From Marinibacterium profundimaris (GTDB taxonomy: Bacteria > Pseudomonadota > Alphaproteobacteria > Rhodobacterales > Rhodobacteraceae): 64,000 nt of DNA. The notes beneath the pieces were generated by a model, which made no database searches, had not been told where the DNA came from, and was given only the letters and a program-made list of their open reading frames with translations. Both the position numbers and the translations under genes were made by a program. Positions 1 through 64,000 of this stretch are shown one piece after another. Positions within the stretch are counted from its first letter, which is position 1. Every line of letters begins with the position of its first letter. The stretch covers positions 62,001-126,000 of the forward strand of contig NZ_AQQR01000007.1 in the NCBI RefSeq assembly GCF_002210095.1. Reading direction: 5' to 3'.

Positions 1-376
1 AGAGATGGTCGGGCGCAGGTCCGGCTTCGGCCGCGCCGTCCGCATCGTTGGGCCAGAGCGCGGCATCGTTGCCCAAAATCTGTGCAACCCGGGCCGCAAG
101 TCGTCCGCCGAGCGAATGACCGAACAGCGCGAAGGGCCTTTCGGCATCCGCAGCGATGGCCGTCGCCGCCGCGCGCGCCGCAGATTCGAGAGAGCTTTCC
201 GGCGGTTCGGTGCGTCGCCCCTCGCGCCCGGGAAGCTGGATTGGCGCAATGTCCATCCAGGGCGGTGCAAGTTTCGAGATGGGCAAAAACGTACTTGCCC
301 CGGCGCCGGCATGGGCGAAGCAATAAAGTGTTAGCGAATGACACTGCGGTTGTTTGAAACGACTTATCCAGCTCAC
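1..376 (-). CDS. Type II thioesterase, partial (C-terminus off the left edge)
   Basis: Reading the minus strand from a GTG at 376 gives an open frame to the window edge beginning MSWISRFKQP, followed by LYCFAHAGAGAS and later the nucleophile motif FGHSLGG (GxSxG). This is the N-terminal half of the GrsT/RifR family of stand-alone alpha/beta-hydrolase thioesterases, which clear wrongly primed or stalled acyl groups from carrier proteins of NRPS and PKS lines. The start is chosen because AAGG lies 9 bases upstream and a TAG in the same frame lies 30 bases upstream of the GTG; a TTG 9 bases further upstream is possible. It is divergent from the ketosynthase operon, which fits an editing role for that assembly line. 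The catalytic Asp and His would lie outside the window. Confidence 0.85.
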   Translation of the reverse strand, partial: MSWISRFKQPQCHSLTLYCFAHAGAGASTFLPISKLAPPWMDIAPIQLPGREGRRTEPPESSLESAARAAATAIAADAERPFALFGHSLGGRLAARVAQILGNDAALWPNDADGAAEAGPAPDHL

Positions 377-559
377 GCCCGGCAACCTTGTTTTGCGTGT
401 GGCGTACTATGACCTAATACTCTACTATCGGTAGCGTAGCGGCTTGCAAGGTCTGCTACAAGTTCTATGTGTTTTTATTTACAATTGCTTGTCTTCTTGT
501 ACTGAGTTGATCGTGACCAAAGACCTTTTGACTGATTCCTCCGATGAGAGACGTGTGCC
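377..559. promoter_or_regulatory. Divergent promoter region, thioesterase / NRPS-PKS operon
   Basis: A 183-base non-coding stretch between the divergent thioesterase and ketosynthase genes. It is clearly more AT-rich than its surroundings (around 395-530), as expected for promoters in GC-rich DNA. A short imperfect repeat, CTAC...GTAG, lies near 423-440. GAGAGACG sits just ahead of the ATG at 560 as ribosome binding site. I could not assign -35/-10 boxes with confidence on either strand. Confidence 0.5.
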
Positions 560-2407
560 ATGACGACCGATCTCTCGCGCCGGAGCAATGTCTCCGGAGC
601 CGAACCTCTGGCCGTTCTGGGCATGGCTCTTCGCCTTCCCGGCGCCCCCGATGAAGAGGCGCTCTGGCAGGTTCTGACCGCCGGTCTTCCGGTGAGCGGA
701 GCACCGCCCGAGGACCGCTGGGCCCTGCGTGAGGCCGAAAGACCGGTCCGCGCGGGATTCCTTCCCGATATCTTCGATTTCGATTGCGAGCTTTTCTCCG
801 TTTCCCCGAGAGAGGCCGCGCTTCTTGATCCGCAATTGCGGCTGTTCCTGGAATTGGCCTGGCTGGCCTGCGACGATGCGGGGCGCGGTGGCGCCGGGAT
901 CGCGGGCAGCCGATGCGGTGTCTACGTGGGCTGTTCGCGGGCCGATTACTTCGAGGCGATGGCCCCGCACCTGGACCAGGGCGACTACTTTGCCGGGCTG
1001 GGCAACAGCAAGGCGGCGATCGCCAACAGGTTGTCCACGGCGCTGGACCTGAGGGGGCCGTCGGTCTGCATGGACACGCTGTGTTCCTCCTCCTTCTCGG
1101 CGCTTCACGCCGCGGCCGTGGCGCTGCGCTCCGGCCAGGCCGAGATGGCTCTTGTCGGCGGGGTGAACTTCCTGATGTCGCCGCGTTATCTCTACGTGCT
1201 GCAGCGGTTCGATCTGCTTTCAAGCTCCGGACGGGCGCATCCCTTCGATGCTGCTGCCGGCGGGTTCTTTCCGGGCGAAGGCGGCGTCGTGCTGCTGCTG
1301 AAGCCGCTTTCGAAGGCGCTGGAAGATGGTGACCGGATCCGCGCCGTGTTGCGCGGCATCGGTCTGGAACACCAGGGAGCGGGCGCCGGGCTGAACGCGC
1401 CCGACGCAGGCGCGATTGCCGGGGTGATGCGCTCTGCGCTGGACCAGGCCGGTCTGGACGGCCCGGCGGTCGATACGCTGCATTGCATGGGCTCGGCCTC
1501 GGCCATGGGCGACGCCGCCGAGCTTGAGGCGATTTCGCTGGCCTACGGGCTGGACGACCGGCCGGGTGCGCCGCTGGCGGCCACCTGCGAGAAGGGCAGC
1601 ATCGGCCACCTGGAACCCGCCTCGGGCCTGGCGGCGCTCGCCACGGCGATCCTGGGGCTGGAGCGGGGCCGGCGGTTCCCGCTGGCCGGGCTACGCCAGC
1701 CGCGCCACGCCCCGCCGTGCGGGCTGCGGTTCGTCACCGGGGACGAGGCGGCGGCGCCCGCCACGCCCGACGCGCCGCGCCGGGTCGGCGTGACCTCGCT
1801 TGGCATGTCGGGCACCCATGGGCACGCCATCCTCGAGGCGGCCCCGGAGCGGGGCGGGGCGGCCGACGACGCGCCATGCACCGCGCCGCTGGTACTCTCG
1901 GCCCGCACGGCCGAGGATCTGCGGCAGCTCGCCGCCGCCTATGCCGGGGCGCTGCGGGATGACCACGTGTCGCTGAACGATATCTGTTTCACCGCCGCCA
2001 CCGGGCGCTGGCACGGCAGCTGGCGCGCGGTGGTGAGAGGCTCCGACCGGGCGGCGCTTACAGAAGGCTTGCGGCGGCTGGCCGAGGGCATCGACGAGCC
2101 CGTCAGGTCCCGCGCGGAGTCGTTGCGAAAGGGGGCCACCCCGGCGCCCTTCTCCGAGGCCGAGGGCGCGCCGGATCTGGCCGCGGCGCAGAGGTTCCTC
2201 AGCGGCCAGCCGGTGCCGTGGTCTGCGGTGTTCGGCCCCGGCGCCCGGCGCGTGGCCCTGCCGCCGACCCCGCTGCGGCGTGACACCCACCGATTTGCGC
2301 CGCCCCGGGATGGGACAGCGCCCGCGGCCGCATCCTCGGCTCCGCTTCATCCTGCGGCCCGGGCCAAGCCGTCGACCCATCCGTTGCTGCGGCGCAATCC
2401 ATCATGA
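560..2407 (+). CDS. Stand-alone PKS ketosynthase, divergent
   Basis: 615 aa. Residues about 15-430 form a type I PKS ketosynthase. The active-site cysteine is C175 (DTLCSSSFSA), with catalytic histidines H308 and H350 (GSIGHLEPASG), correctly spaced for the decarboxylative Claisen condensation. The usual HGTGT motif around the first histidine is changed to HCMGSAS, and the C-terminal GGTNAH signature reads SGTHGH. It is therefore intact in key residues but far from the typical family member. The last 180 residues are a linker with no recognisable acyltransferase, so an extender unit would have to come from elsewhere, or the KS only transfers a chain. It overlaps the next gene by ATGA, suggesting translational coupling and that the two proteins act as one split module. 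GAGAGACG precedes the ATG. Confidence 0.9.
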   Translation: MTTDLSRRSNVSGAEPLAVLGMALRLPGAPDEEALWQVLTAGLPVSGAPPEDRWALREAERPVRAGFLPDIFDFDCELFSVSPREAALLDPQLRLFLELAWLACDDAGRGGAGIAGSRCGVYVGCSRADYFEAMAPHLDQGDYFAGLGNSKAAIANRLSTALDLRGPSVCMDTLCSSSFSALHAAAVALRSGQAEMALVGGVNFLMSPRYLYVLQRFDLLSSSGRAHPFDAAAGGFFPGEGGVVLLLKPLSKALEDGDRIRAVLRGIGLEHQGAGAGLNAPDAGAIAGVMRSALDQAGLDGPAVDTLHCMGSASAMGDAAELEAISLAYGLDDRPGAPLAATCEKGSIGHLEPASGLAALATAILGLERGRRFPLAGLRQPRHAPPCGLRFVTGDEAAAPATPDAPRRVGVTSLGMSGTHGHAILEAAPERGGAADDAPCTAPLVLSARTAEDLRQLAAAYAGALRDDHVSLNDICFTAATGRWHGSWRAVVRGSDRAALTEGLRRLAEGIDEPVRSRAESLRKGATPAPFSEAEGAPDLAAAQRFLSGQPVPWSAVFGPGARRVALPPTPLRRDTHRFAPPRDGTAPAAASSAPLHPAARAKPSTHPLLRRNPS

Positions 2408-5400
2408 ATACCGAGCTGCGCGGAGAGATCCGGCAGGCGCCGGTCGAAGATGTCACGATGGGGCGGATCGCGGGGATCCTCGCCCACCTGTTGGGCCATG
2501 CGCCCGATGGACTGCGCAACCTCTGTCTCGATGGCGCCATGGGGCCGCTGGACGGGGCGTGGGTCACGGATGAAGCGGGCCGGCTTTGCCTGCGTGCGGC
2601 CGGTGGCGCGCTGATCGCGCGCGGCGTGCCGGGGGGCGAGGCGCCGGATTGGGCGCCGGCGCTGCCGGGCGGCGATGCCCTGCCGACGGCCGATTTCGCG
2701 GCCTGGGCGACCGAGACCGGGCTTTCGCCCGAGGCCGCCTTCGACCCCGCGCGCGACACGGTCCTGGGCGAACGGGCCGCCTGCGTGCCGCTGGCCGCCG
2801 GGCTGATGCCCGAGCAGATGATCCAGGCGGTGCTGGCGGCGGCCTTCGGACTGTCGGCGCTGGCCGAGGCACGGATGGAAGGCGCGGTGCTGCCACGTGC
2901 CATAGGCGGGCTGTGGCGCGCCGGGCGCCTGCCGGATGCGCCGCTCTGGGCCGTGGCCACCGCGCGCGAGGCGCATGTGGACGGGCGCGGCTGGATCGTC
3001 GACCTGGCCTTGGTGGATGACGCGGGGCAGGGCCGGCTCTGGCTGGACCATGTCCGCTTCGACCGGGCCGTCGGGGGAGCCGGGATGCTCGACCCGCTTG
3101 CGATCGACCCTGAGGCGCCGGGTCCGCTGCGCAAGCGGATCCTGGAGCAGCTGCAATCCCATGCCGCCTCCCTGCTGGGCCGGCAGGACATGCCCTGCGA
3201 CCTGCCGCTGGCCGAGATGGGGCTGGATTCCATCCTGGTGATCGATCTCTCGGTCGAGGTGGAGACCCGCATCGGCGTGGACCTGCCCTTCGACCGGCTC
3301 TCGCACGGGGCCACGCTGACGGACCTGGCCGAGATCGCCGCCGACACCGTGCTGCAGGCCGCGCGCGCGACACGGGATGGGGCGGAGGAGGACAGCCTGT
3401 TCGCCCGTCATGTGAACCCGGCGCTCGACCAGCGGCTGGCGCTGGCCGGTGTTGCGCGGGATTACGTGCGGGGCGCGGGGCACATGCTGCACGATGCCCA
3501 GGGCCGTGCCGTGATCGACTGCGTGGCGCAATACGGCGCGCTGCCCTTCGGCCACAATCCGCCCCGTATCTGGGAGGCGCTGACCCGGCTGCAGGCCGAG
3601 CAGGTGCCGGCCTTCATGTCGCTGTCGCCGCCGCCGCTGGCCGGACGGCTGGCTGAACGGCTGACCGGGCTGGCGCCCGAGGGGCTGGATACGGTCTTCT
3701 TCTGCACCAGCGGCGCCGAGGCGATCGAAGGCGCGATCAAGCTGGCGCGCTCCGCCACCGGGCGGCCGGGGATCCTGTCGACGACGGGCGGGTTCCACGG
3801 GCTGACGCTGGGCGCCATGTCGGCCACCGGGCGCAGCGCCTATCACGCGGGCTTCGGCGCGCCGGTGGCGGGGTTCGATCACATCCCCTACGGCGATCTC
3901 GACGCGCTGGAGGCAAAGCTGGCCGAGGCGGGAGAGACCATCGCCGCCTTCATCGTGGAGCCGCTGCAGGCCGAGGGCGGGATCGTGACCCCGCCCAAGG
4001 GCTACCTGGAGGGCGCCGCCGCGATCTGCCGCCGCCATGGCGTGCTGCTGGTCGCCGACGAGGTGCAGACCGGGCTGGGCCGGCTGGGCGCGCTTTTTGC
4101 CAGCGCGGCGGCACGGCCCGATATCGTGACGCTGGCCAAGGCGCTGGGCGGCGGGCTGGTGCCCATGGGTGCCGTGCTTTATCGCGGTGCGCTGCTGAAC
4201 GACGCCTTCGCGCTGCGCCATGGATCGACCTTCGGGTCGACCGCGCTGGGCGCGGCGGCGGGGCTGGCGACGCTGGAGGAACTGACCCGCGACGACCACC
4301 GCCTGCTGGCGGAGGTCGAGGTGAAGGGGCGGAAACTGTCCGCCGCGCTGCAGGCGATCGCCGGGCGGCATCCGAACGCGGTCCGCGCGGTTCGGGGTCG
4401 GGGGCTCTTGCAGGGGCTCGTGCTGGCGACGGGCCCTTCGGCCTATGCCAGCCCGGTGCTGAACCTGCTCTGCCAGTGGGAAGCCTTCGGCATGGTGCTG
4501 GCCTCCTACGTGCTGAACCGCCACGGCATCCGCGTCGCCCCGGCGCTGGCGGATGGCGCGGTGCTGAGGATCGAGCCGCCGCTGGATTGTCCCGAAAGCG
4601 TGATCGACGACGTGGCCGCGGCGCTGGAGGATCTGGCCGACACGCTGGAACGCGGCGATGCGCGGCGGCTTATGGCGCCGCTGCTGGGTATCGACCGCGC
4701 GCCTGATCCGGCCCCGGCCCGCCCGCGGCCGCCAGTGCCCGAGCGGCGCGCCGACGAGGGGCGCTTTGCCTTCCTCGTGCACCTGATGGGCCAGGACGAC
4801 CTGGCACGCTTCGACCCCGGCTTTGCCGGGCTCGACCTGTCGAACTTCGACCGCGCCCGCGCGCTTTTGACAAGCGAGATGCGCCCGGCCGTGATCACCG
4901 AGGTCGAGCTCGGCTCGGCCACCGGGGCGCGGGCCACCGGCGACGTGATCCTGGTGCCGCACACGGCGCGCGAGCTGATGGCCATGCGCCGCGAAGCGGC
5001 GGCCGAGGCGGTCGGCGCGGGTGTCGCGCTGGGTGTGGCGAGGGGGGCGGATATCGTCGGGCTGGGCGGCTTCACCTCGGTCGTTACCGATGCCGGGGCC
5101 GCCTTGACGGCGCCGGTGCCACTGACGAGCGGCAACACGCTGACCGCGATTTCGGCCGGGGACGGCGTGCTCGACGGGCTGGCGCGGATGGGCCGGGACC
5201 CGGCCAGGACGACGGTGCTGGTGATCGGCGGCTTCGGCTCGGTCGGGCGGGGCATCGTGATGTCGCTGGCCGACCGCGTGGGCCGGATCCTGGTCGCCGG
5301 GCGGCCCGAGCCCGAGGCCCGCGCGCTGGCGCGGCTGGACGCGCTGCGCGCCGAGGTCGCCAGCATGGAGGGCACGCCGCCGCCCTGGTCGGCGCGGGGC

Positions 5401-5868
5401 CGGATGGTGGCGGGCGAGGCGGAGGCAATTGGCCTCTCGCGCGACATGGGCGGCGACATGGGCCGGGCCGGCGCGGTGGTGGCGGCGACCAATGCGCTGG
5501 GGGCGCTGGTCGATCCGGCGCAGCTGCAGCCCGGCGCGGTGGTCAGCGACGTGTCGCGCCCGTTCAACCTGCCGCCGGACCTTGCGGCGCAGCGCCCCGA
5601 TCTCTGCGTGATCGAGGGGGGCGTGATCGCGCCGCAGGCACCCTTCGACATCGTCGTGGATTTCGGCACCCCGCGCCACTGCGCCTATGCCTGCATGGCC
5701 GAGACCATGCTGCTTGCGCTGATGAAGGAACCGGGCCGCCCGGCCCCGGTGCCCGGGCCGCAGCCCGGCGCGGCCGAACTGCGCCGCATTGCCGGGGCGG
5801 CCCGCGCCGCCGGGATGCGGACGGTGATTTCCCCCGATCCCGATCAGGACAGGGCCCGTGAATTGTGA
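2404..5868 (+). CDS. Half-DH / ACP / class III aminotransferase / AAR-like acyl reductase fusion
   Basis: 1154 aa with four parts. Residues 1-250 resemble only the C-terminal hotdog half of a PKS dehydratase (LPRAIGGLWRAG and following), without a catalytic HxxxG half. Residues 260-345 are an acyl carrier domain with phosphopantetheine serine S276 (GLDSI). Residues 365-770 are a class III PLP aminotransferase with Schiff-base lysine K579 (TLAKALGGG). Residues 785-1154 match cyanobacterial acyl-ACP reductase (AAR): LGGFTS near 887, TSGNTLTA, an NADPH loop IGGFGSVG near 940, and YACMAETML, whose Cys1097 aligns with the thioester-forming cysteine of AAR. The likely role is to release the ACP-bound chain as an aldehyde and aminate it. 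Domain calls are by eye; the product is inference. Confidence 0.85.
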   Translation: MNTELRGEIRQAPVEDVTMGRIAGILAHLLGHAPDGLRNLCLDGAMGPLDGAWVTDEAGRLCLRAAGGALIARGVPGGEAPDWAPALPGGDALPTADFAAWATETGLSPEAAFDPARDTVLGERAACVPLAAGLMPEQMIQAVLAAAFGLSALAEARMEGAVLPRAIGGLWRAGRLPDAPLWAVATAREAHVDGRGWIVDLALVDDAGQGRLWLDHVRFDRAVGGAGMLDPLAIDPEAPGPLRKRILEQLQSHAASLLGRQDMPCDLPLAEMGLDSILVIDLSVEVETRIGVDLPFDRLSHGATLTDLAEIAADTVLQAARATRDGAEEDSLFARHVNPALDQRLALAGVARDYVRGAGHMLHDAQGRAVIDCVAQYGALPFGHNPPRIWEALTRLQAEQVPAFMSLSPPPLAGRLAERLTGLAPEGLDTVFFCTSGAEAIEGAIKLARSATGRPGILSTTGGFHGLTLGAMSATGRSAYHAGFGAPVAGFDHIPYGDLDALEAKLAEAGETIAAFIVEPLQAEGGIVTPPKGYLEGAAAICRRHGVLLVADEVQTGLGRLGALFASAAARPDIVTLAKALGGGLVPMGAVLYRGALLNDAFALRHGSTFGSTALGAAAGLATLEELTRDDHRLLAEVEVKGRKLSAALQAIAGRHPNAVRAVRGRGLLQGLVLATGPSAYASPVLNLLCQWEAFGMVLASYVLNRHGIRVAPALADGAVLRIEPPLDCPESVIDDVAAALEDLADTLERGDARRLMAPLLGIDRAPDPAPARPRPPVPERRADEGRFAFLVHLMGQDDLARFDPGFAGLDLSNFDRARALLTSEMRPAVITEVELGSATGARATGDVILVPHTARELMAMRREAAAEAVGAGVALGVARGADIVGLGGFTSVVTDAGAALTAPVPLTSGNTLTAISAGDGVLDGLARMGRDPARTTVLVIGGFGSVGRGIVMSLADRVGRILVAGRPEPEARALARLDALRAEVASMEGTPPPWSARGRMVAGEAEAIGLSRDMGGDMGRAGAVVAATNALGALVDPAQLQPGAVVSDVSRPFNLPPDLAAQRPDLCVIEGGVIAPQAPFDIVVDFGTPRHCAYACMAETMLLALMKEPGRPAPVPGPQPGAAELRRIAGAARAAGMRTVISPDPDQDRAREL

Positions 5869-5888
5869 AGTGCATTTTGACGTGACGA

Positions 5889-8800
5889 GTGAATTTGATC
5901 GAAGGACCCAGGACGTTGAGCGAACCCAGGATGACCGACGAGTATCTCTTTCCCGATCAGCCGCGGATGACGGGCATGACTGACATGCCGGACGACCCGC
6001 GCGGCAAGGCGACCGGGGGGCGGCCCGGCAAAGAGGCCGACGCCCAGGCGGCCCAGCTGTTTCCACTGAGCGAATTGCAGGCGGCCTATCTGACGGGCCG
6101 GCGCGAGGATCTGGTGCTGGGCGGGCGCGGATGCCAGCTTTACATGGAGATGAAGACGCCGCCGCTGGACCGGGACCGGCTTGCCCGGGCCTGGCAGGGG
6201 CTGATCGACCGTCATGACATCCTGCGCGTGGTGATCGAGGGCGCCGACGGCCAGCGTGTGCTGCCGCAGACGCCGAAGGTCACGCTGCCGGTGGTCGATG
6301 CGCGCGGCAAGCCCTGCGCCGAGGCCGAGGCGATGCTGGACACCCTGCGCGAGGAGCTGGCCTATCGTACCTTCGACCCGGCCCGCTGGCCGCTGTTCGA
6401 CGTGCGGCTCTACCGGGCCGACGGGTTCGACCGGGTCTGTTTCCTCTTTGACCTGATCGGTGCCGACGCGGCGACGGTGCATCACCTGATCGAGGATCTC
6501 TCGCGGGCCTATCGCGGCGATCCGCTGACCGAGCTGGCCGGGATCAGCTACCGCGAGGCGCGCATGACGCCCCGCCCGGAGAAGGCCGCGCGCGCCCTGG
6601 CCCGGGCCGAGGCCTACTGGCGCGAGGCGCTGCCGGATCTGCCCGCCGCGCCGGACCTGCCGCTGGTCCGTGACCCCGGCACGCTGGAGAAGTCGCGTTT
6701 CGTGCGGCACGAGGGGTTCCTGCCGCAGGCGGTGGCCGATGCCCTGGCGGCCCGCGCCAGGGCCCATGGCACGACCCTTCCGGCGGTGATGAACGCGGCC
6801 TTCGCCGAGGTGATCGCCGCCTGGTCGCGCAAGCGGCGGTTCCTGGTGAACATGCCGATCTTCGCGCCGCCTGCCACGGATGCGGACCGGCGCGTGCCGC
6901 TGGGCAATTTCACGTCCAACGTGCTGATCGACACCGATTGCACGGGGCCGGTCTTCCTCGACACCATCACGTCCATGACCCAGTCGGTGCGCCGGTCTCT
7001 GCGGCACCGGGCCTATTCCGGCCTGTCGGTGATGCGCGACCTGCGCATCGCGCGGGGCAGCGCCGAGGTCGGCGGGCTGGTGGCGCCGGTGGTGCTGACC
7101 AACCTGCTCGCGCATCAGGACGCCGTGGGGCGGGATACCGTTCTGGGCGAGCTTGACTGGGGCCTGAGCCAGACACCGCAGGTGATGCTGGACCACCAGA
7201 TCCTGCAGTCGAACCACGGGATCGCCTTCTACTGGGATCACATCCGGGAGCTTTTTGCCGAGGGGCTGGTGGCCGGGATGTCGACGGCGCATCTGCGCCT
7301 GCTGAACGCGCTGGCCGAAAGCGACGAGGCCTGGAAGCGACCCGCCGATTGCGTGCCCCCGGCGCAGATGGCCGTCCGGGCGGCGCGCAACGACACGGCG
7401 CGCGACATCGCGTCGGAGCTTCTGCACCGCGCGGTCTTTGACCGCGCTGAAACCACGCCGGACGCCCTGGCGCTGGTCGAGGGCGATACCGCGCTGAGCT
7501 ATGGCGAACTGGCCGGGCGCGCGCATGCGATGCGCGCGAAGCTGGAGGGCGCCGGGCTGACGCCCGGCGATGCCGCCGCGGTGATCCTGGAGCCGGGCGC
7601 CGCTCATGCGGCGTCGGTTCTGGGGGTGCTGGCGGCGGGCGGCGCCTACGCGCCGCTGGACCCCTCGGCGCCGCCGGACCGCCGCGCGCAGGAGCTGGCG
7701 CTCCTGCGGCCGAAGGTGATCGTCGCCACGCCGGAGCAGGCCGCGACGCTGCCCGAGGGCGGCTGGCGCGTGGTGCATCCCGACGACAGCGTGGCACCGG
7801 CCCGTCCGCTGGCCAAGCGCGCGCCGGGAGAGAGGGCCTATGTCATCTTCACCTCCGGCACCACGGGGACACCCAAAGGCGTGGTGATGACCCATGCGGC
7901 GGCCTGGAACACCTGCGCGGACCTCGTCGCGCGCTATGGGCTCGGTCCGGAAACGCGCGTGCTGGCGCTGAGCGCGCCGACCTTCGACCTGTCGGTCTTC
8001 GATCATTTCGGGATCTGGGCAGCCGGCGGCGCCGTGATCCATCCCGCGCCGGGACAGCGCACCGAACCGGCCGCCTGGCTGGAGGCGATCGAGCGCCACG
8101 GCGTCACCCTGTGGAACAGCGTGCCCGCGCTGATGGGCCTTGCCGTGCGCGAGGCGCAGAGGACCGGGCGCAAGCTGCCGGGGCTGACCCGCGTGATGAT
8201 GAGCGGCGACTGGATCCCGCCGGGCCTGCCGGCCGAGATCTGGCAGGTCGCGCCGCGCGCAGAGGTGGTCAGCCTGGGCGGCGCAACCGAGGCGGCGATC
8301 TGGTCGCTGCATCATCCGATCCGGTCCGAGGATACCGGCGGCGCCTCGATCCCCTACGGCGTGCCGCTGGCGAACCAGGGCCTGCATGTCCTGGACGACC
8401 GGCTGGAGCCGCGCCCCGACGGGGTGGAGGGCGAGCTTTTCATCAGCGGAGTGGGGCTGGCCGAGGGCTACCTCGGCGCGCCCGACCTGACGGCGCGGGC
8501 CTTCGTGACCCATCCGCGCAGCGGGCAGCGGCTGTATCGCACGGGCGACCTGGCCCGCGTGCGCACCGATGGCGAGGTGATCCTGCTGGGCCGGGTCGAC
8601 ACCCAGGTGAAGATCCAGGGCCTGCGGGTGGAAACCGGCGACGTGGCCCATGCGCTGGCGCAGGCGCCGGACATAGGCCAGGTGGTCGTGGATGCGATCG
8701 GCACGCAGTTCGGCAACAAGCGGCTGGTGGCCTTCGCCACCCTGGCCGAAGGCGCCGGTGGCGAAGGCGGCGGCGCCAGCCTGCCCGCCGCGCCGGAGGG

Positions 8801-9950
8801 TGACCTGAAGATCAGCTTCGCCCCCGATGGCGGCAAGGCGGCGCGCGCTGCCCTAGGGCAGCGCCGCTCGCCGCGCGGCTTCACCGCCGATGTCGTGCCC
8901 TTCGCCGATCTCGCCGCGCTGCTGTCGGTCTTCGTCGCCGGCGCGGTCGAGCGCGGGGTGAAACGGGCCTGGCCCTCGGCCAGCGCGCTCTACCCGGTGC
9001 GGGCCTATCTCTCGGTCGCGGGCGGCCGGGTCGAGGGGGTCGAGGCCGGATTCTACCACGTGGGCGCCGACGGTCAGCTGACGCGCGTCGCGGCCGATCC
9101 TCAAGCCGGGCCCGACCGGCATTTCCCGCATAACCGCGCCCTGGCCGAGGCGGCGGGCTTCGGCCTGATGCTTTTCGCCGACCGCGCGGCGATCGAGCCG
9201 AAATACGGCGCGCTGGCCCGGGATCTCTGCCTAATGGAAGCGGGCTATATCGGGCAGGCGCTGACCCAGGCGAGCCTGGACACCGCGTTGCGGATCTGCC
9301 CGATCGGGGCGATGGATGCCGGGCCCGCGGCCGACGCGGCGGGCTTCGGGACGAAGGATTTCCTGCACGGCTTCCTCGGCGGGGTGCCCGACGCGGTGAC
9401 CGAGGCCGTGGGTCCGCTCAGCCGCGATCCGGTGGAGGCGATGCGGGCCGAGGCGAAGACGCGGCTGCCGCGCTACCTCAGGCCGCATGATTACGTGATC
9501 CTGCCGGAATTCCCGCTGACCGCCAACGGCAAGATCGACCGCAAGGCGCTGGCACGGCTGGCCGATCCGGCCGCGCGCCGCAAGGCGCCCGAGCCCGCGC
9601 GCGGCGGCGGCGCCCACGAACAGGCGCTGCTGGTGCTGGCCGGTGAGCTGATGGATCTCGATGAGATCGACCTCGACACCGAGTTCTTCGCGCTTGGCGC
9701 GGATTCCGTGCAGCTGGTGGAACTGGCCAGCGAGGTGCAGCGGCGCTTCGAGGTGGAACTCGACGTGGCCGAGGTCTTCGACTACCCGACGCTTCGCGCG
9801 CTGGCCCGGCTGATCGCCGCCCGGCAGGCCCCTGCGGAGGAGGCCGCCGGCAGCGACGACCAGCAGGCGCCGCAGGATCCCGCGAGCCGCGCCATGGCCG
9901 CCGCGAAAGCGCGCGGCGAACGCCGCCGCAGCCGGGGGCGCCGGCCATGA
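5889..9950 (+). CDS. NRPS module Cy-A(Ox)-PCP, predicted cysteine-to-thiazole
   Basis: 1353 aa. Residues about 55-480 are a condensation-type domain with DLIGAD at 188-193, the DxxxxD motif of heterocyclisation (Cy) domains rather than HHxxxDG. The adenylation domain starts near 515, with core A3 FTSGTTGTPKG at about 654. Pocket residues read by motif alignment give D-L-F-N-M-S-L-I-W, close to the cysteine code DLYNLSLIW. Between A8 (KIQGLRVE) and A10 (NGKIDRKAL, about 1213) lies an inserted FMN nitroreductase-like oxidase (RRSPRGF, EAGYIGQAL), as in epothilone EpoB. The PCP serine is S1273 (GADSVQL). Expected chemistry is condensation and cyclisation of Cys, then oxidation to thiazole. The GTG start at 5889 has a weak ribosome site; ATGs at 5931 or 5967 are alternatives. 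Confidence 0.93.
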   Translation: MNLIEGPRTLSEPRMTDEYLFPDQPRMTGMTDMPDDPRGKATGGRPGKEADAQAAQLFPLSELQAAYLTGRREDLVLGGRGCQLYMEMKTPPLDRDRLARAWQGLIDRHDILRVVIEGADGQRVLPQTPKVTLPVVDARGKPCAEAEAMLDTLREELAYRTFDPARWPLFDVRLYRADGFDRVCFLFDLIGADAATVHHLIEDLSRAYRGDPLTELAGISYREARMTPRPEKAARALARAEAYWREALPDLPAAPDLPLVRDPGTLEKSRFVRHEGFLPQAVADALAARARAHGTTLPAVMNAAFAEVIAAWSRKRRFLVNMPIFAPPATDADRRVPLGNFTSNVLIDTDCTGPVFLDTITSMTQSVRRSLRHRAYSGLSVMRDLRIARGSAEVGGLVAPVVLTNLLAHQDAVGRDTVLGELDWGLSQTPQVMLDHQILQSNHGIAFYWDHIRELFAEGLVAGMSTAHLRLLNALAESDEAWKRPADCVPPAQMAVRAARNDTARDIASELLHRAVFDRAETTPDALALVEGDTALSYGELAGRAHAMRAKLEGAGLTPGDAAAVILEPGAAHAASVLGVLAAGGAYAPLDPSAPPDRRAQELALLRPKVIVATPEQAATLPEGGWRVVHPDDSVAPARPLAKRAPGERAYVIFTSGTTGTPKGVVMTHAAAWNTCADLVARYGLGPETRVLALSAPTFDLSVFDHFGIWAAGGAVIHPAPGQRTEPAAWLEAIERHGVTLWNSVPALMGLAVREAQRTGRKLPGLTRVMMSGDWIPPGLPAEIWQVAPRAEVVSLGGATEAAIWSLHHPIRSEDTGGASIPYGVPLANQGLHVLDDRLEPRPDGVEGELFISGVGLAEGYLGAPDLTARAFVTHPRSGQRLYRTGDLARVRTDGEVILLGRVDTQVKIQGLRVETGDVAHALAQAPDIGQVVVDAIGTQFGNKRLVAFATLAEGAGGEGGGASLPAAPEGDLKISFAPDGGKAARAALGQRRSPRGFTADVVPFADLAALLSVFVAGAVERGVKRAWPSASALYPVRAYLSVAGGRVEGVEAGFYHVGADGQLTRVAADPQAGPDRHFPHNRALAEAAGFGLMLFADRAAIEPKYGALARDLCLMEAGYIGQALTQASLDTALRICPIGAMDAGPAADAAGFGTKDFLHGFLGGVPDAVTEAVGPLSRDPVEAMRAEAKTRLPRYLRPHDYVILPEFPLTANGKIDRKALARLADPAARRKAPEPARGGGAHEQALLVLAGELMDLDEIDLDTEFFALGADSVQLVELASEVQRRFEVELDVAEVFDYPTLRALARLIAARQAPAEEAAGSDDQQAPQDPASRAMAAAKARGERRRSRGRRP

Positions 9951-12900
9951 CCGACCTGTCGCTTTACGGGGACAGCGCCATCGCGATCACCGGGATGGCG
10001 GGCCGCTTTCCCGGGGCCGACAGTGTTGAGGCGCTCTGGCCCTTGCTGTCCGAGGGGCGCTCGGGCCTGCGCCAGCTCAGCCGCGAGGAGCTGCTGGCCT
10101 CGGGCGTGGCCGAGCGCGTGCTGGACGATCCGAACTACATCCCCGTCTGCGCGCCGATCGCGGATTTCGACATGTTCGACGCCGGGTTCTTCCGGATCAC
10201 CCCGGCCGAGGCGGCCGGCACCGATCCGCAGCAGCGGCTGTTCCTGCAGCATGCCTGGCAGGCGCTGGAGCAATCGGGCCATGCCAGCGGGCGGGATCAT
10301 CTGCAGATCGGGGTGTTCGGTGGCGCCAGCCTGTCAAGCTACCTGACCGAGAACATCCTTCCGACCATCGACCGCACCGCGTCGACCAACATCATGGGGG
10401 CCTTTGTCGGCAACGACAAGGATTACCTCGCTACATCAGTGGCCTACCGGCTGGACCTGCGCGGCCCGGCGGTCACGGTGCAGACCGCCTGTTCCACCGG
10501 GCTGGTCGCGGTGCACATGGCGGCGCAAAGCCTGCTGTCGGGCGAATGCGACCTGGCCTTGGCGGGCAGCGTGACGGTTCGCGCGCCGCACCTGGTGGGG
10601 TATCGCCACCAGCCGGGCGGGGTGATGGCGGCGGACGGGGTCTGCCGCCCCTTCGACCGGACCGGGACGGGCACCGTCTTCGGCAACGGCGTGGGCGTCT
10701 TCGCCCTGCGCCGGCTGGAGGACGCGCTGGCCGATGGCGATCCGATCCGCGCAGTGGTGCAGGGCACGGCGATCAACAACGACGGCGCGCAGAAGGTCGG
10801 CTTTGTCGCGCCCAGCGTCGAGGGCCAGATCACCGTCATTGCCGAGGCGCTCAGCGTGGCGGGATGCCGCCCCGAAGAGATCGACGTGATCGAGGCGCAC
10901 GGCACCGGAACCCGCATCGGCGACGCGATCGAGCTGCGGGCGCTGGCCCAGGTCTTCGGCGTCGCGGCGCGGCCGGACGGGCCGTTGCGCGTGGGGTCGA
11001 TCAAGGGGAACATGGGCCACCTGGAAACCGCGGCGGGGGCGGCGGCGCTTGCCAAGGCGGTTCTGATGCTGGAACGCCGCGCGGTGCCGCCCAGCCTGAT
11101 GGCGGGCGATCCGATCCCCGAGCTGGACGAGGCTCCGGCGCTGGGGCTTGCGCGCGGGATGGAGGACTGGGCCGAGCGTGCCGGGCCGCGCCGCGTCGGG
11201 GTCAGCAGCTTCGGCATCGGCGGCACCAACGCGCATCTGGTCCTGGCCGAGGCCCCGGCAGAGGCCGAGGTGCCGCGCGGCCAGATCCCGCCGGCCGATC
11301 CCACCGCCTGCTACATGTCCCTGACCGCGCGCAGCGAAGCCAGCTTGCGCGCCATGGCCGGGCAGGCCGCCGCCTGGCTGCGCGCCGCGCCCGAACGACC
11401 CTGGTCCCGGCTGATGGCCGACCTTGGGCGCGGCCGGCCCGCGCTGCCGGTGACGCTGGCCGTCACCGGGCGCAGCCGGGCCGAGATCGCCCAACGGCTG
11501 GAGGACACCGCCGCCGGACAGGTCGATCCGCTGGCGGCCGTGGGCCACGCACCGGAGGCGCTGGTACTGGGCGGGCTCTTTGCCGGGCAGGGCGCGCGGC
11601 TGTCCGGCGCCGGGGCGCAGGCCCATGCCGCCAACCCCGCCTTCGGCGCGGCGCTTGAGACCGCGGCGCAGGTGCTGGCGCCCTACGATGTGCCGGTGAT
11701 GGACGTGCTGGTGAAGGGCGCCTTCGAGCCGGTGGAGCCGGGACAGGTGCAACCGCTCTGCGTGGCGCTGCAAGTCGCCGGCGCGGCGCTCTGGGCGGCC
11801 GAGGGCGTGCAGCCGAAGGTCGTGGTGGGCCATTCGATCGGAGAGATCTCGGCCGCCGTGGCCGCCGGTCTGCTGACGATGGACAGCGCCCTGGTCTTCG
11901 CGGCGCGGCGCGGCCTTGCGATGCAGCGGCTCTGTGCCGAGGGCGCGATGCTGGCGGTGCCGCAGGACGGCGCGCGGGCGCTGGAGATGGGTTTGCCCGA
12001 TCTCGACATCGCGGCCCGCAACGGGCCCGACGCGCTGGTTCTGGCCGGCCTGCCCGGGGCGGTGGCCGAGGCCGAAACCCGCCTGACCGCCGCCGGCCTG
12101 CGCGCGATCCGCCTGCCCGTCGCCCGGGCCTACCATTCGCGCATGATGGCCCCCGCGCTTGACGCCGTGGCCGAGGCCGCGACGGTGCTGGAGCCCGGAC
12201 CGGGGCAGGGCACCCTGGTCTCTACCCGCACCGGCGCGGTGCTGGATCCCGACCGTCTCACGGACCCCGCCTATTGGCGCGGCCACGCCGCCGAGCCGGT
12301 GCTGCTGCACCAGGCGCTGCGCGAGGCTGCCGGTCTCGGTACGACCCATTGGCTGGAGCTGGGCCCCGAGCGGCAGCTGGCGCCCTACGTCCGCGTCGTG
12401 GGCGAGATGCCGGTGATCCATGGCCTGCAGGAGGGCGGCACGCCGGACGAGGCCCTGGCCGCCGCCCGGGTGAAGCTGCGCGCCGCCGGCCTGCCGCTGC
12501 GCACCTTCGCGCGGCAAGCCGACGCGCCGGGCCGCGCTCATCCCGCGCCGGTCTATGTCTTCGACCGCCAGCGCCACTGGATCGAGGCCCCGCGCGCCGA
12601 GGCGCCCGCCGCCCCCGCCGATGAGTTGGTGCTGGAGCTTGGCCCCGGTTCCGATCCCTACCTGGCCGATCACCGGCTCTCGGGCCGGGTCGTTCTGCCC
12701 GGTGCGCTCTGGGTCGAACTGGCTCTGGCCTGCGCCCGCGAGGCCTTTGGCGAGGACGGACAGATCGAGCAGCTGGTCCTGCATCGCCCGGTCTCCCTGG
12801 CCGATGGCGCCAATGCGCGGATCCTGATGTCAAGCCGGACCGACGGCGGCCGCGCCCGGTTAGAGGTCGCGCTGCAGGGCGAGGGAGAGGCGGCCCCGCT

Positions 12901-15900
12901 GCCCATCGCCTCGGCCGGCCTGCGCCGGGGCACGCCCGGGCGCCGTCCCGTGGCCCCGGCGCCCACCGCGGATGCACAGGTGGTGGACGGCAATGAATTC
13001 TACGACGGTCTCGCCGCCGTGGGCCTGAACTATGGCCCCGCCTTTCGCGGCGTGACGCAGTTGCACTATGGTGCCGGCGCGGCCCACGGCGTGATCCGCG
13101 TGCCCGACGAGGTCGCCGAAGACTGCGCCATCTACCACGTCCATCCGGCCGTGATGGACGCCATCCTGCACGTGGCTGCCGGCGTCTTCCTCGATACCGG
13201 GGCGCAGGGCGGGCAGGCCTATCTGCCGTCGGCCATCGGCACGCTGGAGGCCTTTGCCGCGATCGACCCGGGCCAGCCGCTGGCGGTGAGCGCCTGGCGG
13301 ACCGGGGCCAGCGAGGACGAAGCCCAGGTCTTTGTCGACCTGCTGGTGACGCAGGGCGCCGACGTGGTGCTGCAGATCCGCGACCTGACGCTGACCCGGC
13401 TTGGCGCCGCGCAGATGACCGGGCCGGTGACGGGCGCGGCGCGCCGTGTCGCCACCCACTGGATCCCTTCCGACCCCGCGCCGGGCGGCGCCGGGCCCGA
13501 TGTGCTGATCGCCGAGCCCGACGCGCCGCTGGCGGAGCCGGTGGCCGCTGCCTGCGCCTGCGTTTGCGCGCCCTACGACGGGCAGCTGCCGGCCGGGGCC
13601 ATCCATCACGTGATCCTCGCGCCCGAGGCCGGCAAGGCGCAGGATGCCGAAGCCCTGTCCCATGTGGCGCACCGGCTGCTGGACCAGGTGACGCGCCTGG
13701 CCGCCATCGCCCCACCGGGCAGCCGGGTCGACGTCATCACGCGGGGGGCCAGCGATATGCCCGGCGCCGCGCGCGATCCCGGTGCGGCGGGGATCTGGTC
13801 CATGCTGGGCGCGCTTGCCGCCGAATACACCGGCACGCTGGAGCTGCGGCGCATCGACCTGGCGCTGACGCCGTCGAAGGCCGATCTGGACCTGCTCGCG
13901 CGGCTTCTCGCCGCCGACCCGGCCGAGAACCGATGCGCGATCCGCGAGGGCCAGCTTATGCTGGCGCGGATGGAAGACGTGGCGCCGGACCCGGTGACGC
14001 CGGAAGAGCCCAAGGACGCCGCCCTGCGGCTGGAAACCCCCGAGCCGGGGCAGATGCAGGCCCTGGGCTACCGCAGCCTGCCGCGTCCCGTGCCCGGCCC
14101 CGGGCAGGTGCTGATCCGGGTCGAGGCCGCCTCGCTCAACTTCCTCGATGTGCTGGCCGCACTCGGGCGGCGGCCGGACCTGCCGTCCGGGCCGCTCAGC
14201 GCGCTCGGCTCGGAATGCGCGGGCGTGGTCGAGGCCACCGGGCCTGGCGTCGACGGCTGCGCGCCCGGCGCGCGGGTCGTCGCGCTCTGCGCCGGGGCAC
14301 TGGCCAGCCACGTGCTGGTCGATGCGCGGTTTGTCCGCCCCACGGGCGATCTGTCCCCGGCCGAGGCCGCGGCGCTGCCGGTGGTCTATGCCACGGCGAT
14401 CCATGCGCTGCGCCACGTCGCGCGGCTGCAGGCGGGGGAGACGGTGCTGATCCATTCCGCCGCCGGGGGCGTGGGCCTTGCCGCGATGGAGGTTGCGCGT
14501 GCCTGCGGGGCGCGGATCCTCGCCACCACCAGCAGTGAAGAGAAACGCGCGCTGCTGCTGGACCGGGGCGCCGAGGCTGTCCTTGCCTCGCGCGATGACA
14601 GTTTCGTCGCGGGCGTGCTAGAGGCGACGGAGGGCGAGGGCGTCGACGTTGTGATCAACCTGCTGGCCGGTGACCTGATGGCGGCAAGCATCGACTGTCT
14701 CGCACCCTATGGCCGCTTCGTCGACATCACCAAGCGCGACATCTACGAGGGCGGGTCCCTGCCGCTGCAGGCCTTCCGCGCGAACCTCAGCTTCGCGGCG
14801 GTGGACCTGGCGCGGATGTATTCCGAACGGCCGGTGATGCTGTCGGCCCTGCTGGACGAGGTGTTCGAGGGTGTGGGGCAGGGGCTCTATGCCCTGCCGC
14901 CGGTGGAGATCGTGCCGGCGACAGATACCGTACCGGCCTTCCTGAAGATGGCGCGGGCGCAGCATGTCGGCAAGCTGGTCGTGGACCTGACCGAGCCGCC
15001 CGAGCCGGTGACGCGCAGTCTCGCGGGGCTGCGGCCGGATGCGGCCTGCGTGATCAGCGGCGGGCTTGGCGGGCTGGGGCTGGCCGTGGCGCGCTACCTC
15101 GCGCAGCTGGGCGCGCGGCACCTCGTGCTGCTGGGCCGCTCCGCCCCGGGGGCCGAGGCGCGCGCGGCGATCCGTGCGCTGCAATTGTCCGGCGTGACGG
15201 TCGACGTTGTGGCGTCCGACATCACCGATGCCGGGGGCCTGCGCGCGGCGATGGCGCCGGTGCTGGAGACCACGCGGATCGGTGGGCTCTTTCACCTCGC
15301 CGGGGTGCTGGAGGACCGCCGCGCCGACAGTGTCGAGCCGGAGGATTTCGCCCGGGCCGCGGCGCCGAAACTGGACGGGCTGGCGCATCTTGCCGGGCTG
15401 CTGGATCCGGAGACGCTGGATCATTTCGTGGTCTTCTCCTCGCTCAGCGCCCACATGCCGCCGCCGGGGCAGGCCGCCTATGCCGCCGCCAACGGCGCGA
15501 TGGAGGCGCTGGCCACGCGGCTGGGCGCCCGGGTGATCGCCTGGGGCGGCTGGGGCGAGGCGGGGATGGCGGCCCGCTCCGGTGCGGCGGATCTGGGCGC
15601 GCGGATCGGCCTGCCGCCGATGGCCCCGGCCCATGCATTGCAGGCGCTGGGGGCGGCGATGATCGACCGGCGCCCGGACGTGATCGTCACCGGGCTTGAC
15701 CCCGTGGCGCTGCAGAAGGGCGCACCGGCCCTGGCGGCCGAGCGCTACCTGGAGGGCATCGTCGAGGCCGCGCCGGAGGCGGCGCCGGCCGAGGTGGCGC
15801 TGGCGCTCGAGGGGCTGGAGCCCGAGGCGCGGGTGGAGCGGCTGACGGGCTTCATCCTCGACACGCTGGCCGACGTGCTGAGCCTGCGCGCCGATCAGCT

Positions 15901-16090
15901 TGATCCGGAGGTGAAATTCCTGCAGCTGGGGCTGGAGTCCCTCACCGCGCTGGAAATGGCCGCGCGGATCGAACGGGGGCTGGGCATCGCGCTGAACCCG
16001 ACACTGATCGAAACCCACGACAGCCCCGCCCTGCTGGCCGCCGCCCTGGTGAAACAGCTCTTTCCCGAGGCGCGCCGCGAGGCGGGCTGA
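9947..16090 (+). CDS. Fully reducing type I PKS module KS-AT-DH-ER-KR-ACP
   Basis: 2047 aa, starting within the ATGA that ends the NRPS gene. The ketosynthase has C182 (TACSTG), EAHGTGT and NMGHLE. The acyltransferase has GHSIGE with S630 and RAYHSRMM at the specificity site, closer to malonyl (HAFH) than methylmalonyl (YASH) types. The dehydratase has H909 (DHRLSGRVVLPG) and D1071 (HPAVMDAIL). The enoylreductase covers about 1365-1680 with SAAGGVGLAA. The ketoreductase covers about 1690-1870 with GGLGGLG, FSSLSA and Y1845 (AAYAAAN), with LED where B-type domains have LDD. The ACP serine is S1998 (GLESL). All reducing domains look intact, so it should add saturated two-carbon units. No terminal thioesterase is present. 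It may work once or iteratively; the sequence does not say. Confidence 0.95.
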   Translation: MTDLSLYGDSAIAITGMAGRFPGADSVEALWPLLSEGRSGLRQLSREELLASGVAERVLDDPNYIPVCAPIADFDMFDAGFFRITPAEAAGTDPQQRLFLQHAWQALEQSGHASGRDHLQIGVFGGASLSSYLTENILPTIDRTASTNIMGAFVGNDKDYLATSVAYRLDLRGPAVTVQTACSTGLVAVHMAAQSLLSGECDLALAGSVTVRAPHLVGYRHQPGGVMAADGVCRPFDRTGTGTVFGNGVGVFALRRLEDALADGDPIRAVVQGTAINNDGAQKVGFVAPSVEGQITVIAEALSVAGCRPEEIDVIEAHGTGTRIGDAIELRALAQVFGVAARPDGPLRVGSIKGNMGHLETAAGAAALAKAVLMLERRAVPPSLMAGDPIPELDEAPALGLARGMEDWAERAGPRRVGVSSFGIGGTNAHLVLAEAPAEAEVPRGQIPPADPTACYMSLTARSEASLRAMAGQAAAWLRAAPERPWSRLMADLGRGRPALPVTLAVTGRSRAEIAQRLEDTAAGQVDPLAAVGHAPEALVLGGLFAGQGARLSGAGAQAHAANPAFGAALETAAQVLAPYDVPVMDVLVKGAFEPVEPGQVQPLCVALQVAGAALWAAEGVQPKVVVGHSIGEISAAVAAGLLTMDSALVFAARRGLAMQRLCAEGAMLAVPQDGARALEMGLPDLDIAARNGPDALVLAGLPGAVAEAETRLTAAGLRAIRLPVARAYHSRMMAPALDAVAEAATVLEPGPGQGTLVSTRTGAVLDPDRLTDPAYWRGHAAEPVLLHQALREAAGLGTTHWLELGPERQLAPYVRVVGEMPVIHGLQEGGTPDEALAAARVKLRAAGLPLRTFARQADAPGRAHPAPVYVFDRQRHWIEAPRAEAPAAPADELVLELGPGSDPYLADHRLSGRVVLPGALWVELALACAREAFGEDGQIEQLVLHRPVSLADGANARILMSSRTDGGRARLEVALQGEGEAAPLPIASAGLRRGTPGRRPVAPAPTADAQVVDGNEFYDGLAAVGLNYGPAFRGVTQLHYGAGAAHGVIRVPDEVAEDCAIYHVHPAVMDAILHVAAGVFLDTGAQGGQAYLPSAIGTLEAFAAIDPGQPLAVSAWRTGASEDEAQVFVDLLVTQGADVVLQIRDLTLTRLGAAQMTGPVTGAARRVATHWIPSDPAPGGAGPDVLIAEPDAPLAEPVAAACACVCAPYDGQLPAGAIHHVILAPEAGKAQDAEALSHVAHRLLDQVTRLAAIAPPGSRVDVITRGASDMPGAARDPGAAGIWSMLGALAAEYTGTLELRRIDLALTPSKADLDLLARLLAADPAENRCAIREGQLMLARMEDVAPDPVTPEEPKDAALRLETPEPGQMQALGYRSLPRPVPGPGQVLIRVEAASLNFLDVLAALGRRPDLPSGPLSALGSECAGVVEATGPGVDGCAPGARVVALCAGALASHVLVDARFVRPTGDLSPAEAAALPVVYATAIHALRHVARLQAGETVLIHSAAGGVGLAAMEVARACGARILATTSSEEKRALLLDRGAEAVLASRDDSFVAGVLEATEGEGVDVVINLLAGDLMAASIDCLAPYGRFVDITKRDIYEGGSLPLQAFRANLSFAAVDLARMYSERPVMLSALLDEVFEGVGQGLYALPPVEIVPATDTVPAFLKMARAQHVGKLVVDLTEPPEPVTRSLAGLRPDAACVISGGLGGLGLAVARYLAQLGARHLVLLGRSAPGAEARAAIRALQLSGVTVDVVASDITDAGGLRAAMAPVLETTRIGGLFHLAGVLEDRRADSVEPEDFARAAAPKLDGLAHLAGLLDPETLDHFVVFSSLSAHMPPPGQAAYAAANGAMEALATRLGARVIAWGGWGEAGMAARSGAADLGARIGLPPMAPAHALQALGAAMIDRRPDVIVTGLDPVALQKGAPALAAERYLEGIVEAAPEAAPAEVALALEGLEPEARVERLTGFILDTLADVLSLRADQLDPEVKFLQLGLESLTALEMAARIERGLGIALNPTLIETHDSPALLAAALVKQLFPEARREAG

Positions 16091-16236
16091 GGCGGGCGGG
16101 ACAGATTGTCCCCGATCCGCGAAAGGCGGGGGATCCGGGCCCCGATTGTTCCCGGGAGGCCGCAGTATTCCGGTGGCCGTGCCCGGGCCCGGCCAAGGGC
16201 GCTTGCGCCATGGGGCGGGGGCGGCAGGATGGCGGC
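16091..16236. promoter_or_regulatory. Intergenic region with perfect palindrome and GATTG/TCCCG motif copies
   Basis: 146 bases between the PKS stop and the first exopolysaccharide-side gene. GGGACAGATTGTCCC at 16098-16112 is a perfect 6-base inverted repeat with a 3-base centre. It lacks a T tract, so an operator is as likely as a terminator. Two segments here, 16104-16127 and 16140-16154, closely match sequence upstream of the sugar transferase gene at 29942-29969 (20 of 24 and 14 of 15 bases by hand alignment). This is a plausible promoter or regulator site for the following gene. Confidence 0.45.
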
Positions 16237-17799
16237 ATGACCCGCCTTTCCGATATTGCCCCGGACGGCCCTGCCGCGCGGCGGCTCTGCCTTGCCGTCG
16301 TGCTGCCCGACGGCTGGCGCGACGACCCCGGTTGCGCGCGGATGCTTGAGCGGCTTGCCACCTCGGACACCCTGCGGATCGTCGCGCTGTCGCACGCGCC
16401 AAGGGCGGAGCCGGACGTTCAGGGCGGTCTGCTGGGCCGGGTGCTCGCGCTCGAGGCACGCGGCGTGGACCGGTGGCCCGGTGTCGCGACGCCCGCGTTC
16501 GATGCGCTCCTGCCCGATCTGCCGGAGATCGGCGCGGAGCACGTCCATGCCGTGGACGTTGTGCTCGACCTTGCCGGAACCGCCGATACAGCGCTGGCGG
16601 ACCGGGCGGCGCAGGGGCTCTGGCGGCTGAGCACCAGCGCACCGCTGGCCGGGGTGGCCGAGGCGATGGCCGGCGCCGCCGAGACCCGGGTGCGGCTGTG
16701 CGGCCTCGACCGCGCCGATGGCACATGGCGCGAGCTGGCGCAGGCCAGCTATGACACGAAGTTCCTGGCCACCCGCAACCGCAGCTTTCAGCGGGAAAAG
16801 GCGGTCCAGCTGGCAGAACATGAACTGGCGCGGCGTGCCGCCGGGGCCCGGGACCGTCCGGCGCGCCCTGACGGGCAGGCGGACGGCGAGCCGGTCTCTG
16901 ATCCGGGGCTGGCGGGCTATGCCCGGCGCGCCGGGCTTCAGGTGGCGCGACGGGTGGCCGACAGGCTGCGGGCGAAGGTGGGCGGCCGGCCCGGGCGGTT
17001 CTGTCTGCGGCTTGCGCAGGGCACGGCGCTGGAATTCGACCCGGCCCAATCGGTCGAGTTCGACGCCCCTGCCGGCCAGTACTGGGCGGATCCCTTCCTC
17101 ATCGACCACCCAACCGGGCTGCATGTCTTCTTCGAGGTCTACGACTATGCCGCCGACCGCGGCCACATCGCCGCCGGACGGCTCGACGGCGACAGGCTGG
17201 TTCCGCTCGGCCCGGTGCTGACGCCCGACTACCACCTCTCCTATCCTTTCGTCTTCGCCCATGACGGAGAGGTCTTCATGCTGCCCGAAAGCCACCAGTC
17301 CGGGCGGCTGGAGCTGTGGCGCGCGGTCGAGTTTCCGCTGAGATGGGAGCTGCACCGCACCGCGCTGGAGGGCACGCCCTGCGCCGACAGTGCGCTGGTC
17401 GAGCAGGACGGGCAATGGTGGCTCTTTACCAATATCTGCCGCGACAGCTTTGGCGATTTCTGTTCCGAGCTGCACGTCTTCCGCGTCGACGGGCCCGGGA
17501 TGACCCGGGTGGAGCCGCATCCGCTGAACCCGGTCGTCCTGGGCTCGCGCGTGGCGCGGGGCGGCGGGCGCGTGTTCGAAGAGGACGGGCGGCTCTATCG
17601 CGTGGCCCAGGACAATTCGCACGGCGTCTATGGCTACGGGCTGTGCCTGATGGAGATCGAATGCCTCTCTCCCCGGGACTACCGCGAGCGGCTGGTGCGG
17701 CATGTCACGCCGGACACCGCCGGGATCGAGGGGCTGATCGGACTGCATCACGTGGATGCGCTGAACGGGCGGGTGATCTTCGACGTGCGGCGGCGCTAG
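16237..17799 (+). CDS. GINT1_N-like beta-propeller protein with degenerate formyltransferase-like N-terminus
   Basis: 520 aa. The C-terminal half (about residues 280-520) has the aromatic repeats WADPFLI, VFFEVYDY, SYPFVF, MLPESHQSG and WWLFTN. These are seen in the five-bladed propeller domain named after the N-terminus of a plant glucosamine inositolphosphorylceramide transferase, which in bacteria often follows a formyltransferase-like domain. The N-terminal 200 residues follow that layout (VVLDLAGTAD) but I see no catalytic formyltransferase motif, so this half looks degenerate. No signal peptide. It adjoins an exopolysaccharide cluster, where such proteins may modify or bind sugars, but a specific reaction cannot be given. 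The ATG at 16237 is preferred over one at 16210 because AGGA lies 8 bases ahead. Confidence 0.6.
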   Translation: MTRLSDIAPDGPAARRLCLAVVLPDGWRDDPGCARMLERLATSDTLRIVALSHAPRAEPDVQGGLLGRVLALEARGVDRWPGVATPAFDALLPDLPEIGAEHVHAVDVVLDLAGTADTALADRAAQGLWRLSTSAPLAGVAEAMAGAAETRVRLCGLDRADGTWRELAQASYDTKFLATRNRSFQREKAVQLAEHELARRAAGARDRPARPDGQADGEPVSDPGLAGYARRAGLQVARRVADRLRAKVGGRPGRFCLRLAQGTALEFDPAQSVEFDAPAGQYWADPFLIDHPTGLHVFFEVYDYAADRGHIAAGRLDGDRLVPLGPVLTPDYHLSYPFVFAHDGEVFMLPESHQSGRLELWRAVEFPLRWELHRTALEGTPCADSALVEQDGQWWLFTNICRDSFGDFCSELHVFRVDGPGMTRVEPHPLNPVVLGSRVARGGGRVFEEDGRLYRVAQDNSHGVYGYGLCLMEIECLSPRDYRERLVRHVTPDTAGIEGLIGLHHVDALNGRVIFDVRRR

Positions 17800-17817
17800 G
17801 CGCGCGATCGCCTCGGC

Positions 17818-19233
17818 TCAGGGCGTGGGCAGGGTCAGCCAGCGGCTCTTCATCAGAGCGGCGATGGCCAGCGCCCAGGTGACCAGAACGGCGCCGGCGG
17901 TCAGGAACAGGTCGGCGGCGGGACCGGCGGCCACAGGCACCGAGCGGAAGGTCAGGATCACCAGCAGGCAGACCAGCGCAAGGCCAAGGCCCGGGGCGAG
18001 GATGTCCACGAGGTCCGGCAGCCGCACCCGCAGCGCGGCAGCCATGACCCAAAGCGCGACACCGCCCACGATTGCCGCCTTCACCACGATCGCCATGGCC
18101 GCGGCCTCGGCCGAGACCCGGCCGATGGTGACCAGCAGGGCGACCAGCAGCGCCGCGTCGCCCAGGCGCACGAAGAACTGGAGCCGCCCCTTGCCGAGGC
18201 AAGTCATCGTGGGCTCCAGCAGGAAGACCAGGCTGTCGACCGACCGCGCCAGCGCCAGCAGCGCCACGACCCCGGCGGCCGCGCCCCAGGACGGGTCCAG
18301 CAGGACCGACACGATGCCCGGCGCCAGCAGGCTGACGGTCAGCATCGCGGGGGCGAGGATGGCGACGCACAGCGCCACGTTCTCCTTCCAGGCGGCGCGG
18401 ATGTCGTCGCGGTTTGCATTGGCCTCCAGCCGGGCGAAGCGGGCCCAGCTGATCTGGCCCAAGGGCTGCAGCACCACGTCGGCGGCGGTATTGGCCACCC
18501 GCGACCCGGCGCGGTAGGTGCCGACGGCGGCGGGCGCCAGGAAGGCGCCCAGGATCAGGTCGGCGCCGTAATTCGACAGCATCCCCAGCGAGGACGAGCC
18601 CCAGAGCGGCCAGGCCTGTTGCAGGCCGTGTCGCGCGCTCTCCCAGCGCCAGGTCAGGCCGGGCAGGCGGCGCACAAGGCCAAGGTAGACCACCAGGATG
18701 AAGGCCATCGATGTATAGCGCCCGGCGACCAGCGCCTCCAGCTTGTAGCCGGCATGGAACATGGCGACCGAGGTGCCAAGGGCCACCAGCTCGGCCCCCA
18801 GCGTGGCAAGCGCGGTGGTGCGGATGCGGGCGTCGCGGACAAGATGCGCCTCGAGCCAGGCGGAGAGCGCGGCGAAGACCGGGTTGGGCGCCAGCGCCAG
18901 CAGCGCGAAGGCGGTGCCGCCCGCCGAGGGCCCGCCCATCCACAGGCCAAGGCCCGCCATCAACGTGGCACCGCTGGCGCCGATGGCGAATTGCATGGCG
19001 AAGAACGTGTCGCGGTCGCGCGCGATGTCGTCGGTGCGCAGAAGCAGGTGGTAGATGCCGGTGTAGACCAGCGTGGTGGTGATCACCATCAGCGCGGCGG
19101 CAATCGCGTAGCTGCCGAATTCCGCCAGGTCTAGCGCACGCGAGGCCACCAGGATCAGCGCAAAGGCGGCCACCTGCGCGGTGATCCGCGCGGCAACCCC
19201 GATGGCGAAGGCCGAGCTGAGCGTGCGCAGCAT
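17818..19233 (-). CDS. Polysaccharide flippase, Wzx/MATE-like
   Basis: 471 aa and strongly hydrophobic throughout, consistent with 12-14 membrane helices. It begins with a short charged N-terminus and AFAIGVAARITAQVAAFALI, typical of O-antigen/exopolysaccharide flippases of the MOP superfamily. These move undecaprenyl-linked repeat units from the inner to the outer face of the cytoplasmic membrane. It is last in a minus-strand unit after the Wzc-like and GT4 genes, with only 9 bases separating it from the GT4 stop. Family assignment rests on topology, length and context rather than catalytic motifs, which this family lacks. Confidence 0.85.
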   Translation of the reverse strand: MLRTLSSAFAIGVAARITAQVAAFALILVASRALDLAEFGSYAIAAALMVITTTLVYTGIYHLLLRTDDIARDRDTFFAMQFAIGASGATLMAGLGLWMGGPSAGGTAFALLALAPNPVFAALSAWLEAHLVRDARIRTTALATLGAELVALGTSVAMFHAGYKLEALVAGRYTSMAFILVVYLGLVRRLPGLTWRWESARHGLQQAWPLWGSSSLGMLSNYGADLILGAFLAPAAVGTYRAGSRVANTAADVVLQPLGQISWARFARLEANANRDDIRAAWKENVALCVAILAPAMLTVSLLAPGIVSVLLDPSWGAAAGVVALLALARSVDSLVFLLEPTMTCLGKGRLQFFVRLGDAALLVALLVTIGRVSAEAAAMAIVVKAAIVGGVALWVMAAALRVRLPDLVDILAPGLGLALVCLLVILTFRSVPVAAGPAADLFLTAGAVLVTWALAIAALMKSRWLTLPTP

Positions 19234-19242
19234 CGACCGGCC

Positions 19243-20577
19243 TTACGCGGACTGCCGCAGCGTGGTCGGCGCGGCCACCGGCATGCCGTGATCGGCGAGG
19301 AAATCGGCCATCCCGGCGCGGAACTGCGCCGCGTCGAAATTCTGCGCGTGGCTGACGATCCGCTGGCTGTCGAGCCGGTACATCCGCTCGGTTTCGAACT
19401 GGTCCACGGCCTCGACGAGCGCATCGACACTCTGGTCGCGGAAGAAGGTGCCGGTGACCCCGTCCACCACGTAATCCAGCGCGCCGCCCTTGCCATAGGC
19501 GATCACCGGGCGGCCCGAGGCCATGACCTCGACCGGAAGGATGCCGAAATCCTCCTCGCCCGGGAAAACCAGGGCGCGGCAGGCGGCGAAATACTTGCGC
19601 AGCTTCTCGTCCGACACGCGGCCCAGGAAGCGGATGTTGCTGTTCGCTTTCTTCGCCAGCGCCTTCTCGGCCTTCGACGGGCCGCCGATCACCACCAGCG
19701 GCAGGCCCAGCCTGTTGAACGCCGCGATCGCGAGATCCGGGCGCTTGTAGGCCGTGAGTTCGCCGGCATAGAGGTAGAAGGAGCCGACCTCGGTATCCGG
19801 CGCGGGACGAAAGCGGGCGACATCGACCGGCGGGTGGATGACCCGCGACGGGCGGCGCCAGTATTTCATGACCCTTTGCTGGACAAAGCGGGAATTGGCG
19901 GCAAAGCCGTCGACCCGCGCGGCCGAGGTGACATCGGCCATGCGCAGCTGCGCGGTCAGCGGCGCCATCATGCGCCGGGTGATCGGATCGGCGTTGCGCC
20001 GGTAGATCCCGTAATGGTCCCAGATGTAGCGCATTGGCGAATGCACATAGCACAGGTGCAGCGCCTCGGGCTGGGGAATCACCCCCTTGGCGGGGCCGGA
20101 CTCTGACGAGATGACAAGGTCATAGCCGCTCAGGTCCAGCTCTTCGAGCGCGCGCGGCATGCGCGAGACATACCTGGTGTAGTATTTGCGCGCGAAGGGC
20201 AGGCGGGCAATCGAGGTTTCGGTCACCTTGTGACGGCGGATCACGTCGCTGACCTTCGACGGTTCGTAGACATGGGTGAAGATATCGGCGTCCGGGAACA
20301 TGTGGCAGAGCTGCTCCAGCACCTTTTCCCCGCCGCGCATGCCGACAAGCCAGTAGTGGATCAGCGCCACACGCGGCTTGGACCCACGCAGGATCCAGGG
20401 TGCCGGGCCAACCGGCGCCTGCGCTGCGGGCCATGGGCCCTGCGACTGCGGGCGCGTGCCCATACCGCATTCGTCCCGGCCCCATACGTCCCGGCCCCGT
20501 GCGTCCGGTGCCCGGCTGTCGGCAGAGCCGCCTCGCGCGGCCAGGCGCAGTCTTTCGGGGCTGTCAGTCTTGCCCAT
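19243..20577 (-). CDS. Glycosyltransferase family 4
   Basis: 444 aa. The body from about residue 65 (PRVALIHYWLVGMRGGEK) shows a GT-B fold layout with an N-terminal acceptor half. The C-terminal donor-binding half has YAGELTAYKRPDLAI and FPGEEDFGILPVEVMASG, the E-x7-E motif of retaining GT4 enzymes. It should transfer a nucleotide-activated sugar onto the lipid-linked repeat unit at the inner membrane face. The first 60 residues are low-complexity and include a short in-frame tandem repeat (see 20473-20513), so the true start could be internal (M39). AAGG lies 8 bases before the chosen ATG. It sits 12 bases after the Wzc-like gene and is probably cotranscribed with it. Confidence 0.88.
   Translation of the reverse strand: MGKTDSPERLRLAARGGSADSRAPDARGRDVWGRDECGMGTRPQSQGPWPAAQAPVGPAPWILRGSKPRVALIHYWLVGMRGGEKVLEQLCHMFPDADIFTHVYEPSKVSDVIRRHKVTETSIARLPFARKYYTRYVSRMPRALEELDLSGYDLVISSESGPAKGVIPQPEALHLCYVHSPMRYIWDHYGIYRRNADPITRRMMAPLTAQLRMADVTSAARVDGFAANSRFVQQRVMKYWRRPSRVIHPPVDVARFRPAPDTEVGSFYLYAGELTAYKRPDLAIAAFNRLGLPLVVIGGPSKAEKALAKKANSNIRFLGRVSDEKLRKYFAACRALVFPGEEDFGILPVEVMASGRPVIAYGKGGALDYVVDGVTGTFFRDQSVDALVEAVDQFETERMYRLDSQRIVSHAQNFDAAQFRAGMADFLADHGMPVAAPTTLRQSA
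20473..20513. repeat. 15-bp in-frame tandem repeat in the GT4 gene
   Basis: GTCCCGGCCCCATAC at 20473-20487 is followed directly by GTCCCGGCCCCGTGC at 20488-20502 and a third partial copy from 20503. The 15-base unit keeps the reading frame and encodes the WGRDE/RGRDV-type pentapeptides in the poorly conserved N-terminal tail of the glycosyltransferase. It looks like a local slippage product. Confidence 0.75.
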
Positions 20578-20589
20578 TCTTCACACCTT

Positions 20590-22677
20590 TCACGCGCCCG
20601 CGGGCACCTTGTTCAGGACGACGCCCTCGATCGGCACCTGCATTTCGTGCAGCAGCCCCAGCCCGTCCTGCACGCTGCTGCGTTCGGTCCGGTCGTGTTC
20701 CACCACGTAGATGCAGCTGTCGGCCGCCTTCGCGACGATGATCGATTCCGAGGCCGCAAGCAGCGCGGGACCCTCGAGGATGACGACGTCGTAGAGCGCC
20801 TTGAGCTGCTCGATGATCGGTTTCAGCGCCATGGCGCTGAGCTCTTCGGCGACGTCGGGATGCGGCCGCGCGTTGACCAGCGCGTCGAAGGGTCGGTTCA
20901 CCGGCTGGCTGATCGCGTATTCCAGCGGGCACTCCCCGGTGAGCACGTCGGCCAGGTCATAGTCCACGGCCCAGCCGGGCTGCGCGCCGATGCCCATCTC
21001 GCGCAGGTCGCAGTCGACGACGATGGTCGACCGCCCCGCCCGGACGGCCATTTCGGCCAGCGCCAGGGCCACCGTCGTGCGGCCTTCGCCCGACCTGGAG
21101 GACAGCACCACGGCGCAGGTCGAGATCGCGAATTCGTCGCGCATCATCAGCATCGTGCGCAACTTGCGCACGGCTTCCGAGAAGGGCGTGTAGGGCGTGT
21201 CGCGCAATTCGTTGAGGCAGTCGTTCACCGACGACCAGCGCCCTGCGGGCAGCGAGGCGAGCACCGGCAGGCCGGTCTGGTCCCTGACCTCGGCGGCGGT
21301 GCGGAAGGTGGTTGCCGTCATCTCGGTCAGGAATACCGCCACGGCGGCCAGCGCGAAGACGACCGACCCCGCCATCGCCGCCATCAGCTTCGGCCGCGGC
21401 GCGGTGGGCGAGGTCGGCAGGGTCGCGCTTTCGATCAGCTTGGCCTCGGAGGTCTGCATCTGTTCCTGGGTGCGGGTGTCGGTCAGCCGCGCCAGCAGCG
21501 CCTCGTAGGTCTGCCGGGCCGAGGCCGCGTCGCGCTCCATCTGGCGCAGAGAGATCTCGCCGCGCGAAATTGCGACGACGCGCTCTTCCATCTGCATGAT
21601 GGTGTCGCCGAGGCTCTGTTCGCTCAGGCGCGCGACCTCGTATTCGCCGCGCAGTTTCTGCAGGATCCGCGACACTTCCAGCGACATCTGCTGGTCGACC
21701 TGGTCGAGTTCGCGCAGGATGGCGGCGCGGCGGGGATGCGTGACCTCCACCGTCTCGGCCCAGCTTGCCTCCTGCTGGCGCAGGTCCAGCGCCTGGGCCT
21801 GCAACTCCTCCAGTACGGGGCTGGTAACCACGGCGGCGGCATCGGCGGGCGTTCCGTCGGTCAGCGCCTGTTCCAGCTGGCGCACCTGCGCCTCGGCGGT
21901 GGCGCGTTCGGCGCGGGCGACGACCAGCTGGTTGTTCAGCCGCGCGATCTGCTGCGAGGCGTTTTCAAGCGTGCCGCCATTGGCGATCAGGCTGTCGGTG
22001 CGCATCTGCGCCACCTGTTCCTCGCGCGCGGCGACATCGGCGCCAAGCGCCTTCAGCCGCTCTTCGATCCAGGATCCGGCCTGGCGGATCGTCTCGCGCC
22101 GGGTCTCGGTCTGTCGGTTGAGGTAGCGGTCGGCCAGCGTGTTGGTGAAATCGCGGGCCAGCGCGGGGTCGGTGGACTGGAAGGCCAGCGCGATCACGTA
22201 GCTTTCGTTCTCGGCATAGACGGCAAGGTTCTCGCGTACGGCCCAGACCAGCGCATCCATCTGCTGATCCCCGGGCAGCTCGGCGATCCCGGGCGAAATC
22301 TGGAGCACGCGATCAAAGCCAAGCTGCGCAATCACGTCCTGGATCAGGATGTTGGACCGCAGGATCGCCAGTTCGCCGTTGATGATCTGCTGCGAGGGTT
22401 CGCGCGTCTGCAGAACCTCGTCGCCGGTCAGGATCTGGGCGCCCGACGGGTCCAGCAGCACTTTGGCCTGGGCGGAATAGACCGCCGTCATCTGGGACAC
22501 GGCCAGATAGGTGGCAATGGCGGCGATCAGGGCCGACCCGAAAATGAGCTTCCAGCGTTTGACGAATAGCCCGAGCAATCCGCGCAAATCGACCGCATCC
22601 GGATCGCGCGGCTTCTGGCTCGCACGAATGGCCGGATCGATCCGCATCTGCTCGGATCTCGAAAACGCCGTGTTCAT
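20590..22677 (-). CDS. Wzc/ExoP-like polysaccharide co-polymerase and BY-kinase-like ATPase, altered P-loop
   Basis: 695 aa. The N-terminal chain-length (Wzz) domain has a first membrane helix near residues 30-52 (WKLIFGSALIAAIATYLAV), a long periplasmic coiled-coil region and a second helix near 405-425 (MAAMAGSVVFALAAVAVFL). The cytoplasmic C-terminal domain resembles bacterial tyrosine kinases: a Walker A-like RSGEGRTTVA and Walker A' IVVDCDLRE. The invariant P-loop lysine (GEGKS/T) is an arginine here, encoded by CGC on the coding strand, and there is no tyrosine-rich tail. The export-control function is likely, but kinase activity is doubtful. The start at 22677 (MNTAFSRSEQ) is preferred over 22773, which adds 32 unlikely residues. 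It leads the minus-strand unit with the GT4 and flippase genes. Confidence 0.88.
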   Translation of the reverse strand: MNTAFSRSEQMRIDPAIRASQKPRDPDAVDLRGLLGLFVKRWKLIFGSALIAAIATYLAVSQMTAVYSAQAKVLLDPSGAQILTGDEVLQTREPSQQIINGELAILRSNILIQDVIAQLGFDRVLQISPGIAELPGDQQMDALVWAVRENLAVYAENESYVIALAFQSTDPALARDFTNTLADRYLNRQTETRRETIRQAGSWIEERLKALGADVAAREEQVAQMRTDSLIANGGTLENASQQIARLNNQLVVARAERATAEAQVRQLEQALTDGTPADAAAVVTSPVLEELQAQALDLRQQEASWAETVEVTHPRRAAILRELDQVDQQMSLEVSRILQKLRGEYEVARLSEQSLGDTIMQMEERVVAISRGEISLRQMERDAASARQTYEALLARLTDTRTQEQMQTSEAKLIESATLPTSPTAPRPKLMAAMAGSVVFALAAVAVFLTEMTATTFRTAAEVRDQTGLPVLASLPAGRWSSVNDCLNELRDTPYTPFSEAVRKLRTMLMMRDEFAISTCAVVLSSRSGEGRTTVALALAEMAVRAGRSTIVVDCDLREMGIGAQPGWAVDYDLADVLTGECPLEYAISQPVNRPFDALVNARPHPDVAEELSAMALKPIIEQLKALYDVVILEGPALLAASESIIVAKAADSCIYVVEHDRTERSSVQDGLGLLHEMQVPIEGVVLNKVPAGA

Positions 22678-23247
22678 TATCTCACTGTCCCCGCAAAGAG
22701 GCCAAATCCCCAAAGGCGGTACACACGTCCGTCCATCGACCCGGTCCAAAGACGGTGGAGGCGCGTTCGCCACGGCCTTGGTGGCGAGCCACCGGGGCAG
22801 GAGTCAACGAATGTGTTATTATTGCGGTGGTTGAGGTTGCCCGCCGGGATAATGCGGCCAAAGTGTTACTTTCGTTTCCCAATCGGGAACGAAGACCGGA
22901 TCGGCCGCCATGTTTAAGACACGATTTGAAACGCGCCGCGCGGCGCGGATCAGGTCACAATTCCGGGCGCCGGAATCATGAGGTTGGTATTTCTTAAGTC
23001 ATTGTTTTGTCGTGGGATTATGGCGCCTTTCACGAAGGTAAGGGCCGCAGGCGGATGACGGGCGGAGATCGGCCGGGCAAGGATTTTCGCTGTTTTGCCC
23101 AGGGCGGGCGTAGCCCTGTCGGATAGGCGAGCCGCAGCTTGGTTGACAAAATTTTGGTGTCTGACCAAGCGTAATTGAAATTGCCGCAAGGAATGGTTTT
23201 CCGAACCCGAGCCACCTGCGCTCCGTCGCGCAGGGGAATGTGACGGA
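22678..23247. promoter_or_regulatory. Long divergent intergenic region between Wzc-like and polymerase genes
   Basis: About 570 bases with no credible gene; short frames in it have no family resemblance. It must carry the promoters of two divergent exopolysaccharide units. GTTTCCCAATCGGGAAC at 22874-22890 is an imperfect palindrome (TTCCC-4-GGGAA). Read on the minus strand, it resembles the motif upstream of the sugar transferase (TCCCGATCCGGGAAAC at 29952). TTGACA at 23143-23148 is a possible -35 for the rightward gene, but no good -10 follows at 17 bases. The 23130-23200 stretch is AT-rich. Confidence 0.5.
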
Positions 23248-24762
23248 ATGTCGTTCGCCCGCGTGCGGCGTGTGAATTTGCAAGTCATTTCGAGGTTGTC
23301 TGTGGAAATCGTTCCCAGCACATTTCTGGCTCTCGCAGCCATCGCGACACTGTTCGCGATCGGGCCCTACCGGGGGCTCTGGGCCTTCATCGGGCTTGCG
23401 CCTTTCGGCGCGGCGGCGGCGCTGAACCTGCCGGCGGTGGGCGGGGCCACGATCGGGCAGCTGGAACTGACGCTGTGCTTCGTGCTGCTGATCGCCGCGG
23501 CCAGTCCCGGCGGGCCCGACCGATTGGTGGGTACGCTGCGGCCCGGGCAGCCGGGCTTCTGGCTGCTGCTGGTGATCCTCTACGGCGTGCTCTCGGCCGC
23601 CTTCCTGCCGCGGGTCTTCGCCGGCGCGACCGACATCTTCGGCCTGTCGCGCGACGTGAACGCGGATCGCATCATCTCGATACCGCTGGGCCCGTCGAAC
23701 GGCAACATCACCCAGACCTTCTACATGGTGCTCTCGGCCGCGTGCTTCCTGGCCGTGGCCACGCTGTTCCGCGTACGACCCGATGAAAAGGCGGTGCTGA
23801 CGGCGATGGTGGTCTGCACCTCGGTCAATTTCGGGCTGGGAATGATCGACGTGATTTCGTCCTTCGTCGGCCTGCCAGAGCTTCTGGACCCGATCCGCAC
23901 CGCCAATTACGCGATGGCGACACAGCACACGATGGCCGGGATCAAGCGCATGGTCGGCGGGTTCCCCGAGGCGTCGGCCTTTGGCGCCTTCACGGTCGTG
24001 CTGTTCGGGTTCTGGCTGCATTACTGGGTGATCGCGCCGCGCTCGCGGCTGGTTACGGCGATGTTCGCCATGACCGCCTTCTGCGTGCTGCGCTCGACCT
24101 CGTCGGGGGCCTATGTGGCGCTGATCGGGCTGCTTGGTGTCTACTCGATCTGGCTTGTCTGGGTCGCGTCCAGGGGGCGGTTCTCGCGCCGGGTGGCCTC
24201 GGTTCTGGTGTGGATGATCCTGGGCACCTGGCTGCTGGGGGTGGGCGTGGTGACGGCCTACAACCTGGTGCCGGGGGTGACGGAGTTCCTGGATGACACG
24301 CTTCTGAACAAGCTGGAAAGCGACAGCGGCGTCGAGCGGATGAGCTGGAACATCCAGGCCTGGAAGAACTTCGTCGAGACCTGGACCATGGGCGCCGGGC
24401 TGGGCAGCGTGCGTGCGTCGAACTGGCTGATGGCCTGCCTCGGCAGTCTTGGCATCCTCGGGACGGCGGCCTACCTGGCCTTCCTCGGTTCGATGTTCCG
24501 GGCACCGGCACAGACAGGGGTCGAAACCCGCGATCACGTGATCCAGGCGCTGAAGGTGGCCTGCCTCGCACAGGTGATCGCCGCCATGCCCACGGCGCCG
24601 ACACCGAACCTTGGCACCAGCTTCTTCATCTTCGCAGGCCTGATCGTGGGCCTGTCGCGCAGCGCCGCCGCTGCGCGGGACCTGCCAATGCCGATGCCGG
24701 TGGCCCGGCGGCCGGGCCATCAGCGCAGACCCTCATCCGCCATCGCCGCGAGGCGGTCATGA
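23248..24762 (+). CDS. Wzy-type polymerase / O-antigen ligase-like membrane protein
   Basis: 504 aa, polytopic with about ten hydrophobic segments, including STFLALAAIATLFAIGPYRG and LELTLCFVLLIAAAS. A large loop follows around residues 340-390, containing LLNKLESDSGVERMSWNIQAW. That loop pattern, with a short RxxxW-like stretch between late helices, is usual in the O-antigen ligase/polymerase superfamily. In the cluster context it would polymerise lipid-linked repeat units at the periplasmic face. The gene is divergent from the Wzc-like gene and overlaps the next gene by ATGA. Start uncertain, as the ribosome site is weak. Sequence identity in this family is low, so ligase versus polymerase cannot be settled. 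Confidence 0.78.
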   Translation: MSFARVRRVNLQVISRLSVEIVPSTFLALAAIATLFAIGPYRGLWAFIGLAPFGAAAALNLPAVGGATIGQLELTLCFVLLIAAASPGGPDRLVGTLRPGQPGFWLLLVILYGVLSAAFLPRVFAGATDIFGLSRDVNADRIISIPLGPSNGNITQTFYMVLSAACFLAVATLFRVRPDEKAVLTAMVVCTSVNFGLGMIDVISSFVGLPELLDPIRTANYAMATQHTMAGIKRMVGGFPEASAFGAFTVVLFGFWLHYWVIAPRSRLVTAMFAMTAFCVLRSTSSGAYVALIGLLGVYSIWLVWVASRGRFSRRVASVLVWMILGTWLLGVGVVTAYNLVPGVTEFLDDTLLNKLESDSGVERMSWNIQAWKNFVETWTMGAGLGSVRASNWLMACLGSLGILGTAAYLAFLGSMFRAPAQTGVETRDHVIQALKVACLAQVIAAMPTAPTPNLGTSFFIFAGLIVGLSRSAAAARDLPMPMPVARRPGHQRRPSSAIAARRS

Positions 24763-26408
24763 AACACGCTGTCCTTGCCGCCTGCCTCGCCTCCGGCGCG
24801 GCCATGGCCTGGGCCGGGCCCGGGCTGCAGGGTCCGCGGCTGGGCGCGGCGTCGAACTTCGGGCAAAGCTGGCAGCCGCAGGCCGTCGCGGGCGGGGCCG
24901 AGGCCGGGATCCTGCGCTTTCGGGACGAGATCATCTGGAACCACGTTGAGCAGATGGACGGCACGCTGCGCTTCGGCTCGACCCGCGAAGCCTATGCCAG
25001 GATGCTGAGCGCGCGGGACGCGACCATGACGCTGCTGGGCTACACCGGCCATCCGCGCTGGGACGACGGCCGCGCGCCGCAAAGCGAGGAGGGGCAGGCC
25101 GCCTTCGCCCGCTATCACGCGCAGATCGTCGGGATGTTCCCGCTGATCGACAGCCTGGAGATCGGGAACGAGTTCAATTCCCACGAATTCGCAGAGCACG
25201 AAGGCTGGCCCGACGATCTGGCCGAGCGCGCCCGGACCTACGTGCGGCTGGCCCTGCAGACGGTGCCCGCCGTTCACGCGGAGCGCCCCGACCTGCGCAT
25301 CCTGGGCGGTGCGGCGCATTCCATCCCCGTGGCCTGGGCAGAGGCGCTGATGGCGGCCGGTCTGGGCGACCTGATCGACGCCTTCGTCCTGCACCCCTAC
25401 ACCACCGAGCCCGAGCAATTCGTCCGCCAGGTCGCGCGCCTGCGGCAGGTGCCGGGGCTGGAGGACATGCCGCTGGCCGTGACCGAATTCGGCACGCGCG
25501 ATGCCGGGGCCGCGCCGGGCTACCTGATGCGCTATTACTGCCAGATGGCGCTGGCGGGGGTGACCCAGGCCGACTGGTACCCGTTCAGCCCGCGCGGCGA
25601 CGGGCTGGAGCCGCTGGTGGACGAGGATGGCGCGCTGACCGACACCGGCGCCACCTATGCGCTGATCCGCACCCATCTGGAGGGCCGGCCTGCACGGGAC
25701 GTGGCGCCCGATCCCTTCACCTATGCCTGCGCCTTCGGCCCTGATGCGCTGGTGATCTGGGGCGCGCCGCGCGCGGTCTCGCTGTCACCGGGGCTGGAGG
25801 CGCTGGACGCCACCGGACAGCCCATGGCCGCCCCCGTCCTGTCGCGGACCGAGCCGCTGCTGATCCTGGGCGACGGTATCGCGCCGACCCTGGACGAGAA
25901 CGTCGCGCTGGGGGTCCAGCAGGTGCTGGCCGACAGTTATGACCAGTTCCCGCAGGCCGGCAGCGCGGATCTGTTCCTGCGCCGGGGCGGTGAGGGCCTG
26001 CCGCTGGAGCCCCGCCCCGGACAGGAGCGCGACGGCGTGCCCTGGACGCCTTACCTGGGCTTTGAACAGGACGGGTCGGTGATGGTCGGCGCCGGCTGGG
26101 CCGTGCCGTCGGCCTGGGGGCCCGAGGATCCGCTGGAGATCGTGCATCGCTACACCGCGCCTGCGGACCTGACGCTGGACGTGGAAATCTCCGCCCGCCC
26201 GTCTTCTGCAAGCGAAGACGGCGTCAGCATCGCGTTGGAACGCAATGGCGAGGTCCTGTCCCACGACGTCCTGACCGGCCCACGACAGCTGGGGCTGACC
26301 TCGGTGAATCTGCACGCGGGTGATGTGCTGGACGTGGTGCTGGGGCCCAACGGCAATTCCGCGGGCGATCACACCGATCTGCGGATCACGCTTCGGAGAG
26401 CTGGATGA
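24759..26408 (+). CDS. Secreted clan GH-A glycoside hydrolase-like protein
   Basis: 549 aa. A signal peptide covers residues 1-19 (MKHAVLAACLASGAAMAWA). The catalytic part resembles beta/alpha-barrel glycosidases of clan GH-A: EIGNEFNS with candidate acid/base E138, and VTEFG with candidate nucleophile E243. The C-terminal 200 residues look like an added beta-rich domain. Placed between the polymerase and a glycosyltransferase gene with ATGA overlaps on both sides, it probably trims or releases the exopolysaccharide in the periplasm, as such hydrolases do in other polysaccharide clusters. The family could be GH39 or GH5-like; the substrate is unknown. Confidence 0.75.
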   Translation: MKHAVLAACLASGAAMAWAGPGLQGPRLGAASNFGQSWQPQAVAGGAEAGILRFRDEIIWNHVEQMDGTLRFGSTREAYARMLSARDATMTLLGYTGHPRWDDGRAPQSEEGQAAFARYHAQIVGMFPLIDSLEIGNEFNSHEFAEHEGWPDDLAERARTYVRLALQTVPAVHAERPDLRILGGAAHSIPVAWAEALMAAGLGDLIDAFVLHPYTTEPEQFVRQVARLRQVPGLEDMPLAVTEFGTRDAGAAPGYLMRYYCQMALAGVTQADWYPFSPRGDGLEPLVDEDGALTDTGATYALIRTHLEGRPARDVAPDPFTYACAFGPDALVIWGAPRAVSLSPGLEALDATGQPMAAPVLSRTEPLLILGDGIAPTLDENVALGVQQVLADSYDQFPQAGSADLFLRRGGEGLPLEPRPGQERDGVPWTPYLGFEQDGSVMVGAGWAVPSAWGPEDPLEIVHRYTAPADLTLDVEISARPSSASEDGVSIALERNGEVLSHDVLTGPRQLGLTSVNLHAGDVLDVVLGPNGNSAGDHTDLRITLRRAG

Positions 26409-27721
26409 CCGGCCAGACCCTCGTTTCGGGACCCACGGACATGGCCGCTGCTGCGACGGGCGCCACGCGGCTCGACCGGGTCGTGGTGATCAACGATCAC
26501 AGCCGGCCCAACGGCGGGGCGGCGGTGCTGATGCTGGCCGCTTTGCGCGGGCTGCGGGCGCGGGGCGTTCCGGTGACGCTGATCACCGGCGACTCGGGCG
26601 ACAATCCCGACCTGCAGGCGCTGGGTGTCGAGGTCGTGGCCGCCGGCGGCGCGGACCTTTTGGCCCGGCCAAAGCTGCAGGCGGCGACCAGGGGCATGCA
26701 TGACCCGGCCGCGCGGCGCCTGGTCGAAGAGGTTGTCGCCCGCCGTGACGGGCCGGGCACCGTCTATCACGTGCACAACTGGTCTCAGATCCTGACGCCC
26801 GCGATATTCGAGGCGCTGCGCCCGGTGGCCGAGCGGTGCTTTTTACATGCCCATGACAGTTTCCTGGCCTGTCCGAACGGCATGTACATGGATTACCGCC
26901 ATCACGACATCTGCACCCGGGTTCCGCTGGGCGCAGATTGTCTGGCCACCCATTGCGACAAACGCTCCTACCCGCACAAGCTGTGGCGCGTGGCGCGGCA
27001 TGCGCTGCTTTGGCGCTGCCTTGACCGGTCGGCGCCCTGGGGCGGGGTGTTGGCGATCCATCCCCGCCAGGCCGAGGGCTTTGTCCGCGCGGGGTTTCCC
27101 GCGCCCATGGTCCGGGTCGTCCGCAACCCCGCCACGCCCTGGCGGGCCACGCGGGTGCGGGCCGAGGAGAACCGGACGCTGGTCTACGTGGGGCGGCTGG
27201 AAGAGGACAAGGGCGTCATGGACCTGGTCCGTGCGGCGGCGCGAACCGGCCAACACCTGCGGTTGATCGGCGAGGGATCGCTGCGCGCACGCATCGCCTT
27301 GGACTATCCCGACGTCGCGCTTGCCGGCTGGCAGAGCGCCGAGGCGATCGGCGCGCTGGTCGCCGATGCCCGCGCCCTGGTCATGCCGTCGCACCACCCG
27401 GAGCCCTTCGGGCTGGTGGTGGCCGAGGCCTCGGCCTGTGGCCTGCCGGTGCTGCTGTCGGACAGCGGGGCGCTGGCCGGTGACGTGGAACGTCTGGGCC
27501 TGGGGATGGCCTTCGACGTGCATGACCCGGCGGCTCTGGACGCGGCTCTGGTCCGGATCCGTGACATGGAGGCCGAACATATCGGGGAGATCAGCGAAAA
27601 CGCCATGCGCCGGGCCGGGCAGCTGGCCAATACGCCGGAGGCCTGGATCGGGGTGCTGGTGGATCTGTTCGAGGCTGCGGCGGGGCGGGCTATAGCCGGC
27701 CGGCGCGCAGCAGCCTGTTGA
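26405..27721 (+). CDS. Glycosyltransferase family 4
   Basis: 438 aa. The N-terminal half has VVVINDHSRPNGGAAVLM and a middle section with DSFLACPNGMYMDY and several cysteines and histidines, as in a GT4 subgroup of exopolysaccharide transferases. The C-terminal half carries YVGRLEEDKGVMDLV and PEPFGLVVAEASACG with the E-x7-E donor-binding motif. It should add a sugar to the repeat unit on the cytoplasmic side. The start overlaps the hydrolase stop (ATGA). Its last 32 bases overlap the convergent acetyltransferase gene on the other strand. Confidence 0.88.
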   Translation: MTGQTLVSGPTDMAAAATGATRLDRVVVINDHSRPNGGAAVLMLAALRGLRARGVPVTLITGDSGDNPDLQALGVEVVAAGGADLLARPKLQAATRGMHDPAARRLVEEVVARRDGPGTVYHVHNWSQILTPAIFEALRPVAERCFLHAHDSFLACPNGMYMDYRHHDICTRVPLGADCLATHCDKRSYPHKLWRVARHALLWRCLDRSAPWGGVLAIHPRQAEGFVRAGFPAPMVRVVRNPATPWRATRVRAEENRTLVYVGRLEEDKGVMDLVRAAARTGQHLRLIGEGSLRARIALDYPDVALAGWQSAEAIGALVADARALVMPSHHPEPFGLVVAEASACGLPVLLSDSGALAGDVERLGLGMAFDVHDPAALDAALVRIRDMEAEHIGEISENAMRRAGQLANTPEAWIGVLVDLFEAAAGRAIAGRRAAAC

Positions 27722-28766
27722 ACGTGCGGCGCTTGAGGTCGACCTGATGTTCCGTCAACACGTTCTCCGCCACCCGATGCAGCGTCTTGCGCAGACGCCG
27801 CGCCGCGCCCATGGGCGCCAGCGCGCGTTCCAGCGAGCCTTCGCAGAGCCGCCGCGCGCCGCTGGCGAATTCCCGTTTGTAGCGCTCGCTACCCCGGCCG
27901 AGATCCAGCTCGGCCATGCCGTCCTCGGCCGCCTGCCGGGCGCAGTGCAGCAGCAGGCCAAGGCCCGGGGAATATTGCGACATTTCGGGGTCGTAGGCCG
28001 GGAACCACCAGTGCCAGGCGTCGGCCGAGCGCATGCCGAAATGCGCGGCCACCAGCCGGTCCCCCGCATAAAGCGTCGAGAGGCGGCCCGAGAACTCCGG
28101 CCCGTCGGCCTCGTGGATGTCACGGGCGATGCCCTGCACCCACGGCGTGTCCAGGGTCAGCCCAACGCCCTTGTCCGCCAGCGCCGCGCGCTTCCAGGCC
28201 AGAAGCTGGTCCCAGGCCCCGGGCGTGCGGTCGTCGGGATCGAAGCGGACGGGGCCGATCTCGCGCTCCAGCTTGCGCATCTTGCGTTCCGTGGTCTTGA
28301 TCGCGCTCGTCGCCCTGCGACGGGACCCGTACCAGGCATCAAAGCCCTCGCCGAGGTCGATCAGCGGCGATGCGGTCTCGCGGAATGCCTCCTGCCGGAA
28401 GACGGGCGAGGTGCCGAGCGCGTGGTCATAGTCGAAATGCGACAGACCGCAGCTTTCGAGCAGCCTGGCCGGGTCCACCCCGTCGGTGCTGCCGAGGATG
28501 CCCTGGTAATCTGCGATCGGGCCGGCCAGCGGCACGCCGCGGCCCCCGGGACGGCGATGGAAGGGGAAGAAGCCCGCGATCTCGGCAGGCGTGTCGGGAT
28601 CGCGAAGCAGCGCCAGTCGCAGGTCGCTTCGGTGGCGGGCGACGATGCGCATGAAGTCGACCGAGAAGAACGGGCTCCGGAACACCGGCGCCCCGGACTG
28701 CACTGCGCGCCACCGCCGGCGCAGACCGCTGTCCAGGTCGTGCGCCGCGATCCATTCGACCTTCAT
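27690..28766 (-). CDS. CelD/BcsL-family (GNAT-fold) acetyltransferase
   Basis: 358 aa. Its layout matches the CelD/BcsL acetyltransferase domain: FRSPFFSVDFMRIV near the start, a central basic helix KTTERKMRKLEREIG, and AHFGMRSADAWHWWFPAYDPEMSQYSPG with LDLGRGSERYKREFASG near the end. These proteins are thought to acylate sugars in cellulose or exopolysaccharide production. The ATG at 28766 is chosen because GGAGG lies 6 bases ahead; an upstream ATG at 28784 has no such site. It is convergent with the preceding GT4 gene and shares 32 bases with it, and is divergent from the GT2 gene. Confidence 0.82.
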   Translation of the reverse strand: MKVEWIAAHDLDSGLRRRWRAVQSGAPVFRSPFFSVDFMRIVARHRSDLRLALLRDPDTPAEIAGFFPFHRRPGGRGVPLAGPIADYQGILGSTDGVDPARLLESCGLSHFDYDHALGTSPVFRQEAFRETASPLIDLGEGFDAWYGSRRRATSAIKTTERKMRKLEREIGPVRFDPDDRTPGAWDQLLAWKRAALADKGVGLTLDTPWVQGIARDIHEADGPEFSGRLSTLYAGDRLVAAHFGMRSADAWHWWFPAYDPEMSQYSPGLGLLLHCARQAAEDGMAELDLGRGSERYKREFASGARRLCEGSLERALAPMGAARRLRKTLHRVAENVLTEHQVDLKRRTFNRLLRAGRL

Positions 28767-28885
28767 GCAACCCCTCCGCACCACTTCACGCGTTCAAGCG
28801 GCGGCGGGCTGCCCCACCGCCGATCCTCAGCTTACCTGTCCGGGCTAAATCTGGACACAAATGGTGGCCGCAATAAGGAAGCCGC
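28767..28885. promoter_or_regulatory. Divergent promoter region with TGTCC-N11-GGACA repeat
   Basis: A 119-base gap between divergent acetyltransferase and GT2 genes. TGTCC at 28837-28841 and GGACA at 28853-28857 form an inverted repeat separated by 11 bases around an AT-rich centre, a plausible regulator site. AAGGA lies about 6 bases before the ATG at 28886. No convincing -35/-10 pair was found. Confidence 0.4.
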
Positions 28886-29896
28886 ATGGCCAATCGGGGC
28901 CGTCGCCAGAGCGCCCGGCCTTCGCCGCCCAGTGAGCGCATCAGCAGAAAGGGCCCGGCGCCGATGACCGATCCCTCCGCCAACACCCCCCGCATCGCCG
29001 TGATCATCGCCTCAAAGGGGCGGTCGGCGGTGCTGCGGCAGATGCTGCCGCATCTGAACCGGCAGAGCCTCAGGCCGGCGCTGGTGATCCTCTCGGTCAC
29101 CGGGCCGGAGGATGCGGATTTCGACCTGGGCTCTTTGCTGGATCCCGGCATCGAGGGGCGGATCCTGGTGTCCGCCCCCGGCTCCTGCGCGCAGCGCAAC
29201 ACGGCGCTGAGGGCGTTGCCGGCGGATATCGACTATGTCGTGGGCTACGACGACGATTTCTATCCCTCGCGCCACGCGCTTCAGGGGCTGGCGGCCACCT
29301 TCGCGCATCACGCGGACGTGGATGGCGTGACCGGCCAGCTGATCGCCGACGGCATCAGTGGCCCCGGTATCCCGCCCGAGACCGCCGAGGCGATGCTGGC
29401 CGACTGGGACGTGGACCATCCCTGCGATCCCGCCGCCGCGCCGCGCATCACCCGCGACACGCTGGGGCTTTACGGCTGCAACATGGCCTTCCGCGCCCGC
29501 GCTGCCGTCGGGCTGGAATTCGACGAGAGCCTGCCGCTTTACGGCTGGCAGGAAGACGTGGATTTCGCCGCCCAGCTGCCGGGCCGCCGTGTCGAGACGC
29601 CGGCCTTCACCGGTGTCCACCTGGGCACCAAGTCCGGGCGCGAGGCCAGTGGCGAACGGCTGGGCTACAGCCAGGTGGTCAACCCCTGGTACCTCTGGCG
29701 CAAGGGCAACGTCACCCCGGGCCACGCGCTGCAGCTGGCGCTCCGGAACGTGGCGGCAAACCACGTCAGGGCGCTGCGTCCCGAGCCGTGGATAGACCGG
29801 GCCGGGCGGGTGCGCGGCAATTGGCGCGGCGTTGCCGAGATCCTGACCGGCCGGGCCGACCCGAGGCGGATCCTCGACTGGACGGCCGCCCGATGA
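28886..29896 (+). CDS. Glycosyltransferase family 2
   Basis: 336 aa. The core starts near residue 32 with IAVIIASKGRSAVLRQMLPHL, the usual GT-A opening. YDDDFYPS follows near residue 115, giving the metal-binding Asp cluster. GLYGCNMAFRARAAVGLEFDE and LYGWQEDVDFAAQL give the acceptor-side ED motif. It should be an inverting transferase adding a residue to the repeat unit. AAGGA lies ahead of 28886, supporting the long start, while M27 at 28964 is an alternative that removes a basic tail. It is divergent from the acetyltransferase gene. Confidence 0.88.
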   Translation: MANRGRRQSARPSPPSERISRKGPAPMTDPSANTPRIAVIIASKGRSAVLRQMLPHLNRQSLRPALVILSVTGPEDADFDLGSLLDPGIEGRILVSAPGSCAQRNTALRALPADIDYVVGYDDDFYPSRHALQGLAATFAHHADVDGVTGQLIADGISGPGIPPETAEAMLADWDVDHPCDPAAAPRITRDTLGLYGCNMAFRARAAVGLEFDESLPLYGWQEDVDFAAQLPGRRVETPAFTGVHLGTKSGREASGERLGYSQVVNPWYLWRKGNVTPGHALQLALRNVAANHVRALRPEPWIDRAGRVRGNWRGVAEILTGRADPRRILDWTAAR

Positions 29897-30086
29897 TCGC
29901 GCCCGCCCTCTGCGCCCCATGCCGCGTGCCATGCGGCTCCACCCCGATTGGTCCCGATCCGGGAAACGCAGTGTTAACGGGATCAAGGATAAACATCGCG
30001 CCCAGAATTTGCCCCAATCTCTCGTGTGACACGATTCCGGGCAACCTGGCGCTGTTCCGCATCATTTTTTCGAGGAGTGTTTTTAA
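29897..30086. promoter_or_regulatory. Promoter region of the sugar transferase with GATTGGTCCCGATC motif
   Basis: 190 bases without a gene. The segment 29942-29969 contains CCCCGATTGGTCCCG followed by ATCCGGGAAACGC, with a small palindrome TCCCG-3-CGGGA. Similar sequence occurs at 16104-16154 and, on the other strand, at 22874-22890. The stretch 29970-30085 is AT-richer. GAGGAG lies 9 bases before the GTG at 30087. This probably drives the sugar transferase and the genes after it. Confidence 0.5.
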
Positions 30087-30789
30087 GTGGCTTTGATTGA
30101 GAACAAGACAATTTCAGGCGGTCTGTTCCATCAGGCCAGGCGCCGGACGCGCAGCCGGGGATACCGCGGGCATCCGGCCTCGGCGCTGGTGAAGCCGGTG
30201 TTCGACCGCGCCGTGGCCTTCATCGCCCTTCTGGTGCTGTCCCCGCTCATGTTGGCCATTGCCGCCACGATCCGCCTGACGACGAAGGACAAGGCCCTTT
30301 TTGCGCACCGCCGCATCGGCGCGGGGGGGGCGGCCCTTCGATTGCCTGAAGTTCCGGTCCATGGTGCCCGACGCGCAGGAGCGGCTGCAGCAGATCCTGG
30401 CCACCGATCCCGTGGCCCGGCAGGAGTGGGAAGAGGACTTCAAGCTGGAAAACGATTCGCGGGTCACCTGGATCGGTCGTATCCTGCGCAAGACCAGTCT
30501 CGATGAATTGCCCCAATTGTTGAATGTCCTGCGGGGCGACATGTCGCTTGTCGGGCCCCGTCCGGTGACAGAGGCCGAGACCCGGCGCTATGGCCACCAT
30601 TACGAAGCCTACAAGCTGGTGCGGCCCGGACTGACCGGTCTCTGGCAGGTCAGTGGCCGCAGCGACACCACCTACGAGGAGCGCATCGCGTTGGACGTCA
30701 CCTATGTCCGCACGGCGAGCTTCGCGACGGATCTGAACATTCTTGCCCGCACCGTCCGGTGCGTGCTGGCGCGCAAAGGCGCCGTCTGA
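30087..30789 (+). pseudogene. Undecaprenyl-phosphate sugar transferase (ExoY/WcaJ type), frameshifted at a G8 tract
   Basis: Two frames together make one bacterial sugar transferase. The first (from GTG 30087) gives VKPVFDRAVAFIALLVLSPLM and AHRRIGAGG. The second continues RPFDCLKFRSMVPDAQ, KLENDSRVTWIGRILRKTSLDE, LPQLLNVLRGDMSLVGPRP and RPGLTGLWQVSGRS. The break lies at 30323-30330, eight consecutive G; removing one G restores a single frame of about 233 aa with all family motifs. The enzyme starts repeat units by moving a sugar phosphate to undecaprenyl phosphate. As read, it stops near 30506 without the catalytic part. A base-calling error, real inactivation, or slippage-based on/off switching are all possible. 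Confidence 0.9.
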
Positions 30790-30952
30790 CGACCGGTGGG
30801 GCGCCCCGCGTGCAAAAGGTATCGCGGCGTCTGAGGCCGGGGAAACCGGGACCCGAAGGGAGGGGGCCCGAAAAGGAACGCAGAACGTGCAGTTCAAGCA
30901 GACGCCTGACAGGGCGGATCACACGAAGACCTCTCCGGTCTGGCGGAGTGGC

Positions 30953-32242
30953 ATGGACAAACTCTCGGGCCGGCACCGCCGGCGCGGTCGCGTTCTGCCG
31001 GACGCGATCGGGCCGAATGCAATGCCCGCCGGACCGATCCCCGATGCCGTGCTGAACGACGTGACCGGTGGCGCGGCCAGCGTCGAGGCATCCGCGACGG
31101 CGCATATCCCCGAGGACGCGGCCGGTCGCCTCGCCCGGCTTCGCCCGGCACCGGCGGCGCGGCGTCTGACGATCAACGGCAAGTTCCTGCAGGACAACCT
31201 GGTCAGCAACGGCGTTCACCGCGTCGCCCTGAACTTCGCCGCCGAGCTGGAGCGACGGGCGTCGGCCACGATCCCCACCCGGATCGTCGCCCCGGCGATA
31301 GGTGAGGATGCCGGGCTTGTCCGCGACATCGGCCTCGCGCCCGAGCTGCGGCCGAGCGTTCTGGGCGGGGGCCAGGCCTGGGAAATGTTGTCGCTGCCGG
31401 CGCTCACCCGAGGCGACCTGCTGGTGAACTTCTGCAACCTTGCGCCGGTGCTGCACCCGAATTCCGTGGTGATGATCCACGACGTGCAGACGCTGACGGT
31501 GCCCGACGCCTATCCGAAGCGGCAGGTGCAGGGCTACCGGATGCTGTGGCCCGCCATCGCGCGGCGCGCGCGGGCGATCCTGACCGTGTCGGAACATTCG
31601 CGCCAGGCGCTGGCCGACCACGGGATCGGCACGCTCGACAAGATCTTCGTCGTCCACAACGGCACCGATCACATCCTGCGCCTGGCCCCGGACAGCGATG
31701 CGGTGACGCGGCTGGGCCTGCAGGGGCGGCCCTTCGCGCTCGCCCTGGGGGCGCTGTCGTCCTACAAGAACATGCGCACGCTGTTCCGCGCCTTCCAGGA
31801 CCCCGCGCTGGCCGAGGTGCCCCTTGTGATCACCGGCCGCGCCGGCCGGGCGGAGTACGAGGCGCGCGGCTGGACGCCTCCGCCCAACACGGTCTTCGCC
31901 GGCCGCGTCAGCGATCCGGCCCTTCGTGCGCTCTACGAGGCGGCGAGCGTTTTCCTCTTTCCGTCGGAAACCGAGGGCTTCGGCCTGCCGCCGGTGGAGG
32001 CGATGCAATGCGGCACCGCCACAATCGCCGCCGATGCCGGCGCCATGCCCGAGGTCTGCGGCACCGGCGCCCGGATCATCGACCCGCTGGACGCCGAGGG
32101 CTGGGCGCATCACGTTCAACACCTGATCACCGACACCGCCGCCCGCGCCGAACTGATCGCGCAGGGCCGGACCCGCGCGGCCGAGCTGACCTGGACCCAT
32201 GCCGGGGACAGGCTGTGGCGGCTGCTGGAGCCCATGCTCTGA
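30953..32242 (+). CDS. Glycosyltransferase family 4
   Basis: 429 aa from the ATG at 30953 (GGAG 4 bases ahead); a GTG at 30887 with AAGGA 9 bases ahead is an alternative. The conserved part begins near residue 70 (RRLTINGKFLQDNLVSNGVHR). The donor-binding half shows ALGALSSYKNMRTLFRAF and FPSETEGFGLPPVEAMQCG with the E-x7-E motif of retaining GT4 transferases, close to the mannosyltransferase B-like group. It follows the sugar transferase and precedes the DegT aminotransferase, so is likely part of the same operon. The basic N-terminal 65 residues are poorly conserved. Confidence 0.85.
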   Translation: MDKLSGRHRRRGRVLPDAIGPNAMPAGPIPDAVLNDVTGGAASVEASATAHIPEDAAGRLARLRPAPAARRLTINGKFLQDNLVSNGVHRVALNFAAELERRASATIPTRIVAPAIGEDAGLVRDIGLAPELRPSVLGGGQAWEMLSLPALTRGDLLVNFCNLAPVLHPNSVVMIHDVQTLTVPDAYPKRQVQGYRMLWPAIARRARAILTVSEHSRQALADHGIGTLDKIFVVHNGTDHILRLAPDSDAVTRLGLQGRPFALALGALSSYKNMRTLFRAFQDPALAEVPLVITGRAGRAEYEARGWTPPPNTVFAGRVSDPALRALYEAASVFLFPSETEGFGLPPVEAMQCGTATIAADAGAMPEVCGTGARIIDPLDAEGWAHHVQHLITDTAARAELIAQGRTRAAELTWTHAGDRLWRLLEPML

Positions 32243-32288
32243 CCCATTCACCGCCGCGCACCCGCGCGGCCCATTTCGGAAAGCCACG

Positions 32289-33476
32289 ATGGCAAGGATC
32301 GGATTGAGGGAATTCACGGCGCTGGCCAGGGTCATGGCCGATGGGCGCCTTCTGCGCTACGGCAAGGGCGCGCGCGGCCAGACCGAGCGGTTCGAGCACG
32401 ACTTCGCCGCCAGGATGGGCGTGGATCACGTGCTGACCGTCAACAGCGGCACCAGCGCGCTGATCGCGGCGCTTGCCGCCGCCGGTGTTGGCCCCGGGGA
32501 CGAGGTGCTGGTGCCCGCCTACACCTGGGTCTCGACCGCCATCGCGCCTCTGGCCGTCGGCGCGGTGCCCGTGCTGGTGAATATCGACGAAAGCCTGACC
32601 ATCGACCCGGCCGCGATCGAGGCCGCGATCACGCCCTGGACGAAGGCGATCCTGCCGGTTCACATGCTGAACCTGCCCTGCGACATGGATGCGATCATGG
32701 GGATCGCGAAGGCGCATGACCTGGTGGTGGTCGAGGACGCCTGCCAGGCCATCGGCGTGACCTACAAGGGCCGTCGCCTGGGATCCATCGGCGATCTCGG
32801 CGCGATGAGCTTCAACCACCACAAGAACATGACCGCCGGCGAGGGCGGCGCGGTGCTGACGAGCGACGACCGCCTGCATGTCCGCGCCCAGATGTACCAC
32901 GATCCGGGCAACTTCATCCGCGGGCTGAAGGCGACCGAGGAACCGGTCTTCTCGGCCATGAACCTGCGGGTGTCCGAACTGACCGGCGCCATGCTGAACG
33001 CCCAGCTGCCCCGGCTGGACCCGCTGATGCGACGGCTGCGCAAGCGGCACGGGCTGATGGCGCAGGCCTTCGACGGCGCCCGGGGCTGCCGGGTCTCGCC
33101 GCACAACGACCCCGACAACGCGGTGGGCCTTTCGGTCATCTTCGACAGGGCCGAGGACGCGCAGGCCTTCGGCGGGATCGCCGGGGCGGAACGCCTGCTG
33201 GACACCGACCGCCACGTCTTCCGCAACTGGGAGGCCGTCCTGTCGCGCCGCAGCTTCCATCCGAAGATGGACCCCTACGCCTGGGCCAACCGTGAGATCG
33301 CGCACCGGGTGGAGGATTACGCCCGCACGCTCGACATCCTCGCGCGTACCTGCCGCGTGGCGCTTGGCGCGCAATATCCGCTGCCGGTGATGCAGCTGCG
33401 CCGCCGCGCCCTGCGCCGGGCGCTGGATCAGCGCGCGCCCACCCGGAAAGACACGAAGACGGAGGCGATGGCATGA
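32289..33476 (+). CDS. DegT/DnrJ/EryC1/StrS family PLP aminotransferase
   Basis: 395 aa. Motifs of nucleotide-sugar aminotransferases are present: NSGTSALIAALAAAGVGPGDEV at the N-terminus (PLP phosphate binding), VVEDACQAIGVTYKG with the ring-stacking acidic residue, and SFNHHKNMTAGEGG carrying the Schiff-base lysine. It should aminate a keto-sugar nucleotide, so the polysaccharide may contain an amino-deoxy sugar. However, some StrS-type proteins act on other substrates. The ATG at 32289 is preferred over the in-frame 32199, which would run back into the GT4 gene. It overlaps the next gene by ATGA. Confidence 0.9.
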   Translation: MARIGLREFTALARVMADGRLLRYGKGARGQTERFEHDFAARMGVDHVLTVNSGTSALIAALAAAGVGPGDEVLVPAYTWVSTAIAPLAVGAVPVLVNIDESLTIDPAAIEAAITPWTKAILPVHMLNLPCDMDAIMGIAKAHDLVVVEDACQAIGVTYKGRRLGSIGDLGAMSFNHHKNMTAGEGGAVLTSDDRLHVRAQMYHDPGNFIRGLKATEEPVFSAMNLRVSELTGAMLNAQLPRLDPLMRRLRKRHGLMAQAFDGARGCRVSPHNDPDNAVGLSVIFDRAEDAQAFGGIAGAERLLDTDRHVFRNWEAVLSRRSFHPKMDPYAWANREIAHRVEDYARTLDILARTCRVALGAQYPLPVMQLRRRALRRALDQRAPTRKDTKTEAMA

Positions 33477-34282
33477 TCCACGATCCCGCCCTGGCCGACC
33501 ACGCCACTTGCCCGGATCTTGAAATCCGGGTGATCAACCTGGCCCGTGCCACCCAGCGCCGGGCCTGGATGGAACAGCAGATGGCGCCGCTGAACCGGCC
33601 CTGGTCGTTCTTCGAGGCGCACACCGCCCTGATGAACCCGCGCCTGCGCTTCGATCCCGACAGCGTCCGCCGCACCTATGGCCGCGACCTGACCCCGGGC
33701 CAGGTGGCGCTGTGGTCCAGCCACTACACCGTGATCGCCGAGTTCGCCGAGACAAGCGCCAGCGGCCACCTGCTGGTGATGGAAGACGACCTGATGCTCG
33801 ACCCCGCCTTCCCGCTGGACGAGCTGATCGGCTGGTGCAAGGGCGAAGACATCCACTACATGCGCCTCTACGGCATGTACCACCGCGACGCGGAGCAGCT
33901 GTCCTATTTCTACGACCGCGCGATCCTGCGCTATCACAGCTCGCCCTCGGGCACGCAGGCCTACCTGCTGTCGAAGGAAGGCGCCCGCCGCATCGCCGAA
34001 ACCTGCCGCCAGGTCGATACCGCCTGGGACCTTGCGCTGGACGAATTCTGGAAGACCGGGCTGCCGCTTTATTCGGTCTATCCCTTCCCGGCGCTGGAAC
34101 GGTTCTCGCCCAGCTCGGTGCCGATCAACGACATCGCGCCGCTGGACCGCGCCGACCGGATCGGCTTCGTCAAGACGCGGGTGGTGAAGAAGCTTTGCAA
34201 GATCGCCGAAAACCGCCGCCTGCGCCGCCGCGACCGCGCGATGCAGGCCCGCGACCAGGGTTTCCGGCAGGTCGGGCCCTGA
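33473..34282 (+). CDS. Glycosyltransferase family 25 (LPS-type)
   Basis: 269 aa. The start IRVINLARATQRRAWMEQQM, then GQVALWSSHYTVIAEF and LLVMEDDLMLDPAF, is the standard GT25 layout, with EDD as the metal-binding motif. YLLSKEGARRI follows near residue 163. Members are beta-galactosyltransferases or similar enzymes of lipooligosaccharide and capsule synthesis. It is fused by ATGA overlap to the aminotransferase gene and is followed after 2 bases by the GMC oxidoreductase, so the three appear cotranslated. Sugar and acceptor are unknown. Confidence 0.88.
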   Translation: MIHDPALADHATCPDLEIRVINLARATQRRAWMEQQMAPLNRPWSFFEAHTALMNPRLRFDPDSVRRTYGRDLTPGQVALWSSHYTVIAEFAETSASGHLLVMEDDLMLDPAFPLDELIGWCKGEDIHYMRLYGMYHRDAEQLSYFYDRAILRYHSSPSGTQAYLLSKEGARRIAETCRQVDTAWDLALDEFWKTGLPLYSVYPFPALERFSPSSVPINDIAPLDRADRIGFVKTRVVKKLCKIAENRRLRRRDRAMQARDQGFRQVGP

Positions 34283-34284
34283 CC

Positions 34285-36069
34285 ATGGGGCGCGGGTCCT
34301 CCATCCGGTCTCTGGCCGATCTCGATGCCGGCGAAGACCTGTCGGCCGATGTGCTGGTCATCGGCGGTGGCCCCGCCGGGCTGACCGTCGCGCGCGAGCT
34401 TGGCGGGTCCGGGCGCGAGGTCCTGCTGCTGGAAAGCGGCGGGCTGGACGAGGATCCCTCTGCCGAGGATCTCAACACGACCCGGGCCGAGCCGGGCAAC
34501 TGGTCCCCCGCGCAGGAGGCGCGGCGCCGCGACTACCACGGCGACCAGACCAGGCTCTGGAGCCACGAGACACAAGGCTACGGCGTGCGCTGCCGGCTGA
34601 TGGGCGGATCGACCCAAAGCTGGGCAGGCAAGTCCGCCGCCTTCGATGACATCGATTACGAGGCCCGCGACTGGGTGCCGAATTCCGGCTGGCCCATCGA
34701 CGCCGCCGAGCTGGAGGACCCGCTGGAGCAGGCGGCAAAGGCGCTGAACCTCGGGCCGAATTGCTACGGCGATGCGCTCTGGGACAGGCTGCGCCGCGAC
34801 CCGCCGCAGCCGGAACCGGACCGCGCGGTGCTGGGCTCGTTCTTCTGGCAATTCGCCCGCTCGACCATTGCTCCGATGGAGGTCATGCAATGCGGGCGCG
34901 AGTTTCTGAAGGCCATGCCGGCGCATGTGAGGGTGCTGACCGGCGCCACGGTGCTGGAGCTGCTGACGACCGGCGACGGGCAGGGCATCCGCGCGGTGCG
35001 CGTGGCCGACGGCACCGGCCGCCAGCGCGAGATTGCGGCGCGCACGGTGGTTCTGGCCGCCAGCGCGATCGAGAACGCGCGCCTGCTGCTGGCCTCCCGC
35101 GCGACCCATCGCAACGGGATCGGCAACGCCCATGATGCCGTGGGCCGTTACCTGATGGATCATCCCTGCGCCGTGGTCGCCCGGTTCGCGCCGGACGACA
35201 TCACGCGGATGGCCGCGCATTACGGCTTCTTCGGGCTGAAGACCGACCAGGGTGTGGCCATGTACATGCGCGGCCTCGCCCCCTCGGCCCAGGTGCAGCG
35301 GCGCGAGGGGCTGCTGAACTGTGCCGCCTTCATGCCGGGCGTGCGGGCGGCGGACGATCCGCTGCCGGCGGCCAAGCGGCTGGTGAAACGGCAGAGCGAC
35401 AGGCCGCTGGAGGACCTGCGCGCGGTGCTGCGCTCTCCGGGCATCGTGGCCAAGGGTCTGGGGCGGATGGCGGTGCAAAGCCGGCATGTGCCCAAGGGTC
35501 TCAGCCGCTTCGCGGTGGAGCAGGTCGTGCGTTTCCGCCCCGGCTTCGCGGCCGAGGAATACCTGACCGGCGGCATGCCGCACAAGCTGGTGGGGCTGGA
35601 CATCCAGGCGGTCTGCGAACAGGTGCCCGAGCCGGAGAACCGCGTGCGGCTGGCCGACGAGACGGACCGCCATGGCCAGCCCCTGCCGCTCGTGCGCTGG
35701 AAGGTGGGCGCGGCCGAGATGCGCACGCTGGCCCGGTTCGGCGGGCTGATTGCAGAGGAGTTCGCCCGCGCCGGTCTTCCGGTCCCGGTGATCGAGGACT
35801 GGATCCGCGACGGGCAGGGGGATGTCGCGGTGATCGACATGGCCCATTCCGCCGGCACCACGCGGATGTCGGCGGATCCGGCCAAAGGCGTGGTGGATGC
35901 CGATTGCCGGGTGCACGGGATGGCGAACCTCTACGTCGCGGGCGCCTCGGTCTTCCCGACCAGTGGGCACGCCAACCCGACGCTGATGATCGTCGCGCTA
36001 GCCACCCGCCTGGCCGGCCACCTGGGCCAGCAGGCCAAGGCCCGCTCCGCCGCCAGAAACGCCGCCTGA
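34285..36069 (+). CDS. GMC-family FAD oxidoreductase
   Basis: 594 aa. The N-terminal dinucleotide fold is VLVIGGGPAGLTVARELGGSG (residues about 24-44) and ends in ESGG. The C-terminal GMC signature includes HSAGTTRMSADPAKGVVDADC and NLYVAGASVFPTSGHANPT, with the catalytic His/His-Asn region. Members oxidise alcohols, including sugars. Here it is last in the exopolysaccharide unit, 2 bases after the GT25 gene, so a role in oxidising a sugar of the polysaccharide or its precursor is inferred. The ATG at 34285 is fixed by its neighbour and by the FAD motif position. It is convergent with the RND operon. Confidence 0.88.
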   Translation: MGRGSSIRSLADLDAGEDLSADVLVIGGGPAGLTVARELGGSGREVLLLESGGLDEDPSAEDLNTTRAEPGNWSPAQEARRRDYHGDQTRLWSHETQGYGVRCRLMGGSTQSWAGKSAAFDDIDYEARDWVPNSGWPIDAAELEDPLEQAAKALNLGPNCYGDALWDRLRRDPPQPEPDRAVLGSFFWQFARSTIAPMEVMQCGREFLKAMPAHVRVLTGATVLELLTTGDGQGIRAVRVADGTGRQREIAARTVVLAASAIENARLLLASRATHRNGIGNAHDAVGRYLMDHPCAVVARFAPDDITRMAAHYGFFGLKTDQGVAMYMRGLAPSAQVQRREGLLNCAAFMPGVRAADDPLPAAKRLVKRQSDRPLEDLRAVLRSPGIVAKGLGRMAVQSRHVPKGLSRFAVEQVVRFRPGFAAEEYLTGGMPHKLVGLDIQAVCEQVPEPENRVRLADETDRHGQPLPLVRWKVGAAEMRTLARFGGLIAEEFARAGLPVPVIEDWIRDGQGDVAVIDMAHSAGTTRMSADPAKGVVDADCRVHGMANLYVAGASVFPTSGHANPTLMIVALATRLAGHLGQQAKARSAARNAA

Positions 36070-36115
36070 CAGGCAGCGAGGCGTGCCGGCATCGGGCCGA
36101 CGCGCACCCGCCGCC

Positions 36116-39100
36116 CTATGTGGGCCGCTTCACCCGGAACACGGCCAGGTAAAGCGCCGGCACGAAAAGCAGGGTGATCAGCGTCCCGGCGATGATCCCG
36201 CCCATCATCGCATAGGCCATCGGCCCCCAGAAGATCTGCCGCGAGATCGGGATCAGCGCAAGCGAGGCCGCCGCCGCCGTCAGCAGGATCGGACGCGCCC
36301 GGTTGTCCGAGGCGGTAAAGACCGCATCCCAGGCCGACAGCCCGTGCTGCTCGCGCTGCACCTCGATCTCGTGCACCAGGATGATCGAATTCCGGATCAG
36401 GATCCCGATCAGCGCCAGCACCCCCAGGATCGCCACGAAGCCCAGCGGCGCATCGGCGGCGACCAGCGCCGCCACGACCCCGATCAGCCCCAGCGGCGCC
36501 GCGGCGAAGACCACGAAGGACCGCCGGAAGCCCTGCATCTGAACCATCACCAGGAAGGCCATGATCAGCAGCATGATCGGCACCACCGCCGCGATCGGCT
36601 CCTGGCTCTCGGCCGAGGTTTCGACCGAGCCCGCGACCTCCACGTCGTAGCCCGGCGGCAGGGCGCTGCGGAAGTCTTCCACCTGCGGGGCCAGGTCGCG
36701 GACGATGGTGTCCGGCTGGTCGCCGCCTTCGATCGCCGAGGCGACGATGATGGTCGGCATCCGGTTCTCCTGCCGGATCAGCGGCTGTTCGGTGTCGTAA
36801 TGGAACACCGCCAGCGACGACAGCGGGATCGCGGTGCCGTCCGGCGTGGACAGCTGCAGGTTGGTCAGCCCCTCGATCGAGGCGCGCGCCGCGTCGCTGC
36901 CGCGCGCGACGATGTCCACGAGGTAGGTGTCGTCGCGCAGCGCGGTGATCAGGGTGCCGTCATAGATCGTGTTCAGCGCCCCCGCGATATCGCGCGAGGT
37001 CAGGCCGAGCAGCCGCAGCCGGTCCTGGATGATGTCCACCCGCACCGTCCGCGCCGGTTCGTTCCAGTCGAGCACCACGTTGCCGGTGCGCGGATCCTGG
37101 GCCAGGATGGCGGCGAAATCGCGCGACAGCTCGCGCAGGCGGTCCGGGTCGAAACCGGTGATGCGGTACTGCACCGGGCGGCCCACCGGCGGCCCGATCT
37201 CCAGCAGCTTGATGAAGACATCCGTGCCGGGGAACGCGGTCTCGGCCAGCTCTTCCATGTCGGCGCGCAGCCGGTCGCGGGCCGCGACACTGGGGGTCTG
37301 GATGATGATCTGCCCGATGTTCGGCGCCGGCGGATCCCCGGAGAAGCTGAGGATGAACCGCGGGGCCAGCCGACCGACGTAGGAGCTCCAGTAGAGCACG
37401 TCGTCATGGGTGGCGAGCGCGGCCTCCATCCGGTCCAGCTCGGCCCGCGTCGCCTCGATCGAGGCGTTGCGGGGCAGGGTGACATCGATGATCAGCTCGG
37501 GCCGGTCCGAGCTGGGGAAGAACTGGTTCTCGACAAAGCGCATGCCCCAGATCGACGTGCCGAAGACGGCGACCGTGATCGCGATGGTCAGCCAGCGGAA
37601 CCGCATGGCCCCGCGCAGCACCCGGTGGAACAGGGTGCGCACGTAATCCCTCTGGCCTTCGCGATGCGCCCAGGTTTCGGGCAGCAGCGTGACCCCCAGC
37701 AGCGGCGCGAACAGCACCGCCACGATCCAGGACACCAGCAGCGACACCGCGATCACCACGAAAAGAGAGAAGGTGAATTCGCCCGCCGCCGAGTTGTTCA
37801 GCCCGATCGGGATGAAGCCCGCCACCGTCACCAGCGTTCCCGTCAGCATCGGGAAGGCGATGGAGGTCCACGCGAAGGAGGCCGCCTTGGCCAGGCTTTC
37901 GCCCAGCTCCAGCCGCGAAATCATCGTCTCGATCGCGATCATGGCGTCATCGACCAGCAGCCCCAGCGCGATGATCAGCGCGCCCAGCGAGATCCTCTGC
38001 AGGGTGATGCCGTAGAGGTCGAGCACCACGAAGGTGATCGCCAGCACCAGCGGGATCGACAGCGACACCACCAGCCCCGCGCGTACGCCAAGGCTGATGA
38101 AGCTGACCGCCAGCACGATCACCACCGCCTCTATCAGGGCGCGGATGAAATGGCCCACCGCCTCCTCGACCGCCTCGGGCTGGTCGGCGATGTGATAGAC
38201 ATCGATCCCGATGGGCAGGCGCTGTTCGATATCGGCCATCAGCGCCGACAGCTCCTCCCCGAAATCGAGGATATTGGCCCCGTCGCGCATGCCGATGGCC
38301 AGGCCGATGGCGTCCTCTCCGCGATAGCGGAACATCTCGGACGGCGGATCCTCGTAGCCGCGGGTGACGGTTGCCACGTCGGTCAGGCGGAAGAAGTCGT
38401 CGCCCAGCCGCAGGTTGACGTCGCCAATGCTTTCGGCGCCGGTGAATTCGCCGCCCGTGCGCACCAGTACCCGCTCCGGACCGGCGTCGATTTCGCCCGA
38501 GGGCAGGATGGCGTTCTGCGCGGCCAGCATCTGCTGGACCTCTTCCTGGTTCAGACCCAGCGCGGCGAGACGCTCGGTCGAGAACTCGACATAGATCACC
38601 TCGTCCCGCGTGCCGAAGATCTCGACCTTGCCGGCCTGGTCCAGCCCCTGCACGGCGCGGCGCACGCCCTCAACGTAATCGCGCAGCTCGCGCGGGGTGA
38701 ACCCGTCGGAGGTGAAGGCGTAGATATTGCCGAAGACATCGCTGTAATCGGTGTTGAAGCCGAAGCCCTGGAATTCCGGCGGGAAATCCCCCCGGATGTC
38801 CGACATCATGTTGCGCACCTTCTGGAAGATCCGCGGCAATTCGCGCGCGGGGGTCGTATCCAGCAACTCGACGTAGATGATCGCCTCGCCGGGGCGCGTC
38901 AGCGAGCGGGTGCGGTCCAGCTCGTCCAGGTCCTCCAGCTTCTTCTCGATCCGGTCGGTGACCTGGCGCAGCGTTTCCTCGACCGAGGCGCCGGGCAGCG
39001 AGGCCTGGATCACCATGGTCTTGATCGCGAAGTTCGGGTCCTCTTCGCGCCCGATCTGCAGGTAGGCCATGGTGCCGGCCAGCAGCGAGACGATCATAAG

Positions 39101-39157
39101 GAACCAGACGAAGGACCGGTGCCTCAGGGCCCAGTCGGACAGGTTGAAGCCGCTCAT
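36116..39157 (-). CDS. RND efflux pump inner-membrane subunit (AcrB-like)
   Basis: 1013 aa, the usual length of HAE1-type RND pumps. The N-terminus has the first helix FVWFLMIVSLLAGTMAYL. Two periplasmic porter segments are each followed by a group of about five helices. GLLVDDAMIAIE lies in the helix-4 region with the Asp pair of the proton relay. The protein should form a trimer that exports drugs, lipids or other small hydrophobic molecules using the proton gradient. It is last in the minus-strand operon, overlapping the second adaptor gene by ATGA. No outer-membrane channel gene is present nearby. Substrate unknown. Confidence 0.93.
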   Translation of the reverse strand: MSGFNLSDWALRHRSFVWFLMIVSLLAGTMAYLQIGREEDPNFAIKTMVIQASLPGASVEETLRQVTDRIEKKLEDLDELDRTRSLTRPGEAIIYVELLDTTPARELPRIFQKVRNMMSDIRGDFPPEFQGFGFNTDYSDVFGNIYAFTSDGFTPRELRDYVEGVRRAVQGLDQAGKVEIFGTRDEVIYVEFSTERLAALGLNQEEVQQMLAAQNAILPSGEIDAGPERVLVRTGGEFTGAESIGDVNLRLGDDFFRLTDVATVTRGYEDPPSEMFRYRGEDAIGLAIGMRDGANILDFGEELSALMADIEQRLPIGIDVYHIADQPEAVEEAVGHFIRALIEAVVIVLAVSFISLGVRAGLVVSLSIPLVLAITFVVLDLYGITLQRISLGALIIALGLLVDDAMIAIETMISRLELGESLAKAASFAWTSIAFPMLTGTLVTVAGFIPIGLNNSAAGEFTFSLFVVIAVSLLVSWIVAVLFAPLLGVTLLPETWAHREGQRDYVRTLFHRVLRGAMRFRWLTIAITVAVFGTSIWGMRFVENQFFPSSDRPELIIDVTLPRNASIEATRAELDRMEAALATHDDVLYWSSYVGRLAPRFILSFSGDPPAPNIGQIIIQTPSVAARDRLRADMEELAETAFPGTDVFIKLLEIGPPVGRPVQYRITGFDPDRLRELSRDFAAILAQDPRTGNVVLDWNEPARTVRVDIIQDRLRLLGLTSRDIAGALNTIYDGTLITALRDDTYLVDIVARGSDAARASIEGLTNLQLSTPDGTAIPLSSLAVFHYDTEQPLIRQENRMPTIIVASAIEGGDQPDTIVRDLAPQVEDFRSALPPGYDVEVAGSVETSAESQEPIAAVVPIMLLIMAFLVMVQMQGFRRSFVVFAAAPLGLIGVVAALVAADAPLGFVAILGVLALIGILIRNSIILVHEIEVQREQHGLSAWDAVFTASDNRARPILLTAAAASLALIPISRQIFWGPMAYAMMGGIIAGTLITLLFVPALYLAVFRVKRPT

Positions 39158-40242
39158 CGGATCGCCTCCGGCGCAGTACGGGGGCCGACCTTCTGGCCCT
39201 CGGTGACGGAACGGACGCCGCGCACCAGCACCTCGTCGCCCCTGGACAGCCCGCCTGTGATCAGCACACGGCCGGCGATGCGGGGGCCGACCGTGACCTC
39301 TGTGCGGCGCAACGTCCGGTCGGGGCCCGAGACCAGCCAGACGCTGTCGGTGTCGTCGATGAGCGCCCCTTCGGACAGGGTGACGATCGAGCCGTTGCGC
39401 GCCGCCAGCCGCGCCGAGACCAGGGCGCCGATGCGAAAGGCCGCGGGGCTGTCCTGCGACAGCGCCAGATGCGCCGCGCGGGTGCGCGAGGCGCGTTCGC
39501 TGACCGGGTCGATGCGTTCCAGCGTGGCCCGGGCGGTGATCGCGGGGTTCGACACGAGGCTGACGTCGAATTCCGTGCCGGTCGGCATGGCCGAGGCCAC
39601 GTCCTGCGTCAGGCTGACGATCACCTCGCGCGCCTCCCCCGCCGCCAGGTCGAAGACCGGTTCGCCGGAATCCAGCGTTGCGCCGGCTTCGGCGCGCACG
39701 GCGGTGATGATCCCGTCGGTGGGCGCGGTCAGCTGGGCATAGGACAGCTGCTCGCGCGCCTGTTCCAGCTGCGCCTCGGCCTGGCGAAGGGAGGCCTCGG
39801 CGGCGGCCAGGGAATTGCGCGCTTCCTCGACGGCGGCCTGGTTCGACACGCCGCGCTCCAGAAGGGCGGAGGCGCGGTCATTGGCGTCCTGCGCCGTGTC
39901 GCGCTGGGCCCTGGCGATGGACACGCCAGCCTCGGCGGCGCGCACCCCGGCCGCGAGATCCGCGGAGTCGAGCTGGGCCAGCACGTCCCCTTTCTTCACC
40001 ACGTCGCCCAGCTCCGCCTGGCGCTGTGCCAGCGTGCCTAGCAGGAGAAACCCGAGCGAAATCTCGTGCTTGGCCTCGACGGAGCCGACCCAGCTTCGCG
40101 CGATCTCGGCCTGCGGCTGGATCACCTCGGAGACGACGGGGCGGGGGCGGGCCTCCGCACCGGCGGCATCGGTATCGGCGGCGTGGAGAGGCGCTGCGGC
40201 GAGCGCCAGCAGCGAAGCAAGGGCAAGAAAAGCAGGTTTCAT
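39154..40242 (-). CDS. RND periplasmic adaptor (membrane fusion protein) 2
   Basis: 362 aa. A signal sequence covers about residues 1-21 (MKPAFLALASLLALAAAPLHA). The family layout follows: a lipoyl half-motif LGFLLLGTLAQRQAELGDVVKKGDVLAQLD, an alpha-helical hairpin of Ala/Glu/Gln-rich heptads (about 90-160), the second lipoyl half APTDGIITAVRAEAGATLDSGEPVF, and a C-terminal beta domain. It links the RND pump to an outer-membrane channel. Both ends overlap neighbours by ATGA, so it is translationally coupled to adaptor 1 and the pump. Having two adaptors with one pump is less common than one. Confidence 0.9.
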   Translation of the reverse strand: MKPAFLALASLLALAAAPLHAADTDAAGAEARPRPVVSEVIQPQAEIARSWVGSVEAKHEISLGFLLLGTLAQRQAELGDVVKKGDVLAQLDSADLAAGVRAAEAGVSIARAQRDTAQDANDRASALLERGVSNQAAVEEARNSLAAAEASLRQAEAQLEQAREQLSYAQLTAPTDGIITAVRAEAGATLDSGEPVFDLAAGEAREVIVSLTQDVASAMPTGTEFDVSLVSNPAITARATLERIDPVSERASRTRAAHLALSQDSPAAFRIGALVSARLAARNGSIVTLSEGALIDDTDSVWLVSGPDRTLRRTEVTVGPRIAGRVLITGGLSRGDEVLVRGVRSVTEGQKVGPRTAPEAIR

Positions 40243-41393
40243 TCCGGGGCCTCCACGATCCGGACCTTGCGTCCGGGGAACAGCAGTTGCGCGCCGCGGG
40301 TCACGACGGTCTCGCCCTCGGCGATCCCCTCCTCGACGAGGATCCGGTGTTCGCTGTAGCGGGCTATGGTGATCGGGCGTTCCGAGACCGTGTTGTCCTC
40401 GGGCGACACCACCCAGACCGACGGCCCCTCGACCCCAGAGGAGATCGCCGACCAGGGCAGCGAGATACCGGGCTCGTCCTGCCAGGTGGTCGAGCCGCGC
40501 ACCGGGTCGCCATAGGTCAGGCCCGGCAGGTTCTCCTCCAGCGCGACGGTCGCCTCCACCGTGCCGCGCGCCGGATCGACGAGGGGCGAGATCTCTTTCA
40601 CCCGCGCGGTCACCGTCAGGCCCGGGCGGTCGATGGCCGAAAGCTCGACCTCGGCCGGTGCCGCGCGCGAGGCGGTCAGGACGGTTTCGGGCACGTTGAA
40701 CGTGGCCTCGAACCCCTGGCCCACGGCCAGCTCCAGCACCGGTTGCGCGGCGCCGACGACCTGGCCCGGCTCTCCGAAGCGGTCGGTGACCGTGGCGTCC
40801 GCGGGGGCGGTCAGCACGGTGTCCTCCAGCGCCTGTTTTGCCTGGTCGAGCGTGGCCTCGGCCTGGGTTTTCAGAGCCACGGCCGCGGCGAAGCGGTCGG
40901 CGGCGCTGTCGCGGTCGGATCGGGTGGTGGCGCCGCGCTCGAAAAGCTGCGCCTGCCGCTGCGCGGCGGATTGCGCGGCGGCATGTTCCGCCTCGGCTGC
41001 CGAAAGCTGTGCCTCGGCCGCGCGCAGGGCCTGGGCCTGCTGCACCTGTTCGATCCGTGCCAGCTCGTCTCCTTTCAGCACGTGGTCGCCGACCTGCGCG
41101 CGCACGGCCGTCAGCCGGCCGCCCAGGGGAAAGGAGGCCTGAAGCGTCTCGGGCGCGGTGATCTCGCCGATCAGCGTGGACCGGGCTGTGGGCGTCTCGG
41201 TGCGGGCGGTGACGGCGGTGACGGCCAGCGGCTCTTCGGCGGGGGCGGGCGACACCAGGGTCAGCCAGCCGAGCGCCGCCGCAACAAGAGCGCGGGACGG
41301 GGCGGAAGGTCTGGAAGGGATGGGCAAGGTCGGGTGTCCGGTCGCTGTTAGGCTGCCGCGATCGCGATCTGGCGACGGGCATGGTGCGGACAT
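40239..41393 (-). CDS. RND periplasmic adaptor (membrane fusion protein) 1
   Basis: 384 aa from the ATG at 41393; the start is uncertain because no clear ribosome site precedes it, and a TTG nearer the signal sequence (RALVAAALGWLTLVSPAPA) could be used. The body has the two lipoyl halves (GGRLTAVRAQVGDHVLKGDEL and TAPADATVTDRFGEPGQVV), a helical hairpin rich in Ala/Gln/Glu between them, and the C-terminal beta domain (GIAEGETVVTRGAQLLFPGRKV). It is the first gene of the RND operon and overlaps adaptor 2 by ATGA. It differs clearly in sequence from adaptor 2, so the two may form a mixed adaptor ring. Confidence 0.87.
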   Translation of the reverse strand: MSAPCPSPDRDRGSLTATGHPTLPIPSRPSAPSRALVAAALGWLTLVSPAPAEEPLAVTAVTARTETPTARSTLIGEITAPETLQASFPLGGRLTAVRAQVGDHVLKGDELARIEQVQQAQALRAAEAQLSAAEAEHAAAQSAAQRQAQLFERGATTRSDRDSAADRFAAAVALKTQAEATLDQAKQALEDTVLTAPADATVTDRFGEPGQVVGAAQPVLELAVGQGFEATFNVPETVLTASRAAPAEVELSAIDRPGLTVTARVKEISPLVDPARGTVEATVALEENLPGLTYGDPVRGSTTWQDEPGISLPWSAISSGVEGPSVWVVSPEDNTVSERPITIARYSEHRILVEEGIAEGETVVTRGAQLLFPGRKVRIVEAPE

Positions 41394-41659
41394 GTAAGGC
41401 AAAAGGCGAGGAAGTAAACCGTTTGGTTCAGTTATGGTGAAGCACTTGCGGGGAGATCGCGATGTGACGCTGCGGAACGTACCGGACCTGGTGCGGATCG
41501 TAGGGGGGGGTTGATGGTCAAATGTTATAACATTACAAGGCGCGTGCGACTCCCATGCGCGGCAAGCCGCGGGCCGGCGAACGGCTCCGGGCCGCGCCAT
41601 GACACTGTCCCGTCCGGGACTGCGAACCCCGTCCCGGCGGGTAAAAGAAGGAATGGATC
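41394..41659. promoter_or_regulatory. Divergent promoter region, RND operon / zinc operon
   Basis: 266 bases between divergent operons. Near the RND side, TAAACCGTTTGGTTCA at 41415-41430 is an imperfect inverted repeat (12 of 16 positions symmetrical), 22 bases upstream of the adaptor start and of the kind bound by TetR-type repressors. Near the centre is the Zur-like palindrome at 41521-41534. AAGAAGGAATGG precedes the zinc-protein ATG and supplies its ribosome site. Confidence 0.5.
41521..41534. promoter_or_regulatory. Zur-like zinc-responsive operator
   Basis: AATGTTATAACATT is a perfect 14-base palindrome with the TGTTATAACA core typical of Zur (zinc uptake regulator) boxes in proteobacteria. 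It lies about 125 bases upstream of a gene for a His/Asp-rich zinc-type periplasmic protein, which independently points to zinc control. In this GC-rich region an AT-rich perfect palindrome is unlikely by chance. Binding itself is inferred. Confidence 0.75.
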
Positions 41660-42424
41660 ATGAACGTTTCCGCCCTGGCCCTGGCCACCGTTTCCGTCGC
41701 TGCACTGGGGCTCTCGGCCCCGCTTTCCGCGCAGGAGCACCGCGAGCTGGGCGCCCATGAACATGGCGTCGGCCAGCTGGGCATCGCCATCGAGGACGAC
41801 GGCATCGCCATGGAACTGCGCGCGCCGGGGGCCGATATCGTGGGCTTTGAACATGCGGCCGAAAGCGACGAGGACCGGGCGCTGGTGACCGCCGCGCTGG
41901 CAGCTCTGGAACAGCCGCTGACGCTGTTTGAAATGCCCCAGGCGGCGGGCTGCACGCTGGTCGAGGCCCATGCCGAGCTGGTGCTCGGGGAGCATGACGA
42001 TCACGATGACGACCATGATCATGACGAAGAAGACAGCGACCACGACCACGACGAGGCGCATGACGATCATGGCGACGATGCGGCGCATGGCGACCACGAG
42101 GAGCATGAGCATGACAAGCATGACGAAGATCATGCCGAGGGCGATGATCATGACGCAGACGCCCATGAACACGATGACGATCACGCCGAGGCCCATGACG
42201 ACCACGATGATCACGACCACGCCGAGGGTGGCCATTCCGAGTTCCACGCCGAGTATCTGCTGACCTGTTCCGACATCGGCGCCGCCGACCGGATCGACTT
42301 TGCCTATTTCGACGCCTTCCCCAATGCGCAGGAACTGGATATCCAGCTGGTGAGCGACGCGGGCGCCTCGATGGCCGAAGTTGGCCGCGACGACCCGGTC
42401 CTGACCCTGGAGACCCGGAACTGA
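41660..42424 (+). CDS. zrgA: ZrgA-like (DUF2796) His/Asp-rich periplasmic zinc-binding protein
   Basis: 254 aa. A signal peptide covers about residues 1-24 (MNVSALALATVSVAALGLSAPLSA). The N-terminal part has RELGAHEHGVGQLGIAIEDD and the C-terminal part EFHAEYLLTCSDIGAADRIDFAYFDAFPNAQ, both typical of DUF2796/ZrgA proteins. Between them, about residues 113-198 are almost entirely His, Asp and Glu with Ala and Gly, a flexible metal-capturing loop. In Vibrio, ZrgA is a zinc-regulated periplasmic component of an ABC zinc system. Here it heads an operon with an ABC ATPase, a permease and two DUF3299 proteins behind a Zur-like box, so zinc scavenging is the likely role. Confidence 0.9.
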   Translation: MNVSALALATVSVAALGLSAPLSAQEHRELGAHEHGVGQLGIAIEDDGIAMELRAPGADIVGFEHAAESDEDRALVTAALAALEQPLTLFEMPQAAGCTLVEAHAELVLGEHDDHDDDHDHDEEDSDHDHDEAHDDHGDDAAHGDHEEHEHDKHDEDHAEGDDHDADAHEHDDDHAEAHDDHDDHDHAEGGHSEFHAEYLLTCSDIGAADRIDFAYFDAFPNAQELDIQLVSDAGASMAEVGRDDPVLTLETRN

Positions 42425-42427
42425 TCC

Positions 42428-43126
42428 ATGACGGACGGCACTGCGCTTTCCCTCCGAAACGTCGGCTTTCGCTGGCCGGGACGGCAATCGTTCCGGCTGA
42501 CGGTGCCGGGGTTCACCCTGCAACGGGGCGAGACGGTGCTTCTGCTGGGGGAAAGCGGATCCGGGAAATCCACGCTGCTGTCGCTGATCTGCGGCATCAT
42601 CGTCCCGCAGGAGGGGCAGGTGGAGGTCGACGGGACCAGCCTGTCCTCCCTGCGCGCCGGCGCCCGGGACCGGTTTCGCGCCGAACGGATCGGGGTGATC
42701 TTCCAGCAGTTCAACCTGCTGCCCTATGGTTCGGTCCGCGACAACATCCGCCTGCCGCTGCGCTTCGCTCCCGACCGCCGGTCCCGCGCCGGCGATGCCG
42801 AGGCAGAGGCCGCACGGCTTTGCACCGCGCTGGGCCTCGCGCCCGAGCTGCAGGGGGTGCCCGCCGGGCGCCTGTCGGTCGGCCAGCAGCAGCGCGTCGC
42901 CGTGGCGCGCGCGCTGATCGGCCAGCCGCCGCTGATCGTCGCGGACGAACCGACCTCGGCGCTGGATGCGCGCACGCAGGATGCGTTCCTGGGCCTGCTG
43001 TTCGACCAGGTCCGCGCCGCGGGCTCCGCCCTGCTGATGGTCAGCCACGATGACCGGCTGGGCGCACGGTTCGACCGGGTGCTGCGGCTGGACGACATCG
43101 CGCAAACCGAAAGGCAGGCCGCATGA
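42428..43126 (+). CDS. ABC transporter ATP-binding protein, LolD/MacB type
   Basis: 232 aa, the common length for this group. Walker A is GESGSGKST (about residues 40-48), the Q-loop is IFQQFNLLPYG, the signature is LSVGQQQR, and Walker B is LIVADEPTSALD followed by the switch histidine in VSHDD. LolD/MacB-type ATPases pair with FtsX-type permeases, exactly as in the next gene. It starts 3 bases after the zinc-protein stop and overlaps the permease start by ATGA. In this operon it should power the zinc-related periplasmic system, possibly moving a protein or metal-protein complex rather than free zinc. Confidence 0.92.
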   Translation: MTDGTALSLRNVGFRWPGRQSFRLTVPGFTLQRGETVLLLGESGSGKSTLLSLICGIIVPQEGQVEVDGTSLSSLRAGARDRFRAERIGVIFQQFNLLPYGSVRDNIRLPLRFAPDRRSRAGDAEAEAARLCTALGLAPELQGVPAGRLSVGQQQRVAVARALIGQPPLIVADEPTSALDARTQDAFLGLLFDQVRAAGSALLMVSHDDRLGARFDRVLRLDDIAQTERQAA

Positions 43127-44370
43127 TCTTTCGTCTTGTCATGGGATCCCTGTCGGCCCGTGCCCTGACCGTGGGCATGACGATCCTGTCCATCGCCCTG
43201 TCGGTCGCCCTGTTCATGGGTGTCGAGAAGGTGCGCACCGGTGCCCGCGCCAGCTTTGCCGACACGATTTCCGACACCGACCTGATCGTCGGCGCGCGCT
43301 CGGGCTCCGTGCAGCTGCTGCTTTATTCGGTGTTCCGAATCGGCAATGCCACGAACAACGTGACCTGGCAAAGTTACCAGGACATCGCATCGCGGGACGA
43401 GGTCGACTGGATCGTGCCGATCTCGCTGGGGGACAGCCACAAGCAGTTCCGCGTGATGGGCACGACGCCCGAATTCTTTCAGCGCTACAAGTATCGCGGT
43501 GGCCGGTCGCTGGCCTATGCCGATGGGACGGGCATCGGCGATCTCTATGACGCGGTGATCGGCGCCGACGTGGCCGAGACGCTGGGCTATGCCGTGGGCG
43601 ACCCGATCGTGGTGGCGCACGGGCTTGCCTCGTTCACCCGACATGACGATCAGCCGTTCCGGATCGCGGGGATCCTGGCCAAGACCGGCACGCCGGTGGA
43701 CCGCACGGTAATCGTGGGGCTCGACGCGATCGAGGCGATCCACGTGGATTGGCAGAGCGGCGCCAAGACCGGGCAGGTGACGCCGACAGAGGTGATCCGC
43801 GAGATGGACCTGCAGCCGCAGGCGATCACCGCAGCGCTGGTGGGGGTGAAATCGCGCCTGCAGATCTTCGGCCTGCAACGCTGGATCAACGAATACCCCG
43901 AAGAGCCGCTGCTGGCCGTGCTGCCCGGCGTGGCGCTGCAGGAACTTTGGCAGATCGTCGGCGTGGCGGAAACCGCGCTGATCGCGGTCTCGGCCATGGT
44001 CGTGGTCACGGCGCTTATCGGGATGATGGCGATGATCTTCTCAAGCCTCAACGAACGCCGGCGCGAGATGGCGATCTGGCGGGCGATGGGTGCGCGCCCG
44101 GCGACGATCCTGGGCCTTCTGGTGGCCGAGGCCGCCTGCATGGGGGCCATCGGCGCGGTGCTGGGCATGGCGCTGCTGTACGCCGTGCTCTGGCTGGCGC
44201 GGCCGGTCGTCGACCAGGCCTTTGGCCTCTGGCTGCCGATCGAGGCGCCAAGCCTTGCGGAAACGCAGGTGTTACTGGCCGTGATCGGCGCAGCGGCGGT
44301 TGCCAGCCTGTTGCCCGCGCTCAGGGCCTACCGGTTGTCGCTGGCAGACGGTATGATGGTGCGGATCTGA
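43123..44370 (+). CDS. FtsX-family ABC transporter permease
   Basis: 415 aa. An N-terminal helix (LTVGMTILSIALSVALFMGV) is followed by a large periplasmic domain (about residues 40-285). Three C-terminal helices follow, including AETALIAVSAMVVVTALIGMM, AACMGAIGAVLGMALLYAVLW and VLLAVIGAAAVASLLPALR. FSSLNERRREMAIWRAMGARP before the third helix is the standard FtsX/MacB cytoplasmic loop. These mechanotransmission-type permeases usually do not move ions directly. It overlaps the ATPase gene by ATGA and is 13 bases before the first DUF3299 gene. Confidence 0.92.
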   Translation: MIFRLVMGSLSARALTVGMTILSIALSVALFMGVEKVRTGARASFADTISDTDLIVGARSGSVQLLLYSVFRIGNATNNVTWQSYQDIASRDEVDWIVPISLGDSHKQFRVMGTTPEFFQRYKYRGGRSLAYADGTGIGDLYDAVIGADVAETLGYAVGDPIVVAHGLASFTRHDDQPFRIAGILAKTGTPVDRTVIVGLDAIEAIHVDWQSGAKTGQVTPTEVIREMDLQPQAITAALVGVKSRLQIFGLQRWINEYPEEPLLAVLPGVALQELWQIVGVAETALIAVSAMVVVTALIGMMAMIFSSLNERRREMAIWRAMGARPATILGLLVAEAACMGAIGAVLGMALLYAVLWLARPVVDQAFGLWLPIEAPSLAETQVLLAVIGAAAVASLLPALRAYRLSLADGMMVRI

Positions 44371-44383
44371 ACGGAGAAAGATC

Positions 44384-44911
44384 ATGTCCGGCTTTGTGAC
44401 ACGTCGCAGCTTTGCATTGGGGGCCGCCATGCTGGGCGTGCCGCTGGCAAACGGCATCGTCTGGCCCACGTCGGCGCGGGCCACCACCGCGCGGCAGATC
44501 GAGTGGGACGACCTGATCCCGCCCGGAGTGCCCTACAGCGAGATCGTCGGCATGGGCGAGGTCGACGAGGCGAATGACATCTGGAAACCGCAGTACGACG
44601 ACAACGCGCTGGCGCTGAACACCGATCTGCATGGCGAGACCGTGAAGCTGCCGGGCTACATCCTCCCGCTAGAGCTCGGCACGGACGGTGTCAGCGTCTT
44701 CCTTCTGGTGCCGTATGTCGGCGCCTGCATCCACGTGCCGCCGCCGCCGCCGAACCAGCTGGTGATCGTGGAAACCGATCCGCCCTGGCCCACGACCGAT
44801 CTGTGGGACGCGGTCTGGGTGTCGGGGATCATGACCGCCGCGCCGCGCAGTTCCGAGGTGGCCGAGGCCGGCTATACCATCGTCGCCGACCGGATCGAGA
44901 GGTTCGACTGA
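44384..44911 (+). CDS. DUF3299 protein with twin-arginine-like signal (copy 1)
   Basis: 175 aa. The N-terminus TRRSFALGAAMLGVPLANGIVWP is a signal sequence with paired arginines, suggesting Tat export. The mature part contains GETVKLPGYILPLELG and PYVGACIHVPPPPPNQLVIV, the central Cys-His segment typical of DUF3299. These proteins often accompany zinc-regulated ABC operons, but their function is not established; the conserved Cys and His could bind metal. It is followed 18 bases later by a paralogue. Both belong to the Zur-headed unit by position. Confidence 0.85.
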   Translation: MSGFVTRRSFALGAAMLGVPLANGIVWPTSARATTARQIEWDDLIPPGVPYSEIVGMGEVDEANDIWKPQYDDNALALNTDLHGETVKLPGYILPLELGTDGVSVFLLVPYVGACIHVPPPPPNQLVIVETDPPWPTTDLWDAVWVSGIMTAAPRSSEVAEAGYTIVADRIERFD

Positions 44912-44929
44912 CCTCATGGGGTGCATGAG

Positions 44930-45442
44930 ATGACACACGGATTTCTCCTGTCCCGGCGCGCCATGCTGCTGGGCGCCGTCGCGCTGCCGGTGCTCGGGTC
45001 CACGGCCCGGGCGGCGTCGGTCGTGGATCTGGCGTGGGAGGATCTTCTGCCCGAGGACAGCGAGGCGCTGCCGCCGTCGCTGCAGGGCGTGGTGCCCCAT
45101 GACGAAAGCGCCGCCGCGACGGCGGGTCAGCCGATGTCGACCGGCGTGCGGACGGACTGGAACGGCCAGATCGTGCGGCTGGCCGGGTTCATCATCCCGC
45201 TGGATTACTCGGGCACGGGCGTGACGGCCTTCATCCTCGTTCCCTATGTCGGGGCCTGCATTCATGTGCCGCCGCCGCCCGCCAACCAGCTGGTGCTGGT
45301 CACGAGCGAAAAGCCCTACGAGACCGACGGGCTTTTCGCTCCGGTGGTGGTGACGGGGATGTTCGGAACGGCCCAAACCTCGACCCAGCTGGCCGAGATC
45401 GGTTACGCGCTGTCGGCGGAAAAGGTGGAGCCCTACCGCTAG
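44930..45442 (+). CDS. DUF3299 protein (copy 2)
   Basis: 170 aa from the ATG at 44930, chosen because GGGGTG lies about 8 bases ahead; 44921 is too close to it. The N-terminus FLLSRRAMLLGAVALPVLGSTARA is again a twin-arginine-like signal. GQIVRLAGFIIPLDYSG and PYVGACIHVPPPPANQLVLV match copy 1, so the pair arose by duplication. It differs by an extra 20-residue segment near residues 50-70. It is the last gene of the zinc-type operon and convergent with matB. Function unknown, probably periplasmic. Confidence 0.85.
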   Translation: MTHGFLLSRRAMLLGAVALPVLGSTARAASVVDLAWEDLLPEDSEALPPSLQGVVPHDESAAATAGQPMSTGVRTDWNGQIVRLAGFIIPLDYSGTGVTAFILVPYVGACIHVPPPPANQLVLVTSEKPYETDGLFAPVVVTGMFGTAQTSTQLAEIGYALSAEKVEPYR

Positions 45443-45686
45443 GGAGCTTCGGACCACGCAGGCAAAGCTGCAGAAGCCGGACCAGCAGCGGCCCGCGGGA
45501 TGCCGCCCGTACACCCGTGCGGGTGCGCTTTACGGGGCAATCATTTCCCTCGCGGGAAGGTCTCTCTCGGCGTCACCAAAGCGGCAGCCCGATGGGGCGG
45601 GCCGCCGCTGGCCCGGCGCCTTCGGCTTGAGTCCGGACGAAGGGAGACGTTCGGCCGTTGCGATGGCCCCTTGATTTGCCCCGGCC
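45443..45686. other. Convergent intergenic region, no gene
   Basis: 244 bases between convergent operons. Hairpins are visible: CACCCG-TG-CGGGTG near 45512-45526, and TTCCC-TCGC-GGGAA at 45545-45558. Neither has a following T tract on either strand, so they are weak terminator candidates. A small frame from 45500 reads into the back of matB and shows no family features. Confidence 0.5.
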
Positions 45687-47201
45687 TCACGCCGGCGCGA
45701 AGGTATCCTTGTATGCGTCCCGCAGGATGTTCTTCTGCACCTTGCCCATCGTGTTGCGCGGCAATTCGTCGATGACCAGAAGCTTCCGGGGATGCTTGAA
45801 CCTTGCCAGCGTTGCCCCGGCGGCGGCGGCGATGGCGTCCAGATCCGGCGTCGCGCCCGGTTCCGGCACGATCAGGCCCAGCACCGTTTCGCCGAAATCC
45901 GCGTGCGGCACGCCGATGACGGCGCTTTCCTGCACGCCGGGCTGGTCGTCCAGCACCATCTCGATTTCCTTGGGATAGATGTTGTAGCCGCCGGAAATGA
46001 TCAGGTCCTTGTTGCGGCCGACGATATGGACATAGCCATCCTCGTCCACCATCCCCAGATCTCCGGTGAGGAAGAACCCGTCCTCGCGCAGCTCCTCTCG
46101 GGTCTTCTCGGGCATCTGCCAATAGCCCTTGAACACGTTCGGCCCGCGGACCTCGATCAGGCCGACCTCGCCCTGCGGCAGCTCCTCGCCCTCCGACCCG
46201 GTGATCTTCAGGTCGACCCCCGGCAGCGGGAAGCCCACGGTGCCTGCACGGCGTTCACCGTCATAGGGATTCGAGGTGTTCATGTTGGTCTCGGTCATGC
46301 CGTAGCGTTCAAGGATCCGGTGCCCGGTGCGCTCTTCGAACCGCACATGCGTTTCGGCCAGCAGCGGTGCGGAGCCCGACACGAACAGCCGCATGCCCTG
46401 CGCCAGGTCGCGGGTGAAACCGTCTTCGTCCAGCAGGCGGGTATAGAAGGTCGGCACGCCCATCATCGCGGTGGCCTGCGGCATCAGGCGCAGCATCTCC
46501 TGCACGTCGAACCTGGGCAGGAAGATCAGCGCACCGCCGGCGATCAGCGTGATGTTGGTGGCGACGAACAGCCCATGGGTGTGGAAGATCGGCAGCGCGT
46601 GCAGAAGCACGTCATCCGCCGTGAAGCGCCAGAGCTCGGCCAGGGTTTCGGAATTCGACAGCAGGTTCTTCTGCGTCAGCATCGCCCCCTTCGAGCGCCC
46701 CGTGGTGCCCGAGGTGTAGAGGAAGGCGGCGAGATCTTCGGCATCGCGGTCGACGGTGTCGAAGCTGTCCGGCTGGCCTTCCGCCTTGTCCATCAGCGAT
46801 CCGGTGGCATCGGCGTTCAGCGTCTCGATCATCGCGCCCAGACGTTCCGCCACCGGCGCAAGCCCCGCGGCCTTGGCCCCGTCGCAGACCACCAGCCGGG
46901 CTCCGGAATTGTCGATGAAATAGGTCAGCTCATCCACCGTGTAGCCGGTGTTGAGCGGCAGAAAGACCACGCCGGCCTGGGCGCAGGCGGCATAAAGCGC
47001 CAGCGCCTCGGGGGATTTTTCCACCTGGGCGGCGAGGCGATCGCCGGGCGCCAGCCCCAGCCCGGTCAGCACATGGGCGAATTGCGCGGCCCGGGCCAGG
47101 AAATCGGCATGGGTGACGACCGTGCCGTCGGGCAGGATCAGGAAGGGCGTGGTCTTGCCGGCATGTTTGCCGAACAGACGGTCATAGAGCGGGTTCGCCA
47201 T
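45687..47201 (-). CDS. matB: Malonyl-CoA synthetase MatB
   Basis: 504 aa, the usual MatB length. The ATP motif is YTSGTTGRSKGAML, and the substrate region HALPIFHTHGLFVATN and RYGMTETNMNTSNPYDGERR is characteristic of malonyl-CoA synthetases. The C-terminal catalytic lysine is in NTMGKVQKN. It ligates malonate and CoA at the expense of ATP, giving malonyl-CoA for MatA decarboxylation or for fatty acid and polyketide synthesis. It lies 12 bases after matA at the end of the minus-strand matPQMAB unit, so is probably induced with malonate uptake. Confidence 0.95.
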   Translation of the reverse strand: MANPLYDRLFGKHAGKTTPFLILPDGTVVTHADFLARAAQFAHVLTGLGLAPGDRLAAQVEKSPEALALYAACAQAGVVFLPLNTGYTVDELTYFIDNSGARLVVCDGAKAAGLAPVAERLGAMIETLNADATGSLMDKAEGQPDSFDTVDRDAEDLAAFLYTSGTTGRSKGAMLTQKNLLSNSETLAELWRFTADDVLLHALPIFHTHGLFVATNITLIAGGALIFLPRFDVQEMLRLMPQATAMMGVPTFYTRLLDEDGFTRDLAQGMRLFVSGSAPLLAETHVRFEERTGHRILERYGMTETNMNTSNPYDGERRAGTVGFPLPGVDLKITGSEGEELPQGEVGLIEVRGPNVFKGYWQMPEKTREELREDGFFLTGDLGMVDEDGYVHIVGRNKDLIISGGYNIYPKEIEMVLDDQPGVQESAVIGVPHADFGETVLGLIVPEPGATPDLDAIAAAAGATLARFKHPRKLLVIDELPRNTMGKVQKNILRDAYKDTFAPA

Positions 47202-47213
47202 CGGAGGGGATCC

Positions 47214-48518
47214 TCATGCGGTTGTCGTGTCGTCGGGTGTCCGGTTCTGCCTGGCGGATCTGGACGTCTTGTCGGTCGCCTTTTGGGCCTTTTCGGCGGC
47301 GGCAGCCAGCCCCCGGATCTCGGAGGAGGCCGCGATCTCGCGGCTGGCCGCATAGCGTTCATGGTTCTGTGTGACCGTCTCGAAATCGTACAGGTAATTG
47401 ACCATCGCGCCGCCGGACTGGGCCATGCCCTTGTCCGACCGGTCGGCATCGGCATGCAGGTGCAGGATCTGCGCGCCGTTGCCCAGGTGAAACCGCGCCA
47501 CGGGGTCAAGAGGCTGGCCGTCGGGGCGCCTGGCCTCAAGCAGGTAATGCGCGGCCTGCGCGCGCAGGTCGTCGCCCTCGGCCGGGGGCGTGTTCCGCGC
47601 GCTTAGCCAGCGCACCAGCCCCGGAATGGGCGAGAGCGTCACGAAGGTCTTCAGGCCCGGCCATTCGTGGGCCAGATCGGCCGCCACCTGCTTGATCAGC
47701 GAGTTGCCGAAGGAAATGCCGGCCAGACCCGCCTGACAGTTCGAGATGGAATAGAACACCGCCGTGTCGGCGTCCTGCGGGATAAGGCGCGGCCGGTCGT
47801 CGGTCAGCACGGCGTGGATGGCGCCGGGAATGCCCTGGGTCAGCGCCACCTCGACGAAGATCAGCGGCTCGTCCGGCATGGCGGGGTGGAAGAAGGCAAA
47901 GCACCGCCGGTCCGACGGTTCCAGCCGGCTGCGCAGATCACGCCATGAATTGATCGCGTGGACCGCCTCGTAGTCGATGATCTTTTCCAGGATATGCGCC
48001 GGGCTTTCCCACGAGATCGGGCGCAGCACCAGGAAGCCGCGGTTGAACCAGCTGGCAAAGAGATGGCGGAAATCGAGGTCGAGCGCCTGCAGGGTGTCGT
48101 CGTCTCCGCCCAGGCGCAGCAGGTCGGTGCGCATCGCCACCAGCGCCCGGGTGGCCCCGGGTACCCGGTTCAGGCGGCGGATCAACTCCTGCCGGGGCGG
48201 CTCCGAGGCGTCCATGTAGGCGCGGTAACTGGCCTTGGACTGGCCCTCTTCATAGGCGGCTAGGGCCGCGCGTATGGCCTCGGGCGATATGGTCATCTCT
48301 TCGGCCAGGTGGCGGAAGAAGGCCAGCTTGGTCTCGTCGTCGGCCGCGCCATAGCCGTCCAGCAGCTGCTGGGCGACGGTCAGGCCGGTGACTTCGCCCT
48401 CGGCACCGATCAGGTCCGCGGCCAGCTCGGGCAGCGGCCTGTCGACCTGTTTCGCAAGCAGGGCAAGCCTGTCGCGGCGGTCGAACACGGTGGTGAGAAG
48501 ATCTGCAAGAAGGGTCAA
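47214..48518 (-). CDS. matA: Malonyl-CoA decarboxylase MatA
   Basis: 434 aa. The helical N-terminal domain (LLADLLTTVFDRRDRL onward) and the acetyltransferase-like catalytic domain with FHPAMPDEPLIFVEVAL, FYSISNCQAGLAGISFGNSLIKQV and FVTLSPIPGL are typical of malonyl-CoA decarboxylases, which give acetyl-CoA. HLGNGAQILHLHADAD follows. The best start is a TTG at 48518 that overlaps the TRAP permease stop as TTGA. No ATG or GTG precedes the conserved N-terminus in this frame after that point. The use of TTG coupled to the upstream stop is unusual. The longer frame upstream is only a shadow of the permease gene. Confidence 0.9.
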   Translation of the reverse strand: MTLLADLLTTVFDRRDRLALLAKQVDRPLPELAADLIGAEGEVTGLTVAQQLLDGYGAADDETKLAFFRHLAEEMTISPEAIRAALAAYEEGQSKASYRAYMDASEPPRQELIRRLNRVPGATRALVAMRTDLLRLGGDDDTLQALDLDFRHLFASWFNRGFLVLRPISWESPAHILEKIIDYEAVHAINSWRDLRSRLEPSDRRCFAFFHPAMPDEPLIFVEVALTQGIPGAIHAVLTDDRPRLIPQDADTAVFYSISNCQAGLAGISFGNSLIKQVAADLAHEWPGLKTFVTLSPIPGLVRWLSARNTPPAEGDDLRAQAAHYLLEARRPDGQPLDPVARFHLGNGAQILHLHADADRSDKGMAQSGGAMVNYLYDFETVTQNHERYAASREIAASSEIRGLAAAAEKAQKATDKTSRSARQNRTPDDTTTA

Positions 48519-49831
48519 ACGCTGGGTCCCATCACGAGGTCGGGCAGCCAGGTGGCGAGCCCCGGGAACAGGCACAGCAGCACGATGGCCACGATCATGC
48601 AAGCCACGAAGGGCAGGGACCCCATCAGGATCGTGCGCAGCGAGATGTCGGGCGCTATGCCATTGATCACGTAGAGGTTCAGGCCGACCGGCGGCGAGAT
48701 CAGGCCGATTTCCATGTTGATGGTCAGCACCACCGCGAACCAGATCGGGTCGAACCCGGCCGAGGTGATGATCGGCAGCAGGATGGGCGCGGCCATCAGG
48801 ATCACGGCCACCGGCGGCAGGAAGAACCCGGCGATCAGCAAAAAGACGTTGATCGCGGCCATGATGACCCAGCGATTGGCCTCCAGCGTTCCGATCCATT
48901 CGGCGATCGACTGGGTGATGAAGAGCGACGACAGCATGAACGAGAACACCCCGGCGGCGGCGATGATGGCCAGGATCATCACCGATTCCTTGGTGCTGTC
49001 GCGGAGCACGACCCACAGGTCCTTGGGGTTCCACAGCTTGTAGATCACCATGGCGATCACCAGGCAGAGCAACGCGCCGACGGCCGCCGTCTCAGACGGG
49101 GTCGCGACACCGCCGTACATCGCGTAAAGGACGCCGACGATGATCGCCAGGAAGGGCAGGACCCTGGGCAGGATCTCGAACCGTTCGCGCCAGGAATAGC
49201 GGCCGGCCGACAGGACCGACGCCTCGCCCGAGCGCCAGGTCGAATAGAGCGACCAGGCCATGAACAGCGCGACCAGCAGAAGGCCCGGGATGACCCCGGC
49301 CAGGAACAGCCGCCCGATCGAGCTTTCGGTGGCGATGCCGTAGACGATCATGGTGACCGAGGGCGGGATCAGGATGCCCAGCGTGCCGCCCGCGGCGATG
49401 GAGCCGGCGGCGACACCGTCGGGATAGCCGCGCTTGCGCATCTCGGGGATGCCCATCTTGCCGATGGCGGCACAGGTGGCCGGGCTTGACCCGGACATTG
49501 CGGCAAACAGCGCGCAGGCGCCCAGGTTCGACACCACCAGCCCGCCGGGCACACGGGTCAGCCAGCGTTCCAGCGCCTCGTAGAGGTCGGCGCCGGCCCG
49601 GGTCGAGGCGATCGAGGCGCCCATGATGATGAACATCGGGATCGACAGCAGGGCGAAATTGTCGAGTTTGCCGAAGAAGATCTCGGGCATCAGTTCAAGC
49701 GAGCGCATGCCGTCGAAGGCGACAAGGAAGCCGCCCGAGACGATCAGAAGGCCCAGGGCAACCGACACGCCCGAAAAGAGCACGCCGATGGTGGCGACGG
49801 CGACCAGCGCGCCGAGAAGAAGGGGATCCAT
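48515..49831 (-). CDS. matM: TRAP transporter large membrane subunit (DctM type), malonate
   Basis: 438 aa with about twelve hydrophobic segments, typical of DctM subunits. LSIPMFIIMGASIASTRAG and GSSPATCAAIGKMGIPEMRKRGYP are family-defining stretches. It forms the substrate channel of a sodium-driven tripartite transporter together with the small subunit and the binding protein. The substrate, malonate, is inferred from its position between matQ/matP and matA/matB, as in rhizobial malonate operons. It shares one base with the small-subunit gene and four with matA. Confidence 0.93.
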   Translation of the reverse strand: MDPLLLGALVAVATIGVLFSGVSVALGLLIVSGGFLVAFDGMRSLELMPEIFFGKLDNFALLSIPMFIIMGASIASTRAGADLYEALERWLTRVPGGLVVSNLGACALFAAMSGSSPATCAAIGKMGIPEMRKRGYPDGVAAGSIAAGGTLGILIPPSVTMIVYGIATESSIGRLFLAGVIPGLLLVALFMAWSLYSTWRSGEASVLSAGRYSWRERFEILPRVLPFLAIIVGVLYAMYGGVATPSETAAVGALLCLVIAMVIYKLWNPKDLWVVLRDSTKESVMILAIIAAAGVFSFMLSSLFITQSIAEWIGTLEANRWVIMAAINVFLLIAGFFLPPVAVILMAAPILLPIITSAGFDPIWFAVVLTINMEIGLISPPVGLNLYVINGIAPDISLRTILMGSLPFVACMIVAIVLLCLFPGLATWLPDLVMGPSV

Positions 49832-50379
49832 CAGGCGTCCTCCAGTCCGAAGGGGGCATCGATGCCGGCGATCACGGCATAAAGGTCGGCGACAAGCTGC
49901 AGAAGGAGCAGGGCGAAGCCTATGGGAAGGGCAAGGTAGGGGATCCAGAGCCGCACGCCCCAGACCGTGTCGGACCGCCAGCCGCGTTCCCAGGCGAAGT
50001 GCCAGAACTCATAGCCGTAGAACAGCATGATACCGACCACCGCGACCGACAGTCCAAGGGTGATCACGGCCAGCATCTTGCGGGCCTTCGGGCCGAAGGC
50101 CAGCGGCAGAAGGTCCACGTTCACGTGCCCGCGCAGGCGCTGGACATAGGACAGGCCGATCAGCGTGGCGGCGATCATCAGGTAGATCACGGCCTCGGTC
50201 TGCCAGATCGTCGATCCGTTCATCACGAACCGGATCCAGATCATCTGGCAGGTGATCGCCACCGCGGCCACGATCATCGCCGCCGAACACCATCCGGCCA
50301 GCGTGGACAGGGCCGCGACGGCGCGCAGGAAGGGATTGTTGGCGGTATGCGCGACCGCCGCAGAGCTGTGGCCCGCCAT
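49831..50379 (-). CDS. matQ: TRAP transporter small membrane subunit (DctQ type), malonate
   Basis: 182 aa with four predicted helices: LAGWCSAAMIVAAVAITCQMIW, TEAVIYLMIAATLIGLSYV, MLAVITLGLSVAVVGIMLFYG and IPYLALPIGFALLLLQLV. This is the four-helix pattern of DctQ subunits, which pair with the large subunit next to it. The central loop GHVNVDLLP matches the family. It lies downstream of the binding protein across a hairpin-containing 64-base gap, and its stop codon shares a base with the large-subunit start. Confidence 0.92.
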   Translation of the reverse strand: MAGHSSAAVAHTANNPFLRAVAALSTLAGWCSAAMIVAAVAITCQMIWIRFVMNGSTIWQTEAVIYLMIAATLIGLSYVQRLRGHVNVDLLPLAFGPKARKMLAVITLGLSVAVVGIMLFYGYEFWHFAWERGWRSDTVWGVRLWIPYLALPIGFALLLLQLVADLYAVIAGIDAPFGLEDA

Positions 50380-50402
50380 GGGTCACTCCGTTCTTTCCTT
50401 GG

Positions 50403-50431
50403 GGGCGGCCGCCGGATCCCCGGGGCCGCCC
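50403..50431 (-). other. Intercistronic hairpin between matP and matQ
   Basis: GGGCGGCC at 50403-50410 and GGCCGCCC at 50424-50431 form a perfect 8-base stem with a 13-base loop, just after the binding-protein gene. No T run follows in the transcribed direction. In transporter operons such hairpins commonly protect the upstream binding-protein message and lower downstream expression, which is the likely role here. Confidence 0.65.
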
Positions 50432-50443
50432 GGACAGTTGAGA

Positions 50444-51430
50444 TCAGTCGACCGACAGGGCCATCTCAAGCAGCTTGTCGCCGCCGGGGGTCTCTTCGAT
50501 GAACATCTTGTACGAGGTTTCCTTCGCCAGCTCGCGCCAGGCGTTGAATTCGGCCTCCGACATCTCGGCGATCTCGACACCGGCATCCTCGAACACCTTG
50601 CGGCTCTCGGCGTCTTCCTTCTTGGCCTCTTCCAGGTAGAAGGCGGTGGCCTTCTCGGCGCCGGCCATCAGCGCGGCCTGCTGCTCTTCGGTCAGGTCGT
50701 CGAAGGTCGACTTGTTCATCAGCAGGGGCTGGTACATGAACCACAGCGCATAGTCGCCGGCCGGGGTGTAGCAGTTGACCTGTTCGTAGATCCGGTAGCT
50801 GACGAAGGACGAGGACGAGGTATTCGCCGCGTCCAGAACGCCGGTCTGCATGGCGTTGTAGATCTCGGACGAGGCCATCGAGGCGATCGAGGCGCCAGCG
50901 CCTGCCAGCATCTGTTCAAACGCCTTGCCGGCGGCGCGGGTCTGCTTGCCCGGCATGTCGTCGGGACCGGTGATGCAGCCATCCTTGCCGGCGAACCCGC
51001 CCGCCAGGTAGCCCGGCACCAGCGTCATGATGTCGTCGCTTTCGAGGATCTTCTCGATCTCGCCCATGAATTCGCTGTCGTTCAGACGCGCGGCATGGTC
51101 GTGGTTCTTCACCAGACCGGGCATCAGCGTCAGGTTGTAGGCCGGTTGCTGGCCGCCCGCGTAGGACAGCGGCAGGACCGTCATGTCGAGCTGGCCGCGC
51201 GACAGCGGCGTGTATTGCTCGCGCGCCTTGAACAGCGACTGGGTCGGGAAGATCCGGATTTCCAGGTCGACATCCGCGGCGGCGACCTCGTCGGCCACGA
51301 TCTGCGCGACCTTGTGGCGGACGTCATTGTCGGACCACTGGTGGGACAGGCGCAGTTCGGTGGCGTTGGCGGTCAGGCTGCCCGCGAACAACGCAAGCGC
51401 GGCGGCGGCCCCCGTGAATTTCAGGTGCAT
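50444..51430 (-). CDS. matP: TRAP transporter periplasmic binding protein (DctP type), malonate
   Basis: 328 aa. A signal peptide covers about residues 1-23 (MHLKFTGAAAALALFAGSLTANA). The mature protein has TELRLSHQWSDNDVRHKVAQ, IRIFPTQSLFKAREQYTPLSRGQLDM and the substrate-clamp region RAAGKAFEQMLAGAGASIAS, all typical of DctP proteins that bind small carboxylates. It is the first gene of the minus-strand mat operon and directly adjoins the operator region shared with the divergent regulator. Malonate as ligand is inferred from matA and matB downstream. Confidence 0.93.
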   Translation of the reverse strand: MHLKFTGAAAALALFAGSLTANATELRLSHQWSDNDVRHKVAQIVADEVAAADVDLEIRIFPTQSLFKAREQYTPLSRGQLDMTVLPLSYAGGQQPAYNLTLMPGLVKNHDHAARLNDSEFMGEIEKILESDDIMTLVPGYLAGGFAGKDGCITGPDDMPGKQTRAAGKAFEQMLAGAGASIASMASSEIYNAMQTGVLDAANTSSSSFVSYRIYEQVNCYTPAGDYALWFMYQPLLMNKSTFDDLTEEQQAALMAGAEKATAFYLEEAKKEDAESRKVFEDAGVEIAEMSEAEFNAWRELAKETSYKMFIEETPGGDKLLEMALSVD

Positions 51431-51506
51431 GATGTTCCTCCCTTGGTGTGTCCGATTCGAACGCCGGACGTCTCAATGGGTCTCACTTCATGTTCTTCAG
51501 GTCAAT

Positions 51507-51524
51507 CTTTTTGTATACAAGAAG
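51507..51524. promoter_or_regulatory. MatR-type operator palindrome
   Basis: CTTTTTGTATACAAGAAG is an 18-base palindrome with one mismatched pair, centred on the perfect core TTGTATACAA (51511-51520). FCD-class GntR regulators bind such T-x-GT-x2-AC-x-A cores, and the known rhizobial MatR site (TCTTGTA-TACACGA) is very close. It lies between the divergent matP and matR genes, where one site can control both. Confidence 0.82.
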
Positions 51525-51567
51525 CTCGCCGTTGCGCGCACGGCGGGCATCATGGTACGCAGGTTCC

Positions 51568-52224
51568 ATGGAACCGAAGCGCGCAGAGATCATCGCGGAA
51601 ACGCTCGAGGGCATGATCCTCGACGGCACCTTTGCCGATGGCGCGCGGCTGGACGAGGTGCAGCTTGCGGCCCGGTTCGAGGTGTCGCGCACGCCGATCC
51701 GCGAGGCCTTCCAAAGGCTCGCGCTTTCCGGTCTGGTCGAACAGATCCCGCGCCGCGGGGTCTTCGTGCGCCAGCCCGGCCCGGTCGAACTGATCGAGAT
51801 GTTCGAGGTCATGGCCGGGATGGAGGCGATCTGTGCCCGGCTCGCGGCCCGGCGGATCTCGGACATGGCGCTGGAGGAGATGCGCGCGGTGAACGCGGCC
51901 TGCCAGGAGGCTGTGCTGGCCGGGGATACCGACCTTTATTACCGCGAGAACGAGCGGTTTCATCACATGCTGTACCGGCAATCGGGCAACGGATTCCTCG
52001 AACAGGAATGCCTGCGCCTGCATCGGCGGCTCAAGCCGTTCCGCCGGTTGCAGCTGCGTCTGCGCGGGCGTCTGCGGCAATCCATGGCCGAGCACGAGGC
52101 CGTGGTCGATGCCCTCGCCGCGGGGGACGAGGACCGCGCCGCGGTCGCGATCCATGCCCATGTCGCCGTGCAGGGCGAGAAGTTCCATCATCTCATGGCC
52201 AGCCTGAAACCCGCCGCCGAGTAA
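51568..52224 (+). CDS. matR: GntR/FCD-family regulator, MatR-like
   Basis: 218 aa. The N-terminal winged helix has FEVSRTPIREAFQRLALSGLVEQIPRRGVFV, the standard GntR recognition region. The C-terminal FCD ligand domain (about residues 85-210) has ENERFHHMLYRQSGN and MAEHEAVVDALAAGDEDRA, which carry the metal/ligand-binding His and Asp positions. It should sense malonate or a derivative and control the divergent mat operon through the palindrome just upstream. The ATG at 51568 is preferred; the frame from 51448 adds 40 residues that read through the operator. Confidence 0.92.
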   Translation: MEPKRAEIIAETLEGMILDGTFADGARLDEVQLAARFEVSRTPIREAFQRLALSGLVEQIPRRGVFVRQPGPVELIEMFEVMAGMEAICARLAARRISDMALEEMRAVNAACQEAVLAGDTDLYYRENERFHHMLYRQSGNGFLEQECLRLHRRLKPFRRLQLRLRGRLRQSMAEHEAVVDALAAGDEDRAAVAIHAHVAVQGEKFHHLMASLKPAAE

Positions 52225-52330
52225 ACCGGGCCGCGGATCACGCTGACGCACCTCCGCCGCAGGGCGGCGGGCGGCCGGCCGTGGCGTGTCGGCGCGTTAC
52301 CGCACTTGACGACCCATGTCCGGATGCATC

Positions 52331-52363
52331 ATTCATATGTGAGGGAGACATTCATAGAAGAAT
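52331..52363. promoter_or_regulatory. Tandem ATTC-N6-GAAT operators before the CoA-transferase operon
   Basis: Two 14-base sites, ATTCATATGTGAGG at 52331-52344 and ATTCATAGAAGAAT at 52350-52363, start 19 bases apart. The second is symmetrical in its outer tetranucleotides. The same pair arrangement recurs at 55579/55598 and 56483/56502 around other genes of the sugar locus, with a single strong site at 56421. The regulator is probably the local IclR protein. Confidence 0.7.
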
Positions 52364-52415
52364 TATCATGAGCCAAATGGAGACGACCGCCGCGACGGAG
52401 CAGGGGGGAGAGCAG

Positions 52416-53570
52416 ATGGATACGGCACCCGAACGGCCGCTGGAGGGATTGCTGGTCGTTGACCTCAGCCAGTTCCTGTCGGGGCCGTATTGTTCGCTGC
52501 GCCTGTCCGACCTTGGCGCGCGGGTGATCAAGATCGAACGCGCGGGGCAGGGCGACCTGTCGCGCCAGCTGTACCTGTCCGACACCGAGCTGGGCGGGGA
52601 TTCGACGATCTTCCACGCCATCAACCGGGGCAAGGAAAGCCTCGCGCTGAACCTGAAGGATCCGGCCGACCTGGCGGCGCTGCGGATCTTGCTGGGCCAG
52701 GCGGATGTCATGATCCAGAACTTCCGGCCCGGCGTGGCCGAGCGGATCGGCCTGGGCTGGGAGGCGGTGCACGCGCTGAACCCCCGGCTCGTGATGGGCT
52801 CCGTCTCGGGCTACGGGACCGACGGGCCCTGGGTGGGCCTGCCGGGGCAGGACCTGCTGGCGCAGGCGCGCTCGGGCCTGATGTGGCTGACCGGAGACGC
52901 AGCGCAGGGGCCGGTGCCCATGGGGCTGGCCGTGGGCGACATGTTCGCCGGCGTGGCGCTGAGCCAGGGCATCCTTGCAGCGCTGGTCCGCCGGGGCATC
53001 GACGGCAAGGGCCGCCACGTGGAGACCAGCCTGCTCGAAGCGCTGGTCGACCTGCAGTTCGAGGTCCTGACCACCTGGCTGAACGACGGCCGGCGCCTGC
53101 CGACGCGGTCGCAGGCGAACTCCGCCCATGCCTATCTGGGCGCGCCCTACGGGGTCTATGCCGCCAGCGACGGTCACCTGGCCATCGCCATGACGCCGCT
53201 GGACAAGCTGGCAGAGCTGCTCGAGCTGCCGGGCCTCGCGGGCCTGCCCTCGGACGCGGCCTTCAGGCAGCGCGATGCGCTCAAGGCGATGGTGGCCGAG
53301 CGCGTCGCCCAGAAGACGGTCGCCGACTGGCTGGCCATCCTGCAGCCCGCCGACATCTGGTGCGCCGAGGTGCTGAACTGGGCCGACCTGGTCGAGGAGG
53401 CCGCGTTCCAGCGGCTGGACCTGTTGCAGACCGTCACCCGCGACGACGGCGTCTCGATCGAGACGACCTGCACGCCGATGACCTTCGACGGCATCCGCCC
53501 CAAGGGCCGGCTGGCCGCGCCCCGGGTGGGCGAACACAGCAACGCGATCCGCAAGGAGTTCGGCCTATGA
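52416..53570 (+). CDS. CaiB/BaiF family III CoA transferase
   Basis: 384 aa from the ATG at 52416, which has a very strong GGGGGGAG ribosome site; an in-frame ATG at 52368 would add 16 residues. PLEGLLVVDLSQFLSGPYCSLRLSD is the family opening. ARVIKIER follows, and MGLAVGDMFAGVALSQGI contains the Asp that forms the acyl-anhydride intermediate. These enzymes move CoA between carboxylic acids. It overlaps the next gene by ATGA and shares the tandem operator with the sugar locus, so it may activate a carboxylic intermediate of that pathway; the substrate is unknown. Confidence 0.88.
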   Translation: MDTAPERPLEGLLVVDLSQFLSGPYCSLRLSDLGARVIKIERAGQGDLSRQLYLSDTELGGDSTIFHAINRGKESLALNLKDPADLAALRILLGQADVMIQNFRPGVAERIGLGWEAVHALNPRLVMGSVSGYGTDGPWVGLPGQDLLAQARSGLMWLTGDAAQGPVPMGLAVGDMFAGVALSQGILAALVRRGIDGKGRHVETSLLEALVDLQFEVLTTWLNDGRRLPTRSQANSAHAYLGAPYGVYAASDGHLAIAMTPLDKLAELLELPGLAGLPSDAAFRQRDALKAMVAERVAQKTVADWLAILQPADIWCAEVLNWADLVEEAAFQRLDLLQTVTRDDGVSIETTCTPMTFDGIRPKGRLAAPRVGEHSNAIRKEFGL

Positions 53571-54667
53571 CCAAGCTGCGTGGCATGACCTGGGATCACC
53601 CCCGGGCGATAGATCCGCTTCTGGCGCTCTCGAAGGCGTGGAGGGACACCCACGGGGACGAGATCACCTGGGAAAAGCGGTCCCTGCAGGATTTCGAAAG
53701 CTACCCGGTCGAGGACCTCGCCCGGAACTTCGACTTGATCGTCATCGACCATCCCCACGTGGGCCAGGTCACGGGCGAGGGCTGCCTGCTGGCGCTGCCC
53801 GACGCGCCCGAGATCGCCGAGGGGTCGGTCGGCGGCTCCTTCGAAAGCTACACCTACGAGGGCAAACAATGGGCCTGGCCCATCGACGCGGCCGCGCAGG
53901 TCCAGGCGGTGCGGCCGGACCTGACCGGGCCGCTGACGTCGTGGGACGACGTGATGGACCTGGCGCGGCAGGGCAGGGTGGCGATCCCGCTCAGGCCTCC
54001 GCATTCGCTGATGAGTTTCTTCACCCTGACGGCAAATCTGGGCTTCCCCTGCCGCACCGGGAAGGGCGAGGTGTTCTGCGATCGCCGGGGCGCGGTTCGG
54101 GCGCTGGAGATGCTGAAAGAGCTGGCCGACCTGGTCGATCCGTGCTGTTTCGACCAGGATCCGATTGCCGTGCTTGACGAGATGACCAGCACGGACGCGA
54201 TCGCCTGCGCGCCGCTGATCTACGGATACATCTCTTATGCCATTCCCGGGATGCGGCCCAGCCGGGTGACGTTCCACGACATCGCCTCGACCGGGTCAGG
54301 TGTCGGTGGCAGCGCGCTGGGCGGCACGGGGATCGCCGTATCGGCCTTCTGCGAGGCGCCGGAGGCGGCCGTGGCCTTCGCCCGCCACATCGCCGGGCCG
54401 GAGGCGCAGGCGGGCCTTTACGTCAGTGCCGGTGGACAGGCCGGGCACCGGGCCGGCTGGACCGACAGGGCGGCGGATGACGCGGCCGGGGGCTTCTACT
54501 CGGGCACGCTGGCGACGCTGGACGGGGCCTGGATGCGGCCGCGCCACGATGGCTACATGCCGTTCCAGCAGGCCGCGGCCGAGCGGATCGGACAGTCGCT
54601 GAAGGACGGTCAGATCGAGGCGGCGCTGGACGACCTCGACCGGATGTTCACGGAAAGCTTCGGCTGA
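53567..54667 (+). CDS. Binding-protein (SBP) homologue without a signal peptide
   Basis: 366 aa. The fold pattern is that of sugar ABC solute-binding proteins: LRGMTWDHPRAIDPLLALSKAW, FDLIVIDHPHVGQV, KQWAWPIDAAAQVQAVRPD and PLTSWDDVMDLA. However, the protein begins MTKLRGMTWDHPR with no hydrophobic leader and no lipobox, so it should stay in the cytoplasm. It overlaps the CoA-transferase gene by ATGA, and a translation start further upstream would lie inside that gene. Possible roles are a cytoplasmic ligand sensor, a substrate-holding partner for the CoA transferase, or an enzyme-like derivative. The true function is not recognisable. Confidence 0.75.
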   Translation: MTKLRGMTWDHPRAIDPLLALSKAWRDTHGDEITWEKRSLQDFESYPVEDLARNFDLIVIDHPHVGQVTGEGCLLALPDAPEIAEGSVGGSFESYTYEGKQWAWPIDAAAQVQAVRPDLTGPLTSWDDVMDLARQGRVAIPLRPPHSLMSFFTLTANLGFPCRTGKGEVFCDRRGAVRALEMLKELADLVDPCCFDQDPIAVLDEMTSTDAIACAPLIYGYISYAIPGMRPSRVTFHDIASTGSGVGGSALGGTGIAVSAFCEAPEAAVAFARHIAGPEAQAGLYVSAGGQAGHRAGWTDRAADDAAGGFYSGTLATLDGAWMRPRHDGYMPFQQAAAERIGQSLKDGQIEAALDDLDRMFTESFG

Positions 54668-54710
54668 CGTGACGGGCAGCCGGGCGCGAAGCCGGGCTGC
54701 CCATTCCCTC

Positions 54711-55556
54711 TCAGACCTTCCAGATCTCTTCCGCCGTGCCCGAGAACAGGCGCGCGCGGTCGGCGGCGCTCCAGTCGGCGACCATGGCGCGGGTGGAGGC
54801 GACCCAGGTCGGCAGCCCGCCGCCCAGCGTGCAGACCGGCCAGTCGCCGCCCCAGCACAGCCGCTGCGGCCCGAAGCATTCGGTCACGTGGCCGACCCAG
54901 CGGGCGAGCCTGTCCAGCGTCCAGCCATCGCCGCCATAGGCCACCACGCCCGACACCTTGCACGAAACGTTGGGTCGCCGCGCGATCTCCTCGATGTTGC
55001 GCGCCCAGTCGTCCCACGCGTCGCCCGCGATGTCGGGCACACCGCAATGGTCGAGCACGAAGCGCACATCGGGCGTGGCATCGACCAACTCGATGGCCAG
55101 CGGCAACTGGCGCGCCAGCACGCAAAGATCGAAGGGCAGGTCCGGCCCCGCCATCCGCGCGACGTTCTCGCGGAAGAGCGCGCCCTGCGAGGTCTCGTCC
55201 GGCATCGTGTGCAACACCCGCCGGATCCCCTTGACCAGCGGCCGGTCGGCCAGGCGATCGAGGTAGGCGGGGAAGTCCCCGGCCTCGGGCCGGCCCGAGG
55301 CGATGATCCCCCGGATCGGAAAGACTTGGGAGGCGGCCAGCTCTTCGACCCAGGTGATCTCGTCCTCGATCCGTGGCTCGGCGACGTCGACTTCCATGAA
55401 GAGCGCAGAGCCGATGCCCAGCTGGCGGGCCTGGGTGGCGTAGGCCTCGAGCGGCCAGTCGTGCTGCAACGGCGGGGCATCTGCGAGCCAAGGGTAGTCA
55501 AGCCGGTCGCGGTCGACCAGGTGAAGATGGGTGTCGAGAATCGTGTCAGCCTGCAT
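54711..55556 (-). CDS. Amidohydrolase-2 family lactonase, L-fuconolactonase-like
   Basis: 281 aa. DTHLHLVDRDRLDYPWL at the N-terminus, LDHCGVPDIAGDAWDDWARN in the middle and RLCWGGDWPVCTLGG near the end are the metal-binding and catalytic motifs of amidohydrolase-2 lactonases such as L-fuconolactonase and pyrone-dicarboxylate lactonase. It would open a sugar lactone to the acid. The ATG at 55556 is preferred because GGAGG lies 5 bases ahead; 55580 lies before it. It sits between the binding-protein homologue and the IclR gene, on the minus strand, with a pair of regulon palindromes just upstream. Sugar identity is inferred. Confidence 0.85.
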   Translation of the reverse strand: MQADTILDTHLHLVDRDRLDYPWLADAPPLQHDWPLEAYATQARQLGIGSALFMEVDVAEPRIEDEITWVEELAASQVFPIRGIIASGRPEAGDFPAYLDRLADRPLVKGIRRVLHTMPDETSQGALFRENVARMAGPDLPFDLCVLARQLPLAIELVDATPDVRFVLDHCGVPDIAGDAWDDWARNIEEIARRPNVSCKVSGVVAYGGDGWTLDRLARWVGHVTECFGPQRLCWGGDWPVCTLGGGLPTWVASTRAMVADWSAADRARLFSGTAEEIWKV

Positions 55557-55578
55557 GGTGTCCTCCCCGGGCAATGTC

Positions 55579-55611
55579 ATTCACCCAAGAATGGATCATT
55601 CAGATGCGAAT
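55579..55611. promoter_or_regulatory. Tandem ATTC-N6-GAAT operators before the lactonase gene
   Basis: ATTCACCCAAGAAT at 55579-55592 and ATTCAGATGCGAAT at 55598-55611 are both fully symmetrical in their ATTC/GAAT ends and begin exactly 19 bases apart, the same spacing as at 52331/52350. They lie just upstream of the lactonase ATG (minus strand) and overlap the last codons of the IclR gene. Confidence 0.75.
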
Positions 55612-56426
55612 GTCTCCCCCTCGGGATCATTGCGCCCGATCAGGGCCGACAGCGCCCTTGTCGTTTCCAGCAGCGCCGGGGCCGCCTCTTCGATCGAGGG
55701 CGCGCCGGTGGTGTCGCGCAAGGGCAGGTAGGGGATGGTCACGGCGGCCACGACCTCTCCGTTCGGGGCCAGGACCGGGGCCGACAGGTTGGTCACGCCC
55801 ATGGTCTGGGCCGAGGGCATCGCCTCGTAGCCCTGGGCGCGGATCTTGGCGAACCGGGCCTCCAGCTCGGGCGGGATCTCGCGGGCGGGGGCGCCGGTGT
55901 CCTGGTTCTCGGCCACGATCTCGCGCCGGCGTTCGGGGGTGGCGAAGGCCAGCAGCACGTGGCCCGACCCGGTGTCGAACAGCCCGATGTGGCTGCCCAC
56001 CCTGATCGAGATGCCCCAGTAGCCCGGCGCCTCCTGCTGGGCGACGACCACCGGGTTGCCCCGGTCGAGCACGACAAGCTGGTTGGCCTGCCAGGTTTGC
56101 TTGGCCAGCGCCCGCAGCAGCGGCGTGGCCAGCGACGCCAGGCGGCGGATCGGCGTGTGCAGATGCGCCAGGCCGAACAGCTTCAGCGTCAGGGCATACC
56201 GGTCGCCCTCGACACGCGCGACGTAGCCCCGGCGCGCCAGGCGGTCCAGCATGCGGTAGAACTCGTTCGGGCTGCGGCCGAGCGCCTTGGCGATCTCGGC
56301 CTGGGTCAGCCCGCCATCGATGCCCGAGAGCAGTTCGAGTATGTCCAGGCCCTTGTCCAGCGCCGGAGCGCGGTAGCGGTCAGTGTCGTCGCTCAATGTC
56401 GTCTCTCCGTGAAGCTGGGAATTCAT
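55596..56426 (-). CDS. IclR-family transcription regulator
   Basis: 276 aa. The N-terminal winged helix is ALDKGLDILELLSG, LTQAEIAKALGRSPNEFYRMLDRLARRGYV. The C-terminal effector domain follows, with VGSHIGLFDTGSGHVLLAFATPE and QGYEAMPSAQTMGVTNLSAPVLAPNGEVVAAV. IclR proteins often bind paired palindromes and respond to pathway acids or sugars. It is surrounded by the lactonase and ABC transporter genes and by the ATTC-N6-GAAT sites, so it is the natural candidate regulator, including of itself. The ATG at 56426 lies inside one such site. A TTG at 56396, preceded by GGAGAG at 6 bases, is a strong alternative start giving 266 aa. Confidence 0.9.
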   Translation of the reverse strand: MNSQLHGETTLSDDTDRYRAPALDKGLDILELLSGIDGGLTQAEIAKALGRSPNEFYRMLDRLARRGYVARVEGDRYALTLKLFGLAHLHTPIRRLASLATPLLRALAKQTWQANQLVVLDRGNPVVVAQQEAPGYWGISIRVGSHIGLFDTGSGHVLLAFATPERRREIVAENQDTGAPAREIPPELEARFAKIRAQGYEAMPSAQTMGVTNLSAPVLAPNGEVVAAVTIPYLPLRDTTGAPSIEEAAPALLETTRALSALIGRNDPEGETFASE

Positions 56427-56453
56427 AAATGAATACTCTACTCATATCCAGCG
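56421..56453. promoter_or_regulatory. ATTC-N6-GAAT operator at the IclR start, with half-site
   Basis: ATTCATAAATGAAT at 56421-56434 is fully symmetrical in its ends and overlaps the annotated IclR start codon. Exactly 19 bases further, ACTCATAT from 56440 resembles a left half-site. It fits self-regulation, with RNA polymerase or ribosome access blocked on binding. Confidence 0.65.
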
Positions 56454-56482
56454 GAAATCCTTGACACCCGCCGCCGTCTGAG

Positions 56483-56515
56483 ATTTGCATATGAATAGAT
56501 TATCCATAAGTGAGG
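56483..56515. promoter_or_regulatory. Tandem operators before the ABC sugar transporter operon
   Basis: ATTTGCATATGAAT at 56483-56496 and ATCCATAAGTGAGG at 56502-56515 again start 19 bases apart, 40 bases or more upstream of the binding-protein ATG at 56556. The second resembles the GAGG-ended site at 52331. TTGACA at 56461-56466, with an AT-rich stretch about 17 bases later, could be part of the promoter. Confidence 0.65.
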
Positions 56516-56555
56516 ATCTAAGGAAGGACCTCACGGATGTTCAGGGAGGACAGAC

Positions 56556-57872
56556 ATGAGATATTCCACAACCACACTCTGTGCCGTCGTGGCGCTTGCC
56601 ACGGCCGCCCCGGTCGCCATGGCCCAGGAACTGCCCGGCAGCTTCGATGGCGTGACCATCGACGCCAAGCTGATCGGCGGCCAGCAATATGAAACGCTCT
56701 ATAGCCGGATCGCCGAATGGGAAGAGGCCACCGGCGCGACGGTCAACGTGATCTCGAAGAAGAACCACTTCGAGCTGGACCGCGAAATCAAGTCCGACAT
56801 CGCCACCGGCCAGCTGAGCTGGTGCGTGGGGTCGAACCATTCGTCCTTCGCGCCGCAGTATCCCGGCATCTATGCCGACCTGGCAACGCTGCTGCCCGAG
56901 GACGCGCTGGCCGATTTCGTCGATGCCAACATCCAGGCCGCCACGCTGGGCGGCAAGCTGGTGATGCTGCCGCGGGCGCAGTTCGACGTCTCGGCGCTGT
57001 ATTACCAGAAGGACCTGTACGAAGACGCCGACAACAAGTCGGCCTTCGAGGCCGAGTACGGCTATCCGCTCGCCGTTCCGGAAACCTGGGACCAGGTGGC
57101 CGACCAGGCGAAGTTCTTCGCCGACGCGCCCAACTTCTACGGCACGCAATACGCTGGCAAGGAAGAGGCCATCGCCGGCCGCTTCTACGAGCTGCTGGTG
57201 GCCAACGGCGGTGAATTCCTCAATGCCGAGGGCGAGCCCGCGTTCAATTCGGAAGCCGGTGTCGAGGCGCTGCAATGGTTCGTCGATCTCTACGACGCCA
57301 AGGCCGTTCCGGTCGGCGTGCCGAACTACCTGTGGGACGACCTGGGGCAGGGCTTTGCCTCGGGCACCGTCGCGCTGAACCTGGACTGGCCGGGCTGGGC
57401 GTCGTTCTTCAACGATCCCGACGCCAGCCGCGTGGCCGGCAACGTCGGCGTGGCTCCGCCGCCGAAGGGCTCGGGCGACAAGCGCACCGGCTGGTCGGGC
57501 TTCCACGGCTTCTCGGTGACCGAGGACTGCGCCAACCCGGAGGCGGCCGCGTCGCTGGTCTGGTTCCTGACCAACGAGGACAGCCAGAAGCTGGAAAGCG
57601 CCGCTGGTCCGTTGCCCACGCGCGACAGCGTCTGGACCTACGTGATCGAGGAAGCCAAGGGCGACGACTACCGGACCGAAGTGCTGGAAGCCTTCCAGGA
57701 AGCCGCCGCGACTGCCTTCCCGGTGCCGCAGACCCCGTCCTGGATCGAGATCACCAACGTTCTCTACCCTGAACTGCAGGCGGCCATCCTTGGCGACAAG
57801 ACCCCGCAAGAGGCGCTGGACGACGCGGCCAAGGAATCCACCTACATCCTGGAAGACGCGGGCGAGCTGTAA
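56556..57872 (+). CDS. ABC sugar transporter periplasmic binding protein
   Basis: 438 aa. A signal peptide covers about residues 1-23 (MRYSTTTLCAVVALATAAPVAMA). The mature protein has the cluster B sugar-binding layout: GGQQYETLYSRIAEWEEATGATVNV, ALYYQKDLYEDADNK, PETWDQVADQAKFFA and GGEFLNAEGEPAFNSEAGVEALQWFVDLY. It delivers a carbohydrate to the two permeases and ATPase downstream. The ligand is unknown; neighbours suggest a deoxy-sugar or its acid. A strong hairpin follows the stop codon, which commonly keeps binding-protein message more abundant than the permease message. Confidence 0.92.
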   Translation: MRYSTTTLCAVVALATAAPVAMAQELPGSFDGVTIDAKLIGGQQYETLYSRIAEWEEATGATVNVISKKNHFELDREIKSDIATGQLSWCVGSNHSSFAPQYPGIYADLATLLPEDALADFVDANIQAATLGGKLVMLPRAQFDVSALYYQKDLYEDADNKSAFEAEYGYPLAVPETWDQVADQAKFFADAPNFYGTQYAGKEEAIAGRFYELLVANGGEFLNAEGEPAFNSEAGVEALQWFVDLYDAKAVPVGVPNYLWDDLGQGFASGTVALNLDWPGWASFFNDPDASRVAGNVGVAPPPKGSGDKRTGWSGFHGFSVTEDCANPEAAASLVWFLTNEDSQKLESAAGPLPTRDSVWTYVIEEAKGDDYRTEVLEAFQEAAATAFPVPQTPSWIEITNVLYPELQAAILGDKTPQEALDDAAKESTYILEDAGEL

Positions 57873-57885
57873 GGCACGTCCGCCC

Positions 57886-57909
57886 GGGGGCCGCTCCCTC
57901 GCGGCCCCC
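57886..57909 (+). other. Intercistronic hairpin after the sugar-binding-protein gene
   Basis: GGGGGCCGC and GCGGCCCCC form a perfect 9-base stem with a 6-base loop (TCCCTC), 13 bases after the stop codon. No T tract follows, so partial attenuation or message stabilisation is more likely than full termination. The same arrangement appears after the malonate binding-protein gene. Confidence 0.7.
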
Positions 57910-57936
57910 GACCCAAATCACCCATTGGAGAAGTTC

Positions 57937-58833
57937 ATGAAGGCCTGGCGTCTGCCTCCGCCGGTGTTGCTGTTGTTGCCTGCCGTCATCGTGCTGGCCG
58001 CAATCGTGCTCCTGCCCCTGCTGCTGTCCCTCTATTCCAGCTTCACGCCGTTCCGGCTGACGCGGCCCGAGACCATTTACGACTGGGTCGGGTTCAGGAA
58101 CTACGAACGCATCTTCACCGATGCCGATTTCTGGATCGCCTTCGGGCGGACGGTGCTGCTGCTGACGGTGGCGCTGAACCTGGAAATGATCCTCGGCCTG
58201 GGCCTGGCCATGCTGGTCGAGCGGTTCACCCGCGGGCAGCGCATCCTGCGCACGATCCTGATGTTCCCTATGATGTTCTCGCCGATCCTGGTGGGCTTCC
58301 AGTTCAAGTTCATGTTCAACGACAACGTGGGCCTGGTGAACAACGCCCTGCAATCGCTGGGCCTGACCGACCAGGCCATCCCGTGGCTGATCGACGGCAC
58401 GCTGGCCTTCATCGCCATCTGCGTGGCCGAGGTCTGGTCTTCGACCTCCGTCTTCGCGATCTTCATCCTGGCCGGCCTCATGGCCATGCCCCGCGATCCG
58501 CTGGAGGCCGCCCGGGTCGATGGCTGCACCCCCTGGCAGACGTTCAGATACGTGACCTGGCCCTTCCTGATGCCGTTTGCCTTCATCGCCATGACGATCC
58601 GCTCGCTGGACGTGGCGCGGGCCTATGACATCATCAAGATCATGACCGACGGCGGGCCCGCGGGCCGGACCGAGGTGCTGTGGACGCTGATCGCGCGGAC
58701 CGCCTATTCGGACGCGCGCATGGGGATGGCCAACGCCATGGCCTATGTCGCGATCCTGCTGTCGATCGCCTTTACGGCATATTTCTTCTCACAGCTCGGC
58801 AAGGCCCGGGCCCAGGTCGCGGCGGATTGGTAA
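57937..58833 (+). CDS. ABC sugar transporter permease, MalF/UgpA type
   Basis: 298 aa with six hydrophobic segments, starting with VLLLLPAVIVLAAIVLLPLLLSLY. The EAA loop PRDPLEAARVDGCTPWQTFRYVTWPFLMPF, which contacts the ATPase, is present at about residues 187-216. It pairs with the next gene to form the membrane channel for sugar import. GGAG lies 6 bases before the ATG at 57937; the frame continuing further left is a shadow of the binding-protein gene. The stop and the next start share one base (TAATG). Confidence 0.93.
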   Translation: MKAWRLPPPVLLLLPAVIVLAAIVLLPLLLSLYSSFTPFRLTRPETIYDWVGFRNYERIFTDADFWIAFGRTVLLLTVALNLEMILGLGLAMLVERFTRGQRILRTILMFPMMFSPILVGFQFKFMFNDNVGLVNNALQSLGLTDQAIPWLIDGTLAFIAICVAEVWSSTSVFAIFILAGLMAMPRDPLEAARVDGCTPWQTFRYVTWPFLMPFAFIAMTIRSLDVARAYDIIKIMTDGGPAGRTEVLWTLIARTAYSDARMGMANAMAYVAILLSIAFTAYFFSQLGKARAQVAADW

Positions 58834-59699
58834 TGGACGAGAACGCAACAGCCCGCCTGAAAAAGACCGCCTCGAACTGGACGCTGAATGTCGCATTGTT
58901 CGTGGCCATGGCGATCATCTGCCTGCCCGGCCTCTGGATCGTGCTGAACTCGCTGCGGCCCACGGTCGAGATCATGGCCAAGCCGCCGATCTGGATCCCG
59001 CAGAGCCTGTCCTTCGATGCCTATGTCGCGATGTTCTCCGGCATCGGCGAGGGCGGCATCCCGGTCATCAGCTACTTCCGCAATTCGGTCATCATCGCGG
59101 TGACCTCGACGATCATCTCTCTCGCGATCGGCATGTCGGGCGGCTATGCCTTTGCGCGCTACCGGTTCAAGGGCAAGGGCGGCTGGTTCCTGGGCCTGAT
59201 GCTGACGCGTGCGGTGCCGGGCATCGCCCTGTCGCTGCCGCTGTTCTTCCTCTACGCGCGGGTCGGCCTGATCGATACCCATGCCGGCATGATCCTGGCC
59301 TATACCGCGCTGAACGTGCCCTTCACGATCTGGCTGATCGACGGCTTCTTCCGGCAGGTCCCGCGCGACCTGGCCGAGGCCGCCCAGATCGACGGCTGCA
59401 CCCGCTGGCAGGCCTTCTGGCAGGTCGAGTTCCCGCTCGCCCGCCCCGGCATCGCCAGCGCCGGCATCTTCGCCTTCCTCACCTCGTGGAACGAATTCGC
59501 CCTGGCGTCACAGCTCACCCGGTCCACCGACAGCAAGACGCTGCCCGTCGGCCTTCTCGACTACACGGCGGAGTTCACCATCGACTGGCGCGGCATGTGC
59601 GCGCTGGCGGTCGTGATGATCATTCCCGCGCTCATCCTCACCTACGCGGTGCAGAAACACCTCGTGTCCGGCCTGACCACCGGCGCGATCAAGGGGTAA
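58833..59699 (+). CDS. ABC sugar transporter permease, MalG/UgpE type
   Basis: 288 aa with six helices. The first is NVALFVAMAIICLPGLWIVL; the periplasmic loop contains FDAYVAMFSG. The EAA loop is PRDLAEAAQIDGCTRWQAFWQVEFPLARPG, and TSWNEFALASQLT is the typical final-helix region of MalG-type permeases. It forms a heterodimer with the preceding permease. It begins on the last base of the previous stop and ends 3 bases before the ATPase gene, so all are one unit. Confidence 0.93.
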   Translation: MDENATARLKKTASNWTLNVALFVAMAIICLPGLWIVLNSLRPTVEIMAKPPIWIPQSLSFDAYVAMFSGIGEGGIPVISYFRNSVIIAVTSTIISLAIGMSGGYAFARYRFKGKGGWFLGLMLTRAVPGIALSLPLFFLYARVGLIDTHAGMILAYTALNVPFTIWLIDGFFRQVPRDLAEAAQIDGCTRWQAFWQVEFPLARPGIASAGIFAFLTSWNEFALASQLTRSTDSKTLPVGLLDYTAEFTIDWRGMCALAVVMIIPALILTYAVQKHLVSGLTTGAIKG

Positions 59700-59702
59700 G
59701 AC

Positions 59703-60796
<1,094 letters not shown>

Positions 60797-60797
<1 letters not shown>

Positions 60798-61915
60798 TGG
60801 CCCGGATCGTCCGTATCCAGCTGCAGATGGTGGACCTGGCGCCCAAGGTGAAACGCACCGACGCGATCCAGTCCTTCGTCAGCCAGGAAACGCCCATCGT
60901 CACCATCACCGATGCCGACGGCGCGGTGGGCATGGGCTATTCCTATACCATCGGGACGGGCGGCTCCTCGATCATGCGGCTTCTGGCCGACCACCTCGCG
61001 CCGCGCCTGCTGGGCCGCGAGGCCGAAGAGGTCGAGGCGATCTGGACCGATCTTGAATTCCACACCCATGCGACAACGGTGGGGGCCATGACCTCCATCG
61101 CGCTCGCGGCCGTGGACACCGCGCTGTGGGATCTGCGCTGCCGCAGGGCCGGGCTGCCGCTCTGGCGGCTGGCCGGCGGTGCCAAGTCGGAAGCGCCCTG
61201 CTACACCACCGAGGGCGGCTGGCTGCACATCCCGACGCAGGCTCTGGTGGAGGACGCCATCGCGGCGAAGGAGGCCGGGTTCAAGGGATCGAAGGTCAAG
61301 GTCGGCAAACCCTCGGCCGCCGAGGACGCGGCCCGGATCGGCGCCATCCGCGACGCGGTCGGGCCAAGCCAGGAGATCATGGTCGACGCCAACCAGGGCT
61401 TCCTGCGCGACGCGGCCCGCCGCCGGGCGAATGCGCTGGCCGAGTTCGACCTGGGCTGGCTCGAAGAACCCATGGCCGCCGACGACGTGGAAGGCCATGC
61501 CGAGCTGGCCCGTATCGCGCCGATGCCGATCGCCGTGGGCGAGAGCCTTTATTCCATCCGGCATTTCGCCGATTACGTGGCACGCGGCGCGGCCAGCGTG
61601 ATCCAGGTGGACGCGGGCCGGATCGGGGGCATCACCCCCTGGCTCAAGGTCGCGCACATGGCCGAATGCCACGGCCTTGCCGTCGCCCCGCACTTCCTGA
61701 TGGAACTGCATGCCTCGCTCGTCTGTGCCGTCCGCAACGGCATGTGGGTCGAATACATTCCCCAGCTCGACGAGATCACCGGGCAGGGGCTGACCATCTC
61801 GAACGGCATGGCGCAGGCGCCCGAGGCGCCGGGCATCGGCATCGACTGGGACATCGCCGAGATCGACCGCCGGGCGGTGTCGGAATTCACCACACACATC
61901 GGGGAGGGTGTCTGA
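60797..61915 (+). CDS. Enolase-superfamily (mandelate racemase-like) sugar-acid dehydratase
   Basis: 372 aa. The catalytic barrel has GSKVKVGKPSAAEDAARI with the K-x-K base motif, IMVDANQGF with a metal-binding Asp, and LGWLEEPMAADD and IAVGESLY with the next metal ligands. APHFLMELHASLVCAV carries the histidine typical of the mandelate racemase subgroup. These enzymes take the alpha proton from sugar acids, usually leading to dehydration to 2-keto-3-deoxy acids. With the lactonase and SDR in this locus, an aldonate such as L-fuconate or L-rhamnonate is a reasonable guess, though the protein is shorter than true L-fuconate dehydratase. It overlaps the next gene by TGATG. Confidence 0.87.
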
Positions 61916-62244
61916 TGGTCCGAATGGGACAGGTGATCGGGGTGAGCCCCGAGAAGATCGCCGAGTACAAGGAACTGCATGCCGCCGTCTGGCCGGGCGT
62001 GTTGGCGAAGATCGCCGAGTGCAACATCCGCAACTACACGATTTTCCTGCGCGAGCCGGAGAACCTGCTGTTCGCGACATTCGAATACCACGGCGACGAC
62101 TGGGAAGCGGATGCCGCGAAGATGGCCGCCGACGAGGAAACCCAGCGCTGGTGGGCCGTCTGCATGCCCTGCCAGGTCCCGTTGGACAGCCGGAAGGAGG
62201 GCGATTGGTGGGCCGACATGGAGGAAGTGTTCCATGCCGATTGA
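61915..62244 (+). CDS. L-rhamnose mutarotase-like protein (RhaM family)
   Basis: 109 aa, close to the family's usual 104. YKELHAAVWPGVLAKIAECNIRNYTIFL matches the conserved H-x3-WP and NYSIF regions of RhaM, and [12 protein letters not shown] matches its C-terminal W-x-x-M-x-EVFH motif. Members convert the alpha and beta forms of L-rhamnose or related sugars such as L-fucose, speeding entry into catabolism. It shares one base with the dehydratase stop and overlaps the next gene by 11 bases. This gene is the strongest single hint that the substrate is a 6-deoxy sugar. Confidence 0.9.
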   Translation: MVRMGQVIGVSPEKIAEYKELHAAVWPGVLAKIAECNIRNYTIFLREPENLLFATFEYHGDDWEADAAKMAADEETQRWWAVCMPCQVPLDSRKEGDWWADMEEVFHAD

Positions 62245-63280
62245 CCTGCAGCAGGAGTGGGACGGCCCCACGACCCGCCGCCCCATCGTCATCTTCGGCG
62301 CCGGCTCCATCGTGCGCGACGCTCACCTGCCGGCGTGGAACGCCGGGGGATACACCGTCGCCGGGATCACCGACCCCGACCACGCCAAGGCGCAGGCCCT
62401 GGCGGCCGAACACGGCACGGTCGCCCTGAGTGTCGACGAGGCACTGGCCGTGGAAGACGCCGTCTTCGACCTGGCCACGCCGCCCACCGCCCATGCCTCG
62501 ATCCTGGGCTCCCTGCCCGAGGGCGCGCCGGCCCTCGTCCAGAAGCCCATGGGCGCGGACCTGAAAGGCGCCTCCGAGGTGCTGGACATCTGCGAGGCCA
62601 GGGGGCTTCAGGCCGCGATGAACTTCCAGCTGCGTTTCGCGCCGATGGCTGTCGCGCTGAAAGACGCCATCGACAAGGGCCTTTTGGGCCGCGTGGTGGA
62701 TATCGAGATGCACGGCGTGCTGGCCACGCCCTGGGGGCTCTGGGAATTCCTCGAGGGCCTGCCCCGGATCGAGATCACCATGCATTCGATCCATTACCTC
62801 GACCTGATCCGCCACCTTCTGGGCGATCCGCAGGGCATCCACGCCAAGACCATTGGCCATCCGTCCCACAAGATGGCCCAGACGCGCACCGCCGCGATCC
62901 TCGACTATGGCGAGGACATCCGCTGTGTCCTGAGCGTCAACCACGACTGGGACTACGGCCGCCCCCACCAGGCCTGCGAGATGCGCATCGCCGGGACCGA
63001 GGGCGCCGCCTACATGAAGCTGGGCGTCAATCTCGACTACCCCAAGGGAGAGCCGGACGTCCTGCAGATCCACACCGGCGGGCAATGGCACGACATTCCC
63101 TTGCGCGGATCGTGGTTCACCGAGAGCTTCACCGCCCGGATGCACAACCTGCAACGCGCCGCCGCCGGCGAGGACACCCTGATCGCGCCCGTCCAGGACG
63201 GCTGGCGCACCATGGCGCTGGTCGAGGCGGCCTATGCCTCGTCGGCCGCGCCCATGACCCCAATCGAGAAGAGGCCCTGA
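62234..63280 (+). CDS. Gfo/Idh/MocA-family oxidoreductase
   Basis: 348 aa. The N-terminal NAD(P) fold is [24 protein letters not shown] with [26 protein letters not shown] holds the EKP-type catalytic segment in modified form (QKP instead of EKP). The C-terminal substrate domain has [16 protein letters not shown] with the usual H-x3-D/H catalytic pattern. It probably oxidises the incoming sugar to a lactone for the nearby lactonase. The ATG at 62234 overlaps the mutarotase gene by 11 bases; TGATG overlap follows. Cofactor preference is not clear. Confidence 0.88.
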
Positions 63281-63732
63281 TGGAACGCGCCCGATACCTT
63301 GAAGATTACGAGATCGGCGAAAGCCGCGAGACATACGGACGGACGATCACCGAGACCGATTTCGTCGTCCATGCCGGTCATACCGGGGACTTCTTTCCGC
63401 ATCACATGGACAAGGAGTTCATGGCGAAATCGGAATTCGGCGGCCGCATTGCCCATGGCACGATGATCTTCGCCATCGGCGTTGGCCTCACGGCGACCGA
63501 GATCAACCCGCTTGCCTTCTCCTACGGCTACGACCGCCTGCGCTTCGTCCGCCCTGTGCTGATCGGCGACACGATCCGCACCCGCGTCACCGCGGCACGG
63601 AAAGAGGACGACCCGAAGCGCCCGAACTCCGGCAAGCTGTTCGAGAAGGTCGAGGTGCTGAACCAGCGCGACGAGGTCGTTCTGGTCTGTGAACATATCT
63701 ACATCGTTGAAAAGAAAGAAGTGATGGCATGA
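63280..63732 (+). CDS. MaoC-like hotdog dehydratase
   Basis: 150 aa. [35 protein letters not shown] contains the Asp and His of the hydratase-2 motif, with [22 protein letters not shown] completing the hotdog fold. MaoC-type proteins hydrate enoyl-CoA or related esters. A CoA-dependent enzyme in a sugar-acid operon is unusual, but it fits with the co-regulated CoA transferase upstream, so part of the pathway may run through CoA esters. It sits between Gfo/Idh/MocA and SDR genes, with TGATG and ATGA overlaps. Confidence 0.87.
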
Positions 63733-64000
63733 GCGATATCACCGGTCAGACAGTTCTGATCACCGCTGCCGCGCAGGGGATCGGCCGCGCCTCGGCCGAG
63801 GCCTTCATCGCCGCCGGGTGCAACGTCTGGGCGACCGATCTGAACGCCGAGGCCCTTGCCGGGCTGGACTGCGAGACCGCGAAGCTGGACGTGCTGGATG
63901 CCGGCGCCGTCGGCGCGCTGGTCGACAGGATCGGTGCGGTCGACGTGCTCTTCAACTGTGCGGGCGTCGTGCATGGCGGCTCGATCCTCGAGGCGCCCGA
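63729..64000 (+). CDS. Short-chain dehydrogenase (SDR), partial, runs off the right edge
   Basis: The first 90 residues are visible: [19 protein letters not shown] is the glycine-rich cofactor motif, [15 protein letters not shown] follows with the Asp that favours NAD, and [10 protein letters not shown] is the NAG-type motif. The TAAAQGIG form, rather than TGGxxGIG, is typical of the DHRS6-like group that includes 2-keto-3-deoxy-L-fuconate dehydrogenases. This agrees with the lactonase and mutarotase in the locus. The catalytic Ser-Tyr-Lys is outside the window. The start overlaps the MaoC-like stop by ATGA. Confidence 0.88.

Follow-up and report, generated by a model that had tools for sequence, protein, structure and literature searches.

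Gene organization of the locus

The window analyzed here is a 64,000-nucleotide stretch of the genome of Marinibacterium profundimaris. Four consecutive plus-strand genes (560-2407, 2404-5868, 5889-9950, and 9947-16090) are joined by overlaps or short gaps, and the second encodes a fusion protein of 1154 aa whose predicted order is a degenerate dehydratase (DH), an ACP, a class III aminotransferase, and a thioester reductase of the acyl-ACP reductase (AAR) type. A chance or spurious ORF was ruled out by the reading frame, which is uninterrupted over all 1154 aa, by the Pfam domains, and by a third-position GC of 0.89. The ACP (aa 246-315, 3139-3348) is firmly identified by a Pfam PP-binding match at residues 249-310 (E 1.4e-8) and carries its phosphopantetheine serine, S276, at 3229-3231. 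The aminotransferase (aa 335-760, 3406-4683) is also firm (Aminotran_3, residues 352-673, E 1.6e-78), with the PLP lysine K579 at 4138-4140 and D552, both of which were kept in 35 of 35 aligned aminotransferase domains. The AAR-type domain (aa 786-1120, 4759-5763) contains the motifs TSGN (908-911) and GGFGSVG (942-948) and Cys1097, encoded at 5692-5694. S276, K579, and Cys1097 were found exactly where an earlier reading of the DNA letters (hereafter, the sequence-only reading) had placed them.

That reading also proposed a half-dehydratase, which corresponds to aa 1-245 (2404-3138) and is recognizable in its second half only. The claim held when residues 1-279 were scanned alone with Pfam (PS-DH, aa 152-221, profile positions 84-158, E 3.3e-5), and not in the scan of the whole protein, where PS-DH was not among the two families found at E up to 0.01. 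By eye, no HxxxGxxxxP motif was seen in aa 1-245. A dehydratase remnant is plausible, though the match is weak. The fold model of aa 1-328 was uninformative (pLDDT 40.5) and was discarded. Among curated families, the whole fusion protein scored best against PigE (NF053554; 439.9 bits, AAR part included), which lies below the equivalog cut-off of 850 bits; the next family reached 260.9 bits. With an aminotransferase and an AAR-type reductase in one chain and with the PLP lysine and the reductase cysteine intact, the fusion protein has the features of TamH/PigE-type enzymes.

The first gene of the operon (560-2407, plus strand) encodes a free-standing ketosynthase of 615 aa that lacks an acyltransferase domain (C175, H308, and H350 assigned by eye), and its stop codon overlaps the ATG of the fusion gene by 4 bases. 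Downstream of the fusion is an NRPS module, Cy-A-(Ox insert)-PCP (5889-9950, plus strand), in which Pfam detected condensation, AMP-binding, and PCP domains together with a nitroreductase-like stretch (E 6.3e-4, under the Pfam cut-off). Its Cy motif (DLIGAD) and A-domain pocket code (DLFNMSLIWK) were read by eye, and we take the latter to be of the cysteine type. Among chains of solved structure, those nearest to the module include 6lta, the bacillamide synthetase BmdB, and dihydroaeruginoic acid synthetase; linear gramicidin synthetase scored in the same range. The last gene (9947-16090, plus strand) encodes a reducing PKS module of 2047 aa, KS-AT-DH-ER-KR-ACP. Pfam and NCBIfam detected neither a terminal thioesterase nor an SDR-type reductase domain in the four operon proteins. 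From 16210 on, the genes resemble exopolysaccharide genes.

On the minus strand, a divergent gene for a type II thioesterase (264 aa; Pfam E 2.6e-23) starts at 1-385 of the window and extends upstream of it (L009:15591-16385). Behind the thioesterase and outside the window, the minus strand carries a gene for a two-part GNAT protein (L009:14539-15594), which Pfam matched only weakly to GNAT (E 3.2e-5), and another for a HemN-like radical SAM protein (L009:13053-14513), for which the best model was HutW at 156.6 bits against a cut-off of 400.

Identity of the C-terminal domain

The sequence-only reading had assigned residues 780-1154 to the AAR type, and this assignment was borne out by NCBIfam models, PDB sequence matches, and the predicted fold. 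Pfam gave no family above cut-off for these residues and only weak Rossmann-type matches (E 0.016-0.018). In NCBIfam, they matched PigE (117.8 bits, E 4.9e-34) and the AAR model TIGR04058 (50.8 bits, E 1.5e-13, below its equivalog cut-off of 449.7 bits); the only other matches, to shikimate dehydrogenase and to an SDR oxidoreductase model, had E-values of 0.074 and 0.12, respectively. The PDB sequence matches were PigE 4ppm (E 9.4e-21) and AAR 6jzu (E 6.7e-11), and Cys1097 aligned with the AAR active-site cysteine, as had been claimed. Neither a better-matching unrelated family nor a misaligned Cys1097 was found.

The AlphaFold model of the domain had a mean pLDDT of 84.7. In Foldseek searches with this model, cyanobacterial AAR chains took ranks 1-7, with TMq 0.70-0.74 and a best E of 9.5e-23, and ranks 8-16 were carmabin TAD chains (E 1.3e-16 to 1.2e-14); past rank 16, TM-scores were at most 0.34 among the best 50 rows. 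A profile built from 28 relatives of the domain matched PigE (E 2.6e-54), AAR (E 5.5e-40), and TAD (E 1.4e-7). Cys1097 (C312 in the alignment) was invariant in 28 of 28 aligned AAR domains, whereas the tail behind it in the window protein differs from the SxG...HGF tail conserved in the relatives. Conventional TR domains are of the SDR type. An SDR-type R domain was ruled out for the C-terminal part: neither Pfam nor NCBIfam gave a match to an SDR thioester-reductase model, even with an E-value limit of 10, and no such structure occurred among the best 50 Foldseek rows. Taken together, the sequence models and the predicted fold identify the C-terminal domain as AAR type.

Related fusions in described systems and in other genomes

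The sequence-only reading had not recognized a fused AAR-type domain and aminotransferase from described systems. Two enzymes refute the view that such a fusion is not known, PtTamH with the same domain order and proven chemistry and PigE with the reverse order, and the fusion is thus of a known kind. PtTamH, from the tambjamine YP1 pathway of Pseudoalteromonas tunicata, is described as a class III aminotransferase followed by an AAR-like NAD-dependent reductase with a catalytic cysteine; in assays with purified enzymes it converted TamA-bound C12 acyl-ACP to the C12 amine with NADH and L-Glu, so that, as in the role proposed for the window protein, an acyl group is taken from an ACP and leaves as a primary amine (PMC9594044). 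Unlike the window protein, PtTamH is described as 941 aa long, with neither an ACP nor a DH remnant fused to it, and as acting on a fatty-acyl substrate that is delivered by TamA rather than by a PKS/NRPS line; its likeness here is by description, the compared sequence set being without PtTamH. PigE of prodigiosin biosynthesis is reported to reduce and aminate a thioester by way of the aldehyde and likewise combines the two domain types in a single chain (PMC8341465), but its AAR domain precedes the aminotransferase. The substrates of TamH and PigE are fatty-acyl type thioesters, whereas the substrate proposed for the window protein would be a thiazolyl chain.

Other systems share parts of this arrangement. 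Cyanobacterial AAR (6jzy and others) has the same fold, cysteine, and nucleotide-binding glycines, but it is a stand-alone enzyme of alkane biosynthesis. Carmabin TAD (9e4s, 9e4u, 9e4x, 9e50, and 9e56) resembles the window domain in its AAR-like fold, NRPS pathway, bound NAD, and cysteine; it differs in lacking an aminotransferase, in its much weaker sequence match, and in its believed role in terminal amide formation (PMC10949194). The argimycin and coelimycin polyketide chains are reported to be released by reduction followed by amination, with a TR domain and a separate aminotransferase (PMC5300972). Together with myxochelin MxcL, these systems are like the window in the reduce-then-aminate release of an assembly-line chain and unlike it in using a conventional TR reductase and an aminotransferase that is a separate protein (PMC5300972, PMC3870968). 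We found no AAR-type reductase plus aminotransferase as a release unit on a PKS/NRPS line in the open-access literature searched.

A scan of genome contigs for AAR matched at least 591 stretches, of which 577 were confirmed and 80 kept; eight plasmid loci (from 15 matching plasmid records) brought the total to 88. An aminotransferase shares the ORF with AAR in 74 of these 88 loci, although in nine of the 74 the aminotransferase match is truncated. The window's domain order occurs in 72 loci and the PigE order in two, and the ORF has no aminotransferase in 14; fusions in the window's order are thus common among AAR loci. In the sample of the window's phylum, seven of 398 genomes matched AAR with E-values of 1.1e-20 or lower, and another 106 had weak partial matches only (9.5e-7 to 1e-3), which probably reflect general Rossmann similarity. 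Strong matches were confined to the window's own genome in the class sample (1/385) and were found in one of three genomes in the genus sample; in Planctomycetota, 19 of 294 genomes had the domain (E up to 1e-15). Long N-terminal extensions of several ORFs were considered as further assembly-line fusions and rejected: five of the six (L183-L187 and L196) resemble out-of-frame high-GC text, a Pfam domain before the aminotransferase was found only in L185 (AMP-binding), and the extra N-terminus ahead of the ACP in L080 is likewise spurious.

In four loci from Planctomycetota and Hydrogenedentota, a docking domain would link the fusion to an assembly line. The aminotransferase-AAR proteins of L028 (Hydrogenedentota) and of L049 (Planctomycetota) open with a TubC_N docking domain (Pfam, E 5.7e-17 and 7.7e-16, respectively), and by eye the same N-terminal sequence is present in L070 and L073. 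The assembly-line gene whose end the fusion gene overlaps or abuts is an NRPS gene in L049, L070, and L073 and a PKS gene in L028. Pfam did not find TubC_N in the window's fusion protein, where the ACP stands in front instead; a TubC_N search of the window's own genome gave no match, and the same search was also negative in all 14 controls. The window NRPS shares 36-39% identity over 740-930 aa with those of L049, L070, and L073 (E 2e-162 to 2e-149) and matches a cut A-domain stretch in L028 (E 3e-21). In L049 and L070, the NRPS has the order Cy-A-PCP-Ox; its nitroreductase domain follows the PCP, whereas in the window the nitroreductase-like stretch lies inside the A domain. In a further locus, L078 (Myxococcales), an A-PCP protein is followed by a KS-AT-DH-ER-KR-ACP PKS and then by the aminotransferase-AAR protein.

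A homologue of the window GNAT was present in all four docking loci (E 1e-45 to 7e-43). It lies directly behind the fusion gene in three of them (L028, L049, and L073), whereas in L070 it is found 8.5 kb further downstream; in each of these genomes the cluster copy was the single match. The window's thioesterase was shared with L070 only (E 7e-35). The radical SAM protein was rejected as a shared cluster gene, since among the four loci it occurred in L049 only (E 3e-19). The GNAT is rare: in the window's phylum, two of 398 genomes matched it, the window's own (E 4e-246) and a stray one (E 5e-4). With the L070 GNAT as query, six of 294 Planctomycetota genomes matched, five of them below 1e-20; two of these five, the L070 genome and G1019, have an AAR domain, and in G1019 the GNAT gene lies directly before a fusion whose domains have the PigE order (AAR, then aminotransferase), and the 34 kb examined at that locus gave no match to PKS or NRPS genes. 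The other three (G1010, G840, and G858) gave no AAR match, and the GNAT was absent from the genomes of L078, L080, L051, and L085, all of which have the fusion. The GNAT is therefore ruled out as an exclusive marker of the fusion and, because three of the five GNAT genomes lack an AAR match, its link to the reductive aminase is suggestive but not exclusive.

The AAR tree (44 rows) recovered L028, L049, L070, and L073, the docking group, as a clade (SH-aLRT 98) and joined the window to L078 (SH-aLRT 93), these two on long branches. The window was unplaced in the aminotransferase tree (36 rows); its branch lengths were 1.97 (AAR) and 1.67 (aminotransferase). The sequence set was without PtTamH and MycA-type domains. 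The window was tried beside the docking group, beside that group and L078 together, beside PigE, and beside the ACP-ligase pair; AU tests rejected none of these four placements (p 0.63 to 0.80), and a placement with the docking group is thus neither supported nor rejected.

Proposed release reaction and its alternatives

By analogy with PtTamH and PigE, the fusion protein probably terminates the chain on a hybrid PKS/NRPS line by converting an ACP-bound thioester to an aldehyde and then to a primary amine. The growing chain would arrive on S276 of the ACP and pass to Cys1097 of the AAR-type domain, where NAD(P)H would reduce it to the aldehyde; the adjoining PLP domain (K579) would then aminate the aldehyde, and the primary amine would leave the line. 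The DH remnant would be non-catalytic. Aldehyde release followed by amination, which the sequence-only reading had also proposed, is the best reading; the AAR-type domain, the aligned cysteine, and the aminotransferase lysine support it, as do PigE as best curated family, the tight spacing of the operon genes, the finding of no terminal thioesterase or SDR-type reductase domain in their proteins, and the loci elsewhere (the four docking loci and L078) in which the fusion comes after assembly-line genes. The cysteine-type Cy-A-Ox-PCP module probably contributes a thiazole, and the product would therefore be a polyketide-thiazole amine, which the conserved GNAT may acylate. Several observations weigh against the proposal: the divergent tail behind Cys1097, the long branches of the window with no tested placement rejected, the fatty-acyl type substrates of TamH and PigE, the absence of TubC_N from the window protein, a gene order that gives no colinear path, and a ketosynthase without an acyltransferase. 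The route through this ketosynthase, the thiazole, and the N-acylation are less certain than the release steps.

The position of the ketosynthase directly upstream, in a split module without a KR or a working DH, also fits an aminotransferase that acts first, on a beta-keto acyl-ACP in the manner of MycA, after which AAR would release a beta-amino aldehyde; polyketide carbonyls are described targets of embedded Aminotran_3 domains (PMC3870968). We regard this order of events as improbable, given the wide margin by which PigE is the best curated family and the pairing of aminotransferase and AAR in one ORF, mostly without a PKS within reach of the probes, which fits an aldehyde substrate. It is likewise unlikely that the fusion supplies an amine building block for condensation or acylation elsewhere, which is the fate of the TamH amine in tambjamine biosynthesis. 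ACP-aminotransferase-AAR proteins beside an AMP-ligase-like gene with no PKS/NRPS in Paraburkholderia (L021) and Ramlibacter (L080), the AMP-ligase-like neighbour at six of 20 Planctomycetota loci, and the G1019 arrangement are consistent with such a role, but no such ligase gene was seen in the window operon, and in the four docking loci the fusion gene overlaps or abuts a PKS/NRPS gene end. Finally, the AAR-fold domain could perform another NAD-linked termination, like the TAD of the carmabin pathway, where the last product is a primary amide; the TAD chains at Foldseek ranks 8-16 and the hectoramide paper, which links this terminal element to amide formation (PMC10949194), point this way. 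The better Foldseek scores of AAR, the profile's preference for PigE and AAR over TAD, and the fused aminotransferase make it highly improbable.

The aminotransferase-AAR fusion and its chemistry are thus known already from TamH and PigE. What looks new is the assembly-line setting (ACP, ketosynthase, cysteine-type Cy-A-Ox-PCP, and reducing PKS), the docking-domain form, and the common GNAT; the sequence-only reading was right about the domains and missed this setting, including the thiazole-type NRPS, the GNAT, and the docking versions elsewhere. We tentatively propose that AAR-type reduce-and-aminate domains might form a dockable PKS/NRPS release module, recruited more than once, that defines an undescribed cluster family in the window's genome, Planctomycetota, and Hydrogenedentota; such clusters would combine a cysteine-type Cy-A-Ox, a PKS, the aminotransferase-AAR protein, and a double GNAT that acylates the amine, and would yield N-acylated thiazolyl-alkylamines. 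If this is true, assembly lines would gain a release type that ends in a primary amine, has both steps in one subunit, and is transferable by a docking domain. The fusion together with the GNAT would offer a sequence handle with which to search Planctomycetota and other little-studied bacteria for polyketide/thiazole products that end in an amine, and the predicted domains correct the view of AAR-type reductases as confined to cyanobacterial alkane synthesis.

Neighborhood of the window cluster

The PKS/NRPS cluster is adjoined by genes for a flippase, glycosyltransferases, a Wzz/Wzc-like protein, and a GINT1_N protein (window 16210-36000), apparently an exopolysaccharide locus. The same region extended beyond the window (L009) also holds a bacteriophytochrome histidine kinase gene (L009:9943-12231), upstream of the radical SAM gene that belongs to the cluster.

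Other proteins with the AAR-type domain

The class III aminotransferase-AAR pair (AT-AAR) was also found fused to further domains. On a Leisingera plasmid, it is followed by an AMP-ligase-like domain in the same protein (L015:13603-17790), and in a planctomycetotal locus, a single ORF encodes an AMP-binding domain and then AT-AAR (L185:7816-12144). Two genomes of Pseudomonadota, the window's phylum, encode a protein of ~700 aa with a C-terminal AAR domain and a different N-terminal half (L105 and L106). Stand-alone AT-AAR proteins of ~880 aa occur on Bacillota contigs. At three such loci (L054, L030, and L052), AT-AAR is followed by a gene judged by eye to be DegT-type-aminotransferase-like, with a diaminopimelate-epimerase-like gene farther along, and no PKS, NRPS, or ligase was seen.

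Exosortase-type signals beside plasmid AT-AAR genes

At three Rhodobacterales plasmid loci, the stand-alone AT-AAR gene adjoins a gene for a VPLPA-CTERM protein (L016:16410-17120, L017:9137-9871, and L022:13414-14106); L015 and L018, the two remaining loci retrieved from Rhodobacterales, lack one. VPLPA-CTERM is an exosortase-type sorting signal, and the three proteins are ~230-245 aa and similar to one another. L016 also carries an XrtD gene at a distance of 4.5 kb. It is possible that exosortase sorting is tied to an amine-making enzyme.
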